Part shown: positions 1 through 64,000 of the stretch, in pieces
How positions within the stretch are numbered: the first letter of the stretch is position 1
Layout of the letters: each line of letters starts with the position of its first letter
Origin: Zopfochytrium polystomum
Lineage: Eukaryota; Chytridiomycota; Chytridiomycetes; Chytridiales; Chytridiaceae
Assembly: GCA_025765615.1 (NCBI GenBank)
Contig: JAIVFJ010000301.1
Span: forward strand, 1 to 64,000
Length of the DNA stretch: 64,000 nucleotides
Direction: 5' to 3'
Notes under the pieces: generated by a model
Databases searched by the model: none
The model's input: only the letters and a program-made list of their open reading frames with translations
Told to the model about the DNA's origin: nothing
Program-made: the position numbers and the translations under genes

Positions 1-1064
1 CTGCCCAAATTAATTATTGGGGGGCTTACCAGCACGCATCTGCAGGATCTATCAGTCAGTAAAGATAAAGAAAGAGAAGAAGACGACAAAAAGTCGGTGA
101 GCGACCACAAACCCGATTGCCCACACGTCCGACTTCCACGAGTACGGCCGCCCGGCAGCGACCTCGGGCGACATGTAGTTTGGCGTCCCGATCGCTGTCT
201 GCGCGAGATCAGAGACTGGACGGAAGTCTTCGCGCAATGCCAAAGTCGCCGAGCTTGATTGCCTGTGGTTTTGGGCGAGGGAAGGAAGCAAGAGTCGACA
301 GGGCAGAAGAAGGAAGGTTAACCTTCTTTCCGCGGTCCATAAAAATATTCTTGGGAGAACGGTGCACGAGTAACTGGTCAGCATTTTTGTTGAAAGGTGA
401 GCGGTCCCATACCTTTGTTTTGATGTCGCGGTGGAGTATCAAGTGCTCATGCAGATGCCAGACAGCGGAAACAAGCTGCCCGAACAGTCGCCAATCTCCG
501 ACTCTTCGAGGGCTTTTGCGCGAATGTAACTGTAGAGATCGCCACCCTCGCAGTACCTGGAAAGGCAACCAAGGTATCGAGGTAAGTCCGCAGAAAAAAT
601 AATGATAGAGAAGATAAACTTTTGAACCAAAGACTCACTGCATGACGACGTAGAGCTTTCCGTCGAGCGTAAAGTCGTCGAAAAACCGCACCACGTTTGG
701 GTGGGGAGGCAAGACGCGGCACAGGCGGGCTTCGCGCTCCGCGTACGCGCGATGGTCGGCAGATGTGGAGTCCAAGGCGATTATCTTTGTGAAGTAAACT
801 CGATCACCATATTCTCTGATGCACGTCTCCTCTCTTCTCCATCCCTGTTTAATATACCTTTGCGCAGTGACGCTCGCACAGCGCCGCTCCCGTCGGCGTC
901 CGGCCTGCTTGTGAGGACGACGATGATGCGACAGCGGCGGCGTAGCGAAACAGCCTGACCTCGCAAGTCGAGCCGCGTCCAACCAGGTCGCCAAGGACAA
1001 ACTGCCTGCTGGTGCGGGACCGGCTTGGGCGCCGCGACTGCGTTGTGCGGCCGGATGCTGCCAT
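1..1064 (-). CDS. NEK-like Ser/Thr protein kinase, 3' part beyond the window
   Basis: The minus strand encodes an N-terminal kinase domain starting at ATG 1064. It shows a Gly-rich loop (VGRGSTCEV), the catalytic HRDIK, the DFG of LGDFGIAR, and an activation segment ending GTPNYMSPE, which is typical of NEK kinases. Exons inferred from GT-AG sites and kinase alignment: 1064-858, 784 to about 643, then several short exons, one ending at 113, and a 10-nt microexon at 39-30 giving the WAIGCVL stretch. The next intron begins at 29 and may end at position 1. Two single-base shifts are needed to keep the domain in frame: one base missing at about 493 and one extra at about 210-215. They could be assembly errors or real lesions. 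The family phosphorylates Ser/Thr in cell-cycle and cilium pathways; the substrate is unknown. Confidence 0.8.
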
Positions 1065-1136
1065 GAGGAAGGCTGTATGGCGTAAGCGGGGGACGGATTG
1101 TCTCAAAAAAAACGATCGGAGAGAAAGAACTGACGG

Positions 1137-1151
1137 CACACACACACACGC

Positions 1152-1188
<37 letters not shown>
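1137..1188. repeat. (CA)n microsatellite
   Basis: A CA-dinucleotide run with a few interruptions lies just upstream of the minus-strand kinase start. Confidence 0.95.
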
Positions 1189-1190
<2 letters not shown>

Positions 1191-1278
1191 CAGGCATCAC
1201 GGAACTCACGCTCAGTCCTCGACGCTCTCGGAGCGGGCAGTGAGGAGAGAAAATGTTGATCGATTGATCGATCAAGGC

Positions 1279-1295
1279 TCCCCCCAGAGAGAGAA

Positions 1296-1390
<95 letters not shown>
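1279..1390. repeat. (GA)n microsatellite
   Basis: A GA run of about 110 bp with occasional GGA breaks lies about 300 bp upstream of the zinc-finger gene. GA is on that gene's coding strand, as with other GA tracts upstream of genes in this window. Confidence 0.95.
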
Positions 1391-1391
<1 letters not shown>

Positions 1392-1688
1392 ACATGCATG
1401 TATGCCCCACCAACTGTCTCCCGTTTGTCTTTGACATTGCTTCTCCAGTCCCTCGCTTTCGATGTTTTTCCTTTTTCGGACGACGGAGTGCGAGGGGGGA
1501 GGCAAGTCTCCAAAATTGCCTCCCACTGTTTTGGGCCGTCGCAAACGAGTCAGAAACGAACTCGGGAATTCTGTGAAACGATTTCTTCCTCTGCTCATCC
1601 ACCCACCCACCACCACCACCCAACAACCAACCAACCCGATCGATATCCCGTCTGCTCTCCAAAAGTCCCCTCCAACCAGACTAACCCA

Positions 1689-3190
1689 ATGGAATCCCGC
1701 GCTACCACGCTCCTCCTTGACCGCGACTGGGCCGCACTCGGCTGCAAGCCTCGCGCGCAGGGCGTGAAACAGGAAGAGGGGCCGTGCGCGCAGCAAGAGA
1801 AATCGTTCGCGCGATTGCTCGGCAGCTTCGTGGCACAGGTACAGGGCGTCGACCTTGGGCCGTGGACTGGCCTCAACGAAGATGGGTTTCCACCGCCCGC
1901 AAACGTGCACACCAGGTTCGCCCTTGGACAGAGTATTTCGACGGCATAGAGAGAGTTTCCAGTCCAGCTTACATACCTCTCTCTCCAACAGCCTGGAGCC
2001 GCTGATGTTCCCCACCAGTGCGCCGACATCGTTCTGGCAACCTCTGATTCCCACCCACGACGCGCTCGGCGCCGCCCTCCTCAGCCCGATCAACCAAGAC
2101 ACGTTCGCCTCGATCTTTGCCGAGCTCTTCCCGAGCCCTCGCAGCCCGATTGATCCAGCGATATCGTCGCTGCTGCCCCAGTTTGACGGGTTCCAGGACA
2201 CAATTGGTCGCGGTTGGGAGTGTTCGGACTCACCGGCGGTCCGTTCGGACACTTTTACCCCGGTCGTCTCGACTTGCCAGTCCACGTTCGCCGACAACTC
2301 GTTTGTGGCCGAGGACGACTCGAGCTGTCCTGCGCCTGATTTGAGCAACTGGAAGTACGCGGCGCGGTACCCCGTATTCGTTGTCCCGCCGTCGTCCACG
2401 TCGCCACCGCTGTCGCAGACTCTCGCCGTCTGCCCGCCGTCGTTGACTGCGAGTCCGCCGAATCATGCGACCACCGATGCCAACTCGTACACGTCCGTGC
2501 GTCTTGCCGATATTCCGTCGCTGTGCACCCCGTTGCTGTCACCAAAACAATCTCCTTCAACTATTGCAGCGGGAATACTTTGCGGCTTCAACAGAACCGC
2601 CTCGTCCTGCCTCGACCTATTCGAGATTTCCAAGTTCACCACGCAGCCGCTCGCCCAAACCATCATGACAGAGTCCATCCTCACCAGCCCCGCCGCCTCA
2701 CTGACGCAGACCGCGACGACGTCCGAGCCGACTCCAAAGCCGCTGGCGGCCGCAAAACGCCGCAGCAAGCGGTCCACGCAGCATTCGATCACCTGCGAGG
2801 ACTGCGGCCGCGGGTTCGCGAGGACGGACCTCTTTGCGATCCACCAGTTTCACCACCGGCCGTACGAGTCGCGGCCGTTTCCGTGCGAGCTGTGGTGAGT
2901 TTAGTGCAGCTTCGTTATTGCAAATTTCCGTTGAATGACGCCGCTAATTGATGTTTGTTGTGTTAATAACATCCCAAAGCCCTCTTCGATTCTGCCGCCA
3001 CCACGACTACCTCCGGCACAAGGCTAGCCTGCACTCGGACGCGCGGGAGCATACGTGCCGAAGGTGCGGAGCCTCGTTCGCGAGGACCGACGCGCTGTTT
3101 CGGCACAAGGTTTCTTGCCAGAAGGCGGCTGTTGCGGGCACTGGACGCCGACGAAGGGTGAAGGCGCAGGAGGAGGGCTTGGAGATTTGA
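1689..3190 (+). CDS. C2H2 zinc-finger transcription factor, three fingers
   Basis: Three exons are inferred: 1689-1915, 1992-2894 and 2980-3190. Phases agree and give 446 residues. The start ATG 1689 (MESRATTLLL) opens the reading frame that joins the large middle exon. The body is long, Ser/Pro/Thr-rich and probably disordered. Fingers sit at the C-terminus: finger 1 is C-X2-C-X12-H-X3-H (CEDCGRGFARTD...), finger 2 crosses intron 2 as C-X2-C-X12-H-X4-H, and finger 3 ends in cysteine (C2HC). A basic tail follows. A nuclear DNA-binding role follows from the fingers; targets are unknown. Intron 2 splits the second cysteine codon of finger 2, which supports the splice model. Confidence 0.8.
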
Positions 3191-3699
3191 GTTGTGGGCG
3201 TGTGAACTTTCATGGGTCGCAGGGCTTGGTTTTGCTTCAAGTCTTTCAGTTTAGCTGCTTTTCCCATCTCGTCTTCTTCGCTCTTTCTTCTACATCTGTT
3301 CATCTCCCTCCGTTTTTCCTGCGGCTAGTTTTTGGCGAACACTTTTGTTGACATTAATTATTCCTACCCTCAAATACTTTGCTCGTATTGACTATGACGT
3401 TTTGGTGAGACCTCTGCAGCCTGCGCTCACTTCACCTTCCTTTATTTTTTCGCTGCACATGTATATGATACCGTATCGCAATGGAGCCAGCTTGCTCTCC
3501 GTCCTTTGTCGCAAGTCGTCCGTGCCGTAAATCGACACAAGGACTGCGGAGGCGCGCCATGGGAGCTCCGAGAGTCGTTTGATGCGTTGCGGCAAGACGG
3601 CTCCCCGATCGAGACTTTGCATCTACTTCTTTGTCACGTGGCTAAGTCTTTCTGGGCAAAGTTAAATTTTTTTTTTTTTTTTTTGTTCATAAAACATCA
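3191..3699. other. Intergenic, no gene recognised
   Basis: I see no supported coding region. A T run of about 18 lies at 3667-3684, just before the tRNA-like sequence. Confidence 0.5.
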
Positions 3700-3790
3700 G
3701 CCCCTGTCGTCCAATGGCTAGGACATCACCTCCTTGAAATTCTGTTGAGCTTCCTCGGTGAAGATCGGCGTTCAAATCGTCGTTGGGGCG
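3700..3790 (+). tRNA. tRNA-like sequence with probable intron, anticodon unresolved
   Basis: The sequence folds as a cloverleaf. The acceptor pairs GCCCC with GGGGC (one T-T mismatch and one wobble below). The D stem is GTCC/GGAC around AATGGCTA. The anticodon stem is TCACC/GGTGA, with an oversized 26-nt loop that would hold an intron of about 19 nt. The T stem CGGCG/CGTCG closes a TTCAAAT loop. A TTTT run follows about 10 nt later and could terminate Pol III. Strict alignment gives anticodon CTT, but position 33 is then C rather than U, so identity is uncertain and a tRNA pseudogene is possible. Confidence 0.5.
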
Positions 3791-4093
3791 TTGCCATCGT
3801 ACTTTTGTGTCGTCGCATGAGCCTGCACGACTTTGTCTTAAAGCCTGATTATCAATTTTGACTGGCGGCCCGAAAGAGTTGAAACAGCTGAGCTGTCCAA
3901 GACTTTCTTTGCGGCGATTACAAAGAGGATCTTTCTTTACTTGAATTAGTTCTGGTTGAAAAGGTCGGATAACGGCGGGCGGTGTCAGTCCTGAAAAAGA
4001 CGAGAAGCGTTAATCGTGGCGAAATGATCATCGATGTTTGACTACGCACGACGAGAAGGGTACGTAAGCCTGCGCCGAACACCAAGGAACTCA

Positions 4094-4134
<41 letters not shown>

Positions 4135-4398
4135 ACGATACACACAATCAAAAGCCTAAAAAATTGGAGGCCTTGAACCAAACAGGTCATCCTTTTGAAC
4201 CAATTTCTGATGGCGGCTTCTTCCGCTTCTCTTTCCGTTTCCGTTTCCGGCCAAAAATTTTTTTTTTTTTTCTCTTTTTTTCATCCTTCTGGTGCCCAGT
4301 CGTTTCCCTTATGACAGAACCATCCGCCGCCACAAACATTGTTCATTGTTCATACTGACTACTACGCCGTCGAGGTCGAGCAACGGCGGGCAGGGGCG
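3791..4398. other. Intergenic with (CA)n tract
   Basis: No supported gene. A CA microsatellite occupies about 4094-4136, and a T-rich run lies near 4257-4282. The open frame of the next gene extends upstream to about 4339 but has no ATG before 4399. Confidence 0.6.
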
Positions 4399-5907
4399 AT
4401 GGCGATGGCGGCGGCTATGGCGGCGGCGATGGCTCCTGCTGAGGAGTCGGCCGCGGTAGCAGCCAAAGCCCGCGCTTCGACGAGCACGACCACGACCACA
4501 GCGACGACGGCCACTGCCACACTGCCGGCTGCCATCCCCGCCGTCCTCACCCTCTGCGCTTATCTCGACCCGCCCGACCGCCTCCGCCTCGCCACCCTCT
4601 TCCGCCTCCGCTCCGTCCAGATCGCCGCCGTCGTCGCACACCGCGCCCCGCGCGAGCTCGACCACGCCAGCGCCCTCGGCGACGTCGACCTCCTCGCCCT
4701 CCTCGACGCCCACGCCGCTCGCACCGCCACCCGACTCCGCGGCACCCACGCCGCAGTCGACACCGCCAGCGCCCGAGGCCACCTCGCCGTCCTCCGCTGG
4801 TGGCGCGCCCGCGGCGGCGTCGTCCTGTACTCCGCCGCCGCCGTCGACGCCGCCAGCGCCAACGGCCACCTCCGCGTCCTCCGCTGGTGGCGCGACGAGG
4901 CCGGCCTCGAGATCCGCTACTCGGAAAAAGCATTTGACGCCGCGTGCCGCAATGCGGATTTCCCCGTGCTCGCGTGGTGGGCAGGCTGCGGCCTGCCCAT
5001 CCGCTGCTCGCACGACCTCGTCGACCGGCTGGCGACCGACGGCCGCATCGAAGTCCTGCGCTGGCTCGTCGCCGCCGGCGTCAAGCTTGTCGGGCTGTCC
5101 TCCAACGCACCCGTCGACGGCCACCCCAGGAGCCCGGGCGTCCTCTCCGCATGCACCCTCCGCGTCACGGCCGACGGCCTCCGCGGCGCCACCCGCAACG
5201 GCCACCTCGCTGTCCTGCAGTGGCTGCACGCCGACGTCCTCCGCCGCGACTTCCCCCGCAGCGTCCGCGGCGTCATGGACCTCGCCTCGGCTGCCGACAC
5301 CAACTTCAACGTAGCGCTCCTCGACTTTTGGCTGCGCCGCCTGGCTCCGCTCGGCCTCGACTACACGATGGCCGCCATTGACGGCGCCAGCGCCCGCGGC
5401 GACCTCGCCGCGCTCCGCTGGTGGAAACGCAGCGGCCTCGTGCTAAAGTACTCGTCGGCCGCCGTCAACGCCGCCAGCGCCGCAGGCCGCATCGACGTGC
5501 TGCGCTGGTGGCGACGCTCGGCGCTCAAGCTCGAGTACACAACGGCTGCCGTCGACGACGCGAGCGCGAACGGGCACGTGGAGGTCCTGCAGTGGTGGAA
5601 GAAGAGCGGGCTGTTTTTGTCGTATACGGATGCGGCGGTGCACGGCGCGACCGCGGCGGGACACGTGGGAGTGTTGAGATGGTGGTGGGAGAGTGGGTTG
5701 GAGATCAAGTTTTCGCTGGATGCCGTCCGGGGATGGCTCGAGAACTCGAGCTGCACCGCAGAGGTCGTGGAATGGTGGAAAGAATCTGGGCTGTTGCGGA
5801 CGGACGATGGCATCATGATGCCGTCTCGAAGGTCTTGGGCTGCGGTGGAGCGATCCCAAGGTCTTTTATTGTCCAAGCTTTCTCATATTAGCCTGAAGCT
5901 CATGTAG
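4399..5907 (+). CDS. Ankyrin-like WW-repeat protein
   Basis: This is a single-exon frame of 502 codons from ATG 4399. It starts with a Met/Ala/Thr-rich low-complexity stretch. A short F-box-like hydrophobic segment (YLDPPDRLRLATLF) follows. The rest is about ten degenerate ankyrin-type repeats of about 33 residues with the core GHLAVLRWWRxxxGLxxxYS, AVDxASAxGH. Tandem repeats with paired tryptophans are, from memory, expanded in chytrid fungi; that is a recollection, not a search. The expected role is protein-protein binding, possibly as a ubiquitin-ligase adaptor if the F-box is real. Codon use is extremely GC3-rich. Confidence 0.75.
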   Translation: MAMAAAMAAAMAPAEESAAVAAKARASTSTTTTTATTATATLPAAIPAVLTLCAYLDPPDRLRLATLFRLRSVQIAAVVAHRAPRELDHASALGDVDLLALLDAHAARTATRLRGTHAAVDTASARGHLAVLRWWRARGGVVLYSAAAVDAASANGHLRVLRWWRDEAGLEIRYSEKAFDAACRNADFPVLAWWAGCGLPIRCSHDLVDRLATDGRIEVLRWLVAAGVKLVGLSSNAPVDGHPRSPGVLSACTLRVTADGLRGATRNGHLAVLQWLHADVLRRDFPRSVRGVMDLASAADTNFNVALLDFWLRRLAPLGLDYTMAAIDGASARGDLAALRWWKRSGLVLKYSSAAVNAASAAGRIDVLRWWRRSALKLEYTTAAVDDASANGHVEVLQWWKKSGLFLSYTDAAVHGATAAGHVGVLRWWWESGLEIKFSLDAVRGWLENSSCTAEVVEWWKESGLLRTDDGIMMPSRRSWAAVERSQGLLLSKLSHISLKLM

Positions 5908-6016
5908 CACTCCGTGCACCCACTGATGTGAGTCCTAGTGCGTGTGACGGCCAAACGAAGTATTTTCATGCGATGTACTTTCGTCTCATATTACATAATA
6001 CATACACCACCGTAAC
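5908..6016. other. Short spacer
   Basis: Nothing recognised between the WW-repeat gene and the 6-kb remnant. Confidence 0.5.
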
Positions 6017-6325
6017 TTAGTGAAAATTCTTTCCGTGCGAGGTACAACTGCAGCCGAGGCGGTGCTGCTCCGATTTGGAGGCGGTGAGTGTACTCGGGAA
6101 CCCATAGCGGCCTCCCCGCCTCCAACACACTGTATCGGCTTCGACTTTGAAGCACGAGCAGTCGGCGCCGTCCCCATGCTCTGCGAAACGGACCTCCGGT
6201 CCTCCCGGAATCCCTGCAAACCCAAGTGAGAGTGGTCCTACGCAATCACCTTCCAACTCTGATTTGATGCTGTGTTCAATCGCAGCGAGACGGCCTCCGA
6301 CACTGAAGTTAAAGTGAGCAGACAA
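6017..6325 (-). pseudogene. Partial, decayed duplicate of the 7.2-kb intron/exon junction
   Basis: The stretch around 6220-6300 closely matches 7205-7310: on the plus strand both have AAGTGAG...GTGGTCCTAC, then an intron-like block ending in a CAG acceptor, then CGAGACGGCC. On the minus strand it encodes MSAHFNFSVGGRLA, matching the GGGRLA end of exon 1 of the Cys-rich gene at 7370, then a weakly similar continuation (VRFAEHGDG against CRFHGESGG). No zinc-binding Cys/His core is left. I read it as a truncated tandem duplicate. Confidence 0.45.
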
Positions 6326-6665
6326 AGCTTTCGGCTAGACAGATGCCAGAGCGGTACCCATACTTGCAAGGGTCGGCCACAACCCGACAAGCAGAAAACG
6401 TGACTGCCTTGGTGTGCATTGCTTTGTGAGACACATTGTTTGGGACTTGCGACGGCAAACATGAGCACGTCGAGCGCGACGATTGCGGTACAAGCTAGGA
6501 GCTAAGCATCGCGTCGGTTGATCTAACTTCTCAACTTCCTACGCCACTCTGCACTCGCATTGGAGATGCCAGCTGCTAAATATTTTGCAAAACCCTTCTG
6601 TCAATTTATTTTTTTGCCTCCCCCTTCTCTCTTCCCCAAAAGTATGGAAACAGGAGCTTATGCGC

Positions 6666-7370
6666 TCAGGTTTTAGATATCGAGGTAAAATACGAGAAGG
6701 ACCTTTCAGCAAGTCGCACCATTAAGTAGTACGCTTCCACAAAGCTCACGTTGTCGTCCACTTGCATATCATCAAAGAGCGCCTCCACCTTTCTCTCGTC
6801 AATCGCATTAACATGGTCCAGTGTTTCAAACTGAATGACATGCTTCGTCATCTCTCCTTTCCAGTCGTGCGCTTCGAATCTCTGGCAGCCGACCGCGGAC
6901 ATGAGACTGTTGCAGTTGCGACACGTCCCCTTGCACCCAACCTCCTTCACCGTTTTACCGCAGTCGTCGCACTTCTCGAAGCACTTTTGGCCGTCGCCGT
7001 TGGGGCAGCATGTATGATGGATGTGGCCGCAATTGCTCTCTCGATCCGATTTGCCGCAGCACGTCCACTTGCCAACGCACAGGAAACCGTCCCAACAGCC
7101 CAAGTGCGTGATGCTTGGTTCGCCAGGGTGGAATCGCGTCGTCTTTCGGCTGTGCACCGCTCCTCCTGACTCTCCGTGGAAGCGGCAGGGCTTGACGATG
7201 AGAAGAGGATCGCCAACTGCCAACTCAAGTGAGTGGTCCTACCCCGATTCTTCTGCCACCTGCAGTTCCTAATTTGGTGCTTTTGCACTAATCACAGCGA
7301 GACGGCCCCCTCCACCGCCCCCACCTTCGCGTAGGCCTGCGCCACCGATTCCGCCAAAGCCAAACGTCAT
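6666..7370 (-). CDS. Cys/His-rich probable zinc-binding protein, function unknown
   Basis: Two exons are inferred: 7370-7296, encoding a Gly-rich N-terminus (MTFGFGGIGG), and 7223-6666. The 72-nt intron is phase 0, and the product is 210 residues. The core has regularly spaced Cys and His: RFHPGEP, a WTCCGK pair, then CGHIHHTCC, then several CxxC pairs (KCDDCGK, CRNCNS). The HPG...CCG...GC arrangement resembles CHORD-like zinc modules. The C-terminal 50 residues are acidic and helical. The first exon overlaps the Pro-rich exon of the plus-strand WASP-like gene antisense, so the 5' end is uncertain; the Cys-rich exon is much firmer. Confidence 0.55.
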
Positions 7371-8065
7371 AGTGCGCTCGCCACCAGCTCCAGAGGATGC
7401 GGCCCCGACTCGAAACGAACCTCTTAATCATGAAGATTCTGGTCCCGCTCTACGCCACGAGCCATCCCCCACCATCCCTCCTCGCCGCGAGCTCCAACCA
7501 GCTCTACTGCAAAGCGATGCTCTTCTTCCGCGCCCGGTTCCCGCAGTCCCACCCTTGAAGCTGCGTCCTCCGCCGATGTCCTCTTGTGCTCAACCCCCTC
7601 CTCCGCCGCCGGCCCCTCCAGTACTTTCTCCCAGCCCTAGCAGTATGCCACGGCCACCGCCGCCCCACCCAACGAGCTGCCATCTCCTCCACTCTCTGGA
7701 GCGATCGCACCGGCGCCCGCGTTCGTTGACTCGCGCACGGACCTGATGGTGTCGATTCGGAACGCCGGCATCGGCGTCCTGCGAAAGACGGAGCCCGCCG
7801 CTGAAGAAACGGGTCCCAAGATTAGCAAAGTACCTGAGCGGAGCTTGGAGGAGCAGCTGATTGAATGCTGGCGAAACAAATTGCATGACGGTGAGTCTTA
7901 TTTTATTTATTGGTTTTTTTTTGTTTCTCTTTTCGTTGCGAGATCTCGTCTTTGACAACTGGGGCGGCACTGCCTTTTTGTTTTCGATTCGGCGAAGGAG
8001 AAGACGAGGACGAGTCGCAGGAGAGGGACAGTGAGGAGAGTGACAGTGAATGGAACGACTGTTGA
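7298..8065 (+). CDS. WASP-like protein: Pro-rich, WH2 and acidic tail (5' end unresolved)
   Basis: The plus strand reads a Pro-rich region (PPPPPPPSRRPAPPIPPKP), then a WH2-like actin-binding motif (DLMVSIRNAGIGVLRK at about 7742), a short helical segment (SLEEQLIECWRNKL), and an acidic tail ending in SDSEWNDC. The last has the tryptophan in acidic context used by WASP-type proteins to bind Arp2/3. Exons: 7298 to about 7620, then a 57-nt intron or a one-base shift, then to 7890, and a last exon from about 7999 to stop 8065. No WH1 domain is visible upstream. A GTGAGT...CAG intron at 7229-7297 implies a 5' exon antisense to the Cys-rich gene. The protein would activate branched-actin assembly in the cytoplasm. 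Confidence 0.6.
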
Positions 8066-8495
8066 TTTTGCATTGTCAAGTTCTGGTGAAGGGAGTTTTG
8101 TGCTGTTTCGGACCGAGGGTGTTGGGGCGAATAAAGGAGAGTTGTTGAGGCTTGCCACACCACGCCAAAACAATCAGAACGACAGCTTGAGCAATATTAT
8201 TTCGCGCATGACAGAAGTCGGAAGGAGAAAAGAAAAAAAGGGAAAAACAGAGGGAAAAAAAAAGGAGTCGGAAGAACAGACAGCATGCTTCACGTAAACT
8301 GCTTGGACAGCGAAATTCAAGAAAACAAACTGCGATATCCGAAGTATGCGTTCATATCCGCCTGGCATTCGAAGCTATTCATTCATTTCTATGTCGAATC
8401 GCCTGTCAAGCATACTTGATGGCGTGCTGATCGCAGAAGCAAAGGTTCCCTCAAACACCTCACCATTCAAACGATTCAGCTTTTGAGGTAGTCGC

Positions 8496-8526
<31 letters not shown>

Positions 8527-8820
8527 GTGCCCGTACCGCGAAACCACAACCCCAACCAAATTCCCTCTCTCAACAGCGACATGTCAAACATTTTCCGTAT
8601 GAACTTTCGCATTTTCCGTTCGTCGGACCTCCGAGAAACGGACTGATTACCAATCAATCAGACCGTGATTTACTAATGCAAACTCAGTATTGGGGGATTG
8701 TAATATTAAATACCAAAAAGGCCATGGCGATCAATGATAATAATCGTTGATCCCTCAACCCACAAGGAGGATCATCGTCACCATCATCGTTCATCGCCAA
8801 TCGTCCATCGTCAATCAACT
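8066..8820. other. Intergenic with poly-A tract
   Basis: No gene supported. An A run of about 26 lies at 8497-8522. An in-frame ATG at 8734 would add 29 His-rich residues to the next gene. Confidence 0.6.
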
Positions 8821-9681
8821 ATGGCCGCCGCCAGCACAGCCCGCTTCCGCCAGCCTTGCTACTTTCTCGCCCACGGCAGCCCAATGTGGATTGTCTCCCC
8901 CGAGGACAACGGCCCGCGCGCCCTCGCCGCCCTTGGCAAAAAGATCCTCGCGAGCGGCCCCAACCGCCCAAAGTCCCTCCTCGTCGTCTCGGCCCACTGG
9001 GAGACCGACAACGGCCTCAAGATCACCACCGCCGCAAAGCACGACCTGCTGTACGACTACTACGGCTTCCCCCCAGAGTTCTACGACGTCAAGTACCCCG
9101 CCGACGGCGATCCGCTGCTCGCCGATCGCGCGTCGCGGCTGCTCAAGGGCGCTGGGTTCCGCGTCTCGGAGGAGAAGAGCCGCGGATTGGATCACGGCGT
9201 GTTCACACCGCTCTTGTACCTCTTCCCTGGCTGCGAGATCCCGGTCGTCCAGCTGTCCCTCCCCGTCACCCGCGATCCGAACGACTACTTTATGATCGGC
9301 AAGGCCCTAGCCCCGCTCCGCGACGAGGGCGTCCTGATCCTCGGGCTGGGGTTCATCCTTCACAACCTCCGCGAGCTGTTCAGGGCAATGCGGTCGGGGA
9401 AACCGTCCGGCCCGCCGCCGGATTGGACGACAGACTTTGCCGGCCGGGTGCGCGCCGCGATCCTCGAGTCCAGGACCGGCGAGGAGCTGCAAAAGGCGCT
9501 CCTTGCAACGTACGATGCGCCGTCGTATAGGATGGCGGCGCCGTCGCCGGAGCACTACGCGCCTGTCTTGTTTGCGGCGGGCGCGGGTTCGGAGGATAAG
9601 GGGACCTTGGTGATTGACGGATGGGAGTCGCTTTCTTCCCTTTTTACAAATGACTCTTACAGGTTTGGTGATGATTATTAA
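8821..9681 (+). CDS. DODA-type extradiol ring-cleavage dioxygenase (LigB superfamily)
   Basis: This is a single exon of 286 codons from ATG 8821. It matches the family of 4,5-DOPA extradiol dioxygenase-like enzymes: HGSPMW near residue 19, LLVVSAHWE near 58, YDYYGFPPEFYDVKYPADG near 78, and LDHGVFTPL near 123. The histidines of HGSP, SAHW and LDHG are metal ligands in the family, which opens catechol rings with O2. Length fits the family (about 260-290). The upstream in-frame ATG 8734 would add a His/Ser-rich extension; 8821 is preferred because homology starts right after it. The stop is 132 bp before the next gene on the same strand. Confidence 0.9.
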   Translation: MAAASTARFRQPCYFLAHGSPMWIVSPEDNGPRALAALGKKILASGPNRPKSLLVVSAHWETDNGLKITTAAKHDLLYDYYGFPPEFYDVKYPADGDPLLADRASRLLKGAGFRVSEEKSRGLDHGVFTPLLYLFPGCEIPVVQLSLPVTRDPNDYFMIGKALAPLRDEGVLILGLGFILHNLRELFRAMRSGKPSGPPPDWTTDFAGRVRAAILESRTGEELQKALLATYDAPSYRMAAPSPEHYAPVLFAAGAGSEDKGTLVIDGWESLSSLFTNDSYRFGDDY

Positions 9682-9812
9682 GGACTGCAGTGGTTACATT
9701 CTTTCACCTTTGGGTTGGATCTCTTGCGCATAAGGTGCTTCGTGCTACCATTTGGCTGTGTTAAATAAACCTGCGAATTGTCTGAGATCGGAGTTGCAAA
9801 CACAAGACAGCA

Positions 9813-11488
9813 ATGAAAGGCGCCGAAGGCACTTCCGCCAGCTGGTTCCACGCCTCCCGCACCAAAAAGCTCTACGCGCTCATCACCGCCTTCATCGCCA
9901 TCACATCTGTCTCCTATTTCGTCCTCCTGAGCGATCGTCCGACTCTGAGGTCCCCGCTCTCCCTGCACGACGCGATCGGATCTACGAAGAATCCGGCCCC
10001 GCACAACGGCGCCTGGTCCTGCAACAGAACGCACCCGAGCGATCTCCATCCCCAGAGGCGCGGATGCAGTCCTCGCGCGTTTTACGAGCTTCACGATGCG
10101 GAACAGGGGTTTTCGAGGGAGCGGTTGTGCGTTCCTGCCGGATCGCGTGAGCTGAAGGAGGGCGATTGGGGTCACGGATCGGATATTCCTTTGTGGAAGA
10201 GGAACCTTGGTGAGATTGATTGTTTGCTCGCGCATAGATGTGACAGATCTTTCTGATTCCCACCGCATTGAACAGGCGGCCAGGAATGCGAGGGAACGCA
10301 AGAGGTTTACAATAAATTTGGAATGGTGGGTTGCTCAGTTCCTCCTCGCTCTCCTCCTGTAAGTTGACGAACCTTTTCTATTTCGTAGGAGCATCTAGGT
10401 TCGCGCATTCTGTAACATCCCTCCTCAATGACTCTGATCTCTCACGCCATCGTGCAGACTTCACCAACCCCCTCCTAGTGGACTCTTGCAGCAACCTCGA
10501 TCCGGACCCGAGCCAGTTCAAGATACCAAAAATCGTCCACTTTGTCTTTGGCCTCCAACCCAACTTTGGCGACTTCCCGTTCCAGTTTGTCCACTACATG
10601 GCCATCAAGATGGCCCACACTTCCATCAAGCCCGACGTCATCATGCTCCACTACAAGTACGAGCCAAAGGGAGAGTGGTGGGAGCGCGCAAAGAAACTGG
10701 TCAAGCTCGTCTACGTCGAGTCGGTGCCGACGAAGATCTTTGGCAACCCAGTGGAGAACATTTCGCATCAGGCCGACATTCTCCGGATGCAAGTTGTTCT
10801 CAAATACGGTATTTACTTTGGTTCATCCTTTTTGAACGGCGTCGAGTAATTTGAATTTGAAGGCGGCATCTACCTCGACAGCGACATGATGGTCTTCCGC
10901 TCGCTCGACCCCCTCCTTCACCACGAGACAGTGCTCGGCAAAGAGGACGAGGCGGGGCTCTGCAACGCCATGATCATGGCCGCCCCGAACGCGACCTTTA
11001 TGCGCGAGTGGTACAACAGGTACACCACCTTCAACGACCTCGAATGGTCCGAGCATTCGGTGAAACTGCCGTTGAGGCTCGCGTCGAACCCGCGGGACGA
11101 TATCTGCGTCATGCCGAGGGTGAGCTTCTTCTACCCGAGCTACCACAGGAATCATTGCGAGGTGAGTTATTAAGCTAAAAGGGGGAATCGAAGTTGGAAT
11201 CTGTGAGCTGAAGGCTGCCCTTCTAGTTTGTCCACTTGGCAGATGAATATATTTTCGATAATGGTTATCAGGTAAGTATTTCCTTGCTCCTTATAGCATT
11301 AACGGATAATTTTCCCTTTTGCTCTCTCTTAGTACGCCTACCACGCGTCCAACCACGCTTCAGGGACGTGGACGAAGGAGATCACCCCAGAGGTGGTCAT
11401 GACGAAAAATACGTCCTTTACGAGGCTGCTAAGGCCTTTCCTCGATGAGGATCTCAGAGCGGCCGTTGAAAAGAAGCTGAAGGCGTGA
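9813..11488 (+). CDS. Type II membrane glycosyltransferase with DXD motif
   Basis: The start ATG 9813 leads a short basic N-tail and one membrane anchor (LYALITAFIAITSVSYFVLL), the usual Golgi type II layout. Exons are 9813-10209, 10276 to about 10329, about 10389-10811, about 10868-11162, a short exon near 11227-11271, and one ending at 11488. The catalytic part has IPKIVHFVFG, ISHQADILRMQVVLKYGG and GGIYLDSDMMVF. The last contains the DSD metal and nucleotide-sugar site of the Gly_transf_sug (Och1/alpha-1,4-GalT-like) families. Donor and acceptor sugars cannot be told. The exon-2/exon-3 junction is only approximate because the obvious splice pair does not keep phase. Confidence 0.8.
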
Positions 11489-11737
11489 TCTTGTTCCCTG
11501 CGCATTTTTTTTTGTCTTGATTTAGAGAGAGTGTGCTCCTTTTCGGCACGAAAATATTTATTGAAACAACAACTGAAACGAAATCGTTGCATGATGAAAA
11601 GAGATTTAGATCCATTGCTTTGTATTAACTCGTTTTTTTTAAAAAACTGAAACGAAAGCGCTGCATGATAGAATGAGATGTAGATCCGCGACTTCTTGCT
11701 TTTTCCATTTTATTTTCGTTTAACTCGATTTTTTCGC
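11489..11737. other. Convergent 3' intergenic spacer
   Basis: An AT-rich spacer separates the glycosyltransferase and ABCA stops. It holds a near-duplicate of about 30 bp: aaactgaaacgaaa...gcatgat occurs at about 11570 and 11645. Confidence 0.5.
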
Positions 11738-14700
11738 TCATACCCGTTCATCATTACCCCGAACCACTCTCCCATTGGTGCGCTTCAAGACCTGAAGAAA
11801 CACATCCTCCAGTGTCGTTTGCTTAACGTCCCTGTGTGCTATCGTTTGGAACAAATTTCGGAGCAGTTTGTATAACACTCACCACTCTGTCACCATTCCT
11901 TTGATCTGCAGCTCCTCGACTTTACAAAGCACCTTCTTCAGTGCCCGATGCTGCTTTGCAAACTGGTAGCACCGCTCAAAGGCAAACCCTCTCAGCGCAA
12001 CAAACCCGGGCGGCAAAAGCTTCTCGACCTCTTCGGCCGCCATCTCCGTCGTGAGGCCCGACTCGCACCGGAAGCTGAGTATGAGGCCAATATCGTGGCG
12101 GCTTTTGAGGAGCTGGGAGGAGCCAAGGGAGCGTAAGCGGCCGGAGACCATGATGCCGATCCGGTCGCAGCAGGCTTCGGCTTCTTCCATGGAGTGAGTT
12201 GTCTTTTTGAAGGATGATTTTATTTAGCGATTTTTGGACGGAGTTTGGAGAGGGACTGACCAGAATCACGGCCTTTCCGGCGCTGGCGCGCTGAATGATG
12301 CTCCAGATACTCTTTCGGACCTTCAAGTCCAGTCCCGTCTGGCGGTTGGCAACATCAGAACCGCATCAAAAACGCACGAAGGGTTTTTCCAGGACACTTA
12401 CCGTCGGCTCGTCCAAAAAATCACGCTCGGCGACCCAGTCAACGCAATCGCAATGCTCAACCGCCTCTTCTGCCCCCCAGAAAGCTGGTAGACTAGCTTG
12501 TCCGCCATCCTCTCGAGCTCAACCTGCCTCAGCATCTCCTCGACTATCCTCGCCTCCTCTTCCACCGCCAGAATCCTCGACGATTTCGCCCTCACGTAAA
12601 AATACAAATGCTCGCGAATCGACAGGTCCTCCCAAAGCAGGTCTTGCTGCGGACAGACGCCGATCCGCTCCTGCCGCGCAAGTCCGGCGTCGCGGCTGAC
12701 GCTACCGGCCAGGTGGTGCCCTGCGATCACAGCGTCGCCGGAGGAAGCGCGTTGCAGCCCGGTGAGGACTGAAACGAGGGTCGACTTGCCGGCGCCGTTT
12801 GGGCCGAGGAGGCCGAGGACTTCGCTTGAGCTGACAGCGAGGTGGACCCCGTCGACCGCGAGCTTGGGACGGGTTGACTCGTCGGCGGGCAAGCGGTCGT
12901 TGGTGGAGGCTACTTGTGTGCTTTGTAGGCACGAGTTTAACACTCTGACGACGAGGCGTACAAGTCGTGAGACTAAACCAAGCTGCGATGGCTTGGAAGC
13001 GCCGTGGATCTTGCGGATCCCGTTCACAATCAGCGGAACGCGGGAGCTCGCATCATCGGGGCCTCTCGCAAAGTCGTCAAGCAGAAGCTGCCGCACACGC
13101 GAGCGCTCGTGCGTGACCTCTGGATCTTCCACGTACTTTTCATTCTCCTCGGCCTCGGTCACCCGAGCAGCCACTTCACCGTCACCGTCGAGACGAATCC
13201 GCTCTTCAAAGCTGACGCTTGCGCTCCACAGCCTCGCAAGCCGAGCCGCTGGGACTGAAATCGGCCAGTGCCACGGTCGCGGTGGCTCGCCGCTACTGTT
13301 TTGCGCTTCGGCGTTGCCGAGATCGCTGCGACCGAGTGGAATTACTGTATCGAGGTAACCTGCCAGAAAAGGGAGGAAAATGGCTTGGACGGCAAGGGCC
13401 AAAAGGCAACGTGCTACTTCGTCCGTCGGTGCGAGGCTGGAGAAGGTGCGATAAGGATTCGCGGACGATGTCGAAAAAGCTCGCCTAGAGTTTTTGACAA
13501 TGAACGTGTCAATGATAATGCAAGTGTTTCATATGAAAGCCTAACTGGTTTAAAACCGAGAGCGCTCGATAGAATGCGAACGGCGGCCAGATCAGAAGCG
13601 TTGAAGGAATCGAAGAGGCTGCGTCAAATAATTGGTCCAGTGAGAGACTGACGACAACGCTGCACATCACCAAAAGGAATACAACGACTAGAAAACAGTT
13701 AGCTTTTCTGGGCTTTCGATTCCACGCTTTCGCAATACCAAGTGCAAGCTGGTGTGAATGGAACACTTTGGAAAAGGAGAAGGCCATGCCGATTTGCACG
13801 AATGTCCACAGCACGAAGAGAAGGAGAATCAACGTGATCGAAGTCTATCATCAAGCTCTTCATTAGACGGGGATGGTTGGGGGGCCTGCTCACCTGTGTG
13901 AACAACTCCAGCCTTGACAAGAATCCTGAGGCAATAAACATCTGATAATGCTCAGTGCAGTCCATGCAGCAATGCTCACTCTACCGTGAAGGAAGTCAGA
14001 CTTAGGAAAAGGAACGTCGCGAAGTGAGCCAAATTGTACAATCCGAGGTTAACGCCGTTCTATACTCGTTGGGTTATCAGTTTGAAAGCCAATTTGCATA
14101 ACACTTGCCATTCTCATCATCGTGACAATCTATATCAGTTTCCTTTAGTTCGACGTTTCAAGTTGAGCATGGAATTTTACCTGAGCCTCTCTCTCATGCA
14201 CCAAAATCAGCACGAACAGCGGCATCAAAAACGACACCCCAAACGGGTACAGCACGCCTCCAAAGTAGCTCCCCAGCGGCGGAACCTTCCCGTCCGCCTC
14301 CAGCACCGGAAACGCCCTCATCGACTGCGTGATCGTCGCCGCCCCGAGCCGCCCCGGCCGCGACGCACGCAGCACCCCGTTCGAGATCTTGGACATCGCC
14401 GCGAGCCGACGGAACCCCTTTGGAGCGTACCCGAGCGCGCGCGACGCCTCGTCCAGACGCGCGTCGGACCCAATTTGGAGAGTCAAGCTGAGGGAGAGGG
14501 ATGAAGGGTCGACGGCGTCGAAGTGGATGGCGCCCGAGGGCATTTGCCGTGTGCTGCGGGCCGTGTCGGCGAGGAGACCGACGATGTCGAGGTAGCGTGG
14601 GTTGATGGCGGTGAGGGCGTGCTGGTCGATGGAGGAAAGCTGGCTCACGGTTGTTATGAGCCTGTCTCGGAGTGCTAGATCGAGATCTTCTGTGGAGGTG

Positions 14701-15789
14701 CCATTCTTGTGCCCGTAGTCGATGTAAGAAAACAATTATGGGCTCAGAAAACGATTGCGCTCAATAAAATGAACTCACGAGCTGAAAATAAGGAAGCCAC
14801 TGATACCCGGACAGAATCGGTCCCTTCATGTCGATTTCGATCAACACTCTCTTCTCCGTCGACTCCAAAATGCCACGCTTCTGATTCGGAAACACCGGAT
14901 CGAACCCATAAATCGGAAAGTCCGTCTCCCCGATCGGCAACGCCGTGCTTTCGATCGCGACCACTGGCGACTCTTGATCCTGGTTCAGCACCCACGACCG
15001 ATTCACCGAGTCCGCCATCCCGACCAGGTACCACTCCCTCGTCTGCTTCGCGACTAGCACCGCCGTCAGCGTCTCGATCGCCGGCAGGTTCAGCCACCCG
15101 GCATCCGGCTGCGGCAGGAACGTCGTGTCCGCTGAGAACAGCGGGTCCCGCGTCGACACGTGCGGGTCCATCACGTATGGCGGCTTCCCGACCGCGTGCC
15201 GCCGGCCGAAGGTGTGCACGCAGAACGCGTGTGGGAAGACTGTGTAGGCTTGGTTGAGGTCGAGCACGGAGCCGCTGCTGCCGAAGAGGGTTGTTGCGAG
15301 TTTGAGAAAATTGACGTGCGTGACGGGGAGCGTTGCGCCCGGGACTGTGGAGGGGTCGGTGACGGGGAGCGCTGGGTTGGTGGTGCTGAGGATGGGGAAA
15401 TTGTTGCCGTCAAGTGCGGTTTCGTTCGAGCAGTAGAGGACATCTGTGCAAGTTGGAATTTAGATGACTGAAAAATTGGAATTTGATTTCGTACTCTGGA
15501 TCTTGAGGCCTTTGAGTAACGCCGATTGTATGAAAAGACCCAGCCCCATCGAGATCACCACCATCATGACGGGACACACGCTTGGCTATGTAAGGGATCA
15601 ATCGAATGAGGAAGATCTGCCCCTTACCTTACACAGCAGATGCTGCTGACCCAATGTCTCTGGAGAGCAAAACACGCTTGTCATCGTCACTGAAACAGGG
15701 ATCGATCATCCTACCTTATGATAAGCAACTGTTTTGTAGGCCTTTCGCAATGGAACTGTAAGTCTTGGGCCAATGCCGGTTCGTTCCAT
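11738..15789 (-). CDS. ABCA-type half-size ABC transporter
   Basis: This is a multi-exon minus-strand gene with inferred start ATG 15789 and stop 11740-11738. Order: cytosolic N-tail, first TM helix ([14 protein letters not shown]), a large extracytoplasmic domain, further TM helices ([26 protein letters not shown]), then one nucleotide-binding domain. This has Walker [11 protein letters not shown]-loop CPQQDLLW, signature [16 protein letters not shown]-loop [10 protein letters not shown], and the ABCA-type ending [10 protein letters not shown]. One TM set plus one NBD makes it half-size, like lipid transporters of the ABCA group. The Walker B segment (VIFLDEPT in the family) is broken by a missing T in the T run at 12415-12420. 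Either the base is missing from the assembly or the gene is dead. Confidence 0.85.
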
Positions 15790-15991
15790 CTAGGCTTACC
15801 AGAGCGCGACATTGCGCCCGGAGACGGTGAGGCTGGGTATTGCACGACATGCTGGATCTCAGCTCCTAGATCCCCTGACAAACTTTTTTCATTTACTACC
15901 GACTTAAAGTAGTACATTTGTAATGGTGTTTCTCGTTCCACCCATGTGCGAAAGCGCACTCTCGGCTTGGGAGCTTTGTGCGAAGGAGCAG
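15790..15991. other. Spacer between ABCA start and family copy 1
   Basis: Nothing recognised. Confidence 0.4.
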
Positions 15992-17051
15992 TTACTCGTT
16001 GTCATCATAGCGGGCTTTGAGAACGAATAACAAACAACCATTTGGTAGATATCTTTTGTAATTTGCAATTGAGCACTGCAGATCGCAAAACTGCCAATTC
16101 TTCTTGTTATGAACAACAACACAGCCTCCTTGCACCACATGCTCATCCACCTTTGTCTGCGCTCTTTCTTGCATCTTCTCCGCTCCACTAATCAGCCCTT
16201 TTTCCATTACCAACTTTTACGTGCTTGATCTCGTCGGGCGACATGGGCTTCTTTTGAATGGGTTCCACGACTTTCCGCCTGACGCCGACGACTTTGAAGC
16301 CGCGAGGCGGCTCGCCGATCCAAGTGCGTCACCGTGCCTCCGTCCCTTGTGTGAGAACTGTCGGCCTGAGCGCCCCCTTGCACCGTCCACTCGTCGCTGG
16401 TGAGGGCAAAGTCGATCGCGCGATGAAAGATGAATTGGTGGGAGCGGAATTTTTCGCTCTTGCTGCAGTCGGTCTGCGCGATTGAAAGTCAGCCAACTAC
16501 TGCTTTGGAGGCCCTTGTGCCAACCGAAGGAATAAATGAATGTCCCTACCAGCTTGTGTGTTTTTTGGCCGCCGCAAACCGTATAGCAGCTTTGCGACGG
16601 ATCCTGCTCATTGTTGATGACTTTGTTTTCCTTGCCTTTGTCCTGCTCGAAACCGTCCTTGCACCTCTTCTGGGTTGCCTGTTGAGCAATTTTCCTGTTA
16701 CGGTGGTGCTCCTACATAAAAATGCAAGTGAATTATGTAAACACAGAAAGGGGCTTCACAGCACGAAGCAAATTTGGGCCGTACCTCTACAAGAGCCTTT
16801 GCTCCTTTAGTGGCGGCGATGGCGGCGCTGGTTGCGTTGATCTCCGTGGAGATGGGCTCGATGCGACGGAACAACTTGCCAGCGAGGCTCGAAGTGGAAG
16901 AACGAGCATTGGGTGGCCGGCGCTCGTCGAGCAGGGAAGATTGAGAGGGTGCTCGTCGTTGCGCAGTGGAGCTGGTGATGCCTCTGCCGGCTGGAGCGCT
17001 CCGCACAATACAGCCAAGGGCTGCGACTGCGATGGCATTGGAAATGATCAT
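15992..17051 (-). pseudogene. Array family copy 1, frameshifted
   Basis: This copy has the family's three-exon plan. Exon 1 (17051-16785, 89 codons) has a signal peptide (MIISNAIAVAALGCIVRS) and the LFRRIEPISTEI segment. Exon 2 (16711-16550, 54 codons) has the HHRNRK start and SCYTVCGGQKTH. Exon 3 (16473-15992) starts TDCSKSEKFRS and ends with GGCVVVHNKKN. Exons 1 and 2 are intact. Exon 3 is shorter than in other copies and needs several shifts, including one missing and one extra A on either side of SPDEIKHVKVG near 16215-16260. The C-terminus is extended by 30 extra residues. The Ty1/copia element sits 214 bp upstream of its start. Confidence 0.7.
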
Positions 17052-17265
17052 CGCGTGCGATGGGTTTCCATGCACCTCACAGGGCGCTAGCAGACACCGT
17101 CTTGTTCTTTTCATAAGCCGTTTGCTCTTTCCTCCGGTTCCTCTGGCTGCGCGCGGGCGAATTTCTGACATGCTCCCACGCCTTGCAAAAAAAAAGTAGT
17201 TAGCTTTCACCGAGAGCATCGGCGCGGAGACTGGGGCGCACAAAATGTGCTTCGCCCACGCCCGC
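17052..17265. other. Proximal upstream region of copy 1
   Basis: The 214 bp between the copy 1 start and the retrotransposon. No gene is seen. Confidence 0.4.
17261..17265. repeat. 5-bp target site duplication, left (CCCGC)
   Basis: CCCGC directly precedes the left LTR and recurs at 22784-22788 right after the right LTR. Confidence 0.9.
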
Positions 17266-17526
17266 TGTTGAGAATTGGAGGGAACTGCACACGAGAATGA
17301 GATGAAGATTCTCCCACTTATATTGAGGAAGGATGACGAGAGAGAGACGTTTGGGGACGGCAACGAGGAAGGAGGGCGGCGTCACAAACCTGCACACGAG
17401 AATGAGATGAAGATTCTCCCACACCGTGTGTGACTTGGAAATCAGCATAAAAGAGGAAGAAGAGAATGGGCAAACACATGAGAGTAAAAGGAGCAGAGAA
17501 AAAGGTCTAAAGTCTAAAAGTCAACA
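17266..17526 (-). repeat. 3' LTR of the copia element
   Basis: 261 bp, left on the map. Nearly identical to 22523-22783, with inverted TGTTG/CAACA ends. It contains an internal direct repeat of CACACGAGAATGAGATGAAG. Confidence 0.95.
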
Positions 17527-17527
17527 C

Positions 17528-17545
17528 TCCCACCCATCGAGACGT
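17528..17545 (-). other. Polypurine tract
   Basis: Read on the minus strand, a GGGTGGGAG purine run lies just upstream of the 3' LTR, the expected plus-strand primer site. Confidence 0.6.
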
Positions 17546-20500
17546 TTAGGGAAGAAGGAGATGGGAACGAAGCAAGGTGAAGGAGTCAGCTGGAAGGGGC
17601 TTTGTGAGGATGTCAGCGACCATCTCCCAAGAGCGGAGATGCTGGACGTCGATGATGTGCTGCTGTACCTTTTCACGGATGAAGTGATGGCGAATGTCAA
17701 TGTGCTTAACCTGATTGGAAAGCTTCTGGTTCTTGGCGACGGCAATGGCACTGCGATTATCTTCGTAGATTATGGTTGGACCACCAGATTGAGGCACACC
17801 AAGGTCGGACAGAAGTTGACGGAGCCAGAGGACTTCCTGTGTGGTGGAGGAGAGGGCCATGTATTCTGCTTCGAGTGTGGAAAGCGCAACAGTGGCCTGG
17901 ACGTGACTGCGCCAGGAAATGGGACCTCCAGCGTAGAATTGAACAAAGCCTGTTGTGGAGCGGCGATCAGAGGCAGTGCCCCCAAAATCGGCATCGGAGA
18001 AGCTGTGGAGTGGTGGGCGTTGAAGGTTACTAGCGGTGGCAGTGGGTCCAGCATAGGCAAAGTGGCTGAAAGAGACAAGGGACCGGGACAAGGCAGAGTA
18101 GGTGATGCCGTATGGTAAGGTACCACGGAGATAGCGGAGAATGCGTTTGGCAGCAACCCAGTCAATTTCAGTTGGGCAACTGAGGCGGCGACTGAGGCGG
18201 GCAACAGCCATGGAGATGTCAGGGCGAGTACCCAAGGAGAGATAGAGTAGACAGCCAATGAGTTCTGCAAAAGGCTCAGACGTAGGAGCGGAGGAGGGGT
18301 CTGGCGTATACGAGGTGTGCATGGGGGTGGAAACAGAGGCCTAGTCCGACATGCCAAAACGTTGGAGGATGGACTTAGCATAGCCAGTCTGATGAACACG
18401 CACGCGAGTGAGGTCAGGGGACTGCTCAATCTCGAGACCAATGAAGTAGCGGAGAAGGCCGAGATCTTTCATGCGAAATCGGGCGCGGAGGGCGTCCTTA
18501 ATTGCGGAGATTTCAGTGGAGGTCGATCCAGCAATAAGGAGATCATCAACATAGGCTACAATGAAACTCTTGAGACCGTCGCGAACACGAACATACACAC
18601 ACGCATCTGCCGGGGAAGGAGTGAACCCAATAGACTGGAGATAATCATCCAGGGTCTTGTTCCAGAGGTGAGGTGCCTGCTTCAGCCCATACAGGGAACG
18701 TTTAAGCTTCCAGACATGATCGATTTTTCCAGAGGCAACGTGACCAACAGGTTGCTCAATGTAAACGTCGCGGTCAATGGGTGCATAGAGGAAGGCAGTA
18801 GTGACGTCCAAGTGGTGGATGGCGAGGCGCTCGCGAGCACAGACAGCAAGCACACTGCGAATGCTGGAGAGTTTTGCAGTTGGGGCAAAAATGTCGTCAA
18901 AGTGGACGCCAGCGACTTGCCGGTAACCTTTGGCAACAAAACGCGCTTTATACCGTGTGGGGCAACCATTTGCGTCTCTCTTGATCCGAAATACCCAGCG
19001 TGAAGGGAGGACAAGAGTGTCAAATGGGCGCGGGACGAGGTCCGCGACGTCGTTTTCCCAACAGGAGGCAAGTTCCTCCTCACGGGCAAGCCGCCACTGC
19101 TCCGCATCTGGTCGACTATTGCAGTCCCGTACTGTTTGGGGATCGTCAGTAGGAACTGTCTCAGTGAGCGCTCCGACAAGGTCAGACTCGACACATGCAA
19201 GGAGCGTCGAGGGGGGAGCCAAGGATGGTGACTCCTCCCAAATAAGTCGACTGAAAGTGGTGAGGAGCCCAACAAACAGGGAAGAACCAGAATCGTCAGG
19301 GACATACGGTTGACCATCAGGGCGGAGGTAGTCCTTAAGGCGCGAGTTGGGTTGGCGAATACGGGTGGAGCGACGGAGTCCTGCTGCCATGGGAGGAGAC
19401 TGCTGTTGATGTGTTTTTGGAGGCGGCGAACTGAGGGGAGGAAAATCAACATTGTAGTGGGATGGCAGAGGAGTCGGAGACAAGGGAACCACCGAGATGG
19501 CATCAGGTAAAGGCCGCTCAGGGGAAGGCGGGAGCGGAAAAAACGAAGGAGGAGTGGGCACTGCAGTAGAGAGGGAACGTAGGAGTGACATGGGAGAGGT
19601 AGCAGTCGAGGATGCGGTGGGGTCAGGTACCTCTGTAGCGGTAGTGTGGGGGACAACACCACAGTCTGAGAGAGGCGTCGACGAGTGAGTGGATGTGGGT
19701 GACAGTGTGAGTTCGTCAGGCACCGCCGCTGGAGGTTCCTGCTACTGGGATAGCAGGGGTGGAAGGAGATGCCAGGGAGGGGAGTGGAATGTGAAAAGGA
19801 TAAATAGACGCAACAGGATCTGCAGGCAGCAGAGCGGGAGAATCAGATCCTGGTGGGTGAGAGGAGAAGAATAGTGAGGATGGATTAGAGGGCAGTTGAG
19901 GGTCGGAAGGGTCGAAGGTGTCCTCCCAGAAAATGACGTTTTGACTTAAAACTACACGGCCAGAGGAGAGACGAACACGATATGCCTTTGACTCAAGGTC
20001 GTAACCGACAAAGCGACCCTTTTCAGCCTTTGGGTGAAGTTTTGAGGCACGGTTGTCCCGAACCCGAATGACAAAAGCGACACAGCCCCAGGTGCGGAGG
20101 TGTGAGAGGTCAGGCTTGTGGCCGTGGATTTTCTCGTAAGGAGACTTTCCGTTGGCGCCAGGTAAGCGGTTGTGCAAGTAGGCCGCTGTCATAAATGCCT
20201 CTCCCCAAAAACTGAGTGGGGCGTGAGCAGCGTGTAGCATGGAGAGTGCACGTTCTGCAAGTGTACGGTTCATACGTTCGGCGACCCCAATTTGTCCGTG
20301 ATGAGCAGCGCCAGGTGTTGCAAGTTGGTGTTCAATCCCAGCTTGACGTAAAGGAAGTCGGAAGTCGGATCCCATGAATTCGGAGCCCCGGTCTGAGCGA
20401 AAAACCTTGAGGGAATGGCCAGTCTTCTTTTCCATGATAGTGCGAAAATCCGCAAAGTGTGCATATGTGGAGGCAGATGTGAGCGACTTTTGAAAACACG

Positions 20501-22479
20501 CTCGGACATAGTGCGTTGCATCATCGATAAAGAGGGTGACATTCTTGTGACCTGCGATAGTTGGCTGCTTGCAGACAAAACTGTCAGAGTGAACTACTTC
20601 AAGTGGGAGCAATGCGCGACGGCCAACAGCAGGTAGGCAAACATGATGCCCTTTTCCGTACAGGCAACCTTCACAGCGGAGAGGAATTGGATCTGGGGGA
20701 AGGCGAAGCTGATCAGCGACTTGGTTGAGAATGGGGAGACCTGGATGACCAAGATGGTTGTGGAGCGTGGCACGTGTGAGGGGAGCAGCAGGACGGTGTA
20801 AGGAGAGGACAGCTTGTTCTGCCTGATTTGTGACGTAAAGGCGTGCACCCAGGGACCAGAGATTCTTGAGACGACGACCGCAACCAATGAGTTTTCCACC
20901 TGCCACTAGTTGAACGAAATTGCGGGAGAACGAGACTGATGCGCCACCCGCAGTTAGCCGGTCCACAGAGACAAGGTTGGCTTTGAGCTTTGGGGCAAAG
21001 TAAACTGTCTGAAGATGGAGAGTCACGAGAGAGGGGTCATCCGGTGCGCGTGGGAGCAGAAGGGAAAGGGAGCCCACGTGCGTGCAGTGCAAGGCAGAAC
21101 CATCTGGTTGGCTAAGTTTGAGGCGGGATGGGCGAACACTGTGAAGGTGTGAGAGGTTGGAGGTGAGGTGCTGTGTGCAGCCGGAATCAAGAAGGAAATC
21201 AGGATGTCCAGCTGTGGTAACAGCATATACAGCCTCCTGGGAGAATAGATCCACGCGTAGAAAAAGTGTACCCAGGGCCAGGATATACAAGAGAAACTGC
21301 AGAAGTAAGTTTGTCCAGAAGCGAACCCAACCCCAGCTCAATGCAAAACATGAGACTGGTGGGCGTGGAAAGATGAGGCGACCCACACAGCGCGTGAACG
21401 AGTGTGGAGGTGGACGACGGAAACCAGAGCGACGATCGGCTGAGAAGACGAGAGTCGAACCCAGCAGGCAAGGGACAGACGGAGAAAAAAGAGGGACAAG
21501 TGGAAGGCGCGAGGCGTAGTAGGCAGAAGAGTACATGTATTCTTCAACAAATGGCTCTTCCAATTCAACGGCACGGGGTCCAACGAGCATCGCTGAGTCC
21601 TTCATCGCTTTCTCTTGTTTCACTTGATTTTCAGCACCTTGCACGCGACAGGCACGACGAGGATTGTGATACCGTTTGCAAGTGTCACACGTACCCCAGC
21701 ACTGCTCTGTTGTGTGTGTGGAGGCACGTCGGGATCGTCCAGCGGCGGAGCACTTCATGCAGGAGAGTGGATCAACGAGAGATGGGACACCTGGAGAGAG
21801 GGAGACAGTCATCTTCATGACAGTTTGGAGCGCATCATGATCACGGCGAATCTTGGCTCGGATGTCAGAAAGAAGGTCGTCGCTGGTGAGTTCGCTGTCG
21901 TGCTTGATGTCGGCGTAGCTGGTCCACATGGAAGTCGACGGAAGTGCAAGCATGACGAGATCAACAAGTATATCGTCGTCAAGGGGCTTGTTGGCCTTGC
22001 GAAGAATGGCTTGATTTTTCTCAAGGGAGTCGAGGCACTCAAGGAGAGTAGCGTTGTCGGCTGCCTTCGTTTGAAACATCTGACGTCGAACCGTGCTGAG
22101 AACGTGACGATCGGACTGGCCGAACTGTTTCTTGAGGCGTTGCCAGATGGCGGCAGCAGTGTTGAGGCTGCTGACTTGCTCCTGAAGTTTGGGACTGAGA
22201 GCGAGGAGCAGAAGTTCGATCGCCTCGGCGTTGCCTTTTCGGAACTTGATCTTTTCGTCGGGGGAGAGAGCGACCGCAGCTACATCTTTGTTTGACATAT
22301 CCTTGCCTGGGAGCCGGGTAGGCATCGTGGAATTTGTCCGCATTCGTGAGTATGTCGGGATCATCAAGCTTGTTGGCGGTGTTGGCGATGAAGCGACTCC
22401 AGATGGCATAAGAAGGAGAGTTGACGTCTTCCGGATCGCCTGTGAAGATTGGGAGGATGATGCGCTTCAAGTCGGTCAT
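17546..22479 (-). pseudogene. gag-pol of the copia element with two frameshifts and one stop
   Basis: Gag starts at ATG 22479 (MTDLKRIILPIF). The pieces give a Gag domain, a zinc-knuckle-like CMKC...H...C, protease DSGCTQHLTS, an integrase with an HHCC finger (NHLGHPG...CEGC) and DDE residues (IDDATHY, SDRGSEF), reverse transcriptase with YVDD, and RNase H (ALSTLEAEYMAL, YEDNRSAIAVA). Breaks: a frame change near 22310 in gag, a frame change near 19720 between integrase and reverse transcriptase, and an in-frame TAG just after FGMSD at 18341-18343. With nearly identical LTRs, these are either very recent mutations or sequencing indels. Confidence 0.85.
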
Positions 22480-22509
22480 CGTTTTGCGTGTGCGATTCAG
22501 TAGCACTTT

Positions 22510-22522
22510 GGGCTCATAACCC
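22510..22522 (-). other. Primer binding site matching the initiator tRNA-Met anticodon arm
   Basis: The plus strand reads GGGCTCATAACCC directly beside the 5' LTR. That is the anticodon stem-loop of a eukaryotic initiator tRNA-Met (CAU anticodon). The element strand is therefore complementary to an internal tRNA fragment rather than the tRNA 3' end, as in the half-tRNA priming known for Drosophila copia. Confidence 0.75.
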
Positions 22523-22783
22523 TGTTGAGAATTGGAGGGAACTGCACACGAGAATGAGATGAAGATTCTCCCACTTATATTGAGGAAGGATGACGAGAGA
22601 GAGACGTTTGGGGACGGCAACGAGGAAGGAGGGCGGCGTCACAAACCTGCACACGAGAATGAGATGAAGATTCTCCCACACCGTGTGTGACTTGGAAATC
22701 AGCATAAAAGAGGAAGAAGAGAATGGGCAAACACGTGAGAGTAAAAGGAGCAGAGAAAAAGGTCTAAAGTCTAAAAGTCAACA
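22523..22783 (-). repeat. 5' LTR of the copia element
   Basis: 261 bp, right on the map, partner of 17266-17526. Confidence 0.95.
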
Positions 22784-22788
22784 CCCGC
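22784..22788. repeat. 5-bp target site duplication, right (CCCGC)
   Basis: Matches 17261-17265. Confidence 0.9.
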
Positions 22789-23275
22789 TTGATAGTCCCT
22801 GCCGCCATGAATTTTGCCTCTGTTCGACTCCATTGCTGAGTCCGCTCACACCAGCTTGGATGAATTGGCCGTGGCGCAGCCAAGCACTGAGCCTCGCCAG
22901 CGCGCAATCGGTCGACGGAATGGCGCAAACAGCAATGACGCTGTTGCTTCAGTCGTGTCGCTGTATTACAGTTACTGCTGTTTCCGACCGCGGTGGAAGT
23001 GCGGAGGCGAAAAGCAGACGCCAAAAGCTTGCTGAACTGTTTCAAGCCCTGTGAACGCGAACCGTTGGAGCATGACGTTGCGATCGGACCTGCGCCGCCA
23101 CCGCCACCCACCACCGAAAACGTCGTCTGCTTAAAAAGAAATGACATCACGCCAGTGGGTTTTCCTCCCGCTTTTGGGGGCTCGTTCGTCAAAGTTTCAC
23201 GTGAAAAATGACCGAAAAGGTTACTTGCATCGATAACGGCGTTTTTGCTTGTTCAAAGGTTCAACGTTCGTCCTA
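22789..23275. other. Intergenic, former upstream region of copy 1
   Basis: No gene supported. Before the retrotransposon arrived this was contiguous with 17265, so it is displaced promoter-distal DNA of copy 1. Confidence 0.4.
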
Positions 23276-24394
23276 TCAATACTGCCCGTTCTTTTTGTTA
23301 TGAACAACAGCACACCCGCCCTGCTTGATATGCTCATCCACCTTTTTCTGTGCCCGCTGTTGCATCGCCTCCGCCCCGCTGAACCACCCCCTGACCCCAC
23401 TCCCGACTTTGACGTGCTTGATCTCGTCTGGCGAGGTCGGCTTCTTCTCGAACGGGTTCCAGGACTTTGACGGAGATTTGCTCCCAGCCGCTGCCGCCGC
23501 CGCCGCCGGTGCCTGCGCTGCGGCGGACTCGGGAACCTTCTCGGCTTTTGCCGACCCACTGGACAGCTTTGATGGAGCTGAGTTGGTGCGGGAGAGCGGC
23601 TTCTTTTGGTAGGGTGTGAGGGGGTTCTTTGACGAGAGTGGGTTGTTCTTGATTGCGTCCTGGACGAGAGAGTCCACGTCGGTGGAAGCGTCGGCGACAA
23701 AGTCGTCCACAGCACCGTCTTCGTCCAGGTCGCTCTCGGCCCACTCTTCCTCTTCGAATAGAGAGTCAAACGCCCTGCGAAGTGAAGAGACGCTGTCGGG
23801 CTTGAACTTCTTCTTCTTGCTGCAATCCGTCTGCGTGTTCGTCATATTGAAAGGTGTCAGCCAAACTCGATCGGCGAAGTAAAAAACGAAGCAACTCATA
23901 CCAATGTGTGGGTCCTTGTTCCACCGCAGACCGAGTAGCAGCTTTGCGATGGATCCTCCGCAAAATGGTTGACTCGCTTCGTTTCCTTGTCCTTGTCCTC
24001 TTCGAATTTTTTCTTGTAGTTTTCCTGAGTCGCCTTTTGGGCCACCTTTCGTTGTCGATGGTGACCCTTCACAATAGGTTAGACAGGGTGGGTCAAATGT
24101 ACACAACAAACGCACGGTGGTGCTCACCTCCACAAATGCCTTTCCTGCTCCAACAGCTGAAATCCCAGCTGCAGTTCCATAGATGGTGGCCGAGATGGGA
24201 TCCACACGGCGGAAGAGGCCCAACACGAAGCTGGGAGCAGCAGAGACAGATGAAGCTGACAATTGCCGGGGAGCGCGGATGGGCGAGGCGTGCGACGAAG
24301 AATCCTCATTAGAGCCACCGATCGGTGCCGCTGTTGCCGAGCCGGCCAGAGTGACGGCGGCTAATACTGCTAGAGAGAAGCGAAGGACAAGCAT
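23276..24394 (-). CDS. Array family copy 2, intact secreted protein of unknown function
   Basis: Three exons, 24394-24128, about 24066-23902 and 23830-23276, join in phase 0 to give 328 residues. Residues 1-22 are a signal peptide (MLVLRFSLAVLAAVTLAGS). Then come a Ser-rich stretch and a hydrophobic Gly/Ala segment (LFRRVDPISATIYGTAAGIS). Exon 2 is basic and acidic by turns, with CYSVCGGTRTH. Exon 3 starts TDCSKKKKFK, has an acidic block, a Lys/Ser/Pro/Ala linker, one SWNPFEKK motif, SPDEIKHVKVGSG, and ends GGCAVVHNKKNGQY. Four cysteines are shared with the other copies. I do not recognise the family. Secretion is inferred from the signal peptide; the hydrophobic segment could also anchor it in a membrane. 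Confidence 0.8.
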   Translation of the reverse strand: MLVLRFSLAVLAAVTLAGSATAAPIGGSNEDSSSHASPIRAPRQLSASSVSAAPSFVLGLFRRVDPISATIYGTAAGISAVGAGKAFVEVSTTVRLLCTFDPPCLTYCEGSPSTTKGGPKGDSGKLQEKIRRGQGQGNEASQPFCGGSIAKLLLGLRWNKDPHIGMSCFVFYFADRVWLTPFNMTNTQTDCSKKKKFKPDSVSSLRRAFDSLFEEEEWAESDLDEDGAVDDFVADASTDVDSLVQDAIKNNPLSSKNPLTPYQKKPLSRTNSAPSKLSSGSAKAEKVPESAAAQAPAAAAAAAGSKSPSKSWNPFEKKPTSPDEIKHVKVGSGVRGWFSGAEAMQQRAQKKVDEHIKQGGCAVVHNKKNGQY

Positions 24395-25785
24395 TAATTA
24401 TGCGTGGTGCTATTCGAAGTGTGGCAGTCAGCAGAGTGAAAGGGAATGGGTATTTATAGGGTTTCCCAGCTGGGGCGCATCGCACAATGGGGCAGCGCGG
24501 CTGCAGGGCGGAGTTGCTGAGAAGATCAGGACATGTGCTCGGACGGGCGCTCCCATTTTTACGTTCCACCGGCCCCCCCTCCGCCGCCGGCTGGGCTTGC
24601 GTCTAGTGTCGCTGCTGGCGCAGCCGCACACAAGTAACACGGGCAGACAAGCAGACGACAGGCGTAGGCGGCGCATCAATATTAGGATAAATTATTTGGC
24701 AATGGGCCGACAGAATGGCGCGCACTGCGAGCAACATCGGTATCGCACGGGAAAATTGCGTCATTTGCAGGAAAATCCCGGAAAAACCAATCGCAAACCC
24801 CTATCTGCTGTTGTACACCAAGCGAAGGGAGATTACTGTCCGCCCTATTGCCGCTTGCGGGCTTGCGTGATTGAAGAGCTCGTCCAAATCTCCATCTCCG
24901 CCGCCGCCGCCGTCAAGTTTCTCCCTCTACTTTCTGTGGGGGGGCTCTTTTGAACACCAGAAGTATTAGCGAGCACAAAAAAATTCAAAATCGCACACGA
25001 AGAGCAACAGGGCCGACGGAGCCTTCCAAAATGGTAAATCAACTGCTGAGCCTATCAGTTGCAGGGTACTTCATCAACATACCTTGGGTCTTCAGGAGCA
25101 GGTGCATGAGGCATCAAGCGGGAAGACTTGACTGGATAAAACCAAGTGGGGAGAATGTTTGTCGCGAAACAGAAATGATGTTATTTTCACTGTTCATTAT
25201 TGGACTCCGATTCTAAGATGAGCGACGAACAAAACAAGAGCCAAAATGCTGATCATTGCAAGTCAGTCGAGATCTAAATTGGGCTGGAATCCGACAATCG
25301 CGTGGAACTTGAGGAGGGCCTGGCTGCGAACGAAATCGCTGTTCTTTTGGTTTGGTTTTCCGTCAAGCAACAAAACTTCCGGCTCACGGATGTCTGCTCC
25401 TCCGAGCCCGGCGATCCGAGATCCGTGCAAAGGCTGGCTGCAGCCCCCTCGCCCACTGTCCAACTGGGACGCTGCAAATAACCCTTTACTATACAGAAAA
25501 AGAGGGGACTGCATAAAGCTGTGACAAATGCTTACAAACAAAGACAAAATGAAAGTTGAATACATAAATTGAGATAAATTGAGAAGTCTTAAGCTCCTTG
25601 GATTGTTTGTTTGGCAACGACTAACGACTCAGCACCACCAAGTACCACTCACTGGCAGCACGACAAGCACAACTAGTCCAACTACTCGTTCGCAGGGCTC
25701 GAGTGACGCGACTTCTGTGCTTCTGCAGCAGCTAACACCCCTTCATTTGCCTGTAAGCACGCAGAACGCGCTACTCCTACTACCA
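24395..25785. other. Intergenic, no gene recognised
   Basis: I find no frame with convincing protein character between copy 2 and the ADCK-like gene. An upstream open frame in phase with the next gene starts near 25579 but without ATG. Confidence 0.5.
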
Positions 25786-28662
25786 ATGACCTTTATGCGA
25801 CCGCGCCGTCCGAACCCCACTGGCACCAGCGGCGGCGGCGGTGTCGTCATCGCCGCAGCTGCCGCAGCCTTCTTCGTCACCCGCCGGGCCCACGCGTTCA
25901 CGAGCTGGCGAAGCGACGGCGCCCGGTGCGCGCTTTTCGTCGGAGGTGGCTTCCGCGGCAATCCCCTTGTCCTCCCCCTCCCCGCCGTCCTGCTACGCGG
26001 CCTCTCCCACAGCGGCCGTGCCAGAAGCCTCTTGTCCGCCTCCTCCGCCTCCGCGACCTTCAGCCCTCGCCCTCCGTCGTCGTCGTCCTCGCCCATCCGC
26101 ACTTTTCGACGCAATCAGACCGATTGGGTCTCAGTGCTGCCTTCGCAATTGCCGCCGCCGCCGCTCGTTTTTCAGCAGTCCAATACGCGGCATACGGCCG
26201 CCGGAAGTGGGCGCGTTAATCTTGTGGGCCTCTCCGGTATGACAGTGGCTCCGTTCAACATCGCTGCTGCTTTTTGGCCACTTGCTCGGCTAAAAGCGGC
26301 TTCAACAACCGCGGCACTGTCCTCCGGAGCCATCGACGTGAGAGGCGGCCGCCTACACTCCGCTTCGTACTCGACGAGAGTCGCACCCCCACCGTCGCCG
26401 CCGCCGCCGCCTCGGAATTCTCCCTCGCTCAAGCGAGGCCACTCGATTTTTCGTCGCGCCTTTCGGTTTTTGGGATTTTCCCTTATCTTCGTTGTCGCCG
26501 CCGCGCTCACTGCCGCTGTCGTCGTCATTATCTACCTGACACCGATCGCGATGCCGCCGCACGAAATGGTCGGCCACGCCCTCAACGTGCTGTTGCGATC
26601 TGCTCTGACTATGATTGCCGCCACCGCCATCGCCCTCGAGTACAGCATTTTGTTTTCACAGTGGTCAGAGTATAGGAGCGACGAGTACAAGGCCGCCCGA
26701 AACGTTGTGCACAAAAGGGCCGCAGAGTGGCTGCTGTGGTTGGCGCGGATCCAGAAGGGCATCTACATCAAGGTTTGTCATTCCTCAGCGGGCGGCCATT
26801 TTTAACACAAAGACCATAGTATATGCAGCACATTGCTTCGATGACTTACGTCGCTCCGGAACCGTACACGTCGACGCTCAGTGTTCTGCAGGTGAGCGGA
26901 TGGCCGTCTGTGTGTCACTGCACTTGCTGGGACACTTCTGCAGCTCACTTGCCGATTCGTCAAGGACAAAGCGCCCTTCCGTCCGTTCTCCGTTGTGACC
27001 AAGGTCGTAACCGACGAGCTGGACATTGCATCCGTCAGCGAGCGGTTCTCCGAATTTGAGGAAACCCCAATCGCTGCAGCCTCTCTTGCTCAGGTTCATC
27101 GAGGTAGGTAGTCGTCCGCTTTCGATCGAACCACCCGAACTCAACAATGCGCCTGCTTAGCAACAACAACCGACGGCCAGCTCGTGGCTGTTAAAGTCCA
27201 GTACCCAGACGTCGCCCGCCTCCTGGTCCTTGACACAGCCACCATGCAGCTGCTCTCCGACATCGCGGGCTACATGTTCCCAGACTTTTCCTTCTCGTGG
27301 GTCGTGACCGAGTTCCGCCAGACGCTGCTCGCAGAGCTGGATTTTACGAGGGAGGGCCGCAACTGCGACGCGTCCAACGCTCGGTTTGCGCATCGCAGGA
27401 ACAGCGTGCGCTGCCCCAGCGTCCGCTGGGACCTGACGAGCGAGCGCGTTCTGACGATGGAGTTTGTCGACGGAGTCAAGGTCAACCACGTCGAGGGGTT
27501 GAAAGCGCTGGGCGTCAACCCCAGGGACGTCGGAACGCTTGTTTGCGATGCGTTTGCTGAGATGATATTTTGCCACGGCGTCGTGTGAGCCGGCTTCCAT
27601 TCTTATCTTTTCTAGATGGAAAGAAGCGTGAGTTAACTTCACAACCCGCCCAAAAAAAAAAAAAACATTTAACAGGCATTGCGACCCTCACGCTGGCAAC
27701 ATGCTGGTAGTCAAGTCTCCTGCAGATCCAACAAAACCACAGCTGGTACTGCTGGATCACGGCATGTATCGGTCCCTGGACAACAAGTTCCGCGTGCTCT
27801 ACTGCAAGCTATGGAAAGCCATGGTCATGAACGACTCGCAGCTTCTTTCGGAGGTGTCCACGGAGCTCGGCGCGGGAGGACAGGAAAGGTTGGTTTGACT
27901 GCATTTTTTGTCCTTGATTTTCTTTTCGTATCTCGTTTTTGGTGCACATCGCGACAATCAAAACTCACCCCACACCACCGACAACCACCACGTCTCAGCC
28001 TGTTTCCCGTCATGTTCACGGGTCGCACAATGGACTCGTCCTCCCGGCTCGGCTCCGAGATGACCCACGCCGAGCGCGCACGGCTGCACGCGTCCATGCG
28101 CTCTTTCAGCGCCAACGATTTCGTGTCGTTTCTCGAGTCCCTGCCGCGCGACATGCTCTTTGCCGTGCGGATCGGCAACCTGGTCCAGGGGATCCACCGG
28201 GAGCTCGGCGGCGCGAACGTTGAGCGATTCTGGCTGAATGCGGCGTATGCGGTCAAGGGCACGTGGTGCGTGGGGACGGACGAAAGGGAGCGTACGGTCG
28301 CCGAGGCGGTTCGAGCAGCTCATTTAAGCGAGCTGGGAGGAAACGATGATGGTGGGAGGATTGGTAGGCAGCAGATGAGCGCGCGGTGGAGCGCGCGCGG
28401 GCTGACCGTGAGGACCCCGCTTTCTCTGATGGATGGGCTTCACGGCTGGGCAGCGCAGATCGGCTTCTTGCGAGACATGGCGTGGCTTGGCGTCAAGCGA
28501 TGGGCACTGGACCGGATGATGGAGGTCTTTTTCGTGGTCATTACCTTACGGGACTGGGTGTACGCGGACGCAGTGGCCGTGGAGGCGGCAGCAGCAGCCG
28601 CCGCCGCAGTCGACGAAGACGAGCCTGGGCCGTTCGGGCCACTACCGACCTACTCCGTTTGA
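25786..28662 (+). CDS. ADCK/UbiB-type atypical kinase
   Basis: The start is ATG 25786 (MTFMRPRRPNP), the first in-frame ATG. A long Ser/Pro/Ala/Arg-rich N-terminus could be a mitochondrial presequence. A TM helix follows (FLGFSLIFVVAAALTAAVVV). The UbiB core has, in order: the K-x-G-Q region, the Ala-rich loop (AAASLAQVHRA), VAVKVQYPDV with the ATP-binding Lys, TEFRQTLLAELDF, FCHGVVHCDPHAGNML with catalytic Asp and metal Asn, and LVLLDHGMYR, where DHG replaces DFG as in ADCK1/5. At least six introns are visible (near 26773, 26891, 27105, 27586, 27888 and others). The family supports coenzyme Q or membrane lipid homeostasis in mitochondria. The C-terminus ends in an Ala run and an acidic tail. 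Confidence 0.85.
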
Positions 28663-30884
28663 ACGAGCGGGCACAAATATCTCATTACTTGATTCTTTTT
28701 CCATTTCGACCGACCTCATGATGTGCGGATGATGTCACGTTCACTCTTTTATGTTAGACCGCGAAGCGTGAAGGTCCACAAAAAGACTGGAGTGTGATGA
28801 GATCCAACGTTCATGATAATTTAAGTCTTCTAAGGACAGTCTGGCAGCAGCAATTGTCACGGTGGCTTAAACGTCGAAGGACCCAAACAAATAAAAGGAA
28901 ACCCGCTGTTTCTCAAAGGTTCTTTGAACGGTCCAAGTTACTGGCTCACCGCCAACGAAAGGCGAGGCAGAGACTTGAACCTCCAAAAGAAGCTTCTTTC
29001 TTGCTGTAGGTTCCGGGAAGTTCCACCCTGGGTCCAGTCAGCCGGGTCACGTGCAGGCAAACCGAATGTTCGCATCAGAGAGGTACCCACGGATACGAGT
29101 AAAGCAATTTGCTGGTCAACAAAGGGCGGGGAAATGCACAAGTAGCTCTGTAAGCTGAGAAATCCTCTGATAACTCCAAGTTAACCGTCCACACATCCGA
29201 CCGATCGGTAACGCATCAAAGGGTCAGACTCAGACTTCAGAGGAATCATCCAGTCACACACGAGCGTGTCAAAGTAGGAGCAGAAAGTAGGAGGGGGACG
29301 AGTCCAGGTTCTCCGTAAGAGGTCCAAGTTACTGGCTCAAAGCTCTGTAATTCGGCAATGAGGCAGAAACCCGGGTCCCGAAGAACGTGGACTTGTTTAA
29401 AATCAACGTGAGTTGGAAAAAAATTAGCACGGAACGTCTAGCACTTCGCTCGGATCTCCTAAATACTCCAAGTTAACCGTCCACAGCACTGTTGGGCGCA
29501 GGAGGGATAAACTCGGAATATCGGGAGCTCCGCGCCGAGGCGAATCAAGTAGGGGAGTGCCGAGTGGCGGCAACGGTGACGTCCCCGTCCGCTTTAGAAG
29601 CTAAATGCTAAGTGCTTCAGACGCAAACTGAGGATTCGAGAGATCGGCAGTTAGGTGAAACGAAAGCACGATTCGTTTGCACTCTCATCGCCAGTTCACC
29701 AAAAAAATCCAAGTTAACTGTTCAGGCGGGACAGCCAACCCGAAGAGTGAAACTCAGATTCTTGGCGACCCGGAGTGGGAGGTGAACGGAAAGGCGACGC
29801 CGAAAGGAGAGGCGGGGCGGAGAGGTGGGCTGGGGCGTGGGGAATGAAGTGGCACAGCCACCAGGCAAGGTTCTCATTAAAGTCCAAGTTACTCGCCAAG
29901 CAGAACGAGCCAGTGTCGGGGAGAAACTCGGATCAAGAAGAACCATGCGCTTTGGCGATGGACGGGTAGTTGGAGAAGCGGTTTGTTGGATTGGATTGTA
30001 TTTGTGAAGTGATTGTGGGAAGGGATGGTGTGCGTCGATCCATGAAGGTAGAGGAGGAATGGCTGCGATCGTTCCTCGTGTCGAGTGAAGGTGAGGAGAT
30101 GGGGCGGGGAAGGATGCAGCCGATGAGACTGGAGAGGAGCACCTTCGATCTTATATACCAGAGAGTGGGTTGGTCCGCCGCATCAACCAAGCAGAACTTG
30201 GCAGGCGAGCGCGCCACCCTCGCGCGACGCATCTCCGCTCGGTCCACAGCCGCCAAGCGCGACAAGAGAACAGCAAGCTGTTCGCTTGCCGTAATGAGCG
30301 CACACTCGAACCAAGCCACGAACCCACATGCAAAGCACGAGCCTCCATGTTTTTTTTTGTTTTTGTGATTGCACCAGGTTTCAATGCTTCATGTTGAAAC
30401 GGCGGATAAGGATGATGCAATGAGAGCAAGGAGCAAGTATATTTTTTGTCTGAAGGTGTAATTACTTGCGGAATGCCACACAACCCAAAAAGAACAGTCT
30501 TTCTTCCGGAAAACTTCTCGGCATGTTGGGATTTGCTCGAGGCGATCCAACAACCTTCATTCCCTCAGGTGACAGGTATCATTCGGAGTGCTTAGCAGAC
30601 CTTGCTTCACTCTCCCATACTATCTGTAAATAGCAGAACTAGTCGACGAACTTGCTGTGTATTTTTGAAAATGCAGGTTGAAGTGACTGTAGCAAGTGAT
30701 AAAGATATCCCCCCAAAACAAAACAGAAGATGAGAAAAAGTGGCTGAAACAAAGCCACTCAACGGGCAAGCAAATGAGAGAGGGTGCCAAAAAATGGGTT
30801 GGCTTGACGAGTGCGCGTGTTTGAAGCACTACTACAAGTGAATGTGTTGGGGGTTGAAACTCACCCCCTCACGGTTAAAAGGTT
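28663..30884. other. Gene-poor region with dispersed TCCAAGTTA repeats
   Basis: No supported gene over 2.2 kb. Six copies of a short core CCAAGTTA occur at 28933, 29176, 29324, 29468, 29709 and 29884, alternating between a context GGTCCAAGTTACTGGCTCA and a context CTCCAAGTTAACCGTCCACA. The flanks are partly similar, so this looks like a decayed tandem repeat. Confidence 0.5.
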
Positions 30885-33800
30885 TCACGCAAGGGCGTTC
30901 AAGTTCTGGTCCTTGACCAGAGCCGCGTACACGCCGTTCAACGCCAGCAGCTCAAAGTGCGTGCCCAGCTCCGCGACGCGCCCGTTCTTGATCACCGCAA
31001 TCTGATCCGCGTTCTGGATCGTCGACAGCCTGTGCGCGATCGTGATCGTTGTCCTTCCGCCGGCCTCGATCGCCGCGTCGATCGCCTGCTGCACCAGCTT
31101 CTCCGACTCCGAGTCCAGCGCCGACGTCGCCTCGTCGAGCAGCAAGATCCGCGGGTTCCGGATGAGCGCCCGCGCGATCGCCACGCGCTGCTTCTGCCCG
31201 CCAGACAGCTGCCCGCCCTTGTCCCCGACCCGCGTGTCGTACCCGGCGGGGAGGCCGGCGACAAAGTCCGCGATGTTGGCCATCCTCGCGACCTCGGCGA
31301 GCTCGGCGTCAGTGACGTCGGTGCGGTCGGACCCCGCGAGGATGTTTTCGCGGATCGTCATGTCGAAGAGGGTCGGCTCCTGGCTGACCAGCGCCATGTT
31401 GGCGCGCAGCCCGCGCTTCATGTCCATAGATTTCACTTCGGTGCCGTCGATAGTCACGCTGCCGGCCGAGTTGTCGTAGAACCGCTCCAGCATGCCGATC
31501 GTCGTCGACTTGCCGGAACCGGAGGGCCCGACGAGCGCGATCGTTTGGTTCTTCTTGCCAGAGAGGTTCAGGTGGCCGTTGAAGATGGGCTGGTCGGGCC
31601 GCGCAGGGTACGTGAACGCGACGTTCTTGAACTCAAAGTTGCCCTCCATGTTGGTCGGCACGACGCCCGGCTGGTCCGGGTCGATCTGGGTCTGTCTGTC
31701 AATCAGCTCGAGCGTCTTGATCGCCGAGATCTTTGCCTTGCTGAACGTCGACAGGAACGTCGACGACCGCCCGATCCCCTGCGACATGATCATGACCCCC
31801 ATGATGACCGTAAACACGTTGCTAAACTCCGAGTTGCAAATGTTGGCCAGCTCCAGCCCGGCCCAGAACCCGAGCGCGTTGAGCCACTGCGTGATCGCCT
31901 GGTTCACGCCGTTGCCGAGCGACGACGTGTATGCCTTGTTGAGGGCCAGCTGGTGCGGCCGCTCGTTCTCGGCCCAGAACCGGTCTTCAAAGTACGCCTG
32001 CCGGTTCAGCGCCGCCACAGTGCGGATCTCCTTGATCGCCTCCGCGGCGACCTCTCCGGACTCGGCGTACGCCTTTTTGGTCGCGTCTTCAAAGCCCTTT
32101 CGCACCCGCGCCTCGTAGTACGTGGAGATGACAAGGAAGGGGACGCCGATGAGGCAGATCAGGGTCAGCGCCCAGCCGTAGTAGAACGCGATGACCAGAC
32201 CCGCGATGGCGGTGGAGACGAGCTGGGCGACGTCGCCCCAGACTTTGGTGACCATGTCCCCGACGCTGGACGCCTCCGTGGCGAGGGCCGTGGTCAGGGC
32301 GCCGAGGCTGTTGCCCTCCTGGTCAAAGAAGCCGCCCTCCTGCCGCATGATCGAGGCGAACGCCATGTTGCGCAGACGCCGGGTCATGGCGGCGCCGGCC
32401 GTCTCGAACGAGAGGATTTGCGTGCCAAGGCCGAACAGGACGCCGATGGCGAGAATCACAAAGGAAAATGCGTAGAGGTTGGTTCCCTGGAAGGCGGGCG
32501 GCAGCGAGCCTGCGATCTGGTCTGCGTAGAGGCCGACCAGAGCGCGAGTCAAGACGTAGGCCATGATGGGGCTGACCGCGCCGGCGATGCCGGCACCGAG
32601 CAGCCCGTATCCCAGAAAGTGCCACTCCGGCCGCATGATATTGAGGACGCGCATCATCGGCGCCTTCTGGCTCCGGTTCGTCTGCTTGTCCTTTAACTCG
32701 TTGGCTTTGGACCGCGCGAGAACCCGCGTCCGCATCTCCTCTTTGTTCTCCGTCCAAAGGCTCTTGCCATGGCCCTTGCCGGTGCCGCTGCCGATGTTGT
32801 CGACGTTGACGACCATAAAATCCGTCTTGGCCGTCTCGATCTCCTTCGCCTCGGCCGCCAGCTCCTTTTGCAGCTCCGCGTCCGAAATGTGCCCGTACTC
32901 CTCAATGTTCTCCGCGCTAGCGCCCTCGCCGCTGGTGAGCTTTGCGTCGTTGGCGCTCTTGAGCTTCTGCTTCTCGACCAGTTCGAAGTACACCCCGCCG
33001 CGCGCGATCAGCTCGTCGTGCTTGCCCGTCTCGACGATGCGCCCCTGGTTCATAACGATGATCAGGTCCGCGTTGCGGATCGTGGACAGCCGGTGCGCGA
33101 TGACCACGGTCGTGCGGTCCGCGGCGGCGACGTCCAGCGCGCGCTGCACGATGCGCTCCGACTGCGTGTCGAGCGCCGACGTCGCTTCGTCGAGGAGCAG
33201 CACTTTCGGGTTGCGGATAAGCGCACGTGCGATCGCGATGCGCTGCTTCTGCCCGCCGGACATCATCCCGCCGTGCTCGCCCACCATCGTGTCGTACCCG
33301 TGCGGCAGGCTAGTGATGAACGTGTGGCAGTTGGCCATCTTGCACGCCGCGACCAGGTCGTCCTCCGACACTTCGCTCGTGGCTCCAAGGAGGATGTTTT
33401 GCTTGATCGTCAGGTTGAAGAGCACAGGCTCCTGCGAGACGACGCCGATCTGCGCACGCAGCCACTTGATATTGTAGTCCTTGATGTTGCGGCCGTCGAA
33501 GAGCACCTCGCCGCCGATCGCGTCGTAGAACCGCTGGATCAGCCCGACGCAAGTCGACTTGCCCGACCCGGAAGACCCCACGAACGCCACCGTCTGCCCC
33601 GGCTTGATCTTGAGGCTAAAGTCGTGGAGGATGGGGATGTCCGGGCGGGATGGGTAGTGGAATTTTACGTGCTTGAACTCGATCGTGCCCACGACTTCGT
33701 TGGCCTTGATGCCGTCATCGGAGCGCGGGTCGATGGTTGGCACGCGGTCGATGGTGTTGTAAATGTTGATTGCCGCGCCGCGGGCGGACGCGACGGCCGA

Positions 33801-35212
33801 AAGGTTGCTTGGGATGGCGATGACGGCGAACGTGCCCATCATCATTGAGAAGAAGACCACGAGGACGTCCGAGACCTGGAAACCGTTGTTGACGACGAGG
33901 ACCGAACCGTAGTAGAACGCGAGCGCGTTGGTCAGGTACACCGTGCACAGGAACAGCGCAAAGCCGACGCCGATCGCAAAGCCCTTGGCGACGTCGGCCT
34001 TTTCGGCGGCTTCGAGCCGCTCGTCGTACTTTTTCTGGAATCGCGACTGCAGGTTGAAAGCGTAGACGGTGCGGATGCCGGCGATGACTTGCTCGGCAAC
34101 GGCACCGGCCATGGCGTAGGCGTCTAACAGTAGAAAGGGAACTTAGTGTCGGGCTTCTTGGAAACAACAGCGAACGATAAGCCCCGTTTCTTTATATACC
34201 TTGACCCTGACGCACACGGGCCACGATGGTCTTGAGCATGATCATCCCGACGGCCGCCATGACCGGGAACGCCGCCAGCACTACGATGGCAAGGTGCCAT
34301 CCCTTTGCAAACGCAATCACGATGCCCGAAACAAACTGAGCGCTCGACATGATAACGGCGCCAAACTTTTCCGAAATGCCCTCCTGGATAAGCTGTGTGT
34401 CCTGCGCGAGCCGCGTTGTGAGCGACCCTTCCTCGGCCTTGTCGAACCAGCCCATGTCCTGGCGCAAGATGGCCTGCAGGTACAGCTCGCGGATCTTGCG
34501 CGTCTGGTTCTCGCCCGTCAGCACCCACAGGCACTGCGAAAAGTAACCGGCGACCAGCATCGCGAGGCCAAAGTAGAAAAAGTCCCAGATGATGGGGTTG
34601 AACTGCGGCCAATCGATCAGGCCGTGCAGCGTGTGGCCGTCCGGGCAGTAGCCGATGGTGACGTTGTAGTCTGGGAGGTACTGCGAGGTTTGGTTGGCGG
34701 GAAGGGTGTAGCCGGAGGCGATGATGTTTGGGACGGCGTACAGCCCGGTCGCGGAGTTGAGCATGCTGCCGAGGACGAGGACGGAGGCGGGCACCAGGAC
34801 GCCCATGCTTGCGCTGAGAATTGTTGCAATGCTGGATACAGGGAAGGACGAACAGTGGAGGAAGAAAAGTCATCGACTCGTCCAGCGTAGCAGAGGAGGT
34901 AAGGAACGCTGTCGAAGCGAGAACTTACACGATCAAGAAACGATCCAACGGCGTGGCAAACCGGAACAGCTCAAAGAGCCCGACGGCGTTCTTCGCGTTC
35001 GGCTTCTTCTCCTTGTCCTCACCGGCACCGGCGGACACGACCTCGACGACGGCCGCCTTCTTTCCCCCAGATTGGCTGCTGCCGGAGACGCTCGCGTCGC
35101 CCAGGTCGACAGCGCTCGCCGCGGTGATGGAAGCGACGGTTTGGTTGTCCTCGTCGTCGACGGGTGGCGGGGACAGGGTCTGCGGCCACTGTCCGGATTT
35201 TGTTGGCGGCAT
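30885..35212 (-). CDS. Full-size ABCB (P-glycoprotein-type) ABC transporter
   Basis: Three exons, 35212-34929, 34831-34200 and 34123-30885, join with correct phases to give 1384 residues. The N-tail is Ser/Ala/Glu-rich. TMD1 has an extracellular loop with NQT and NVT glycosylation sites. NBD1 has Walker A GSSGSGKST, signature MSGGQKQRIAIARAL and Walker B LLLDEATSALD. A charged linker follows, then TMD2, then NBD2 with GPSGSGKSTT, LSGGQKQRVAIARAL and LLLDEATSALD. This is the TMD-NBD-TMD-NBD plan of ABCB exporters, which move lipophilic compounds or peptides outward. NBD1 starts its signature with Met instead of Leu, a mild variation. No lesion is seen in this gene, unlike its ABCA neighbour. 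Confidence 0.95.
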
Positions 35213-36351
35213 GATGATTGTGTGTTTTTTTTCGCGTGTGACGATCGGTTGAGTATTTTTTGGCGAGATCGGATGAGGAGATCTGAGAGCGGTGTTTTAG
35301 AGATGGTGGGTTGTGGTGGTGGTGATAGTGACGGGGCGGGGCGAGAAGGGTATGAGCCGGCGGGGGGACTCGAATGCGTATGCGGTCGTTCGCTGAAAGA
35401 GAGAGCTGATCTCGATTAACAGAGTGAAGGCAACGAGGGGCGGTTTTTAAGCTTTCAAAGCAGAGAGACAAACAAGCGGATCCTGCAACGTCCGCCTCCG
35501 TGTCCGCGTCGCTCGCAAGTCCCAAGTCCGTCTGTTGGCTGTCCAGTCGACCTCATTGCACGGTCTTGGCCTTGGAGGGATCATTGAAAAAGGGGCAAGA
35601 AAAGAAAAGAAAAAGAAAAAGAAAAAGAAAAAGAAAAAGAAAAAGAAAAAGAAAAAGAAAAAGAAAAAGAAAAAGAAAAAGAAAAGAAAAAGAAAAAGAA
35701 AAAGAAAAGAAAAAGAAGAAAACAAAAATAGAAGTGCCACACCGAGCCGCCTTCTTTGTGCGGACATCACCCGGCTAATCTGCGACAGGTTTGCGGGGAA
35801 TCTATCTACTCGTCATTCAGTGCAAAAGTTATTGTTTACGGGCGCGTTCAAACGGAGCGCCCTCGGAGCTCCGGAGTCAGCCCACTTCCACTATTCATTC
35901 ATTCTCTGCCCGCTCGTTATTTGGTGCTTACGACCACAAACAATTAGTGTGTTGTTGGACAAGTGCGGGGACGAGGGACAGGAATTTACTATTTGTGGCG
36001 GACGGAAGGAATCGCAAGGGCGGTTGAGGCTTACGCTGCTCTTTTTTTTTCGGACAGGCTGCTGCCCAGCAACGGAGGTTGAGAAACAACACTGCTTTTT
36101 TCAGCGTCCGCCCGAAGCCTGTTTGCAGGTCTTCGAACAAACACGCATTTCTTTCTCCTGCTTGTCTTTGCATCGTCGGGCGGGTGCGGCCCATTCGCAT
36201 CAAAACCGGGTTCACGGATCCGCCTTTGCTCGAGAAAAAAGAAAAAAAAAAACCCCCCGTTCCCTTTCAGCACGGAAGAGCCATATTCAAAATCACTATA
36301 TTCAATGACTAGGATATTCACGACGGACCAAACGACGACCTTCCACCCCGT
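35213..36351. other. Intergenic with hexanucleotide repeat
   Basis: The upstream region of the ABCB gene. The (AAAAAG)n tract at about 35597-35727 is the only clear feature. Confidence 0.6.
35597..35727. repeat. (AAAAAG)n microsatellite
   Basis: About 20 hexamer units with small length slips, 385 bp upstream of the ABCB start. It is a polypyrimidine run on that gene's coding strand. Confidence 0.95.
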
Positions 36352-36849
36352 TCAGAAAAACCCGCCCCCCCCAAATTCCTCGTTCTCGATCTTGACGTTC
36401 TTGAAGTTCTTTTTCCCGCCGCCCACGGGCACAAACTTTGGCACGGGCACGTACTTGGGCGCTGGCACGTACTGCGGCACGGGGACGGGCTCCTTCTTGA
36501 CGTAGGTCTGACGCTCGATGATGGTGCGCTGCTTCTTCTGTTGCTGCTTCTTGGTCTTGTCCGTCGGCGGCGGGACGTACCCGGAAGTCTCCGCCTCGGC
36601 CTCGCGGGCTCCGTCGACGGAGCCGGGCGGCTCTGCAGAGGCAGTGGGGGCCGGGGCACTGACTTGCGGGTTCGCGGCGATGGCGGTGGCGGGCGGGTTT
36701 TGCATGGGGCTGTCGTTCATCGTATCGTTGGCTGTGATGTTCGTTCCGGTCGGAGCCGCGTCCGTAATGTTGGTGGGAGGAGGAGCGCATCGGGCCATCG
36801 ACGCGTGCAGGGCCAAAACGACGACGAGTGAGAAGATTCCCGTTTTCAT
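36352..36849 (-). CDS. Small secreted protein with Val-Pro repeats
   Basis: A single exon of 165 codons starting at ATG 36849. The N-terminus is a good signal peptide (MKTGIFSLVVVLALHASMARC). The next 40 residues are Asn/Thr/Pro-rich with several N-glycosylation sequons (NIT, NDT). The middle is Ala/Pro-rich, then Lys/Gln-rich. Near the C-terminus is a tandem YVPAPK, YVPVPK, FVPV repeat, followed by a Gly/Lys/Asn/Glu tail. The composition suggests an extracellular wall- or matrix-associated protein. I recognise no named domain. Confidence 0.65.
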   Translation of the reverse strand: MKTGIFSLVVVLALHASMARCAPPPTNITDAAPTGTNITANDTMNDSPMQNPPATAIAANPQVSAPAPTASAEPPGSVDGAREAEAETSGYVPPPTDKTKKQQQKKQRTIIERQTYVKKEPVPVPQYVPAPKYVPVPKFVPVGGGKKNFKNVKIENEEFGGGGFF

Positions 36850-37521
36850 TGTATTTTGTTCGACTCTGGATGCTTTAGATTGAATGCGGCTCTGTCCAAA
36901 GACTTGCGTTGCCGTTGCTCGATGATGAGTAGTAGACGATTCTGAGCCAGTGCCAGGCTTTATAGAAGGGGACCACGTTCGCGATCACAGTCGCACACAG
37001 CAACAGGCTTTTCAGCGAAATGGCTATTCTTAAAGTGGAAGTCACATACAAAAAGTCCACAACCATGTTTAGAATTTCACTAGCATTTGACTTTGGCTCT
37101 GCCGACTTGCCGGCTTAATTTTGCGGTCGAAGCTGTCACAAAAGGCGGAGAAAGTGCCGGACAACGGCCGTCAAAAGGCCGGATCGATAAAGAGGTGCTT
37201 TTGCGCCGAGGTGGCTGTGTTTTCTGCATGAGATAAGAAACACCGCATATGGCCATCCGGGTGTCTCTCCCTCCCGTTTTGGTAAGATTTTCTTGGCGAG
37301 ACAAAGAGTGCGAGGGGGGCAGAGAGACTGAGAAAGAGACATCAACGCAGAAGGGCAACAAGCCCCCTCTTCTTCATTCAAACTCCACTCTCCCGCAGCC
37401 CTTCATCTTCTTGCTCACCAAACAAAACCGCCTCTCCGCTACTAGCTCGCTCGCTCGCTCTCTCCCCTTTCCGCCCCCCAGCCGCCGCTTCACAAAGACC
37501 GATAACAGAAAAAAGATAATA
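36850..37521. other. Divergent intergenic region
   Basis: Promoter space between the divergent secreted-protein and GH5-like genes. No other feature. Confidence 0.5.
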
Positions 37522-39799
37522 ATGATCATCATGGACTCGTGGGTCGTGCGCAAGGGCAACTCCCTCGTCAAGGTCCCCATCGCCGCCGTCACCACCACTT
37601 CGCCCGCGGCTTCGCCCTCCACCACAGCCGCCTCAGCCACAACCACCAACAGCCGCGCCTCGCCTTCCCCAACTGCCGACACTACGAACGGCAACAACTC
37701 GACCGCCTCTGCCACCGCCGAAACCCCATTCCGCTTCGTCTCGTTCAACGTGCCAAACCTCTTCTACCTCGAGGACAGACCGAACGCAACCACCGGCGAG
37801 CGTCTCGGCCCCACCCTGTTCGAGCAGCAAGATGCAGTCGCCACCATCGCGTACCTCCGCGGCAGCGTCATCCGCACGTACACCCTCAGCTACCAGTCCA
37901 CCACAAACCTCTCGAAGCCCGCCTACCACATCGCAGCAAACATCACCGCATTCAATGGCACGAAATGGTCGCCGATCCCCAACACGGCTAACCCGAGACT
38001 CTACTTGAACGAAGACCTCTTTGCGGCACTCGACAGCGCCGTGGCTATCGCACACAACCACAGCGTCCGCCTTATCATACCTTTTATCGACCGCTGGGCG
38101 TGGTGGGGCGGCATCGAGGCGTTCGCCTCCCTCCACGCAAAACCGCTCCGAAACGCAACGCCTGCGGCACCGGACTTTTTCACCGACCCGACCGTCACGG
38201 CCAACTTTTTCGCCCTCGTGACCGCCGTCGTCAACCGCACCAACAACGCGGTGTCCCCGCCGCGACGCTATTGCGAGGACCCCGCCATACTGGCCTGGGA
38301 GACTGGCAACGAGCTGCAGACGCTCGCCGGCGGGCGTGTGCCTGCGAATTGGACGCTCGCCGTCGCGAGGACCGTCAAGGATGTGCTGAGGACCGTGCCC
38401 GTGGACCGCATCGGCGCGGCCGGTGTCGCGCCGGGGAGCCAGCAGCTCGTGCTGGACGGTTCGGACGGCGCGCGGACGGGTTGGCAGGAAGAGGTGTTGG
38501 ATGACCCGGATGTGGACTTGTTCGCCGGGCATTATTACGACTTTGTTATGGCGCCGGCTGCGGCGGGGAGCGATGAAAAGCAGGGCCCGGTCGGGTGGCC
38601 GGTCGTGGTGACGGCCGTGGCTTCTGCGATCGGCGTGATGCTGGTTTTGGTGTTGTGGATGAAGCCGCAGTGGATCATCCAATCGACGACGCGAAAGCAA
38701 AAGAGGCAAAGCTTGGCGCGGGTCGAGAGACGCGACACGAGCCAGGACCGACTTGCGGACGACGAGGCAATGGTGAGGGGTCCCTCAGTATGCCGAAAAA
38801 GGCTCTGCAAACGTTTATTCTGACTGACCTTCGTGAATCCTCTAAAGGCCGACGAAACTCGCACAGGAGACCAGCCTCTCGACAACCTCTTCCTACAATC
38901 CGTCTCCCAATCATCCCCTTCCACGGCCGACACGACCACCACAACCCCCCACCTCCCAAACAATCCCCATCCCCGCCACCGCCCCACCCCTCGCCCCCTC
39001 CTCCTCCTCCTCGCCACCCTCTTCACCCTCACCTCTCTCTCCCTCCTCGCCCTCTCCCTCTCCACTCACCCCACCCAACCCCCACTCCCCCAGCCCCTCT
39101 CCCTTTACCCAACCCGCCTCGCCACCGACCTCGCCACAATAACCCCGCACCGCAAACCCTTCCTCGTCGGCGAATTCGGCCTCACCGCGACCTCCAACGT
39201 CCGCGACCTCCTCGCGGCCGTGACGACCGCGAACGCCTCCTGCGTCGGCGCGATGCTGTGGAGCCTGCGGTTCCGCGCGAGGGACGGCGGGTTTTTACGT
39301 GCATGACGAGGGTGGCGGATATGAGGCGTACCATGATCGCGGCGGGGCGGGGATGGGTGCGGGAACGGGGGTGGTGCGGACGGCGGGGTTTGGCGCAGAT
39401 GAGGGGGCCGTGATGGCGTTGATGCGCAGGGCCGCGGCGGCGGTCTCGGGGGTGAGCAACGCGTCGCCGGCCGTTGTTCCCGCGCCGCCGCCGGTGGTGC
39501 TGCGGACGGGCAACGCGACGACGGCCGCGAACGGGACGGCGGTTGTTGGGGTGCGGTGGAGGGGGTCCGTGGGCGCGGCGCGGTACCGGGTCGAGCGGTC
39601 GGTGGTCGGGGCGGCGGAGGGGTTTGTGGTGGTGACGGAGGACGGAAGCGAGGCGGTTGCGGCGGGTGGGACTGCAGCGGCGGCGGCGGCAACGTTTGAG
39701 GACGAGGTTCGGGCGGGGGTGAAGGCGGCGTGGTATCGAGTGACGGGATGGAGTCCGGCGGGGTACGGGGAGAAGTCGGAGGCGGTCAGGTTGTTTTGA
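37522..39799 (+). CDS. GH5-like glycoside hydrolase split by a transmembrane hairpin, with C-terminal FN3-like domain
   Basis: Starts at ATG 37522 or 37531 (MDSWVVRKGNSLV); the intron is 38773-38847. The fold resembles GH5 mannanase-type barrels: WVVRKGNSLV, then PFRFVSFNVPNLFYLED, LIIPFIDRWAWWGG, the acid/base glutamate in AWETGNELQT, DLFAGHYYDF, and the nucleophile glutamate in KPFLVGEFGL. About 50 Thr/Ser/Ala-rich residues interrupt the first strand. Two TM helices (WPVVVTAVASAIGVMLVLVL and LLLLLATLFTLTSLSLLAL), joined by a basic loop of about 90 residues, lie between the two catalytic glutamates. The C-terminus (RYRVERSVVG...YRVTGWSPAGYGEKSEA) resembles fibronectin III. An extra T in the run at 39292-39296 shifts the frame right before YVHDEGGGYEAYH. 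Confidence 0.75.
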
Positions 39800-40376
39800 T
39801 TGTTGTTGGGGGGGGGGTCCTTGTTTGTGATGCCTCTTCTTTTGTTCTTGGTTCTCATAGTCGTAGGGTGAAACAGGGCGAAACCGCCGGTTGTGCCCTG
39901 GATCGGTCAACGTGTCTTTCATCAAAACAGGCTAAAAAAAAATTAAAAAGTAGAAAAAAAACTTCCCCGCGCCGGCCGGACTAGAAACCTCCCAAAAATG
40001 TGGAAGTTTCCATCACCCTCGGCCGACTAGTTCAAGCGTCATTCAGAAAGTGCGCTTCCACAAAAAGGTCCGAGTTTTTACTGCGCGAGGCATGGCGCTG
40101 CCGTCGTTTGTTAAACCACTCATTTTGCGGCGGAATGATCGAAAGTGAGCATGTGATAGGCTCCCTCACAATAACAGGGAAAAGACTCATTCCCCTTGAC
40201 AGAGGCTCTTTCAATATAAGCCCAAATTGTTTGCAAAGTACGGCATAACGTCTCGACAAAAAGAAAAATGCATTTTCTGAGCTAAAGCCTGCTGAAAAAC
40301 TCGGCCAATGCGATTGTCGTCGCAGATATCTTGATAGATGCAATTTCTTCACTTCAAAGTGAAGGCAACGTGACTA
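39800..40376. other. Convergent intergenic spacer
   Basis: Nothing recognised between the GH5-like and ART-like stops. Confidence 0.5.
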
Positions 40377-41643
40377 TTATTTTGGCTTTTTGGGAAGTGC
40401 CTTTCCAGCAGGGGATTTGCCCTCAGCTGCACGCGCCACGGGATTTGTGGATGATGTGGGGCCGGCCCTACTATTCACCGTAGCTCGTTTGTTCTTGAAG
40501 GGCGTCTGACTATTAGAGACCCGTTTCGCGTTACTTGCGACAGGATTAGCGTTTTTCAAGGTGGCTCCGGCCCCGCTATCCGCCTTTCTGTTGGCTTCTG
40601 TGGGTTTCGACTGTCCATAAAGGAGGGGTGGGGAATTTTGTTGTTTAACATTGATGAAAGAATGAGTGCGAGGCAAACCAACAAAGACAGTACCTTTGCC
40701 TCGGCCTTGTTCTTGCACGCCTTACCGCCGCCGCCCGCAGCGCGTCTCCGCAGCCCGCCGATCTCGACGATGCAGTCCTTTGGGATCGCACCCTCCACGA
40801 GCACCTCCTTGTCGTCCTTGGACCAGATGTGAGCGCGCGTGCGGACCTGCTTGTGCGTCGACTTTTGCATGTCGTAGCCGCCTTCCTCGTGGTTCCAGGG
40901 GCCGCGGTCGGTCCGGTCCCAGTCGGACCCCAGGTGCGTCACTCGGCCGCCCAGAGTTGAGAGGTCCTTGATCTTGTCCTGCGGCAGCTTTGTGCGGTCG
41001 ATCTGTCTCGGTTTCGTGTTCCATTCGAGGAGAAAACCTTCACCAGAGCGAACCAGCAAAGAGAGAAAACAAAAGAGAGAAAACAGCAGGGCGATCCCCA
41101 AAAAGAGTACCCCTCGAACCCGTACCTTTGCAATTTTTCCGTTACCGAAGTCGCCGCTGGCGTATCGCTTGGCCTTCTCACTGTCTTTGGTCGTGGAGAT
41201 GAAGTTGCTTGGCTGCGACACCATGGTGCCTACGTGGCATGCGGGGCAGCTGGAAGGGTTGCTGCACTCGGAACCTATCAGAAAAACGAAATTTCCGCAA
41301 GAGGGGTTGGATAGTGAAAGTAAGAAGACTGCAGCTAAAGAACGGCCCAAAGCAGCCCGAGCCTCACACTTGTTTTTCGGATCGACCTGTTTCAGGTACT
41401 GCGCAGTGGGTCGGATCTCGCCGTGAGACTTCAAGCTGGAGACGTCGTGGTCGTTCAGCGCGCGATACAGGTACTTGTCCTTATCATCTGCAGAGAGAGG
41501 AAAAGGGTTGTCACTTTGCCTCCAAGAGACCAACTGCTCACATACCTGCGGCTAAGACGGGGGCCGCTGTTACAGAGGACAAAGAAGAGGGTGGCGAGCG
41601 CGGTCAGGAAAGAGCAGGTGGAGCGGAGTGATTGGGTCTTCAT
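40377..41643 (-). CDS. Secreted ADP-ribosyltransferase-like protein
   Basis: Five exons are inferred from ATG 41643: 41643-41546, 41487-41368, then three more ending at 40377. The N-terminus is a signal peptide (FLTALATLFFVLC). The core follows the R-S-E plan of ADP-ribosyltransferases: Arg in KYLYRAL, the Ser-Thr motif in NFISTTKD, and Glu in KEVLVEGAIP near the end of the domain. A Cys-rich insertion (CSNPSSCPACH) lies between the first two. The C-terminal exon is basic and low complexity (Lys/Ala/Asn/Pro). If active it would use NAD+ to modify an extracellular or host target; neither activity nor target is shown. One extra base at the end of the signal peptide is needed to explain the frame. 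Confidence 0.5.
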
Positions 41644-41775
41644 CTCTTTTTTCTCTTGTGTGCTGCGCTCTCTCTCTCCTCTCTCTCTCTCTCGTTCTCT
41701 CTCTCCTTTTGTCTGTCTCCTCTCGCTCTCTCTTTCACTCTCTCTCAATCTCTCTATTATTCTCGCTCCTCTCTC

Positions 41776-41806
<31 letters not shown>

Positions 41807-41815
41807 GTTTCTCTC
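41644..41815. repeat. (CT)n microsatellite tract
   Basis: An interrupted CT repeat directly upstream of the ART-like gene, so GA on its coding strand. Confidence 0.9.
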
Positions 41816-42112
41816 CTCTAATCTCAGATTACAGCCGCCGAAAGTAGAGACTTTCCTCTGAATACAGGGGATTACACCCATCGCTTCCGCGTTGAGTGGT
41901 CCGCCTTCACGGCGTGGGCTGAGCTCGAATTTCAACAGGCTTCTGCTGTTTGTCTCCACTCATGACTACCACACGCAACGGTCAAGAAGTTGTCCTTCCC
42001 GCAGCTTCCGATTTTTCGTGAAAATGTTGGAGGATTCGAGACGAGCACTCGGAGAGACAGGCAGACGCACAGTGAAAGAGAGGAACAGACAGAGAGAGAG
42101 AAAGCGAGAGAA

Positions 42113-42147
<35 letters not shown>

Positions 42148-45100
42148 CTGGCTTGTTTAATCCCTTTTCGTGCGGTGTTGCGCCAACGACCTGCACCGTT
42201 CCCTCGGTGTCCCAACTGCTCTCCAAGCGAACTTTTCGTCTGTCTACAGGTCACAGGGATCGCCATTCAAACCACATCAAAATTCAAAATCAGAAAGCCC
42301 GTTGCGTACAAAATATTTGCCGCTTTTTATAAATAATATTTCATTTTTTTCTTTGTTTCATCCGCGTTCCGCCGCGTGTTTGTGCGCCGAGCACCGGCGG
42401 CAGTGGGGCTGAGCATATCCAATACCCACCCACTCCCACAAAAAAATCACACACACACACTGGCACTTTCGAATTCCTTAAGCCATCGCGCCCAATGACG
42501 GAACAGAGTCTCTCTCGCGACAGAGCCCTGCACGAAGAGGAGTCTCTCTCTGACTCTCTCTCTCTCTCTCCCTCTCTCTCTCTCTCGTTTGTGTCTACCG
42601 TCTGATTCTTTTCGTGTCCGTTTTGGACATATGTCCTTTGGGCGACAGGTCTGTCCCCTGATCTGAGTAATTTTTGGACTGTCCAAAATCCTGCCTTTCT
42701 TTGTTTTGTTCATCTTTTGGAGGAAAAAAGCAAACGTCTACGAGAGCGCCGTGCGATGCAGAAAATGCCCACTTGCGGCAGATTTTGGACAGCATTTTGG
42801 ACCGTCATGAGACAGATAAGCTGGACTACAGACAGAGCTTCTCATTCCCTTTTTTATATATTTTGATCAAACGAAAATAAATAATAATTTTTCTGCCAAG
42901 AAACTGTTTTGCAAAAGGAAAAAAACCGACTCCGCCCAGCCACACAGTCAAGAAACCTTGGGATTTCGGTCCCTCAGCCCGCAGGCGGTTTGGGTTGCGG
43001 AAACAAGTTGCAAGTGGTCTTGCGGAAATCGGTCCACGAAAAAGACCAGAAGTCCGACAAAATTATTTATGGGACGAACTAGCTAAACCGGTTAACGTTG
43101 GGCTGTACCGGGGGTGCGGACCGTCCATCAATCCGAGCCGCCGTTTGCAAATTTGCGGATACCTACCATAACGTACTTGCGCTGGTCACGGGCCCGCTCG
43201 CTCACGCAATCAAGCACCGTCACTCACGCACTCCCGGCCACCCAGACTTTCAATCATCACCAACTACCATCCTCGCCCCCCACCACCCCTCCAAAACACA
43301 CACACACCACACACACACACAGTGTCGTCGGTGGACCCGTCCGTAAAACAATTCACCCCAAGAACGAAACAAATAGAAAGGAACACAATCACTGCTCTTT
43401 CTGTATTTTCGAGTCTTTTTCAGTGCTTCAAAAGAACGCCAAACCGTGCGACGACAAACAGAATATGTTCGACAGCCAACGCCGACGTCCATCCTCGCTG
43501 CCAGGTTCTGTAATTGTCTGGTGAAAGGCCTCGCACTCCCGCCGCCCAACGCCGCGAAAACCGCTCGCATCACCAGCGATGCGCTTGTCTGCCACCCCAG
43601 ACCATCCACGGTTAGAGTTTGAATCGATCCATAGCCCGCCCGCGTGCCAGAGCCTTGAATCTTGCCCCAATGGGCCTCGTTCCGATGACGCCGAACCCCA
43701 TCGACGCAGGGCGAGCTCCGACTGCACAAATCGCTCTGTGCGAGTGCTGTGCGAGGCGTGATCGGCGAACGTTCCGTCGCAAATCGCTGCTTGCCCCCGG
43801 GCGTATCGCGGTTCGAGAGGTCGGTCAAAGCAGAAAGAGGAGCGAATTCAGGAGACGCGTTCACGCTTCAGGTATTGCATGGCTTGTGCCCATTTTGCGG
43901 CTTGCGCAGACGGCCATCTCGTTAGCTTTTTCCACGGGCAATACTTAATAGAGTGTGTAATTCTCCTTAGTACCATCGCTTGCTCCACAGCGTTGGTCAA
44001 ATTGTGCAGTGTCTACTTCACAGAAGCGCGTTTGTGGCGGGTCAAGCAAAATGGCGGGGACTGTTGCACAGGGCATAACTGATAGGCCAAACCTTGAAGT
44101 CGTTCAGATTCTGCTGGAGAGCATTGAAGTCGGACTTTCTCCGTTAAAGGTCGAATCGGGCTCGGATTCTTTGAACAAAGTCGTTTGAAGATTTTTTTGC
44201 CAGATTGGGTGCAACTCTGGAAATAACAACTCAGCTGGGATTCCTTCAACAAGCAAGCTTTCATTCGCGACCCCATGATGTCATACTTGCGCTTTGAATC
44301 CGCACATCGAGCCACAGCAAAGTCGTCCGGCAGGGTGTCTGCTCGCGTGTGCGCAATCACGCGCTTTTTTTGCCAGAACGCGCGCCTCCCACCTGTGGCG
44401 TTGTCATGCAGTGCGCAACTCGGTGTCCTCTCCACAGCCAGAGTGTCTCTCCGCCCAAAAGCACTCAAAAGCGGCTCGCTCGAAAAAAGCAGCGACACGA
44501 ACCAACCCGCAGAGATCTCCCCCCGACTTGTGTATGGAACCAGTGGTTGTTGCTACAATAAGATGGTAACAGTGGTGAACAGATTTTCCTGCCACTGGTG
44601 AAACTTGCGTCTCACACGGCAAGGACTCACAAGGCACCCTTGTCACAGGTGAGGGGGGTTGTTCTTGTTCTGTCTTTGTTGGCTGTCTGTCAGTCCAAGT
44701 GGAGTAGGCAGCCCTTGCCCAAGGGGGTTAATAAACCACCCACCATGGAAGGTGGGAGTGAAAGGATCCTGATATAGAGAGTGACATTGAGCAAAGTTTA
44801 TGCTACTCTGCCCCTAGTTGGACAGGGTAAACCACCAGAAATAACTAATACAGCTGTAAGGCCTCGAACCCAATAACTACTGCCACAGTAATGTTGCGCA
44901 GGAATAATAAGATATAATCTGAATGCCAGAAAATACCTTCAAAGAAAAGAAAACTCAAAGTTAAAGTCGCTCAAAATAATTAACGATATTGGGGGAGAGA
45001 TAATGAATAGAGAGAAGAGAGAGAGGGAGAGAGAGAGAGAAGAGAGAGACCGCGATACAATCTTGCCGACCTCGGCCTCCTCCTCTTTCCGTCCCTCCCG

Positions 45101-45659
45101 CGTGCGGCGACAAGCCGAAGCGCAACCCTAGCCTCTTTCCCCGTCCGCAGTCGCCCACAATCGCATGCGCTTCCTTCCCGTGCTAGGGACGTCAGCACAA
45201 CGTCCGACCCCGGGCAGCACCGCCGCCGGCCCGGTGCCCTTCCCCCCCCGACGCCAGCTTCAACCAACGATGTCAGTGGCTGAACTAAACGAGGGTTAAG
45301 GGAGATCTTGGCGTTGAGAAATCCAGCCCTTGAAGGAACTTCGGTTTGAAGCTGAAGATGATCTGCTCACAGGCAGGCGGTTCATCTGCCACGAAGAACC
45401 GCCAGCATAATCGCCATTTCAGTCTGATAAAATCTGTGAATGTCGGGGGTCAGCCTTTACTCTATTGGGGGTGGGGTTTGCGATGCACTGTTACATTGCA
45501 ACAGTTGGAAAAGAAACCGATATAGTATTTATAAAGTGTTTGAAACAGGGATGGACAGCCAACGCAAGCAGCACTCAACACGCAAGCCAAGTCATTCCAA
45601 AAGAACACTCAAAGAAGATCAACCTGCCACCCTCACATCTCATCGAAGCCCCTCACAAG
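41816..45659. other. Gene-poor region rich in microsatellites
   Basis: Over 3.8 kb I find no convincing gene. GA tracts lie at about 42075-42146 and 45000-45050, a CT tract at about 42540-42587, and CA runs near 42450 and 43298-43322. Around 44640-44900 is an AT-richer block with small hairpins (CCCACC...GGTGGG at about 44740) and a lone B-box-like GGGTTCGAGGCC on the minus strand at 44860. Two open frames of 161 and 204 codons lack recognisable features. Confidence 0.5.
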
Positions 45660-46939
45660 CCCGTGCTGCCCGTTGATCTTGTTGTGCACGACAACGCACC
45701 CGCCCGCGTCGACGTGCGTGTTGATCTTGTTTTGCGCCCCGCGACCCGCATTTTATTCGCCAGCTGAAACTTGCCCAGCAACCCGCCGCCGACCACCGTG
45801 ACATGCTTGATCTCGTCTGGGTTTGGGAGCCTTCTTCTTGACGGGTTCCACGACCCTTTCTTTCTGCGGTGGTGTCGTCGGCGGCGGCGCCGGCGCCCGT
45901 CGCGTCCCCGGCGGTCTTCTTACTGAACGGGTTCCACGATTTCTTACCCGCCGCCGCGCTGCGGGCGCCTTGGCCGACGCCTCGGCAGTGTTCGCGGAGG
46001 ACTCGGAGGCTGCGCCGCCCGCCGCCGGCGCGGCCGCGCCACTTCTTCGGGGTGTGCTGGTGCGTTCGAGGGTCTTTTTCTGGTACGGGAACGGAGCGGG
46101 TTTCTGGGACGGACAGCGGGCTCTTTTCAAGCGCATCTTCGACGCATAGTCGACGTCGACGGCCTCGTCGGCGGCGGCGAGGTCGCTGTCGTCCCAAGCG
46201 TCCCTCGTCCTCGAACAGGTACTCGACGGCGCGCCGGAAGATGGAGCGCTCAGAGCGGAACTTGCCCTTGCTGCAGTCGGTCCTGTGGAAAAGAATCCAA
46301 CAGAGGAACAATTTCGGATTAGTGCATGTTGACAAGCAACAGGCTATTGCTGGTTGCGGCTCGCTCGTTGATCCTACTTACCAGCGTGTGGGTCTTTTTC
46401 CCGCCGCAGACGGTGTAGCAGCCGTTCCCGGGTTTCGCCTCATAGTGGTTGATCCGCTTGTTCTCCTTGTCCTTGTCGCGCTCGTACTCGTTTCTTGAAT
46501 CCCTCCTGAGTAACGTTCTGGGCCGCCTTTCTGTTTCGATGATGCACCTGTTACGGGCCGTTGGTAGATTAGGAGTTAGGGTTGAATGGGAGTCTCACAA
46601 GGGCAGATCTTCTCCAACTCTCACTTCAGCCAGCTGCTTCCCGCCCATGGCCCCGGCGACCCCGAGACTCCCCCGATGATCACTCCCGTGACGGGCTCCG
46701 ATTGAACCGGCGATACAAATTGGAGGCGAGAGCGACTGCTAGGCGGGTCTGCAGCTGCAGAGACAGGGGAGGAATTGGCCAGCAGTGTCGACGCGGGCGA
46801 TTCCCGTGTAGGTCGCCGACGTCTGGTGCGAATAGAGGTGCGGCGAAGACGGCGGGGCGGCAAGCGCGACGACGAGGGAGTGGATCAGCAGGGCAGCGGC
46901 CGCAAGGGCCGCGGAGGCGCTCCTTGTGCGGAGCTGCAT
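45660..46939 (-). pseudogene. Array family copy 3, multiple frameshifts
   Basis: The start is ATG 46939, with signal peptide MQLRTRSASAALAAAALLIH. Exon 1 ends with NLYRRF and GAMGGKQLAE in different frames. Exon 2 (about 46549-46385) keeps HHRNRKAAQ and GCYTVCGGKKTH but has an extra A after GFK. Exon 3 keeps TDCSKGKFRSERS, SWNPFSKK and the C-terminal region but changes frame at least four times. It lies head to head with copy 4, with 855 bp between their starts. The density of indels makes real pseudogenisation likely. Confidence 0.7.
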
Positions 46940-47794
46940 CTCTTTGGAATTGGGGGGGTGAACCCAGCCAGCACGGAGGAACAGGGTCAGTAATAAATGC
47001 GCCAAAACCAATCCGGCCCTGTTCGGTGTTTGCTCCGCACTTTTTTGTCTCCAAATCGATTTCGACCCCTTGGGTGCTTCGCCCGTCGGTTTGAAAAAAC
47101 AGCGAGACACGGGTGGCATCCGGCCGTGCGTGGGTGGACAAACCAAGAAAAGCAAAGCATGGCAATCTCATGGACATTCTCTCGCGCCGTGTCAGACAAT
47201 TTATCCTGTCGACTCACTCCGTGGAACTCTCAGTCCCTCCTTTATCTATTTCTCACTTTTGCGGACAGTGACCCATTCGTCAGTCTCTCGCTCTCTCTCT
47301 TCAACAGTGTGTGCTCAGCCCGCGCTGATTCTGCTTTTCACAAACACGTTCGCAGACGCGCCGACAGAGCAACAAGGCGCGTGACCCTTTCCGGAATCGA
47401 TCGGCAGAAGACACGGGCGAGCCGTGGGGCCGTCTGTCTGTCTGTCTGCGTACACTGTGTGCGGCCAGCGTGGCGCTCATTTAATGACAACCCCGTTAAG
47501 TCCGGAGTATGGCCGCACCACGATAGGCGCAGCAAACCGAAAACAGGGAAAGCCGGGAAGAGAGAGAGAGCGAACAAGATGAGAGAGAGATAGGGAGATA
47601 GAGAGATAGAGAGAGATAGAGACAGAGATAGATAGAGAGAGAGAGAGAGTGAGTGAGAGAGAGAGAGAGAGGGGCGTGTGCGTGTGTGTAGCGAAACCCA
47701 AGCGCGAAGAGAAGCAGCTCGCTCCAAATAGAAGATAAATGTTGCCTGCTTTCAGATTCCGTTTTCGGCGACAAGCAGATATCATTACAACCAG
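46940..47794. promoter_or_regulatory. Shared divergent upstream region of copies 3 and 4
   Basis: Copies 3 (-) and 4 (+) diverge from this region. A block at about 47300-47460 (GTGTGTGCTCAGCCCGCGCT, CCTTTCCGGAATCGATCGGC) recurs at 60805-60960 upstream of copy 8. A GA tract spans about 47565-47672. The conserved leader TTTTCGGCGACAAGCAGATA follows, just before the copy 4 start. Confidence 0.5.
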
Positions 47795-49480
47795 ATGAAG
47801 TTCAGCAAGCAGTGCCGTTTCCGCTGGGATTGCGGCGGCCTGCCGCCGTGGCACACTCCGTCAGCTCGCTACCGTGGGCGCATCGGCGCCCCTCACGCCA
47901 GACGGTTCATCACCTTCGTCTCCGCTGATCGCCTCCTCCTTGTCCGTCGCAACGTCAGACTCCTCTGCGCACGGCCTGGTCTCGGGTCTCTACCGTCGGC
48001 GTCCTCGAACCCGTCAGCGCGACCATCAGCGCCGTGGGCTTGGGTGTTGCCGGCGCGATGGGTGTCAAGAACTTGGCTGAGGTAAATCCAGGTTTCTCTC
48101 TTCTCATTCTTTGGCTGGGAGTGTTTATCGCGCGCCGCTGACAGGATGTCGGGGGGTGTCCCAAAGGCCCACCACCGAACAGAAAGCGCTCAAAAGTTTG
48201 TGGAGGACGGGTACAAGGATGAGTACGCCCGAGACAAGGACAAGGATACCAAGCGCATCAACCACTACGTAGGCGCACCCTCCAAAAATTGCTACTCCGT
48301 GTGCGGTGGTCAGAAGACACACAGCCCGGTGAGTGCTGCGTTTCGATGAGTCGTCGCAAGGTCGTGCATCCAACCGAGATCTAGTCTGATCCAAACCTCC
48401 TCTCTTTTCGACCCCACCCCATCGTTTTCTCTGCCCAGGCCGACTGCAGCAAGAAAAAGTTCCGATCCGAGCTCTCGCTTTACCGCCGCGCTATCGAGTA
48501 CCTGTTCGAGGACGACGACGCCTGGGACGAGAGCGACCTCGACGAGGACGAGGCCGTCATGGACGTCGACTACGCCGTCGAGGACGCGCTGAAAAAGAGC
48601 CCCCTCTCATCGCAGAACCCGCGCGTTGTGGAAGCCTGGTGCGTAGCTCCCTAACCCCTGGCGGAAGATGGGCGTGCGATCCCCAGGGCAAAAGTAGCAC
48701 CTCACGAGGATGGGATGGAATGGGATGGGACAGCGTGGGGTGTAGGGCTAGGTGCGCGGGACGGCTGGATGGCAGGAAGTCAGGTGACAAGAGTGTGTAT
48801 TGCCTTCCCCCCCCGGAGAAAATCAACCAACAAACGACGAAAAAGGCAACGAACCCAAAAAAAAGAGAGAAGAAAAAAGAGCGGCCATGGTGGGAGGCAG
48901 ATAAAAGTGTTGCGTGGGAGTGGACACAACAAGGTCACAGCAGGTAAAGAAGACACAAAAAATGACAGGTGGGGCCTCCCAAAACAGGGAAAGCCGCCAG
49001 AAAACCCAGACGAAAGAGCTCCCCCCAGAAACCAAGGAAGCGACCCACGCTTCCACAAGCGTCCGTATCAGAAGAAGACTCTTGAACGCACCAGCACGAC
49101 CCCCAAGCCGTACAAGGGTGCGCCGGCAAAGGCAGCCGGTGCATCGACGACGCCAGCCAAGGCCGCAGCGACGTCGGAAAAGGCGGCGTCCGCTCCGGCC
49201 GAAAAAGTCGTGGAACCCGTTCAATAAGAAGACCGCCGCCGCCGCCGCAACGGACGCCTCGGGCGCGTCGGCGAAGAAATCGTCGTCGTGGAATCCGTTC
49301 GGGAAGAAGGAACCGAACCCAGACGAGATCAAGCACGTCAAGGTCGGCGGCGGGCTCATCAACAAGTTCCGGACGGCGGAGAAGATGCGCACGAGCGCGG
49401 AGAAGAAGATTGACGCACAGGTCAAAGCGGGCGGGTGCGCTGTCGTGCACAACAAGATTAACGGTCAGCACGGTCTGTGA
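47795..49480 (+). pseudogene. Array family copy 4, frameshifted and interrupted by a TIR element
   Basis: Start ATG 47795. Exon 1 is close to copy 8 in DNA but has indels that break the signal peptide frame. Exon 2 (about 48161-48330) is in frame, with SKNCYSVCGGQKTHSP. Exon 3 begins at about 48438 with ADCSKKKFRSELS and runs to LSSQNP, where a 433-bp element is inserted at 48626. It resumes after 49061 with RPYQKKTLERT. A further extra C near 49200 shifts the frame before SWNPFNKK; the C-terminus (GGCAVVHNKINGQHGL) is intact. Confidence 0.85.
48626..49058. mobile_element. 433-bp MITE-like element with inverted ends
   Basis: The ends are TTGTGGAAGCCTGG and, inverted, TTGTGGAAGCGTGG. A GCG triplet flanks both sides (48623-48625 and 49059-49061), fitting a 3-bp target duplication. 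The element splits codons that are contiguous in copies 5 and 8 (AACCCG...CGTCCGTATCAG). No transposase frame is inside, so it is non-autonomous. Confidence 0.75.
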
Positions 49481-49879
49481 GAATGGTGGTTGCTGCGCCC
49501 AAGTTTTCGGTGGGGGAGGCTAGTGGTTAAGGTCCCCTACTTTTTTGGGATGTGGCGTTACGCTTTTGTTAAGCTTGTTTATGAAGAGATAATACCTGTA
49601 ACGACTTTGACGCCAGTCCAAACCGCTGTTTGTTTGAACAAACGGGGGTATTGCCGTCGAGCGCCTGTTTGACGACGGTGAAGCCAGACACAAAAGTGAA
49701 CTTGTAGACAGCAAACCCGTCGACGACTCCGCCATGGATAGTTCGAACGACCCCGCCCACGCTGACCGACACCCATAACATAAGAGATTCGCGGGGTAGC
49801 CAGCAAAGCCAGCCGACTCCTCCAAGACCACGCTGCGAGGATGAGGACAGAGGTGGGTAACAGGCAGGCATCCTCACCT

Positions 49880-50210
49880 CACACAGACCCCTGCTGCTCG
49901 TTCAGTGTGTTGTGCACAACGTCGCAGTCACTTGATTCGTATCCATCGTCCTCTCCGCTCTCTCGCACATCGTCTGCGCCCACAGGAGCTTGCTGATGAG
50001 CCTGCCGCCGACGGTGATTCGCTTGAATTCCACCGAGTTGGGAGGCGTCGCTTTTTTTTTTGGAGAGCGAGGCGGGTTGGTTTCTCTTCTTCGCGAGAAA
50101 CTCGGGCCACGGGCGGCTGCGGCTGAGCATCGGTCGCGGTCTCCGTCAGTTCCGTTTGTCACCTTTGAGAGAAAAGTCAGTACGGATGAAATGCAATCAA
50201 ACTTAGACAC
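49880..50210 (-). pseudogene. Inverted C-terminal remnant of the family
   Basis: On the minus strand, pieces in shifted frames match the family C-terminus: FKRITVGGRLISK matches IKHVKVGGGLINK, then MCERAERTMD and VVHNTLNEQQG match AEKMRTSAEKK and VVHNKINGQHG. No exon 1 or 2 is recognisable. Confidence 0.6.
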
Positions 50211-50546
50211 TGGGCTGATTGTGTGCGGCTGAGGACGCGGCGCGCGTGATCACTGTGCTGCGTTCTCAGTTTCTTTCTGGCTTTTGTCGTTTGAGAAGGG
50301 CAAGCGCGATGGCTCCCGAGCACTCCTGTCTGCCGGTCTGCTTCGGAATTCATTGGTGAAATCCGGGTGTTTGGGCTGGGCGCAGCGCACTAACCTAGCA
50401 GCGAGAGAGAGAGAGAGACAATGTAAGTGTCACGGACATGGCGAACGAAAGAAAGAAGAGGGACATCGCCAAACTCGGAAGAGAGGGTTAACTCTTCCCT
50501 GCTATCCGACTCTTTTTCGGTGACAAGCGGTATCAACAGCAGCAGC

Positions 50547-51827
50547 ATGAAGTTCAACCAGCAGGCAGTTTCCGTGGCGCTGGCAGCCGTTGCAGCGTTG
50601 GCAAACTCCATCAGCTCGCTACCATGGGTACAAGCGGCACCCCTCGCGTCAGACGGTCAATCCCCTGCGCTCTCCGCTGCTCGCGTCCTCCTTGTCCGTA
50701 TCACCGTCTGACCCCTCTGCCCACGGCGGCCTGGTCTCTGGTCTTTACCGTCGCGTGATCGAACCCGTCAGCGCGACCATCGGCGCTGTGGGCATGGCCG
50801 TTGGCGGCGTGATGGGTGTCAAGAACTTGGCAGAGGTAAAACTCTCGTTTCGGATTTTTGCTGGTGTGTGCTATTCGGGGCGCTGACTGGATGCCGGGCT
50901 GTCCAAAGGCCCACCACCGAAACCGAAAGGCGGCGCAGAACTTCGTGGAGCAAGGGTACAGGGACGAGTACGAGCGAGACAAGGACAAAGACACCAAGCG
51001 CATCAACCACTACGAGGCGCACCCGTCAAAGGGCTGCTACGCTGTTTGCGGCGGTCAAAAGACCCACAGCCCGGTGAGTGCTTATGCGATTCGATGGGTC
51101 ATCGAGGGTCGTGCATCCAACGGGATCAGCGGCTGATCCAAACCTCAACCGGCCCATCATTTTCTTTCCCCAGGCCGACTGCAGCAAGAAAAAGTTCCGA
51201 TCCGAGCTCTCGCTTTACCGCCGCGCCATCGAGTACCTGTTCGAGGACGACGACGCCTGGGACGAGAGCGACCTCAACGAGGACGGGGCTGTCATGGACG
51301 TCGACTACGCCGTCGAGGACGCGCTGAAAAAGAGCCCGCTCTCATCGCAGAACCCGTTGCGTCCGTATCAGAAGAAGACTCTTGAACGCACCAATACGAC
51401 CCCCAAGCCGTACAAGGGGGCACCGGCAAAGGCGGCCGGTGCATCGACGACGCCAGTTAAGGCCGCAACACCCGCCAAGGCCGCAGCGGCGTCGGAAAAG
51501 GCGGGGCCAGGGGCCGCCGCCTCCGCCGCTCCGGCGAAAAAGTCGTGGAACCCGTTCAATAAGAAGACCAACGCCGCTGCTTCTACCGCCGCTACGGACG
51601 CCTCTGGTGCGGCAGCGGCCAAAAAGTCCTCGTCGTGGAATCCGTTCAAGAAGAAGGAACCGAACCCAGACGAGATCAAGCACGTCAAGGTCGGCGGCGG
51701 GCTTATCAACAAGTTTCGCGTGGCGGAGAAGATGCGCACGAGCGCGGAGAAGAAGATTGACGCGCAGGTCAAAGCGGGCGGGTGCGCTGTCGTGCACAAC
51801 AAGATTAACGGGCAGCACGGTCTGTGA
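50547..51827 (+). CDS. Array family copy 5, near-intact with one frameshift in exon 1
   Basis: Exons 50547-50835, 50909-51073 and 51174-51827. The signal peptide is MKFNQQAVSVALAAVAALAN. Exon 1 carries one extra base in CTGCGCTCTCCG (near 50672) compared with copy 8; without it the frame continues to GLYRRVIEPVSATIGAVGMA. Exon 2 (55 codons) and exon 3 (218 codons) are fully open. Exon 3 has two SWNPF motifs (KKSWNPFNKK and SSSWNPFKKK). The C-terminus is identical in type to copy 8. It may be functional if the indel is a sequence error. Confidence 0.75.
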
Positions 51828-52239
51828 GCGAGGGTGGACTGTTGCGGCTGGGAAGTTTTGGTGAAGGGGATTCCTGTTAAAGGGCTTCCCTATTTTTGGA
51901 CGGCGTTTAGGCTTCTGTTAAGCTCGTTTATGAAGACAAAATACCTGTAACAACTTTGTTGCCAGACCAAACCGCTCTTTTCCTTTTTCTCGTGGCGATT
52001 GAAGTCGTTCTTGTTTTCTCGAGTGGCTTTACGGCTGATTCTGAGTTCGGGGGGTCGTGTTTGAAAATGGAACGAACGGGGTATTGCCGTCGACCGCCTG
52101 TTCGAGGATGGTGACGCCAGACAAAGGAGAACCTGTCGACGGGGAACCCGTCGACGCCGACTCCGCCGAGGATATTGAGAAAACCCGTCGAGGACGCTCC
52201 AACAAGGATCTGCCGGGTTGCCAGCAAAGCAAGCCGGCT
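51828..52239. other. 3' flank of copy 5, duplicated after copy 8
   Basis: Strongly similar to the region from 62560 onward, which has an extra insertion. Confidence 0.6.
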
Positions 52240-52600
52240 CCTCACACCTCACACAGACCCTGCTGGCCTTTCAGTTTGTTGTGCACAACGGCATCCTGCT
52301 TTGACAGGACTCGTATCCGTCTCCCTCTCCGCTCGCGCATCGTCTTCGCCAGCGGGAGCATGCTGATAAGCCTGACGCCGACCGTGATGCGCTTGACTTC
52401 CGCTGCGTTGGGAAGCCTCGTTTCCGCCGCGAGGGGGGTTGTTTTTTTCTTCACGGGATACTTCGGCCACGGACCTTCCGAGGAGCATCGGCTCGGTCTC
52501 CATCAGCTCATTCGTTGTCTGAGAGAGAATGAAGTGTTTTTTTTTTGTTTGTTGGGTGGAGGAGACGCTGAATGCAATGCAATCAAACTCAGACACAGGG
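52240..52600 (-). pseudogene. Inverted C-terminal remnant of the family
   Basis: The minus strand reads VKRITVGVRLISMLPLAKTM, then AVVHNKLKGQQGL in another frame, matching the family C-terminus. It is homologous to the remnants at 49880 and 63230. Confidence 0.6.
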
Positions 52601-52862
52601 CTGATTGTGTGCGGCTGGGTACGCGGCGCGCGTGATCATTCAGTGCGCCGCGCTTGTTCGTTTTGAAATGGAAGAACGGGACAGGCAGTTGTTCTCCGTG
52701 CCCAAGAAATTATTTACTTCGAGCACTGCAATGCCCAAAAGACACTGGCCGTCTGCCTCTGTCGGCCAGTGGGTATCTGGGTTGTGTGGCGCAGGGGCCC
52801 GAAACTCCCCAGTGGATTTCGGGAGTGTGGGCGCAGCACCGTTCCTCAAATTCACAAAACTA

Positions 52863-52950
52863 TCTCGAGAAGGAAAGAGTATCGCAACAGGAGAGAGAAA
52901 GAAAGAGAGAGAGAGAGAGGGAGATGAGAGAGAGAGAGTGAGAGAGAGAT
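52863..52950. repeat. GA-rich tract upstream of copy 6
   Basis: Interrupted GA repeat about 140 bp before ATG 53089, followed by AAGCGCAAAACATCAATACC, which recurs at 63920. Confidence 0.85.
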
Positions 52951-53088
52951 ACGATAAGGAAGCGCAAAACATCAATACCAACACGGAAGGGACATAATTA
53001 AAATCGTAGAAAGATCACCAACGCAGAAGAACATAATTAAAATCGCCGGAAAGCCAACTTGCCATCTTCCCGAAGCTGAATTTGGATC

Positions 53089-54332
53089 ATGAGGTTCTCG
53101 TCGAAAGCCGTCTCTGCGGCTCTCGCCGCTGCATTTGGCAGTGGCCTAAGTTCTTCGGCACGCTGCCGTGCGCCTTCGCGGCGCCCCTCGCCGCAGGCAG
53201 CCAAGCAGACGGCCAGATATCGGCATCGCCAATCTCTCCGCTGCTCGCATCAGACTTCTCTCCGTACGCCCTAGCCTCCGGTCTGTACCGTCGAGTGATA
53301 GAGCCCGTCAGCATGACGATCACCGCTACTGGCTTGGGCGTTGCAGCAACAATGGGAGTGAAGAACTTGGCAGAAGTGAGTATGTGATGCTGTGGACGAG
53401 ATCGCGGTAGGTGTGCGTGTGGACTTCAGTTTGAACAAGACAGATAACGGGACCCGTTCCGTTCCGCAGGCTCACCATCGAAACAGAAAGGCAGGCGCAA
53501 AACTTTGTCGAAGATGGGTATAAGGGTGAATACGAGCGCGACAAAGACAAGGACACAAAACGTATCAACCACTATGAGGCTCATCCGTCCAAGAACTGTT
53601 ACGCTGTTTGCGGTGGTCAAAAGACGCTCAGCCCTGTGAGTGCTGTCACCTTTTACTACCAAATGCTTTACCTCTAACCGCTCAAAATTTGGCTAGGCTG
53701 ACTGCAGCAAGAAAAAGTTCCGATCGGAGCTCTCACTTTACCGCCGCGCCATCGAATACCTGTTCGAGGATGACGATGCATGGGACGAAAACGCTGTGGA
53801 TGCTGACTCTGCCATCGACGTCGACTACGCCGTCGAGGATGCGCTGAAGAAGAGCCCGCTCTCTTCGGAAAGCCCACTTCGCCCGTACCAGAAAAAGACG
53901 CTCGAACGCACCAACACGACTCCCAAAACGTACAAGGGGGCGCCGGCCAAAGCGTCCACTTCGTCGACGACGCCAGCCAAGGCCGCAACACCCGCCAAGG
54001 GCGCTGCGTCGTCAGGAAAGGAGGCGGCCGCCGCTCCAGCGAAAAAGTCTTGGAACCCCTTCTCGAAGTCAAGCTCGTCATCCTCGTCCGCCAAGGACGA
54101 CTCTGCCGGATCGTCCAAAAAGTCGTCGTTGTTGTCGTCGTTAAATCCGTTCAAGAGCAAGGCGCCCAACCCGGACGAAGTCAAGCACGTCAAGGTCGGC
54201 GGCGGGCTCCTCAACAAGTTTCGTCCGGCGGAGAAGATGCGCGCCAGCGCGCAGAGGAAAGTCGATGCGCAGGTCGCTGCGGGCGGATGTGCTGTTGTCC
54301 ACAACAAGATTAATGGACAGCACGGTGTGTGA
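53089..54332 (+). CDS. Array family copy 6, possible reading frame with two compensating indels
   Basis: Exons 53089-53375, 53470-53635 and 53697-54332. The signal peptide begins MRFSSKAVSAALAAAFG; one base is missing around 53150 relative to the frame that continues as AAPLAAGSQADGQ. Exon 2 has one extra base near AGAAAGGCAGGCGC, and total length returns to phase before exon 3. Exon 3 (212 codons) is open: ADCSKKKFRSELS, acidic block, RPYQKKTLERTNTTPK, SWNPFSKSSSSSS, LNPFKSKAPNPDE, ending GGCAVVHNKINGQHGV. Between the indels the protein would differ strongly from the family, so it is either an error or a dead gene. Confidence 0.65.
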
Positions 54333-54929
54333 GCGAGTCAAAATGGGGCCGTCGGTGGTCGGGATATTTTCCTGTGGATGAGGTTTTTCTTTGGATGGGC
54401 GGGTGTTATCTATTTTTTCCGAATGGCCTGCTTATGCAACGATCCGATGCGCACTTCTTTTTCCGGTCTTTGTCAAACTTCCTCGGTGATGGTCCCTTTT
54501 CTATTCTTTGATCGATGAGCTTTGCGACAACATCCTCCTTGTTGAACCGAAGGTGTAATTAGTTGCAAATTTATCCCTCCCGTGGCCCCATTCTGCGTTT
54601 TGACTTTCTTAGTGCTTCAGTTTGCTCCGTCTGCGCAGCTCCAGTTCTGAAGAGGGTTGCGACGTGCTGGCTTCGCGTTCTGCCACCATCCTGCGGCAAT
54701 AGTCCCAACCTTGAGACCCTGCAGAAGGCCGGACGGGGAAACGGGAAGCGTCTCCGTTAAAGGCTGCCCTTTGACTGTTTGATACCAGCGACGCCAGGCA
54801 TTGAGGTATGCCAAGAAGAAATTGGATTCCGGTACCTCTGCCTGCCTGTCTGCTGGTTATCTGAGACTGTGGAATTTCGGAGTTTGGCGCAGCACCCAAA
54901 CTTGATACTCTTTCAAAATGAACACGAAA

Positions 54930-54976
<47 letters not shown>
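54930..54976. repeat. (GA)n tract upstream of copy 7
   Basis: GA run ending about 75 bp before ATG 55052. Confidence 0.9.
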
Positions 54977-55051
54977 TAAGAAAGCGCCAACAGCAAAGAA
55001 CAGAAAAGCAGCGCGCGAAAGTTCCAACTTGCCATTTTCCAAAGCCATTTC

Positions 55052-56260
55052 ATGAGGTTCCCCTCGGAGGCCGTCTCTGCGGCTCTCGCCGCTGCATTGG
55101 GCATGGCCCAGTCCTTCAGCATGCTGCCGTGCGCAAACGGCGAGATATCAGTATCGCCCATCTCTCCCCTGCTCGCATCCTCCTCGTCCGCCACATCAGA
55201 CTTCTTTCCGAAGGCCCTCGCCTCCGGCCTGTACCGTCCTGTAGTTGAGCCCATCAGCGCGTCGATCGCCGGTGTCGGCTTGGGCGTTGCTGGGTAACGA
55301 GAGTGAAAAACTTGGCAGAGAGGAATGCATGATGCTTTTGTAGCGATCGCGTTGGCGTGAACTCACCGGTCGAGCGAGTACCGATAACGGGATACATTCT
55401 TCTCCACGGTAGGCTCACAAGGAAAACAGAAAGGCAGCCCAAAACTTTGCGAGGATGGGTATTAAGCTGAATACGAGCGCGATAAAGACATACCAAACGT
55501 ATCAACCACTATGAGGTGCACCCGTCCAAGAATTGCTGCTCTGTTTGCGGCGGTCAGAAGGCGTGAGTGACCATGGTGACGTTTCTACCAAATACTTGGA
55601 CTAACCGCTGCAATTTTGGCTTAGGCTGACTACAGCAAGAAAACGTTCCGATCGGAGCTTCCCTCTTCCGGTCGCGCCGTCGAGTACCCCTTCGAGGACG
55701 ACGATGCCTGGGACGAAAGCGCTGTGGATGCTGCCTCCGCCATCGATGTCAACTACGCTGTCGAGGACGCGATGAAGAAGAGCCTGCTCACTTCGGAAAG
55801 CCCCTTCGTCCGCACCAGGAAAATTCGCTTGAACGCACCAACATAACTCCCACGACGTGCAAGGGTGCGGCGGTCAAGGAGTCAACTGTATCGACGACGA
55901 CAGCCAAGGCCGAAACTCTCGCCAAGGGCGCTGCGTTGTCGGAAAAGGCGGCCGCCGCCAACGGGGAGAAAGTCGTGCGGCCCTCTCAAGTTTTCAAAGT
56001 CAAGCTCCTCTTCCTCCTCCGCCAAGGGCGCCGTTAACGCATCGTCCAAAAAGTCTTCGTTGTTGTCGTCGTTGAATTCGTTCAAGAGCAAGGCGCCTAA
56101 CCCGGACGAAGTCAAGCACGCCAAGGTCGGCGGCGGGCTCATCAACAAGTTCCGGACGGTGGAGAAGATGCGCGCTTGCACGATGAAGAAAATTGACGCG
56201 CAGGTCGCTGCAGGCGGGTGCGCTGCTGCTCACAACAAGACTAATGGGTAGCACGGTCTG
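55052..56260 (+). pseudogene. Array family copy 7, degenerate
   Basis: Exon 1 starts MRFPSEAVSAALAAALGMAQ and is open to GVGLGVAG, where a deletion removes the frame. Exon 2 (about 55412-55564) has stops and deletions. Exon 3 keeps SKKTFRSEL, FEDDDAWDESAVD and KAPNPDEVKHAKVGGGLINK but changes frame near 55800-55980, and a TAG replaces the codon after HNKTNG. Several key cysteine codons remain. Confidence 0.8.
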
Positions 56261-56625
56261 TGAGCGTGTGATGATGGTGGCCGCCGGTAGATGGGGAAGT
56301 TTTCCTGTGGCTATAGATGGGTGTTCCATTTTTCCTTTTTGGTTAGTCGACTTTGTCATTCTTTCTCGTGATGAACCCTGTTTTTATTCTTAGTTCGATG
56401 AGCTCTACGATTGCATCCTCCTTGTTGAACCGAAGATGTAATCCGTTGCAAATTAACGGATGCGTCTTCTCCCCTAGTTTGGGCCGTCTGAGCAGCTTCA
56501 GTTCTGAAGTGGGATGCGACGGGTTTCGCTTCGCATTGTGCTGCCTGTTCTGCCCGTTGAATTGGTGGCCTTCAGCCTGTCAACTCCCCGTGGACTTACC
56601 TTTCGGAGATTCAAAAGCTGACAAG
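56261..56625. other. Spacer after copy 7
   Basis: Similar in part to the 3' flank of copy 6 (GTTGAACCGAAGRTGTAAT at about 54543 and 56425). No gene. Confidence 0.5.
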
Positions 56626-58180
56626 ATGGCGAAGCACAACGACCGAATGTCATCGGACCCCGCACGTTCCGATCAGTCACCAGATCGCGGCCAAGGAGGA
56701 GGTAACCCTGCCGTCGAGGCACTGCTGTGAGGCGTTTTCCTCAGCTGCACCAGGCCGCTGCGCGTCCTCAGCCGGGACCCGCGATGCGCTCGCTCTAATA
56801 CTGCGAACCCATCGCGAAAGGAACCTTGTGCCCTTCATCGACTGGACTCTCCACGGCTTCTTCCCCGGACTGGGTCGCGACAATCGCTTCCTAGGCGGCG
56901 GCGCCGACGAAGACGACGACGAAAGTGACGAGGACACCGAAGGAGGGGAAGACGCCGACCAAAGGGATGAGGATGGAAACGGAGAGGAGGACCACGACCA
57001 CCATCCGCCGCAACCGCCGCCGCCATCGCCCCTCTTACCTCCCCCACTTGTAAGGGGCCTGCCACCCGTGGTTCGACCGTTGGCCCGCGGATCTGCGAAG
57101 CCCTCCTACGATGACGGTTCACAGCATTCGCGGTGGCGGTGCTGCGACTTTGACTGCCGGTGGGACGGGTACTGGTCGGCTGAGGATCGCTCGGCGCGAG
57201 CGGTGGATATTCGCCGCGAGATTAGAACGCAGTGGAAATAGCACGTGCTTCGTGTCATTGGCCACCAGTCGCCGCAAGCGTGGGAGCAAGCAGCGGGGAA
57301 GGCGAAAGAACAGGCAAGAGAAAGGGTATTGGCTGAAGTGTATCAGGAAACCGCATCGAGGTACGCGAGATCGGGACGGTCGTCTACAGAGTTATCTTCG
57401 GAGAGGTTGGCGGCGCTCGTTGCGGCTGCTGAGGAGGAATCCCGCCTTCACGCGCTTGTGACGGAGGTGCTCGACCCCAACCTCGTGGAGCCTTTCCACG
57501 TTAATATGCTGCCCTTCGAGATGGGACACCACTGCAGCCTGCCGCTCAAGTGCCGACGCTACTCTGGCATCATCGACCTGTGTCTGCAGCACTGCCCCAA
57601 GGAGGTTGGCAACGTTGGCTACCTCACTATCGACGAAGGATGGGTCGAGCCAAGCGAAACACAACGAAGACCGGGTCTGCACATTGAGGCACACTGTGAT
57701 GTTCTGACCGGCACTGAGGGCAGCGGCCACAGTGCTGACCAGTTCTTTGAGCTCAAGCCAGTGGAGCGACTGTGGGGAGCCGGAAGCGGTAATGAGCTCT
57801 TTGAAGCCTTTTGCTTCTGTTGATTCAACGTTCTTTGACATCTTTTCCAAGGGCCAGACGTTTTAAACATTGAGGGCGGGATCTTTCAGGCCTCAAACGT
57901 CCCAGGATCATGCCGTGTGTGGGACTGCGTCCTTAGAGACCCATGCGGCGCGGTGGGTCCGCACGGCAGCGTCGAGCACCTTCGCAGCCTGCTGGACCGC
58001 GGCACCCCCGCCTCGTTTGTGTCCCTTCCAATTCCTGTGGCGAACCGCCCGGAGCATCTCCACGACTCCGAGCAGCGGAACCCCGCGCCAAAGCGAGGCA
58101 CGCAGCACCCTGCAGCGGAGGAGGGATCAAGGTGGCGTGGCAGCACGACGCTTGCGGCGAACGAACTGGTGTGGATGACG
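56626..58180 (+). pseudogene. Unknown protein with QRRPGLH motif, one in-frame stop, 3' end replaced
   Basis: Exons 56626-56701, 56754 to about 57789 and about 57855-58180 join in phase. The protein has a leader, a segment LVPFIDWTLHGFFPGLG, a long acidic then Pro-rich stretch, WRCCDFDCRWDGYW, a helical Gln/Glu/Arg region, and a conserved-looking core with YLTIDEGWVEP, QRRPGLHIE, GGIFQASNVPGSCRVWDC and NELVWMTE. I recall QRRPGLH with ASNV...SCRVW from eukaryotic proteins of unknown function but cannot name the family. A TAG at 57239-57241 interrupts the frame (QWK then HVLRVIG). The 3' end runs straight into an array-family exon-3 remnant, so the gene is probably truncated. Confidence 0.5.
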
Positions 58181-58385
58181 GAGAGCCTCTTTCGTCGAGC
58201 AACCCGCTCCGCCCGCACGAGTTCCACGCCTAAAACTACAATGTCACCACCGCAAAGGTCGCTCCCGGGCCACATCGTCCGAGGTCGGAGGCGGAGCGTC
58301 GACTGCGGCGGCCAAGCCCGCTGAAAAAAGTAGTCTTCGTGGAACCCGTTCAAGAAGGCGCCGAACCCCGACGAGATCTTTTTGC
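58181..58385 (+). pseudogene. Array family exon-3 remnant
   Basis: Reads EPLSSSNPLRPHEF, then in another frame KKSSSWNPFKKAPNPDEI, matching SPLSSQNPLRPY and KKSSSWNPFKKKEPNPDEI of other copies. The match stops abruptly after PDEI. Confidence 0.65.
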
Positions 58386-59574
58386 CTCTCCAACGGTTAT
58401 TGGGTTGGGGCTTTCGCAGTTTGTGTCTCTAATTCAATGACAGTCGACAGTTGGTCCCAGCGTCAGTCTGAAAACTGAAAATGAAAAAAAAAAAGTTAAA
58501 CAGACTTCACCCCTCTCTCAAATTGTCGCTGGACCTGTCTCTGTCTCTGGCCTCACGTATTGAGTTGTCTGTCTCGCGTCCTTCTCTCTGCACGAAGTTC
58601 TAGCAGCTGAGTCTCCTCTCACTATACCGCTCCTCGTCAATGATCCATCCGCCTCCGCCACTGAAAAGCGACACCGCTGCCGAAGTTCTCCTTTTATTAC
58701 CAAAATGGAAAGGGAGATAAACAAGAAGGTCTTGGCAATTCGTAAGCAGAATAAAAGGCTGCATCCCAATGAGAAATCTTTTTCAGGGGATTCTGAGCAG
58801 AAGAAAGTAGTCGGCGTGTCTGTTTCAGGAGGTTCCCGTTGGGACCCGTAGGGAACAACCCAGATAAACAGGTTCAGAGAGAGTACGTAGGATGTTATCT
58901 TGCCGGGGAGGCTGCATTTCAGCGATTTTCGAAAGAAATGGTCCAAGTTAGAAGGCCTGTCTTGGGAGTTTTTGTTAGAGAAAACCACCCTGAAGAATAG
59001 ATTCGGGGGGTGCCCGGAGGCAGTTATCTGCCAGGAAGTCTGTGTTGCGGGCCGTTTTCAAATGACACTGCCAGCCTCAATGAGTCGCGCACCGCAGTTT
59101 GGGTGGCTGTCGATGGTTCCAAATTTGCGCTGTTCTAAGGATCAGAAAGGCAGCAAATGCCGTCAGTCAAGAGAGTTCTTCCATCACGGTTCCCTCGAGG
59201 AACCGCCTTCAGGCCACCCAGGAAAGGTGGCTCACCCTGAGATGGAATCCCCAAAGCTAGCCCCTTCCCTTGACTTCAATTAGAACATATCACCCTGGCG
59301 CGGGTTGACCAAACGCCTATGGTTCACGAGATGTCGACAATGCACCAAATCTGGCTGTATCTTAAGCAAACGAGGAGATTTCCAATCTTGATGGCACGTG
59401 GTGAGCGTCGGAATGTGTTTCGTTTTTATTCGGACGCGCTTTGCTAAAGTTTTGTCACTTTGTAGCATCAACTCGGCAACCCTTCCCGGCAGATTATTCT
59501 CCATAAGTCAGCTCTTTTGAGTGGAGAGGAAGCTTCGCTTTTAGGCACTGAAGACCTCAAACTACATTTTACAG
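58386..59574. other. Intergenic, no gene recognised
   Basis: No supported gene. A GTCCAAGTTA motif at about 58941 matches the core repeated in the 28.9-29.9 kb region. Confidence 0.4.
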
Positions 59575-59853
59575 AGTCGGATCGCCTCGATTCGATTGCC
59601 CATCCATCACTACCTCGACGGCGAATTCGACGGCAGCGGCTCCAACGTCGACCGCTCCGACACTCGCAAGTGGGGTTCTCAAGGGGCTGACGCTGCCATC
59701 TCCACTCCGGCCTTGGCAGCCATTATCCTCAGTGTCGTTCTCATCGCCGCCCTAACGATCGTCGCGGCAATCTTGCTCCGCCGTCGGCGGCAAGCGAATC
59801 TTGAGCGAAAGGTCCGCACCCACAACGGCGAGGCGTTTTACAGCGTGAATTGA
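59575..59853 (+). CDS. Orphan 3' exon of a single-pass membrane protein
   Basis: An acceptor-like TTTTACAG precedes an open frame to TGA 59853. It has a hydrophilic Asp/Ser/Gly stretch, a strong TM helix (ALAAIILSVVLIAALTIVAA), a stop-transfer RRRRQ cluster and a short tail ending FYSVN. This is the layout of the end of a type I membrane protein. No matching upstream exons are visible, so it may be a fragment. Confidence 0.45.
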   Translation, partial: SRIASIRLPIHHYLDGEFDGSGSNVDRSDTRKWGSQGADAAISTPALAAIILSVVLIAALTIVAAILLRRRRQANLERKVRTHNGEAFYSVN

Positions 59854-61091
59854 TTTGATTTTGGGCCAATTGCATTCCTTTATCTATTTCTCACTTTTGC
59901 TTTTGCTGACCCATTCACTGGGGGGGGAGTTAGTAATTGCCAGCGGAAATGGTGGAGAGTAGGGGCAATTTGCAATGGCGACACTCCTAATCCTCATTCT
60001 GAGCAGTCAATATGCCACGGTAATTTGTTGCGATGGGATCCCTTCGGCTGTTGTGCGCGGAGGAGATCCTTTCTCTAGTTGTTAGAACGACACTCTCGTC
60101 GCATGACCTTAATTGAGGGAGTGACCACATCGGATCACCCGACGCGAGCGGGCCAGTGAAAAAAGTTGGCCGCTTGTTCATGCAGTGGCCGCTGCGGAGC
60201 TCTGTCGGGACCGTTGAGTTGAGTGGCTCGCCCACCATGGTCTCAGCCCTGTCGTGAGAGAGAGGAAAGCAAGAGATGGAAAAATAAATACAGCGAATTC
60301 TTTGCAGTCCTGTCGCACGCCAAAGCTTCGCCCAACCAGGCGGTCCGAGCGCAATCATGCGAGTGCCGAGGTCCGCAAGCAAAAAGAACAAACCCTTCGA
60401 GAAGTGGCTGAACCGGCAATAGTTCAAGTTGAACGAACGCATTGTGGCTGAGCCAGGGCAGGGTTAGTTTCTTTGATATCACAAGTTGGGAGTATAAGTA
60501 CAGAGAGAGGGCTTTTTTTTTTTTTTCTTTTTGTCTCTTCCTTGTTCTCAAATGAAGTGCGACGGCGCAAGTGCTCAGCCCAACCGTTTGTCCTTCTCCA
60601 ACAAAACGGGGAAAGAAGCAAAAACACCAATGAGAATGAGTGAGTGCTCTGCGCGAGTGTCAACACGCATGCAGGCGGGACACGAATGCCCCAATGCGGC
60701 TGGGGCAGTTTTCTCTTTCTCAGCCAGTCTCCCTTTCCTCCCCTCTCTCTCTCGCCCTTCGTCGGTCTCTCGCTCTCTCTCTTTCCCTGTCCTCAGAATT
60801 CAACGGTGTGTGCTCAGCCCGCGCTGATTCTCGTCTTGTTTTCACAATCAGGCTTAGCAGACGCCCCGACAGAGCAGTACCAAGGCCGCGTCAGACACGT
60901 GACCCTTTCCGGAATCGATCGGCAGAAATCACAAGCGAGCGTGTCTGGGGTGCGATCTGTCTGCCAGTCTGGCTCATTGCCCCCAAACTCGGTCAAGTCC
61001 GCAGAGCGAAGGCAAGCTACGCCGCCCAACGATAGGCAGATGGAATTCACCAAAACAGGGAATGTCAGGCAGAGAGAGAGAGCGAACGAGA

Positions 61092-61154
<63 letters not shown>

Positions 61155-61306
61155 CAGAGAGAGAGAGACAGAGAGAGACAGAGAGAGAGAGAGAGGGCGT
61201 GTGTGGGTGTGCAGCGAAAACCAAGAGCTCGCTCCGAATAGAAGATAAACTCTTGCCCGCTTTCCGATTCCTTTTTCGGCGACAAGCAGATATCAATTAC
61301 AACAAG
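59854..61306. promoter_or_regulatory. Upstream region of copy 8
   Basis: It shares blocks with the region upstream of copy 4: CTTTATCTATTTCTCACTTT at 59880 (47240 in copy 4), then the GTGTGTGCTCAGCCCGCGCT and CCTTTCCGGAATCGATCGGC blocks at 60805-60930. About 0.8 kb between them (about 59917-60755) has no counterpart at copy 4. The GA tract at about 61072-61195 and the CGGCGACAAGCAGATATCA leader follow. Confidence 0.55.
61072..61195. repeat. (GA)n microsatellite upstream of copy 8
   Basis: A GA run with GACA variants ends 112 bp before ATG 61307. Confidence 0.95.
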
Positions 61307-62552
61307 ATGAAGTTCAGTCAGCAGGCCGTTTCCGCTGGGATTGCGGCGGCTGCCGCCTTGGCACACTCCGTCAGCTCGCTACCATGGGCGCAAGCGGCGC
61401 CCCTCGCGCCAGACGGTCAATCACCTGCGTCTCCGCTGCTCGCGTCCTCCTTGTCCGTCGCAACGTCAGACTCCTCTGCGCACGGCCCGGTCCCGAGTCT
61501 CTACCGTCGCGTCATCGAACCCGTCAGCGCGACCATCGGCGCCGTGGGCTTGGGCGTTGCCGCAACAATGGGAGTGAAGAACTTGGCAGAGGTAAACCCT
61601 CGTTTCTGATGCCCTGCTGGGGTGTTTTACTCGGGCGCTGACAGGATGTCGGGGGGTGTCCCAAAGGCCCACCACCGAAACAGAAAGGCGGCTCAAAAGT
61701 TTGTGGAGGAAGGGTACAAGGACGAGTACGAGCGCGACAAGGACAAGGACACCAAGCGGATCAACCACTATGAGGCGCACCCGTCAAAGGGCTGCTACTC
61801 CGTCTGTGGTGGTCAAAAGACCTACAGCCCGGTGAGTGTGGGCGAGTCAATTCGTCGTTGCAGGTCGTGCACCAACCGAGATCTGGCCTGATCCAACCCC
61901 AAACCTCCTCCTTTTTGGACCCCTCCCCGTCATTTTCTTTCCCAAGGCCGACTGCAGCAAGAAAAAGTTCCGATCCGAGCTCTCGCTTTACCGCCGCGCC
62001 ATCGAGTACCTGTTCGAGGACGACGACGCCTGGGACGAGAGCGACCTCGACGAGGACGAGGCCGTCATGGACGTCGACTACGCCGTCGAGGACGCGCTGA
62101 AAAAGAGCCCCCTCTCATCGCAGAACCCGCTGCGTCCGTATCAGAAGAAGACTCTTGAACGCACCAACACGACCCCCAAGCCGTACAAGGGGGCGCCGGC
62201 AAAGGCGGCCGGTGCATCGACGACGCCAGCCAAGGCTGCAGCGACGTCGGAAAAGGCGGCGTCCGCTCCGGCGAAGAAGTCGTGGAACCCCTTCAATAAG
62301 AAGACCGACGCCGCCGCCGCAGCGGACGCCTCGGGCGCGGCGGCCAAGAAATCATCGTCGTGGAACCCGTTCAGGAAGAAGGAACCGAACCCAGACGAGA
62401 TCAAGCACGTCAAGGTCGGCGGCGGGCTCATCAACAAGTTCCGGACGGCGGAGAAGATGCGCACAAGTGCGGAGAAGAAGATTGACGCGCAGGTCAAAGC
62501 GGGCGGGTGCGCTGTCGTGCACAACAAGATTAACGGGCAGCACGGTTTGTGA
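61307..62552 (+). CDS. Array family copy 8, intact secreted protein of unknown function
   Basis: Exons 61307-61591, 61667-61831 and 61947-62552 are all phase 0 and give 351 residues. Signal peptide MKFSQQAVSAGIAAAAALAH, with a possible cleavage after AQAAP. A hydrophobic Gly/Ala segment (VSATIGAVGLGVAATMGVK) follows SLYRRVIEP. Exon 2 encodes a highly charged helix (YKDEYERDKDKDTKRINHY) and GCYSVCGGQKTYS. Exon 3 has DCSKKKFRSELSLYRRAIEY, an acidic block (FEDDDAWDESDLDEDEA), QKKTLERTNTTPKPYK, an Ala/Lys/Pro linker with two SWNPF motifs, NPDEIKHVKVGGGLINKF, and the end GGCAVVHNKINGQHGL. Cysteines: two in exon 2, one at the start of exon 3 and one near the end. No known domain is recognised. Confidence 0.85.
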
Positions 62553-63229
62553 GAATGGTTGTTGCCGCGCCCAAGGTTTCGGTGGGGAGGGTGAGGTCCC
62601 CTACTTTTTTGGATGTGGCGTTACGCTTCTGTTAAGCTCGTTTATGAAGAGATAATAACTGTAACCGACTTTGACGCCAGTCCCAACCGCTGTATTCCTT
62701 ATTTTTGCAGCGATTAAAGTCATTCTTGTTTTCTTGAGTGACTTCTAATGGGAATTCGTACCCACTTGCAGTGTAGCGGGGTGACTGCGTACAAGGATTG
62801 TGAAGGACTGGAGGCAGATTTTAGGGTAGAGGGGCCTTTATTCAATGAGGTTCTTCTTGTCTTCACTACTGCTTCCCTCTCACACCCTACTGCCTTTTTT
62901 ACTGCCCAGGAGGAAAGACACTTCCCCAAATTTTGAGGATGCTTGGGCCACCTTGCACTTTACCAAGTGCAAGTGCAGTGCTGCAGACAAATCCTCCCAA
63001 AATTCTGTCTGCCCAAATTCCAACAACTTCACGGCTTATTCTGAGTTCGGGGGGGGACGTGTTTGAAAGGGGAACGAAAGGGGGCTTTGCCTTCGACCGC
63101 CTATTCGAGAGAACTTTTCGACGGCGAAACCGTCGACGCCGACTCCGCCGAGGATATTGAGAAAGCCCGTCGAGGACGCTCCAACAAGGATCTGCCGGGT
63201 TGCCAGCAAAGCAAGCGGACTCCTCACAC
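62553..63229. other. 3' flank of copy 8 with a 285-bp insertion
   Basis: Homologous to 51828-52239 except for 62745-63029, which is absent there and is bordered by ACTT on both sides. Confidence 0.6.
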
Positions 63230-63560
63230 CTCGCACAGATCCTGTTGCCCTTTCAGTTTGTTGTGCACAACGGCGTCCTGCTTTGGCAGGACTCGTATCC
63301 GTCTCCCTCTCCGCTCGCGTATCGTCTACGCCAGAGGGAGCATGCTGATATTCTGACGCCGACGGTAATGCGCTTGACTTCCGCTGCGTTGAGAAGCCAT
63401 GTTTCTGCAAGCGAGGCGGGATGGTTTTTTCTTCAGGGTATAATTCGGTGACGGACGACTTGCTACCGAGGAGCGTCGGCTCGGTCGCCGTCAGCTCATA
63501 TGTTGTCTGTGAGAGAGAATTTGTTGAATGGAGGAGACGCTGAATGCAATATACAATTAA
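63230..63560 (-). pseudogene. Inverted C-terminal remnant of the family
   Basis: Homologous to 52240-52600. The minus strand reads RAERETDTSPAKAG and, in another frame, VVHNKLKGQQD-like residues. Confidence 0.55.
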
Positions 63561-63868
63561 TCTCAGACACAGGGCTGATTGTGTGCGGCTGGGTACGCGG
63601 CGCGCGTGATCACAGTGCTCCTTTTTCAGCTGCGCCGCGCTTGTGGCTTTTTGTCGAAACAGAAACGGTGCAGGCAGTTGTTCTCAGTGCCACAGAAATT
63701 ATTTCTTCGGGCACTGCGATGCCCAGAAGACACTTCTGTCGGCCTGTGGTCGTCTGGTTGTGGGGCGCCAGGACCCGAATCTCGCCAGCGGATTTCGGGA
63801 GTGTGGGCGCAGCACCTTTTCCTCAAATTCACAAAACTATCTCGAAAAGGAAAGAGTATCGCGAAAAG

Positions 63869-63917
<49 letters not shown>

Positions 63918-64000
63918 AGGAAGCGCAAAACATCAATACCAACACGGAAGGACATAATTAAAATCGCAGAAAGTCAACTTGCCATCTTCCCAAGCTGAAT
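63561..64000 (+). promoter_or_regulatory. Upstream region of a further family copy beyond the window
   Basis: Closely matches 52600-53080 upstream of copy 6, including the GA tract (63872-63913), AAGCGCAAAACATCAATACC, and CAACTTGCCATCTTCC. At copy 6 the ATG follows 9 bp after the point where the window ends, so a copy very likely starts just outside. Confidence 0.75.

Follow-up and report, generated by a model that had tools for sequence, protein, structure and literature searches.

A tandem array of genes for secreted-looking orphan proteins in the chytrid fungus Zopfochytrium polystomum

Orphan families of secreted proteins are common in chytrids, and a function is known for few of them. 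Two kinds of described proteins offer the closest comparisons for the family analyzed here. In Batrachochytrium salamandrivorans, tribes 1 and 4, as presented in the relevant part of PMC5364385, are lineage-specific, multi-copy, secreted and domainless, as is likewise the present chytrid family, and the same part of that source gives few of the Batrachochytrium orphan tribes a known function. This likeness is one of description, and no Batrachochytrium protein was returned by searches with the family proteins. The second comparison is with the KEPs (Kex2-processed repeat proteins; PMC7329392), which resemble the present family in having dibasic sites that are conserved and what looks like a signal peptide. 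The present family, however, has no series of repeated peptide cores bordered by KR or RR (its NPF core occurs once or twice per protein and is flanked by lysines), and its non-core parts are the most constrained.

The window, i.e., the whole stretch of 64,000 nucleotides that was analyzed, belongs to contig C301 (70,572 bp) of Z. polystomum. A sequence search identifies eight copies of a gene for a secreted-looking protein in the window, in agreement with the initial annotation, which reported at least eight copies or large fragments. The copies resemble one another far beyond chance (with self-matches excluded, the D and E units match the H locus at an E-value of 0 by blastn, and copy E matches H at 1e-111 by tblastn), and the array is real. 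Two copies are clean genes with three phase-0 exons. Gene H (61307..62552, plus strand; exons 61307-61591, 61667-61831 and 61947-62552) is intact and encodes 351 aa, with every exon length a multiple of 3 and two GT-AG introns (75 and 115 bp); its copy on contig C475 differs by 13 substitutions and no indels across 1,246 bases. Gene B (23276..24394, minus strand; exons 24394-24128, 24066-23902 and 23830-23276) is also intact (328 aa), and complete intact copies of it are present on C455, C324 and C146. The same exon structure had been proposed for all copies; the other six are broken or partly open. Copy A (16088..17051, minus strand) has exons 1 (89 aa) and 2 open and exon 3 closed from its expected start; in copy C (45657..46939, minus strand), the frame is broken on C301, and intact relatives exist on C230 and C320; exon 3 of copy D (47795..49480, plus strand) is split by a repeat element of about 430 bp; copy E (50547..51827, plus strand) has exons 2 and 3 open and exon 1 frame-shifted; copy F (53089..54332, plus strand) has exon 3 open and frame breaks in exons 1 and 2, and its close relative F' (C301:64008-65247), located beyond the window end, is open throughout; copy G (55052..56263, plus strand) is degraded, with stops in exon 3. 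The sequence hallmarks noted previously (CYSVCGG, DCSKKKF, an acidic block, a Lys/Ala/Pro linker, SWNPF and GGCAVVHNK) are all present. The previous inventory lacked the head-to-head arrangement of copies C and D, a short exon-3 fragment (58295..58378, plus strand) and three minus-strand C-terminal relics, namely, exon-3 relics in the D unit (49879..50026) and the E unit (52249..52418), which like the short fragment come from similarity searches, and one in the H unit (63227..63397) that matches these two.

The element in copy D (48627..49057, no strand given) is MITE-like: it carries the 9-bp terminal inverted repeat TGTGGAAGC and has 20 matches across the genome, 10 of which are nearly full-length. 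The three other genomic copies that were read show 4-bp target duplications, and the insert is common to C301 and its C146 duplicate. The possibility that it represents a new intron was rejected because of the inverted repeats and target duplications and because copy D has further frame problems besides the insert.

Clustering and duplication, as originally noted, are apparent from the array itself and from relatives on 18 further contigs, several of these relatives lying within segmental duplications. C283 and C260 carry exon-1 relics; a weak match on C124 (E-value 0.12) was dropped given that its sequence is not recognizable as a family member, and weak matches are also seen on C307 (E-value 0.13) and C7 (E-value 0.99). 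Flanks that look single-copy are repeated as well: the ABC transporter flank occurs 5 times at 97-100% identity and the segment at 36.3-40.4k in 8 places at 90-100% (both counts including the window), the latter besides lower-identity pieces, and the dioxygenase flank occurs 4 times at 98-100%, with 3 more partial occurrences. Matches to the RNA polymerase large subunit are found on four contigs at one place each, which favors segmental duplication over uncollapsed haplotypes as the source of the repeated flanks; locally diverged haplotypes are the less favored explanation. In a check for subtelomeric location, four forward TTAGGG units gave at least 261 matches in the genome, none of them on the array contigs among the matches listed.

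Comparison of the array (45183-54881) with its C146 duplicate reveals 80 mismatches and 148 gap openings, a gap-to-mismatch ratio of 1.85 versus 0.22 in control blocks; for copy E, there are 4 indels and no substitutions in 1,277 aligned bases. Because indels outnumber substitutions, the frame breaks of copies C, E and F are not taken at face value, and those in the copies at 45-55 kb may largely be assembly indels. The earlier description of the array as decaying finds a basis in the insert in D and the stops in G, but in C, E and F probable assembly indels confound it. More generally, genes in duplicated arrays can look decayed owing to single-base indels introduced by the assembly. Among paralogs on different contigs, 16 gene models passed as open with canonical splice sites (15 distinct; 2 have an off-frame exon 1).

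The ages of the exons within the array differ from copy to copy. In a mosaic test of third-position sites variable with C320 as the outgroup, four array pairs agree versus differ at 34:14, 39:7, 35:11 and 39:6 sites in exon 3, and at 7:11, 18:16, 4:10 and 18:19 sites in those earlier exons that entered the test (p of 0.024, 0.0026, 0.0027 and 0.00026, respectively, by Fisher test, for overlapping and hence non-independent pairs). As the exons differ in age, these sequence comparisons suggest gene conversion. The case for exchange is not free of conflict: when H is compared with its C475 copy, the introns are 91% and 87% identical, in agreement with exons 1 and 3, and exon 2 appears to be the odd one. 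A divergent gene pair has expanded into the tandem array, whose copies would be continually renewed by segmental duplication and by ectopic exchange, either through unequal crossing-over or through gene conversion.

Searches of 5.8 billion proteins and scans of viral and prokaryote contigs detected no relatives outside Z. polystomum, so far the only species from which the family is known. Queries with family proteins identified no Pfam model at or above cut-off, no PDB match better than chance and no clear fold match; the family was thus rightly called unrecognized. The profile search proposed in the initial annotation likewise gives no clear match to a known domain; DUF4951 (PF16309) reaches at most 19.3 bits. 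This weak likeness covers 33-37 C-terminal residues and about one third of the model, with scores of 16.7-19.3 bits against a curated cut-off of 27.3 and E-values of 0.0078-0.0083 for single proteins and 0.069-0.090 for the genome. Exon 2 resembles by sequence a helix and the C..C(G)G motif of the large extracellular loop of tetraspanin CD9, at a chance-level score (E-value 0.23-0.64 in one search and 0.27-0.28 in another), and the family lacks the four membrane helices: hydropathy plots of six sequences display an N-terminal peak and just one further peak above 1.25.

The family is, judging by the alignments, under purifying selection on average across paralogs, with dN/dS of 0.19-0.30 (10 pairs from five subtypes); single positively selected sites could lie beneath this average. 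By region, no value exceeds 0.45 (signal peptide and spacer, 0.42-0.45; acidic, exon-2, hydrophobic and C-terminal parts, 0.11-0.24). The changing selection proposed previously is therefore unsupported. Mean dN, from the 8-10 of the 10 pairs for which it could be computed, is highest in the Ser/Pro spacer (0.81, versus 0.32 in residues 64-95), followed by the signal peptide (0.59) and the linker (0.51), and lowest in the acidic segment (0.14), the C-terminus (0.21) and exon 2 (0.22). Thus, the C-terminus is indeed among the least variable parts, as first described, but is surpassed by the acidic segment, and the linker is not the most variable one.

The N-terminus is hydrophobic in all six profiled sequences and, as already noticed, resembles a signal peptide, a putative assignment based on hydropathy and visual judgment, with A-x-A-like sites located by eye. 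The same four cysteines are found in all six (F' has five). The precursors are 328-368 aa long (16 passing models), so that, by the definition of small secreted proteins in the Fig. 4 legend of PMC9926174 (<300 aa and at least 4 cysteines), they have enough cysteines and are too long. Residues 67-68, 125-126 and 166-167 are [KR]R without exception in all five subtypes. Because an invariant LxRR, a short motif, comes after the variable Ser/Pro spacer in all five subtypes, the sequence suggests a Kex2-matured preproprotein, with a conserved dibasic site between a variable pro-segment and a constrained mature part. For P0001, restricted to exons 2 and 3, a moderate AlphaFold model has mean pLDDT values per block of 81-92 (residues 11-60) and 62-88 (residues 211-260), falling below 50 at residues 69-108 and 119-202, with a low pTM of 0.44; in this better run, mean pLDDT is below 44 in 4 of the 5 models. 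The C-terminal strand-helix-strand also appears in an earlier, poorer model (pTM 0.23), and the models draw on 9-11 near relatives. The moderate model suggests a small alpha/beta domain whose two parts, exon 2 and the C-terminus, are separated by about 150 low-confidence residues.

The best explanation, held tentatively and at somewhat less than even probability, is that this is a Z. polystomum orphan family of secreted preproproteins with a structural or adhesive role bound to the wall, matrix or surface. The signal peptide would be removed, and a Kex2-type protease would cut after LxRR (residue 68 in H); two disulfides would staple the mature protein, in which a helix-strand-strand unit from exon 2 and a strand-helix-strand unit from the C-terminus would form one small alpha/beta domain, with the oppositely charged acidic and Lys/Ala/Pro segments making up a disordered insert that loops out. 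The variable linker might set reach and charge. The extracellular role is proposed from composition only, and NPF and the conserved RxxS/TxP, albeit short motifs, would be unusual if the whole protein were extracellular.

The family could instead, in line with the effector-like character initially suggested, consist of secreted effectors or toxin-like proteins acting on another organism, such as plant tissue, a competitor or a grazer. This is unlikely, although the family looks secreted, lineage-restricted, clustered and multi-copy, sits in duplicated, transposon-bearing sequence and has domainless counterparts in the B. salamandrivorans tribes (in the cited part of PMC5364385). In the passage of PMC9926174 on the species, Z. 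polystomum is "mainly associated with aquatic plants", wording that demonstrates neither a parasitic lifestyle nor action as an effector. The Pfam search found no effector domain, and selection is purifying on average across paralogs, so that the diversifying selection expected of effectors is not seen in averaged dN/dS.

A type I membrane protein, in which the Gly/Ala hydrophobic segment (approximately residues 72-90) is the membrane helix, HHRNRK the stop-transfer signal and the rest a cytosolic tail, would accommodate NPF and RxxS/TxP, which we take to be an endocytic (EH-domain) motif and a phospho/14-3-3-like motif, respectively. NPF is found in 6 of 6 profiled sequences, R-x-x-S/T-x-P is conserved where the linker begins (RTNTTP, RTNSAP and RTSTTP; RANSLP in P0010), and a basic cluster is located right behind the segment. 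However, the hydropathy of the segment is just 1.06-1.61 over 19 residues in six sequences, mostly below the usual membrane-helix threshold of about 1.6, and four invariant cysteines better suit an oxidizing compartment; this topology, too, is improbable.

Under a KEP-like reading, the [KR]R sites would free short peptides, e.g., the KK-flanked SWNPF core. The three invariant sites, the SWNPF-type motif (present in one or two copies, which in H sit between pairs of lysines) and the occurrence of KEPs in 14 of the 19 chytrid strains surveyed (per the survey text of PMC7329392) are compatible with this. Nevertheless, it is very unlikely given that the invariant sites flank neither repeated cores nor the NPF core and that the acidic, exon-2, hydrophobic and C-terminal parts, rather than the SWNPF-bearing linker, are most constrained. 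A mostly dead repeat family, visible only through recent duplication and assembly error, would account for several broken copies, one with a transposon-like insert, but is highly improbable and disfavored in view of the open paralogs with canonical splice sites on different contigs and dN/dS of 0.19-0.30 between subtypes.

As for the preferred secreted preproprotein, it is conceivable, if rather doubtful, that it represents a new extracellular fold class, namely, a small four-strand, two-helix, disulfide-stapled domain known so far from one chytrid species, released by a Kex2-type protease, with halves about 150 residues apart that enclose a charge-patterned disordered insert. With five diverged and constrained subtypes in hand, structure, processing and localization of these proteins are directly testable.

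The family array in the window comprises two clean three-exon genes, H (61307-62552, plus strand) and B (23276-24394, minus strand), together with six more copies (A and C to G), three minus-strand C-terminal relics and one short fragment; these additional elements were identified in the window by BLAST, with the H locus and the proteins of both clean genes as queries. This bears out the tandem array of at least eight copies proposed in the initial annotation. Copies C (minus strand) and D (plus strand) are arranged head to head, with start codons about 855 bp apart, and minus/plus head-to-head copies are found also on C146, C184, C230, C320 and C53 (other contigs of the assembly). Given this recurrence, the array looks like a single divergent gene pair with expansion on one side. 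The 855-bp gap between C and D (46940-47794) is a candidate bidirectional promoter. All five plus-strand array copies (D, E, F, G and H) carry a (GA)n tract ahead of the start codon, approximately 85-208 bp upstream, although they share ancestry and do not represent five independent cases; random 300-bp plus-strand stretches of the window contain such a tract in 4.1% of 20,000 draws.

The neighboring genes encode an ankyrin-repeat protein (4315-5904), a LigB-type dioxygenase (8758-9678), an ABC1 atypical kinase (27112-27585) and a full ABC transporter (30888-34142). Between copies A and B, at about 17270-22640, gag and reverse transcriptase matches identify a Ty1/copia-type retrotransposon, with an integrase match just below its cut-off; similar sequence at both ends suggests the presence of LTRs.

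The family remains unrecognised, as initially proposed. A protein search started with gene H identifies 13 proteins, of which 12 are named Zopfochytrium polystomum and the thirteenth, P0004, is encoded on a contig of 70,572 bp; profile and C-terminal protein searches likewise retrieve only this species (again with the exception of P0004). No Pfam family scores above its cut-off for the array proteins; DUF4951 yields six weak matches in the genome, all within the array family, the best with 19.3 bits, below the cut-off of 27.3. PDB sequence searches return chance-level matches only, viral and prokaryote scans detect no match to the family, and no literature on it was found among open-licence papers. 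The orphan status is bounded by the word-based pre-filtering of the searches and by the chytrid genomes represented in the protein set. The public model of gene B, P0009, lacks VCGGTRTHTL in exon 2 (23902-24066), a stretch present in P0015 and in the models built here, so that the splice choice in P0009 is probably wrong.

Z. polystomum is saprobic. Taxonomically, it belongs to the Chytridiaceae, Chytridiomycota, and its assembly consists of 80.2 Mb in 761 contigs, of which C301, the contig analyzed here, accounts for 70,572 bp; the window covers C301:1-64000. The genome is listed in PMC9926174 under the old name Cladochytrium polystomum, at 81.2 Mb the longest chytrid assembly there, with transposable elements making up 12.3% of the genome and aquatic plants given as the main association.

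The H protein has 152 matches in the genome (152 first-look candidates, 116 scored), and among the matches listed, the family is present on C301 and at least 18 other contigs, although duplication inflates these counts. On C283 and C260, an exon-1 relic of the family adjoins an unrelated gene. The ABC-transporter flank (31.0-33.0k) is found at 97-100% identity on C301, C455, C324, C112 and C146, and further array flanks within 8710-40400 behave similarly, recurring 4 to 8 times at 90-100%. We read these repeated high-identity flanks as segmental duplication; diverged haplotypes are a possible alternative. Matches to the RNA polymerase large subunit fall on four contigs, in one place on each, which suggests that the assembly does not contain a general multiplication of the core genome.

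The decay of copies suggested initially is real in part. Copy D is interrupted by an unclassified MITE-like element of about 430 bp (48627-49057) that has 9-bp terminal inverted repeats TGTGGAAGC, is shared with the C146 duplicate and has 20 genome matches, 10 of them near full length; three other copies of the element are flanked by 4-bp target duplications (GCGT, GTGT, ACGG). Copy G contains stops. By contrast, the gap excess in 45183-54881 is probably an assembly or polishing error. Compared with its C146 duplicate, this segment shows 80 mismatches and 148 gap openings over 9,759 columns (1.85 per mismatch). Alignment of six blocks around gene B with C324 and C455 gives 352 mismatches to 76 gap openings (0.22), and eight smaller blocks compared with C146, C622 and C592 have gap/mismatch ratios of 0.06 to 0.50. 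Intermediate values come from the right half of the array, with gaps to mismatches of 20:48 (C475), 24:29 (C690) and from 4:16 to 64:59 (C754). An excess of indels without substitutions is the pattern of an unpolished assembly, as seen for copy E and its duplicate (4 indels, 0 substitutions), for F', an open relative of F, on C690 and C62 (12 single-base indels but no substitution, besides a 13-base gap possibly due to where the sequences were cut), and for H on C754 and C690 (7 single-base indels, 1 substitution). The H sequence itself is trustworthy because the C301 and C475 copies are separated by 13 substitutions without any indel. This and the remaining comparisons show an ordinary pattern, with 11 gaps and 10 substitutions (F on C301 and C146), 19 gaps and 44 substitutions (D), 10 gaps and 53 substitutions (G), and one 9-base gap and 34 substitutions (the C475 and C678 copies of the next gene).

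The exons of individual copies appear to have distinct histories. Between H and the outside copy on C320, dS is 0.86 in exon 3 and 0.49 in both exon 1 and exon 2; between H and the C475 copy at 11.1k, it is 0.11, 0.15 and 0.36 in exons 3, 1 and 2, respectively; and between H and E, exon 2 (0.50) exceeds exon 3 (0.23). Thus, the order of exon divergence within the array differs from that against C320. Third-position tests on four overlapping pairs give Fisher p values of 0.024, 0.0026, 0.0027 and 0.00026. Intron identity between H and the C475 copy is 91% and 87%, in agreement with exons 1 and 3, so that exon 2 is the odd one in this pair; between H and E it is 79% and 72%, which makes exon 3 the younger part there. 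The introns partly argue against a simple exchange. The simplest cause of the mosaic is gene conversion or unequal exchange among the copies, a lead rather than proof given that exon 2 has only 55 codons.

Sixteen gene models passed the open-frame and splice-site filter (two with a frame-shifted exon 1, two identical). In all ten pairs of five subtypes (H; B as C324; C320 plus strand; F'; C-type as C230), dN/dS (NG86) is 0.19-0.30, the values being rough where dS exceeds 1, as in several pairs and above all those with B. By region (ratio of means, 8-10 computable pairs each), dN/dS is 0.11 in the acidic block, 0.16 in exon 2, 0.18 in the hydrophobic segment, 0.24 at the C-terminus, 0.35 in the linker, 0.42 in the spacer and 0.45 in the signal peptide. 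Recent duplicates, with few changes, range from 0.13 to 0.66, F' and C690_7122 (0.76) being left out because of a shifted exon 1. These low values show that the family is under purifying selection and argue against the changing selection originally envisaged; a lack of purifying selection in every copy, which formed part of a refuting condition set in the initial annotation, is thus not what is observed. With regard to function, the family is tentatively predicted to have an extracellular role, structural or at the surface; deployment as secreted effectors and anchoring as type I membrane proteins are less probable alternatives, of about equal weight.
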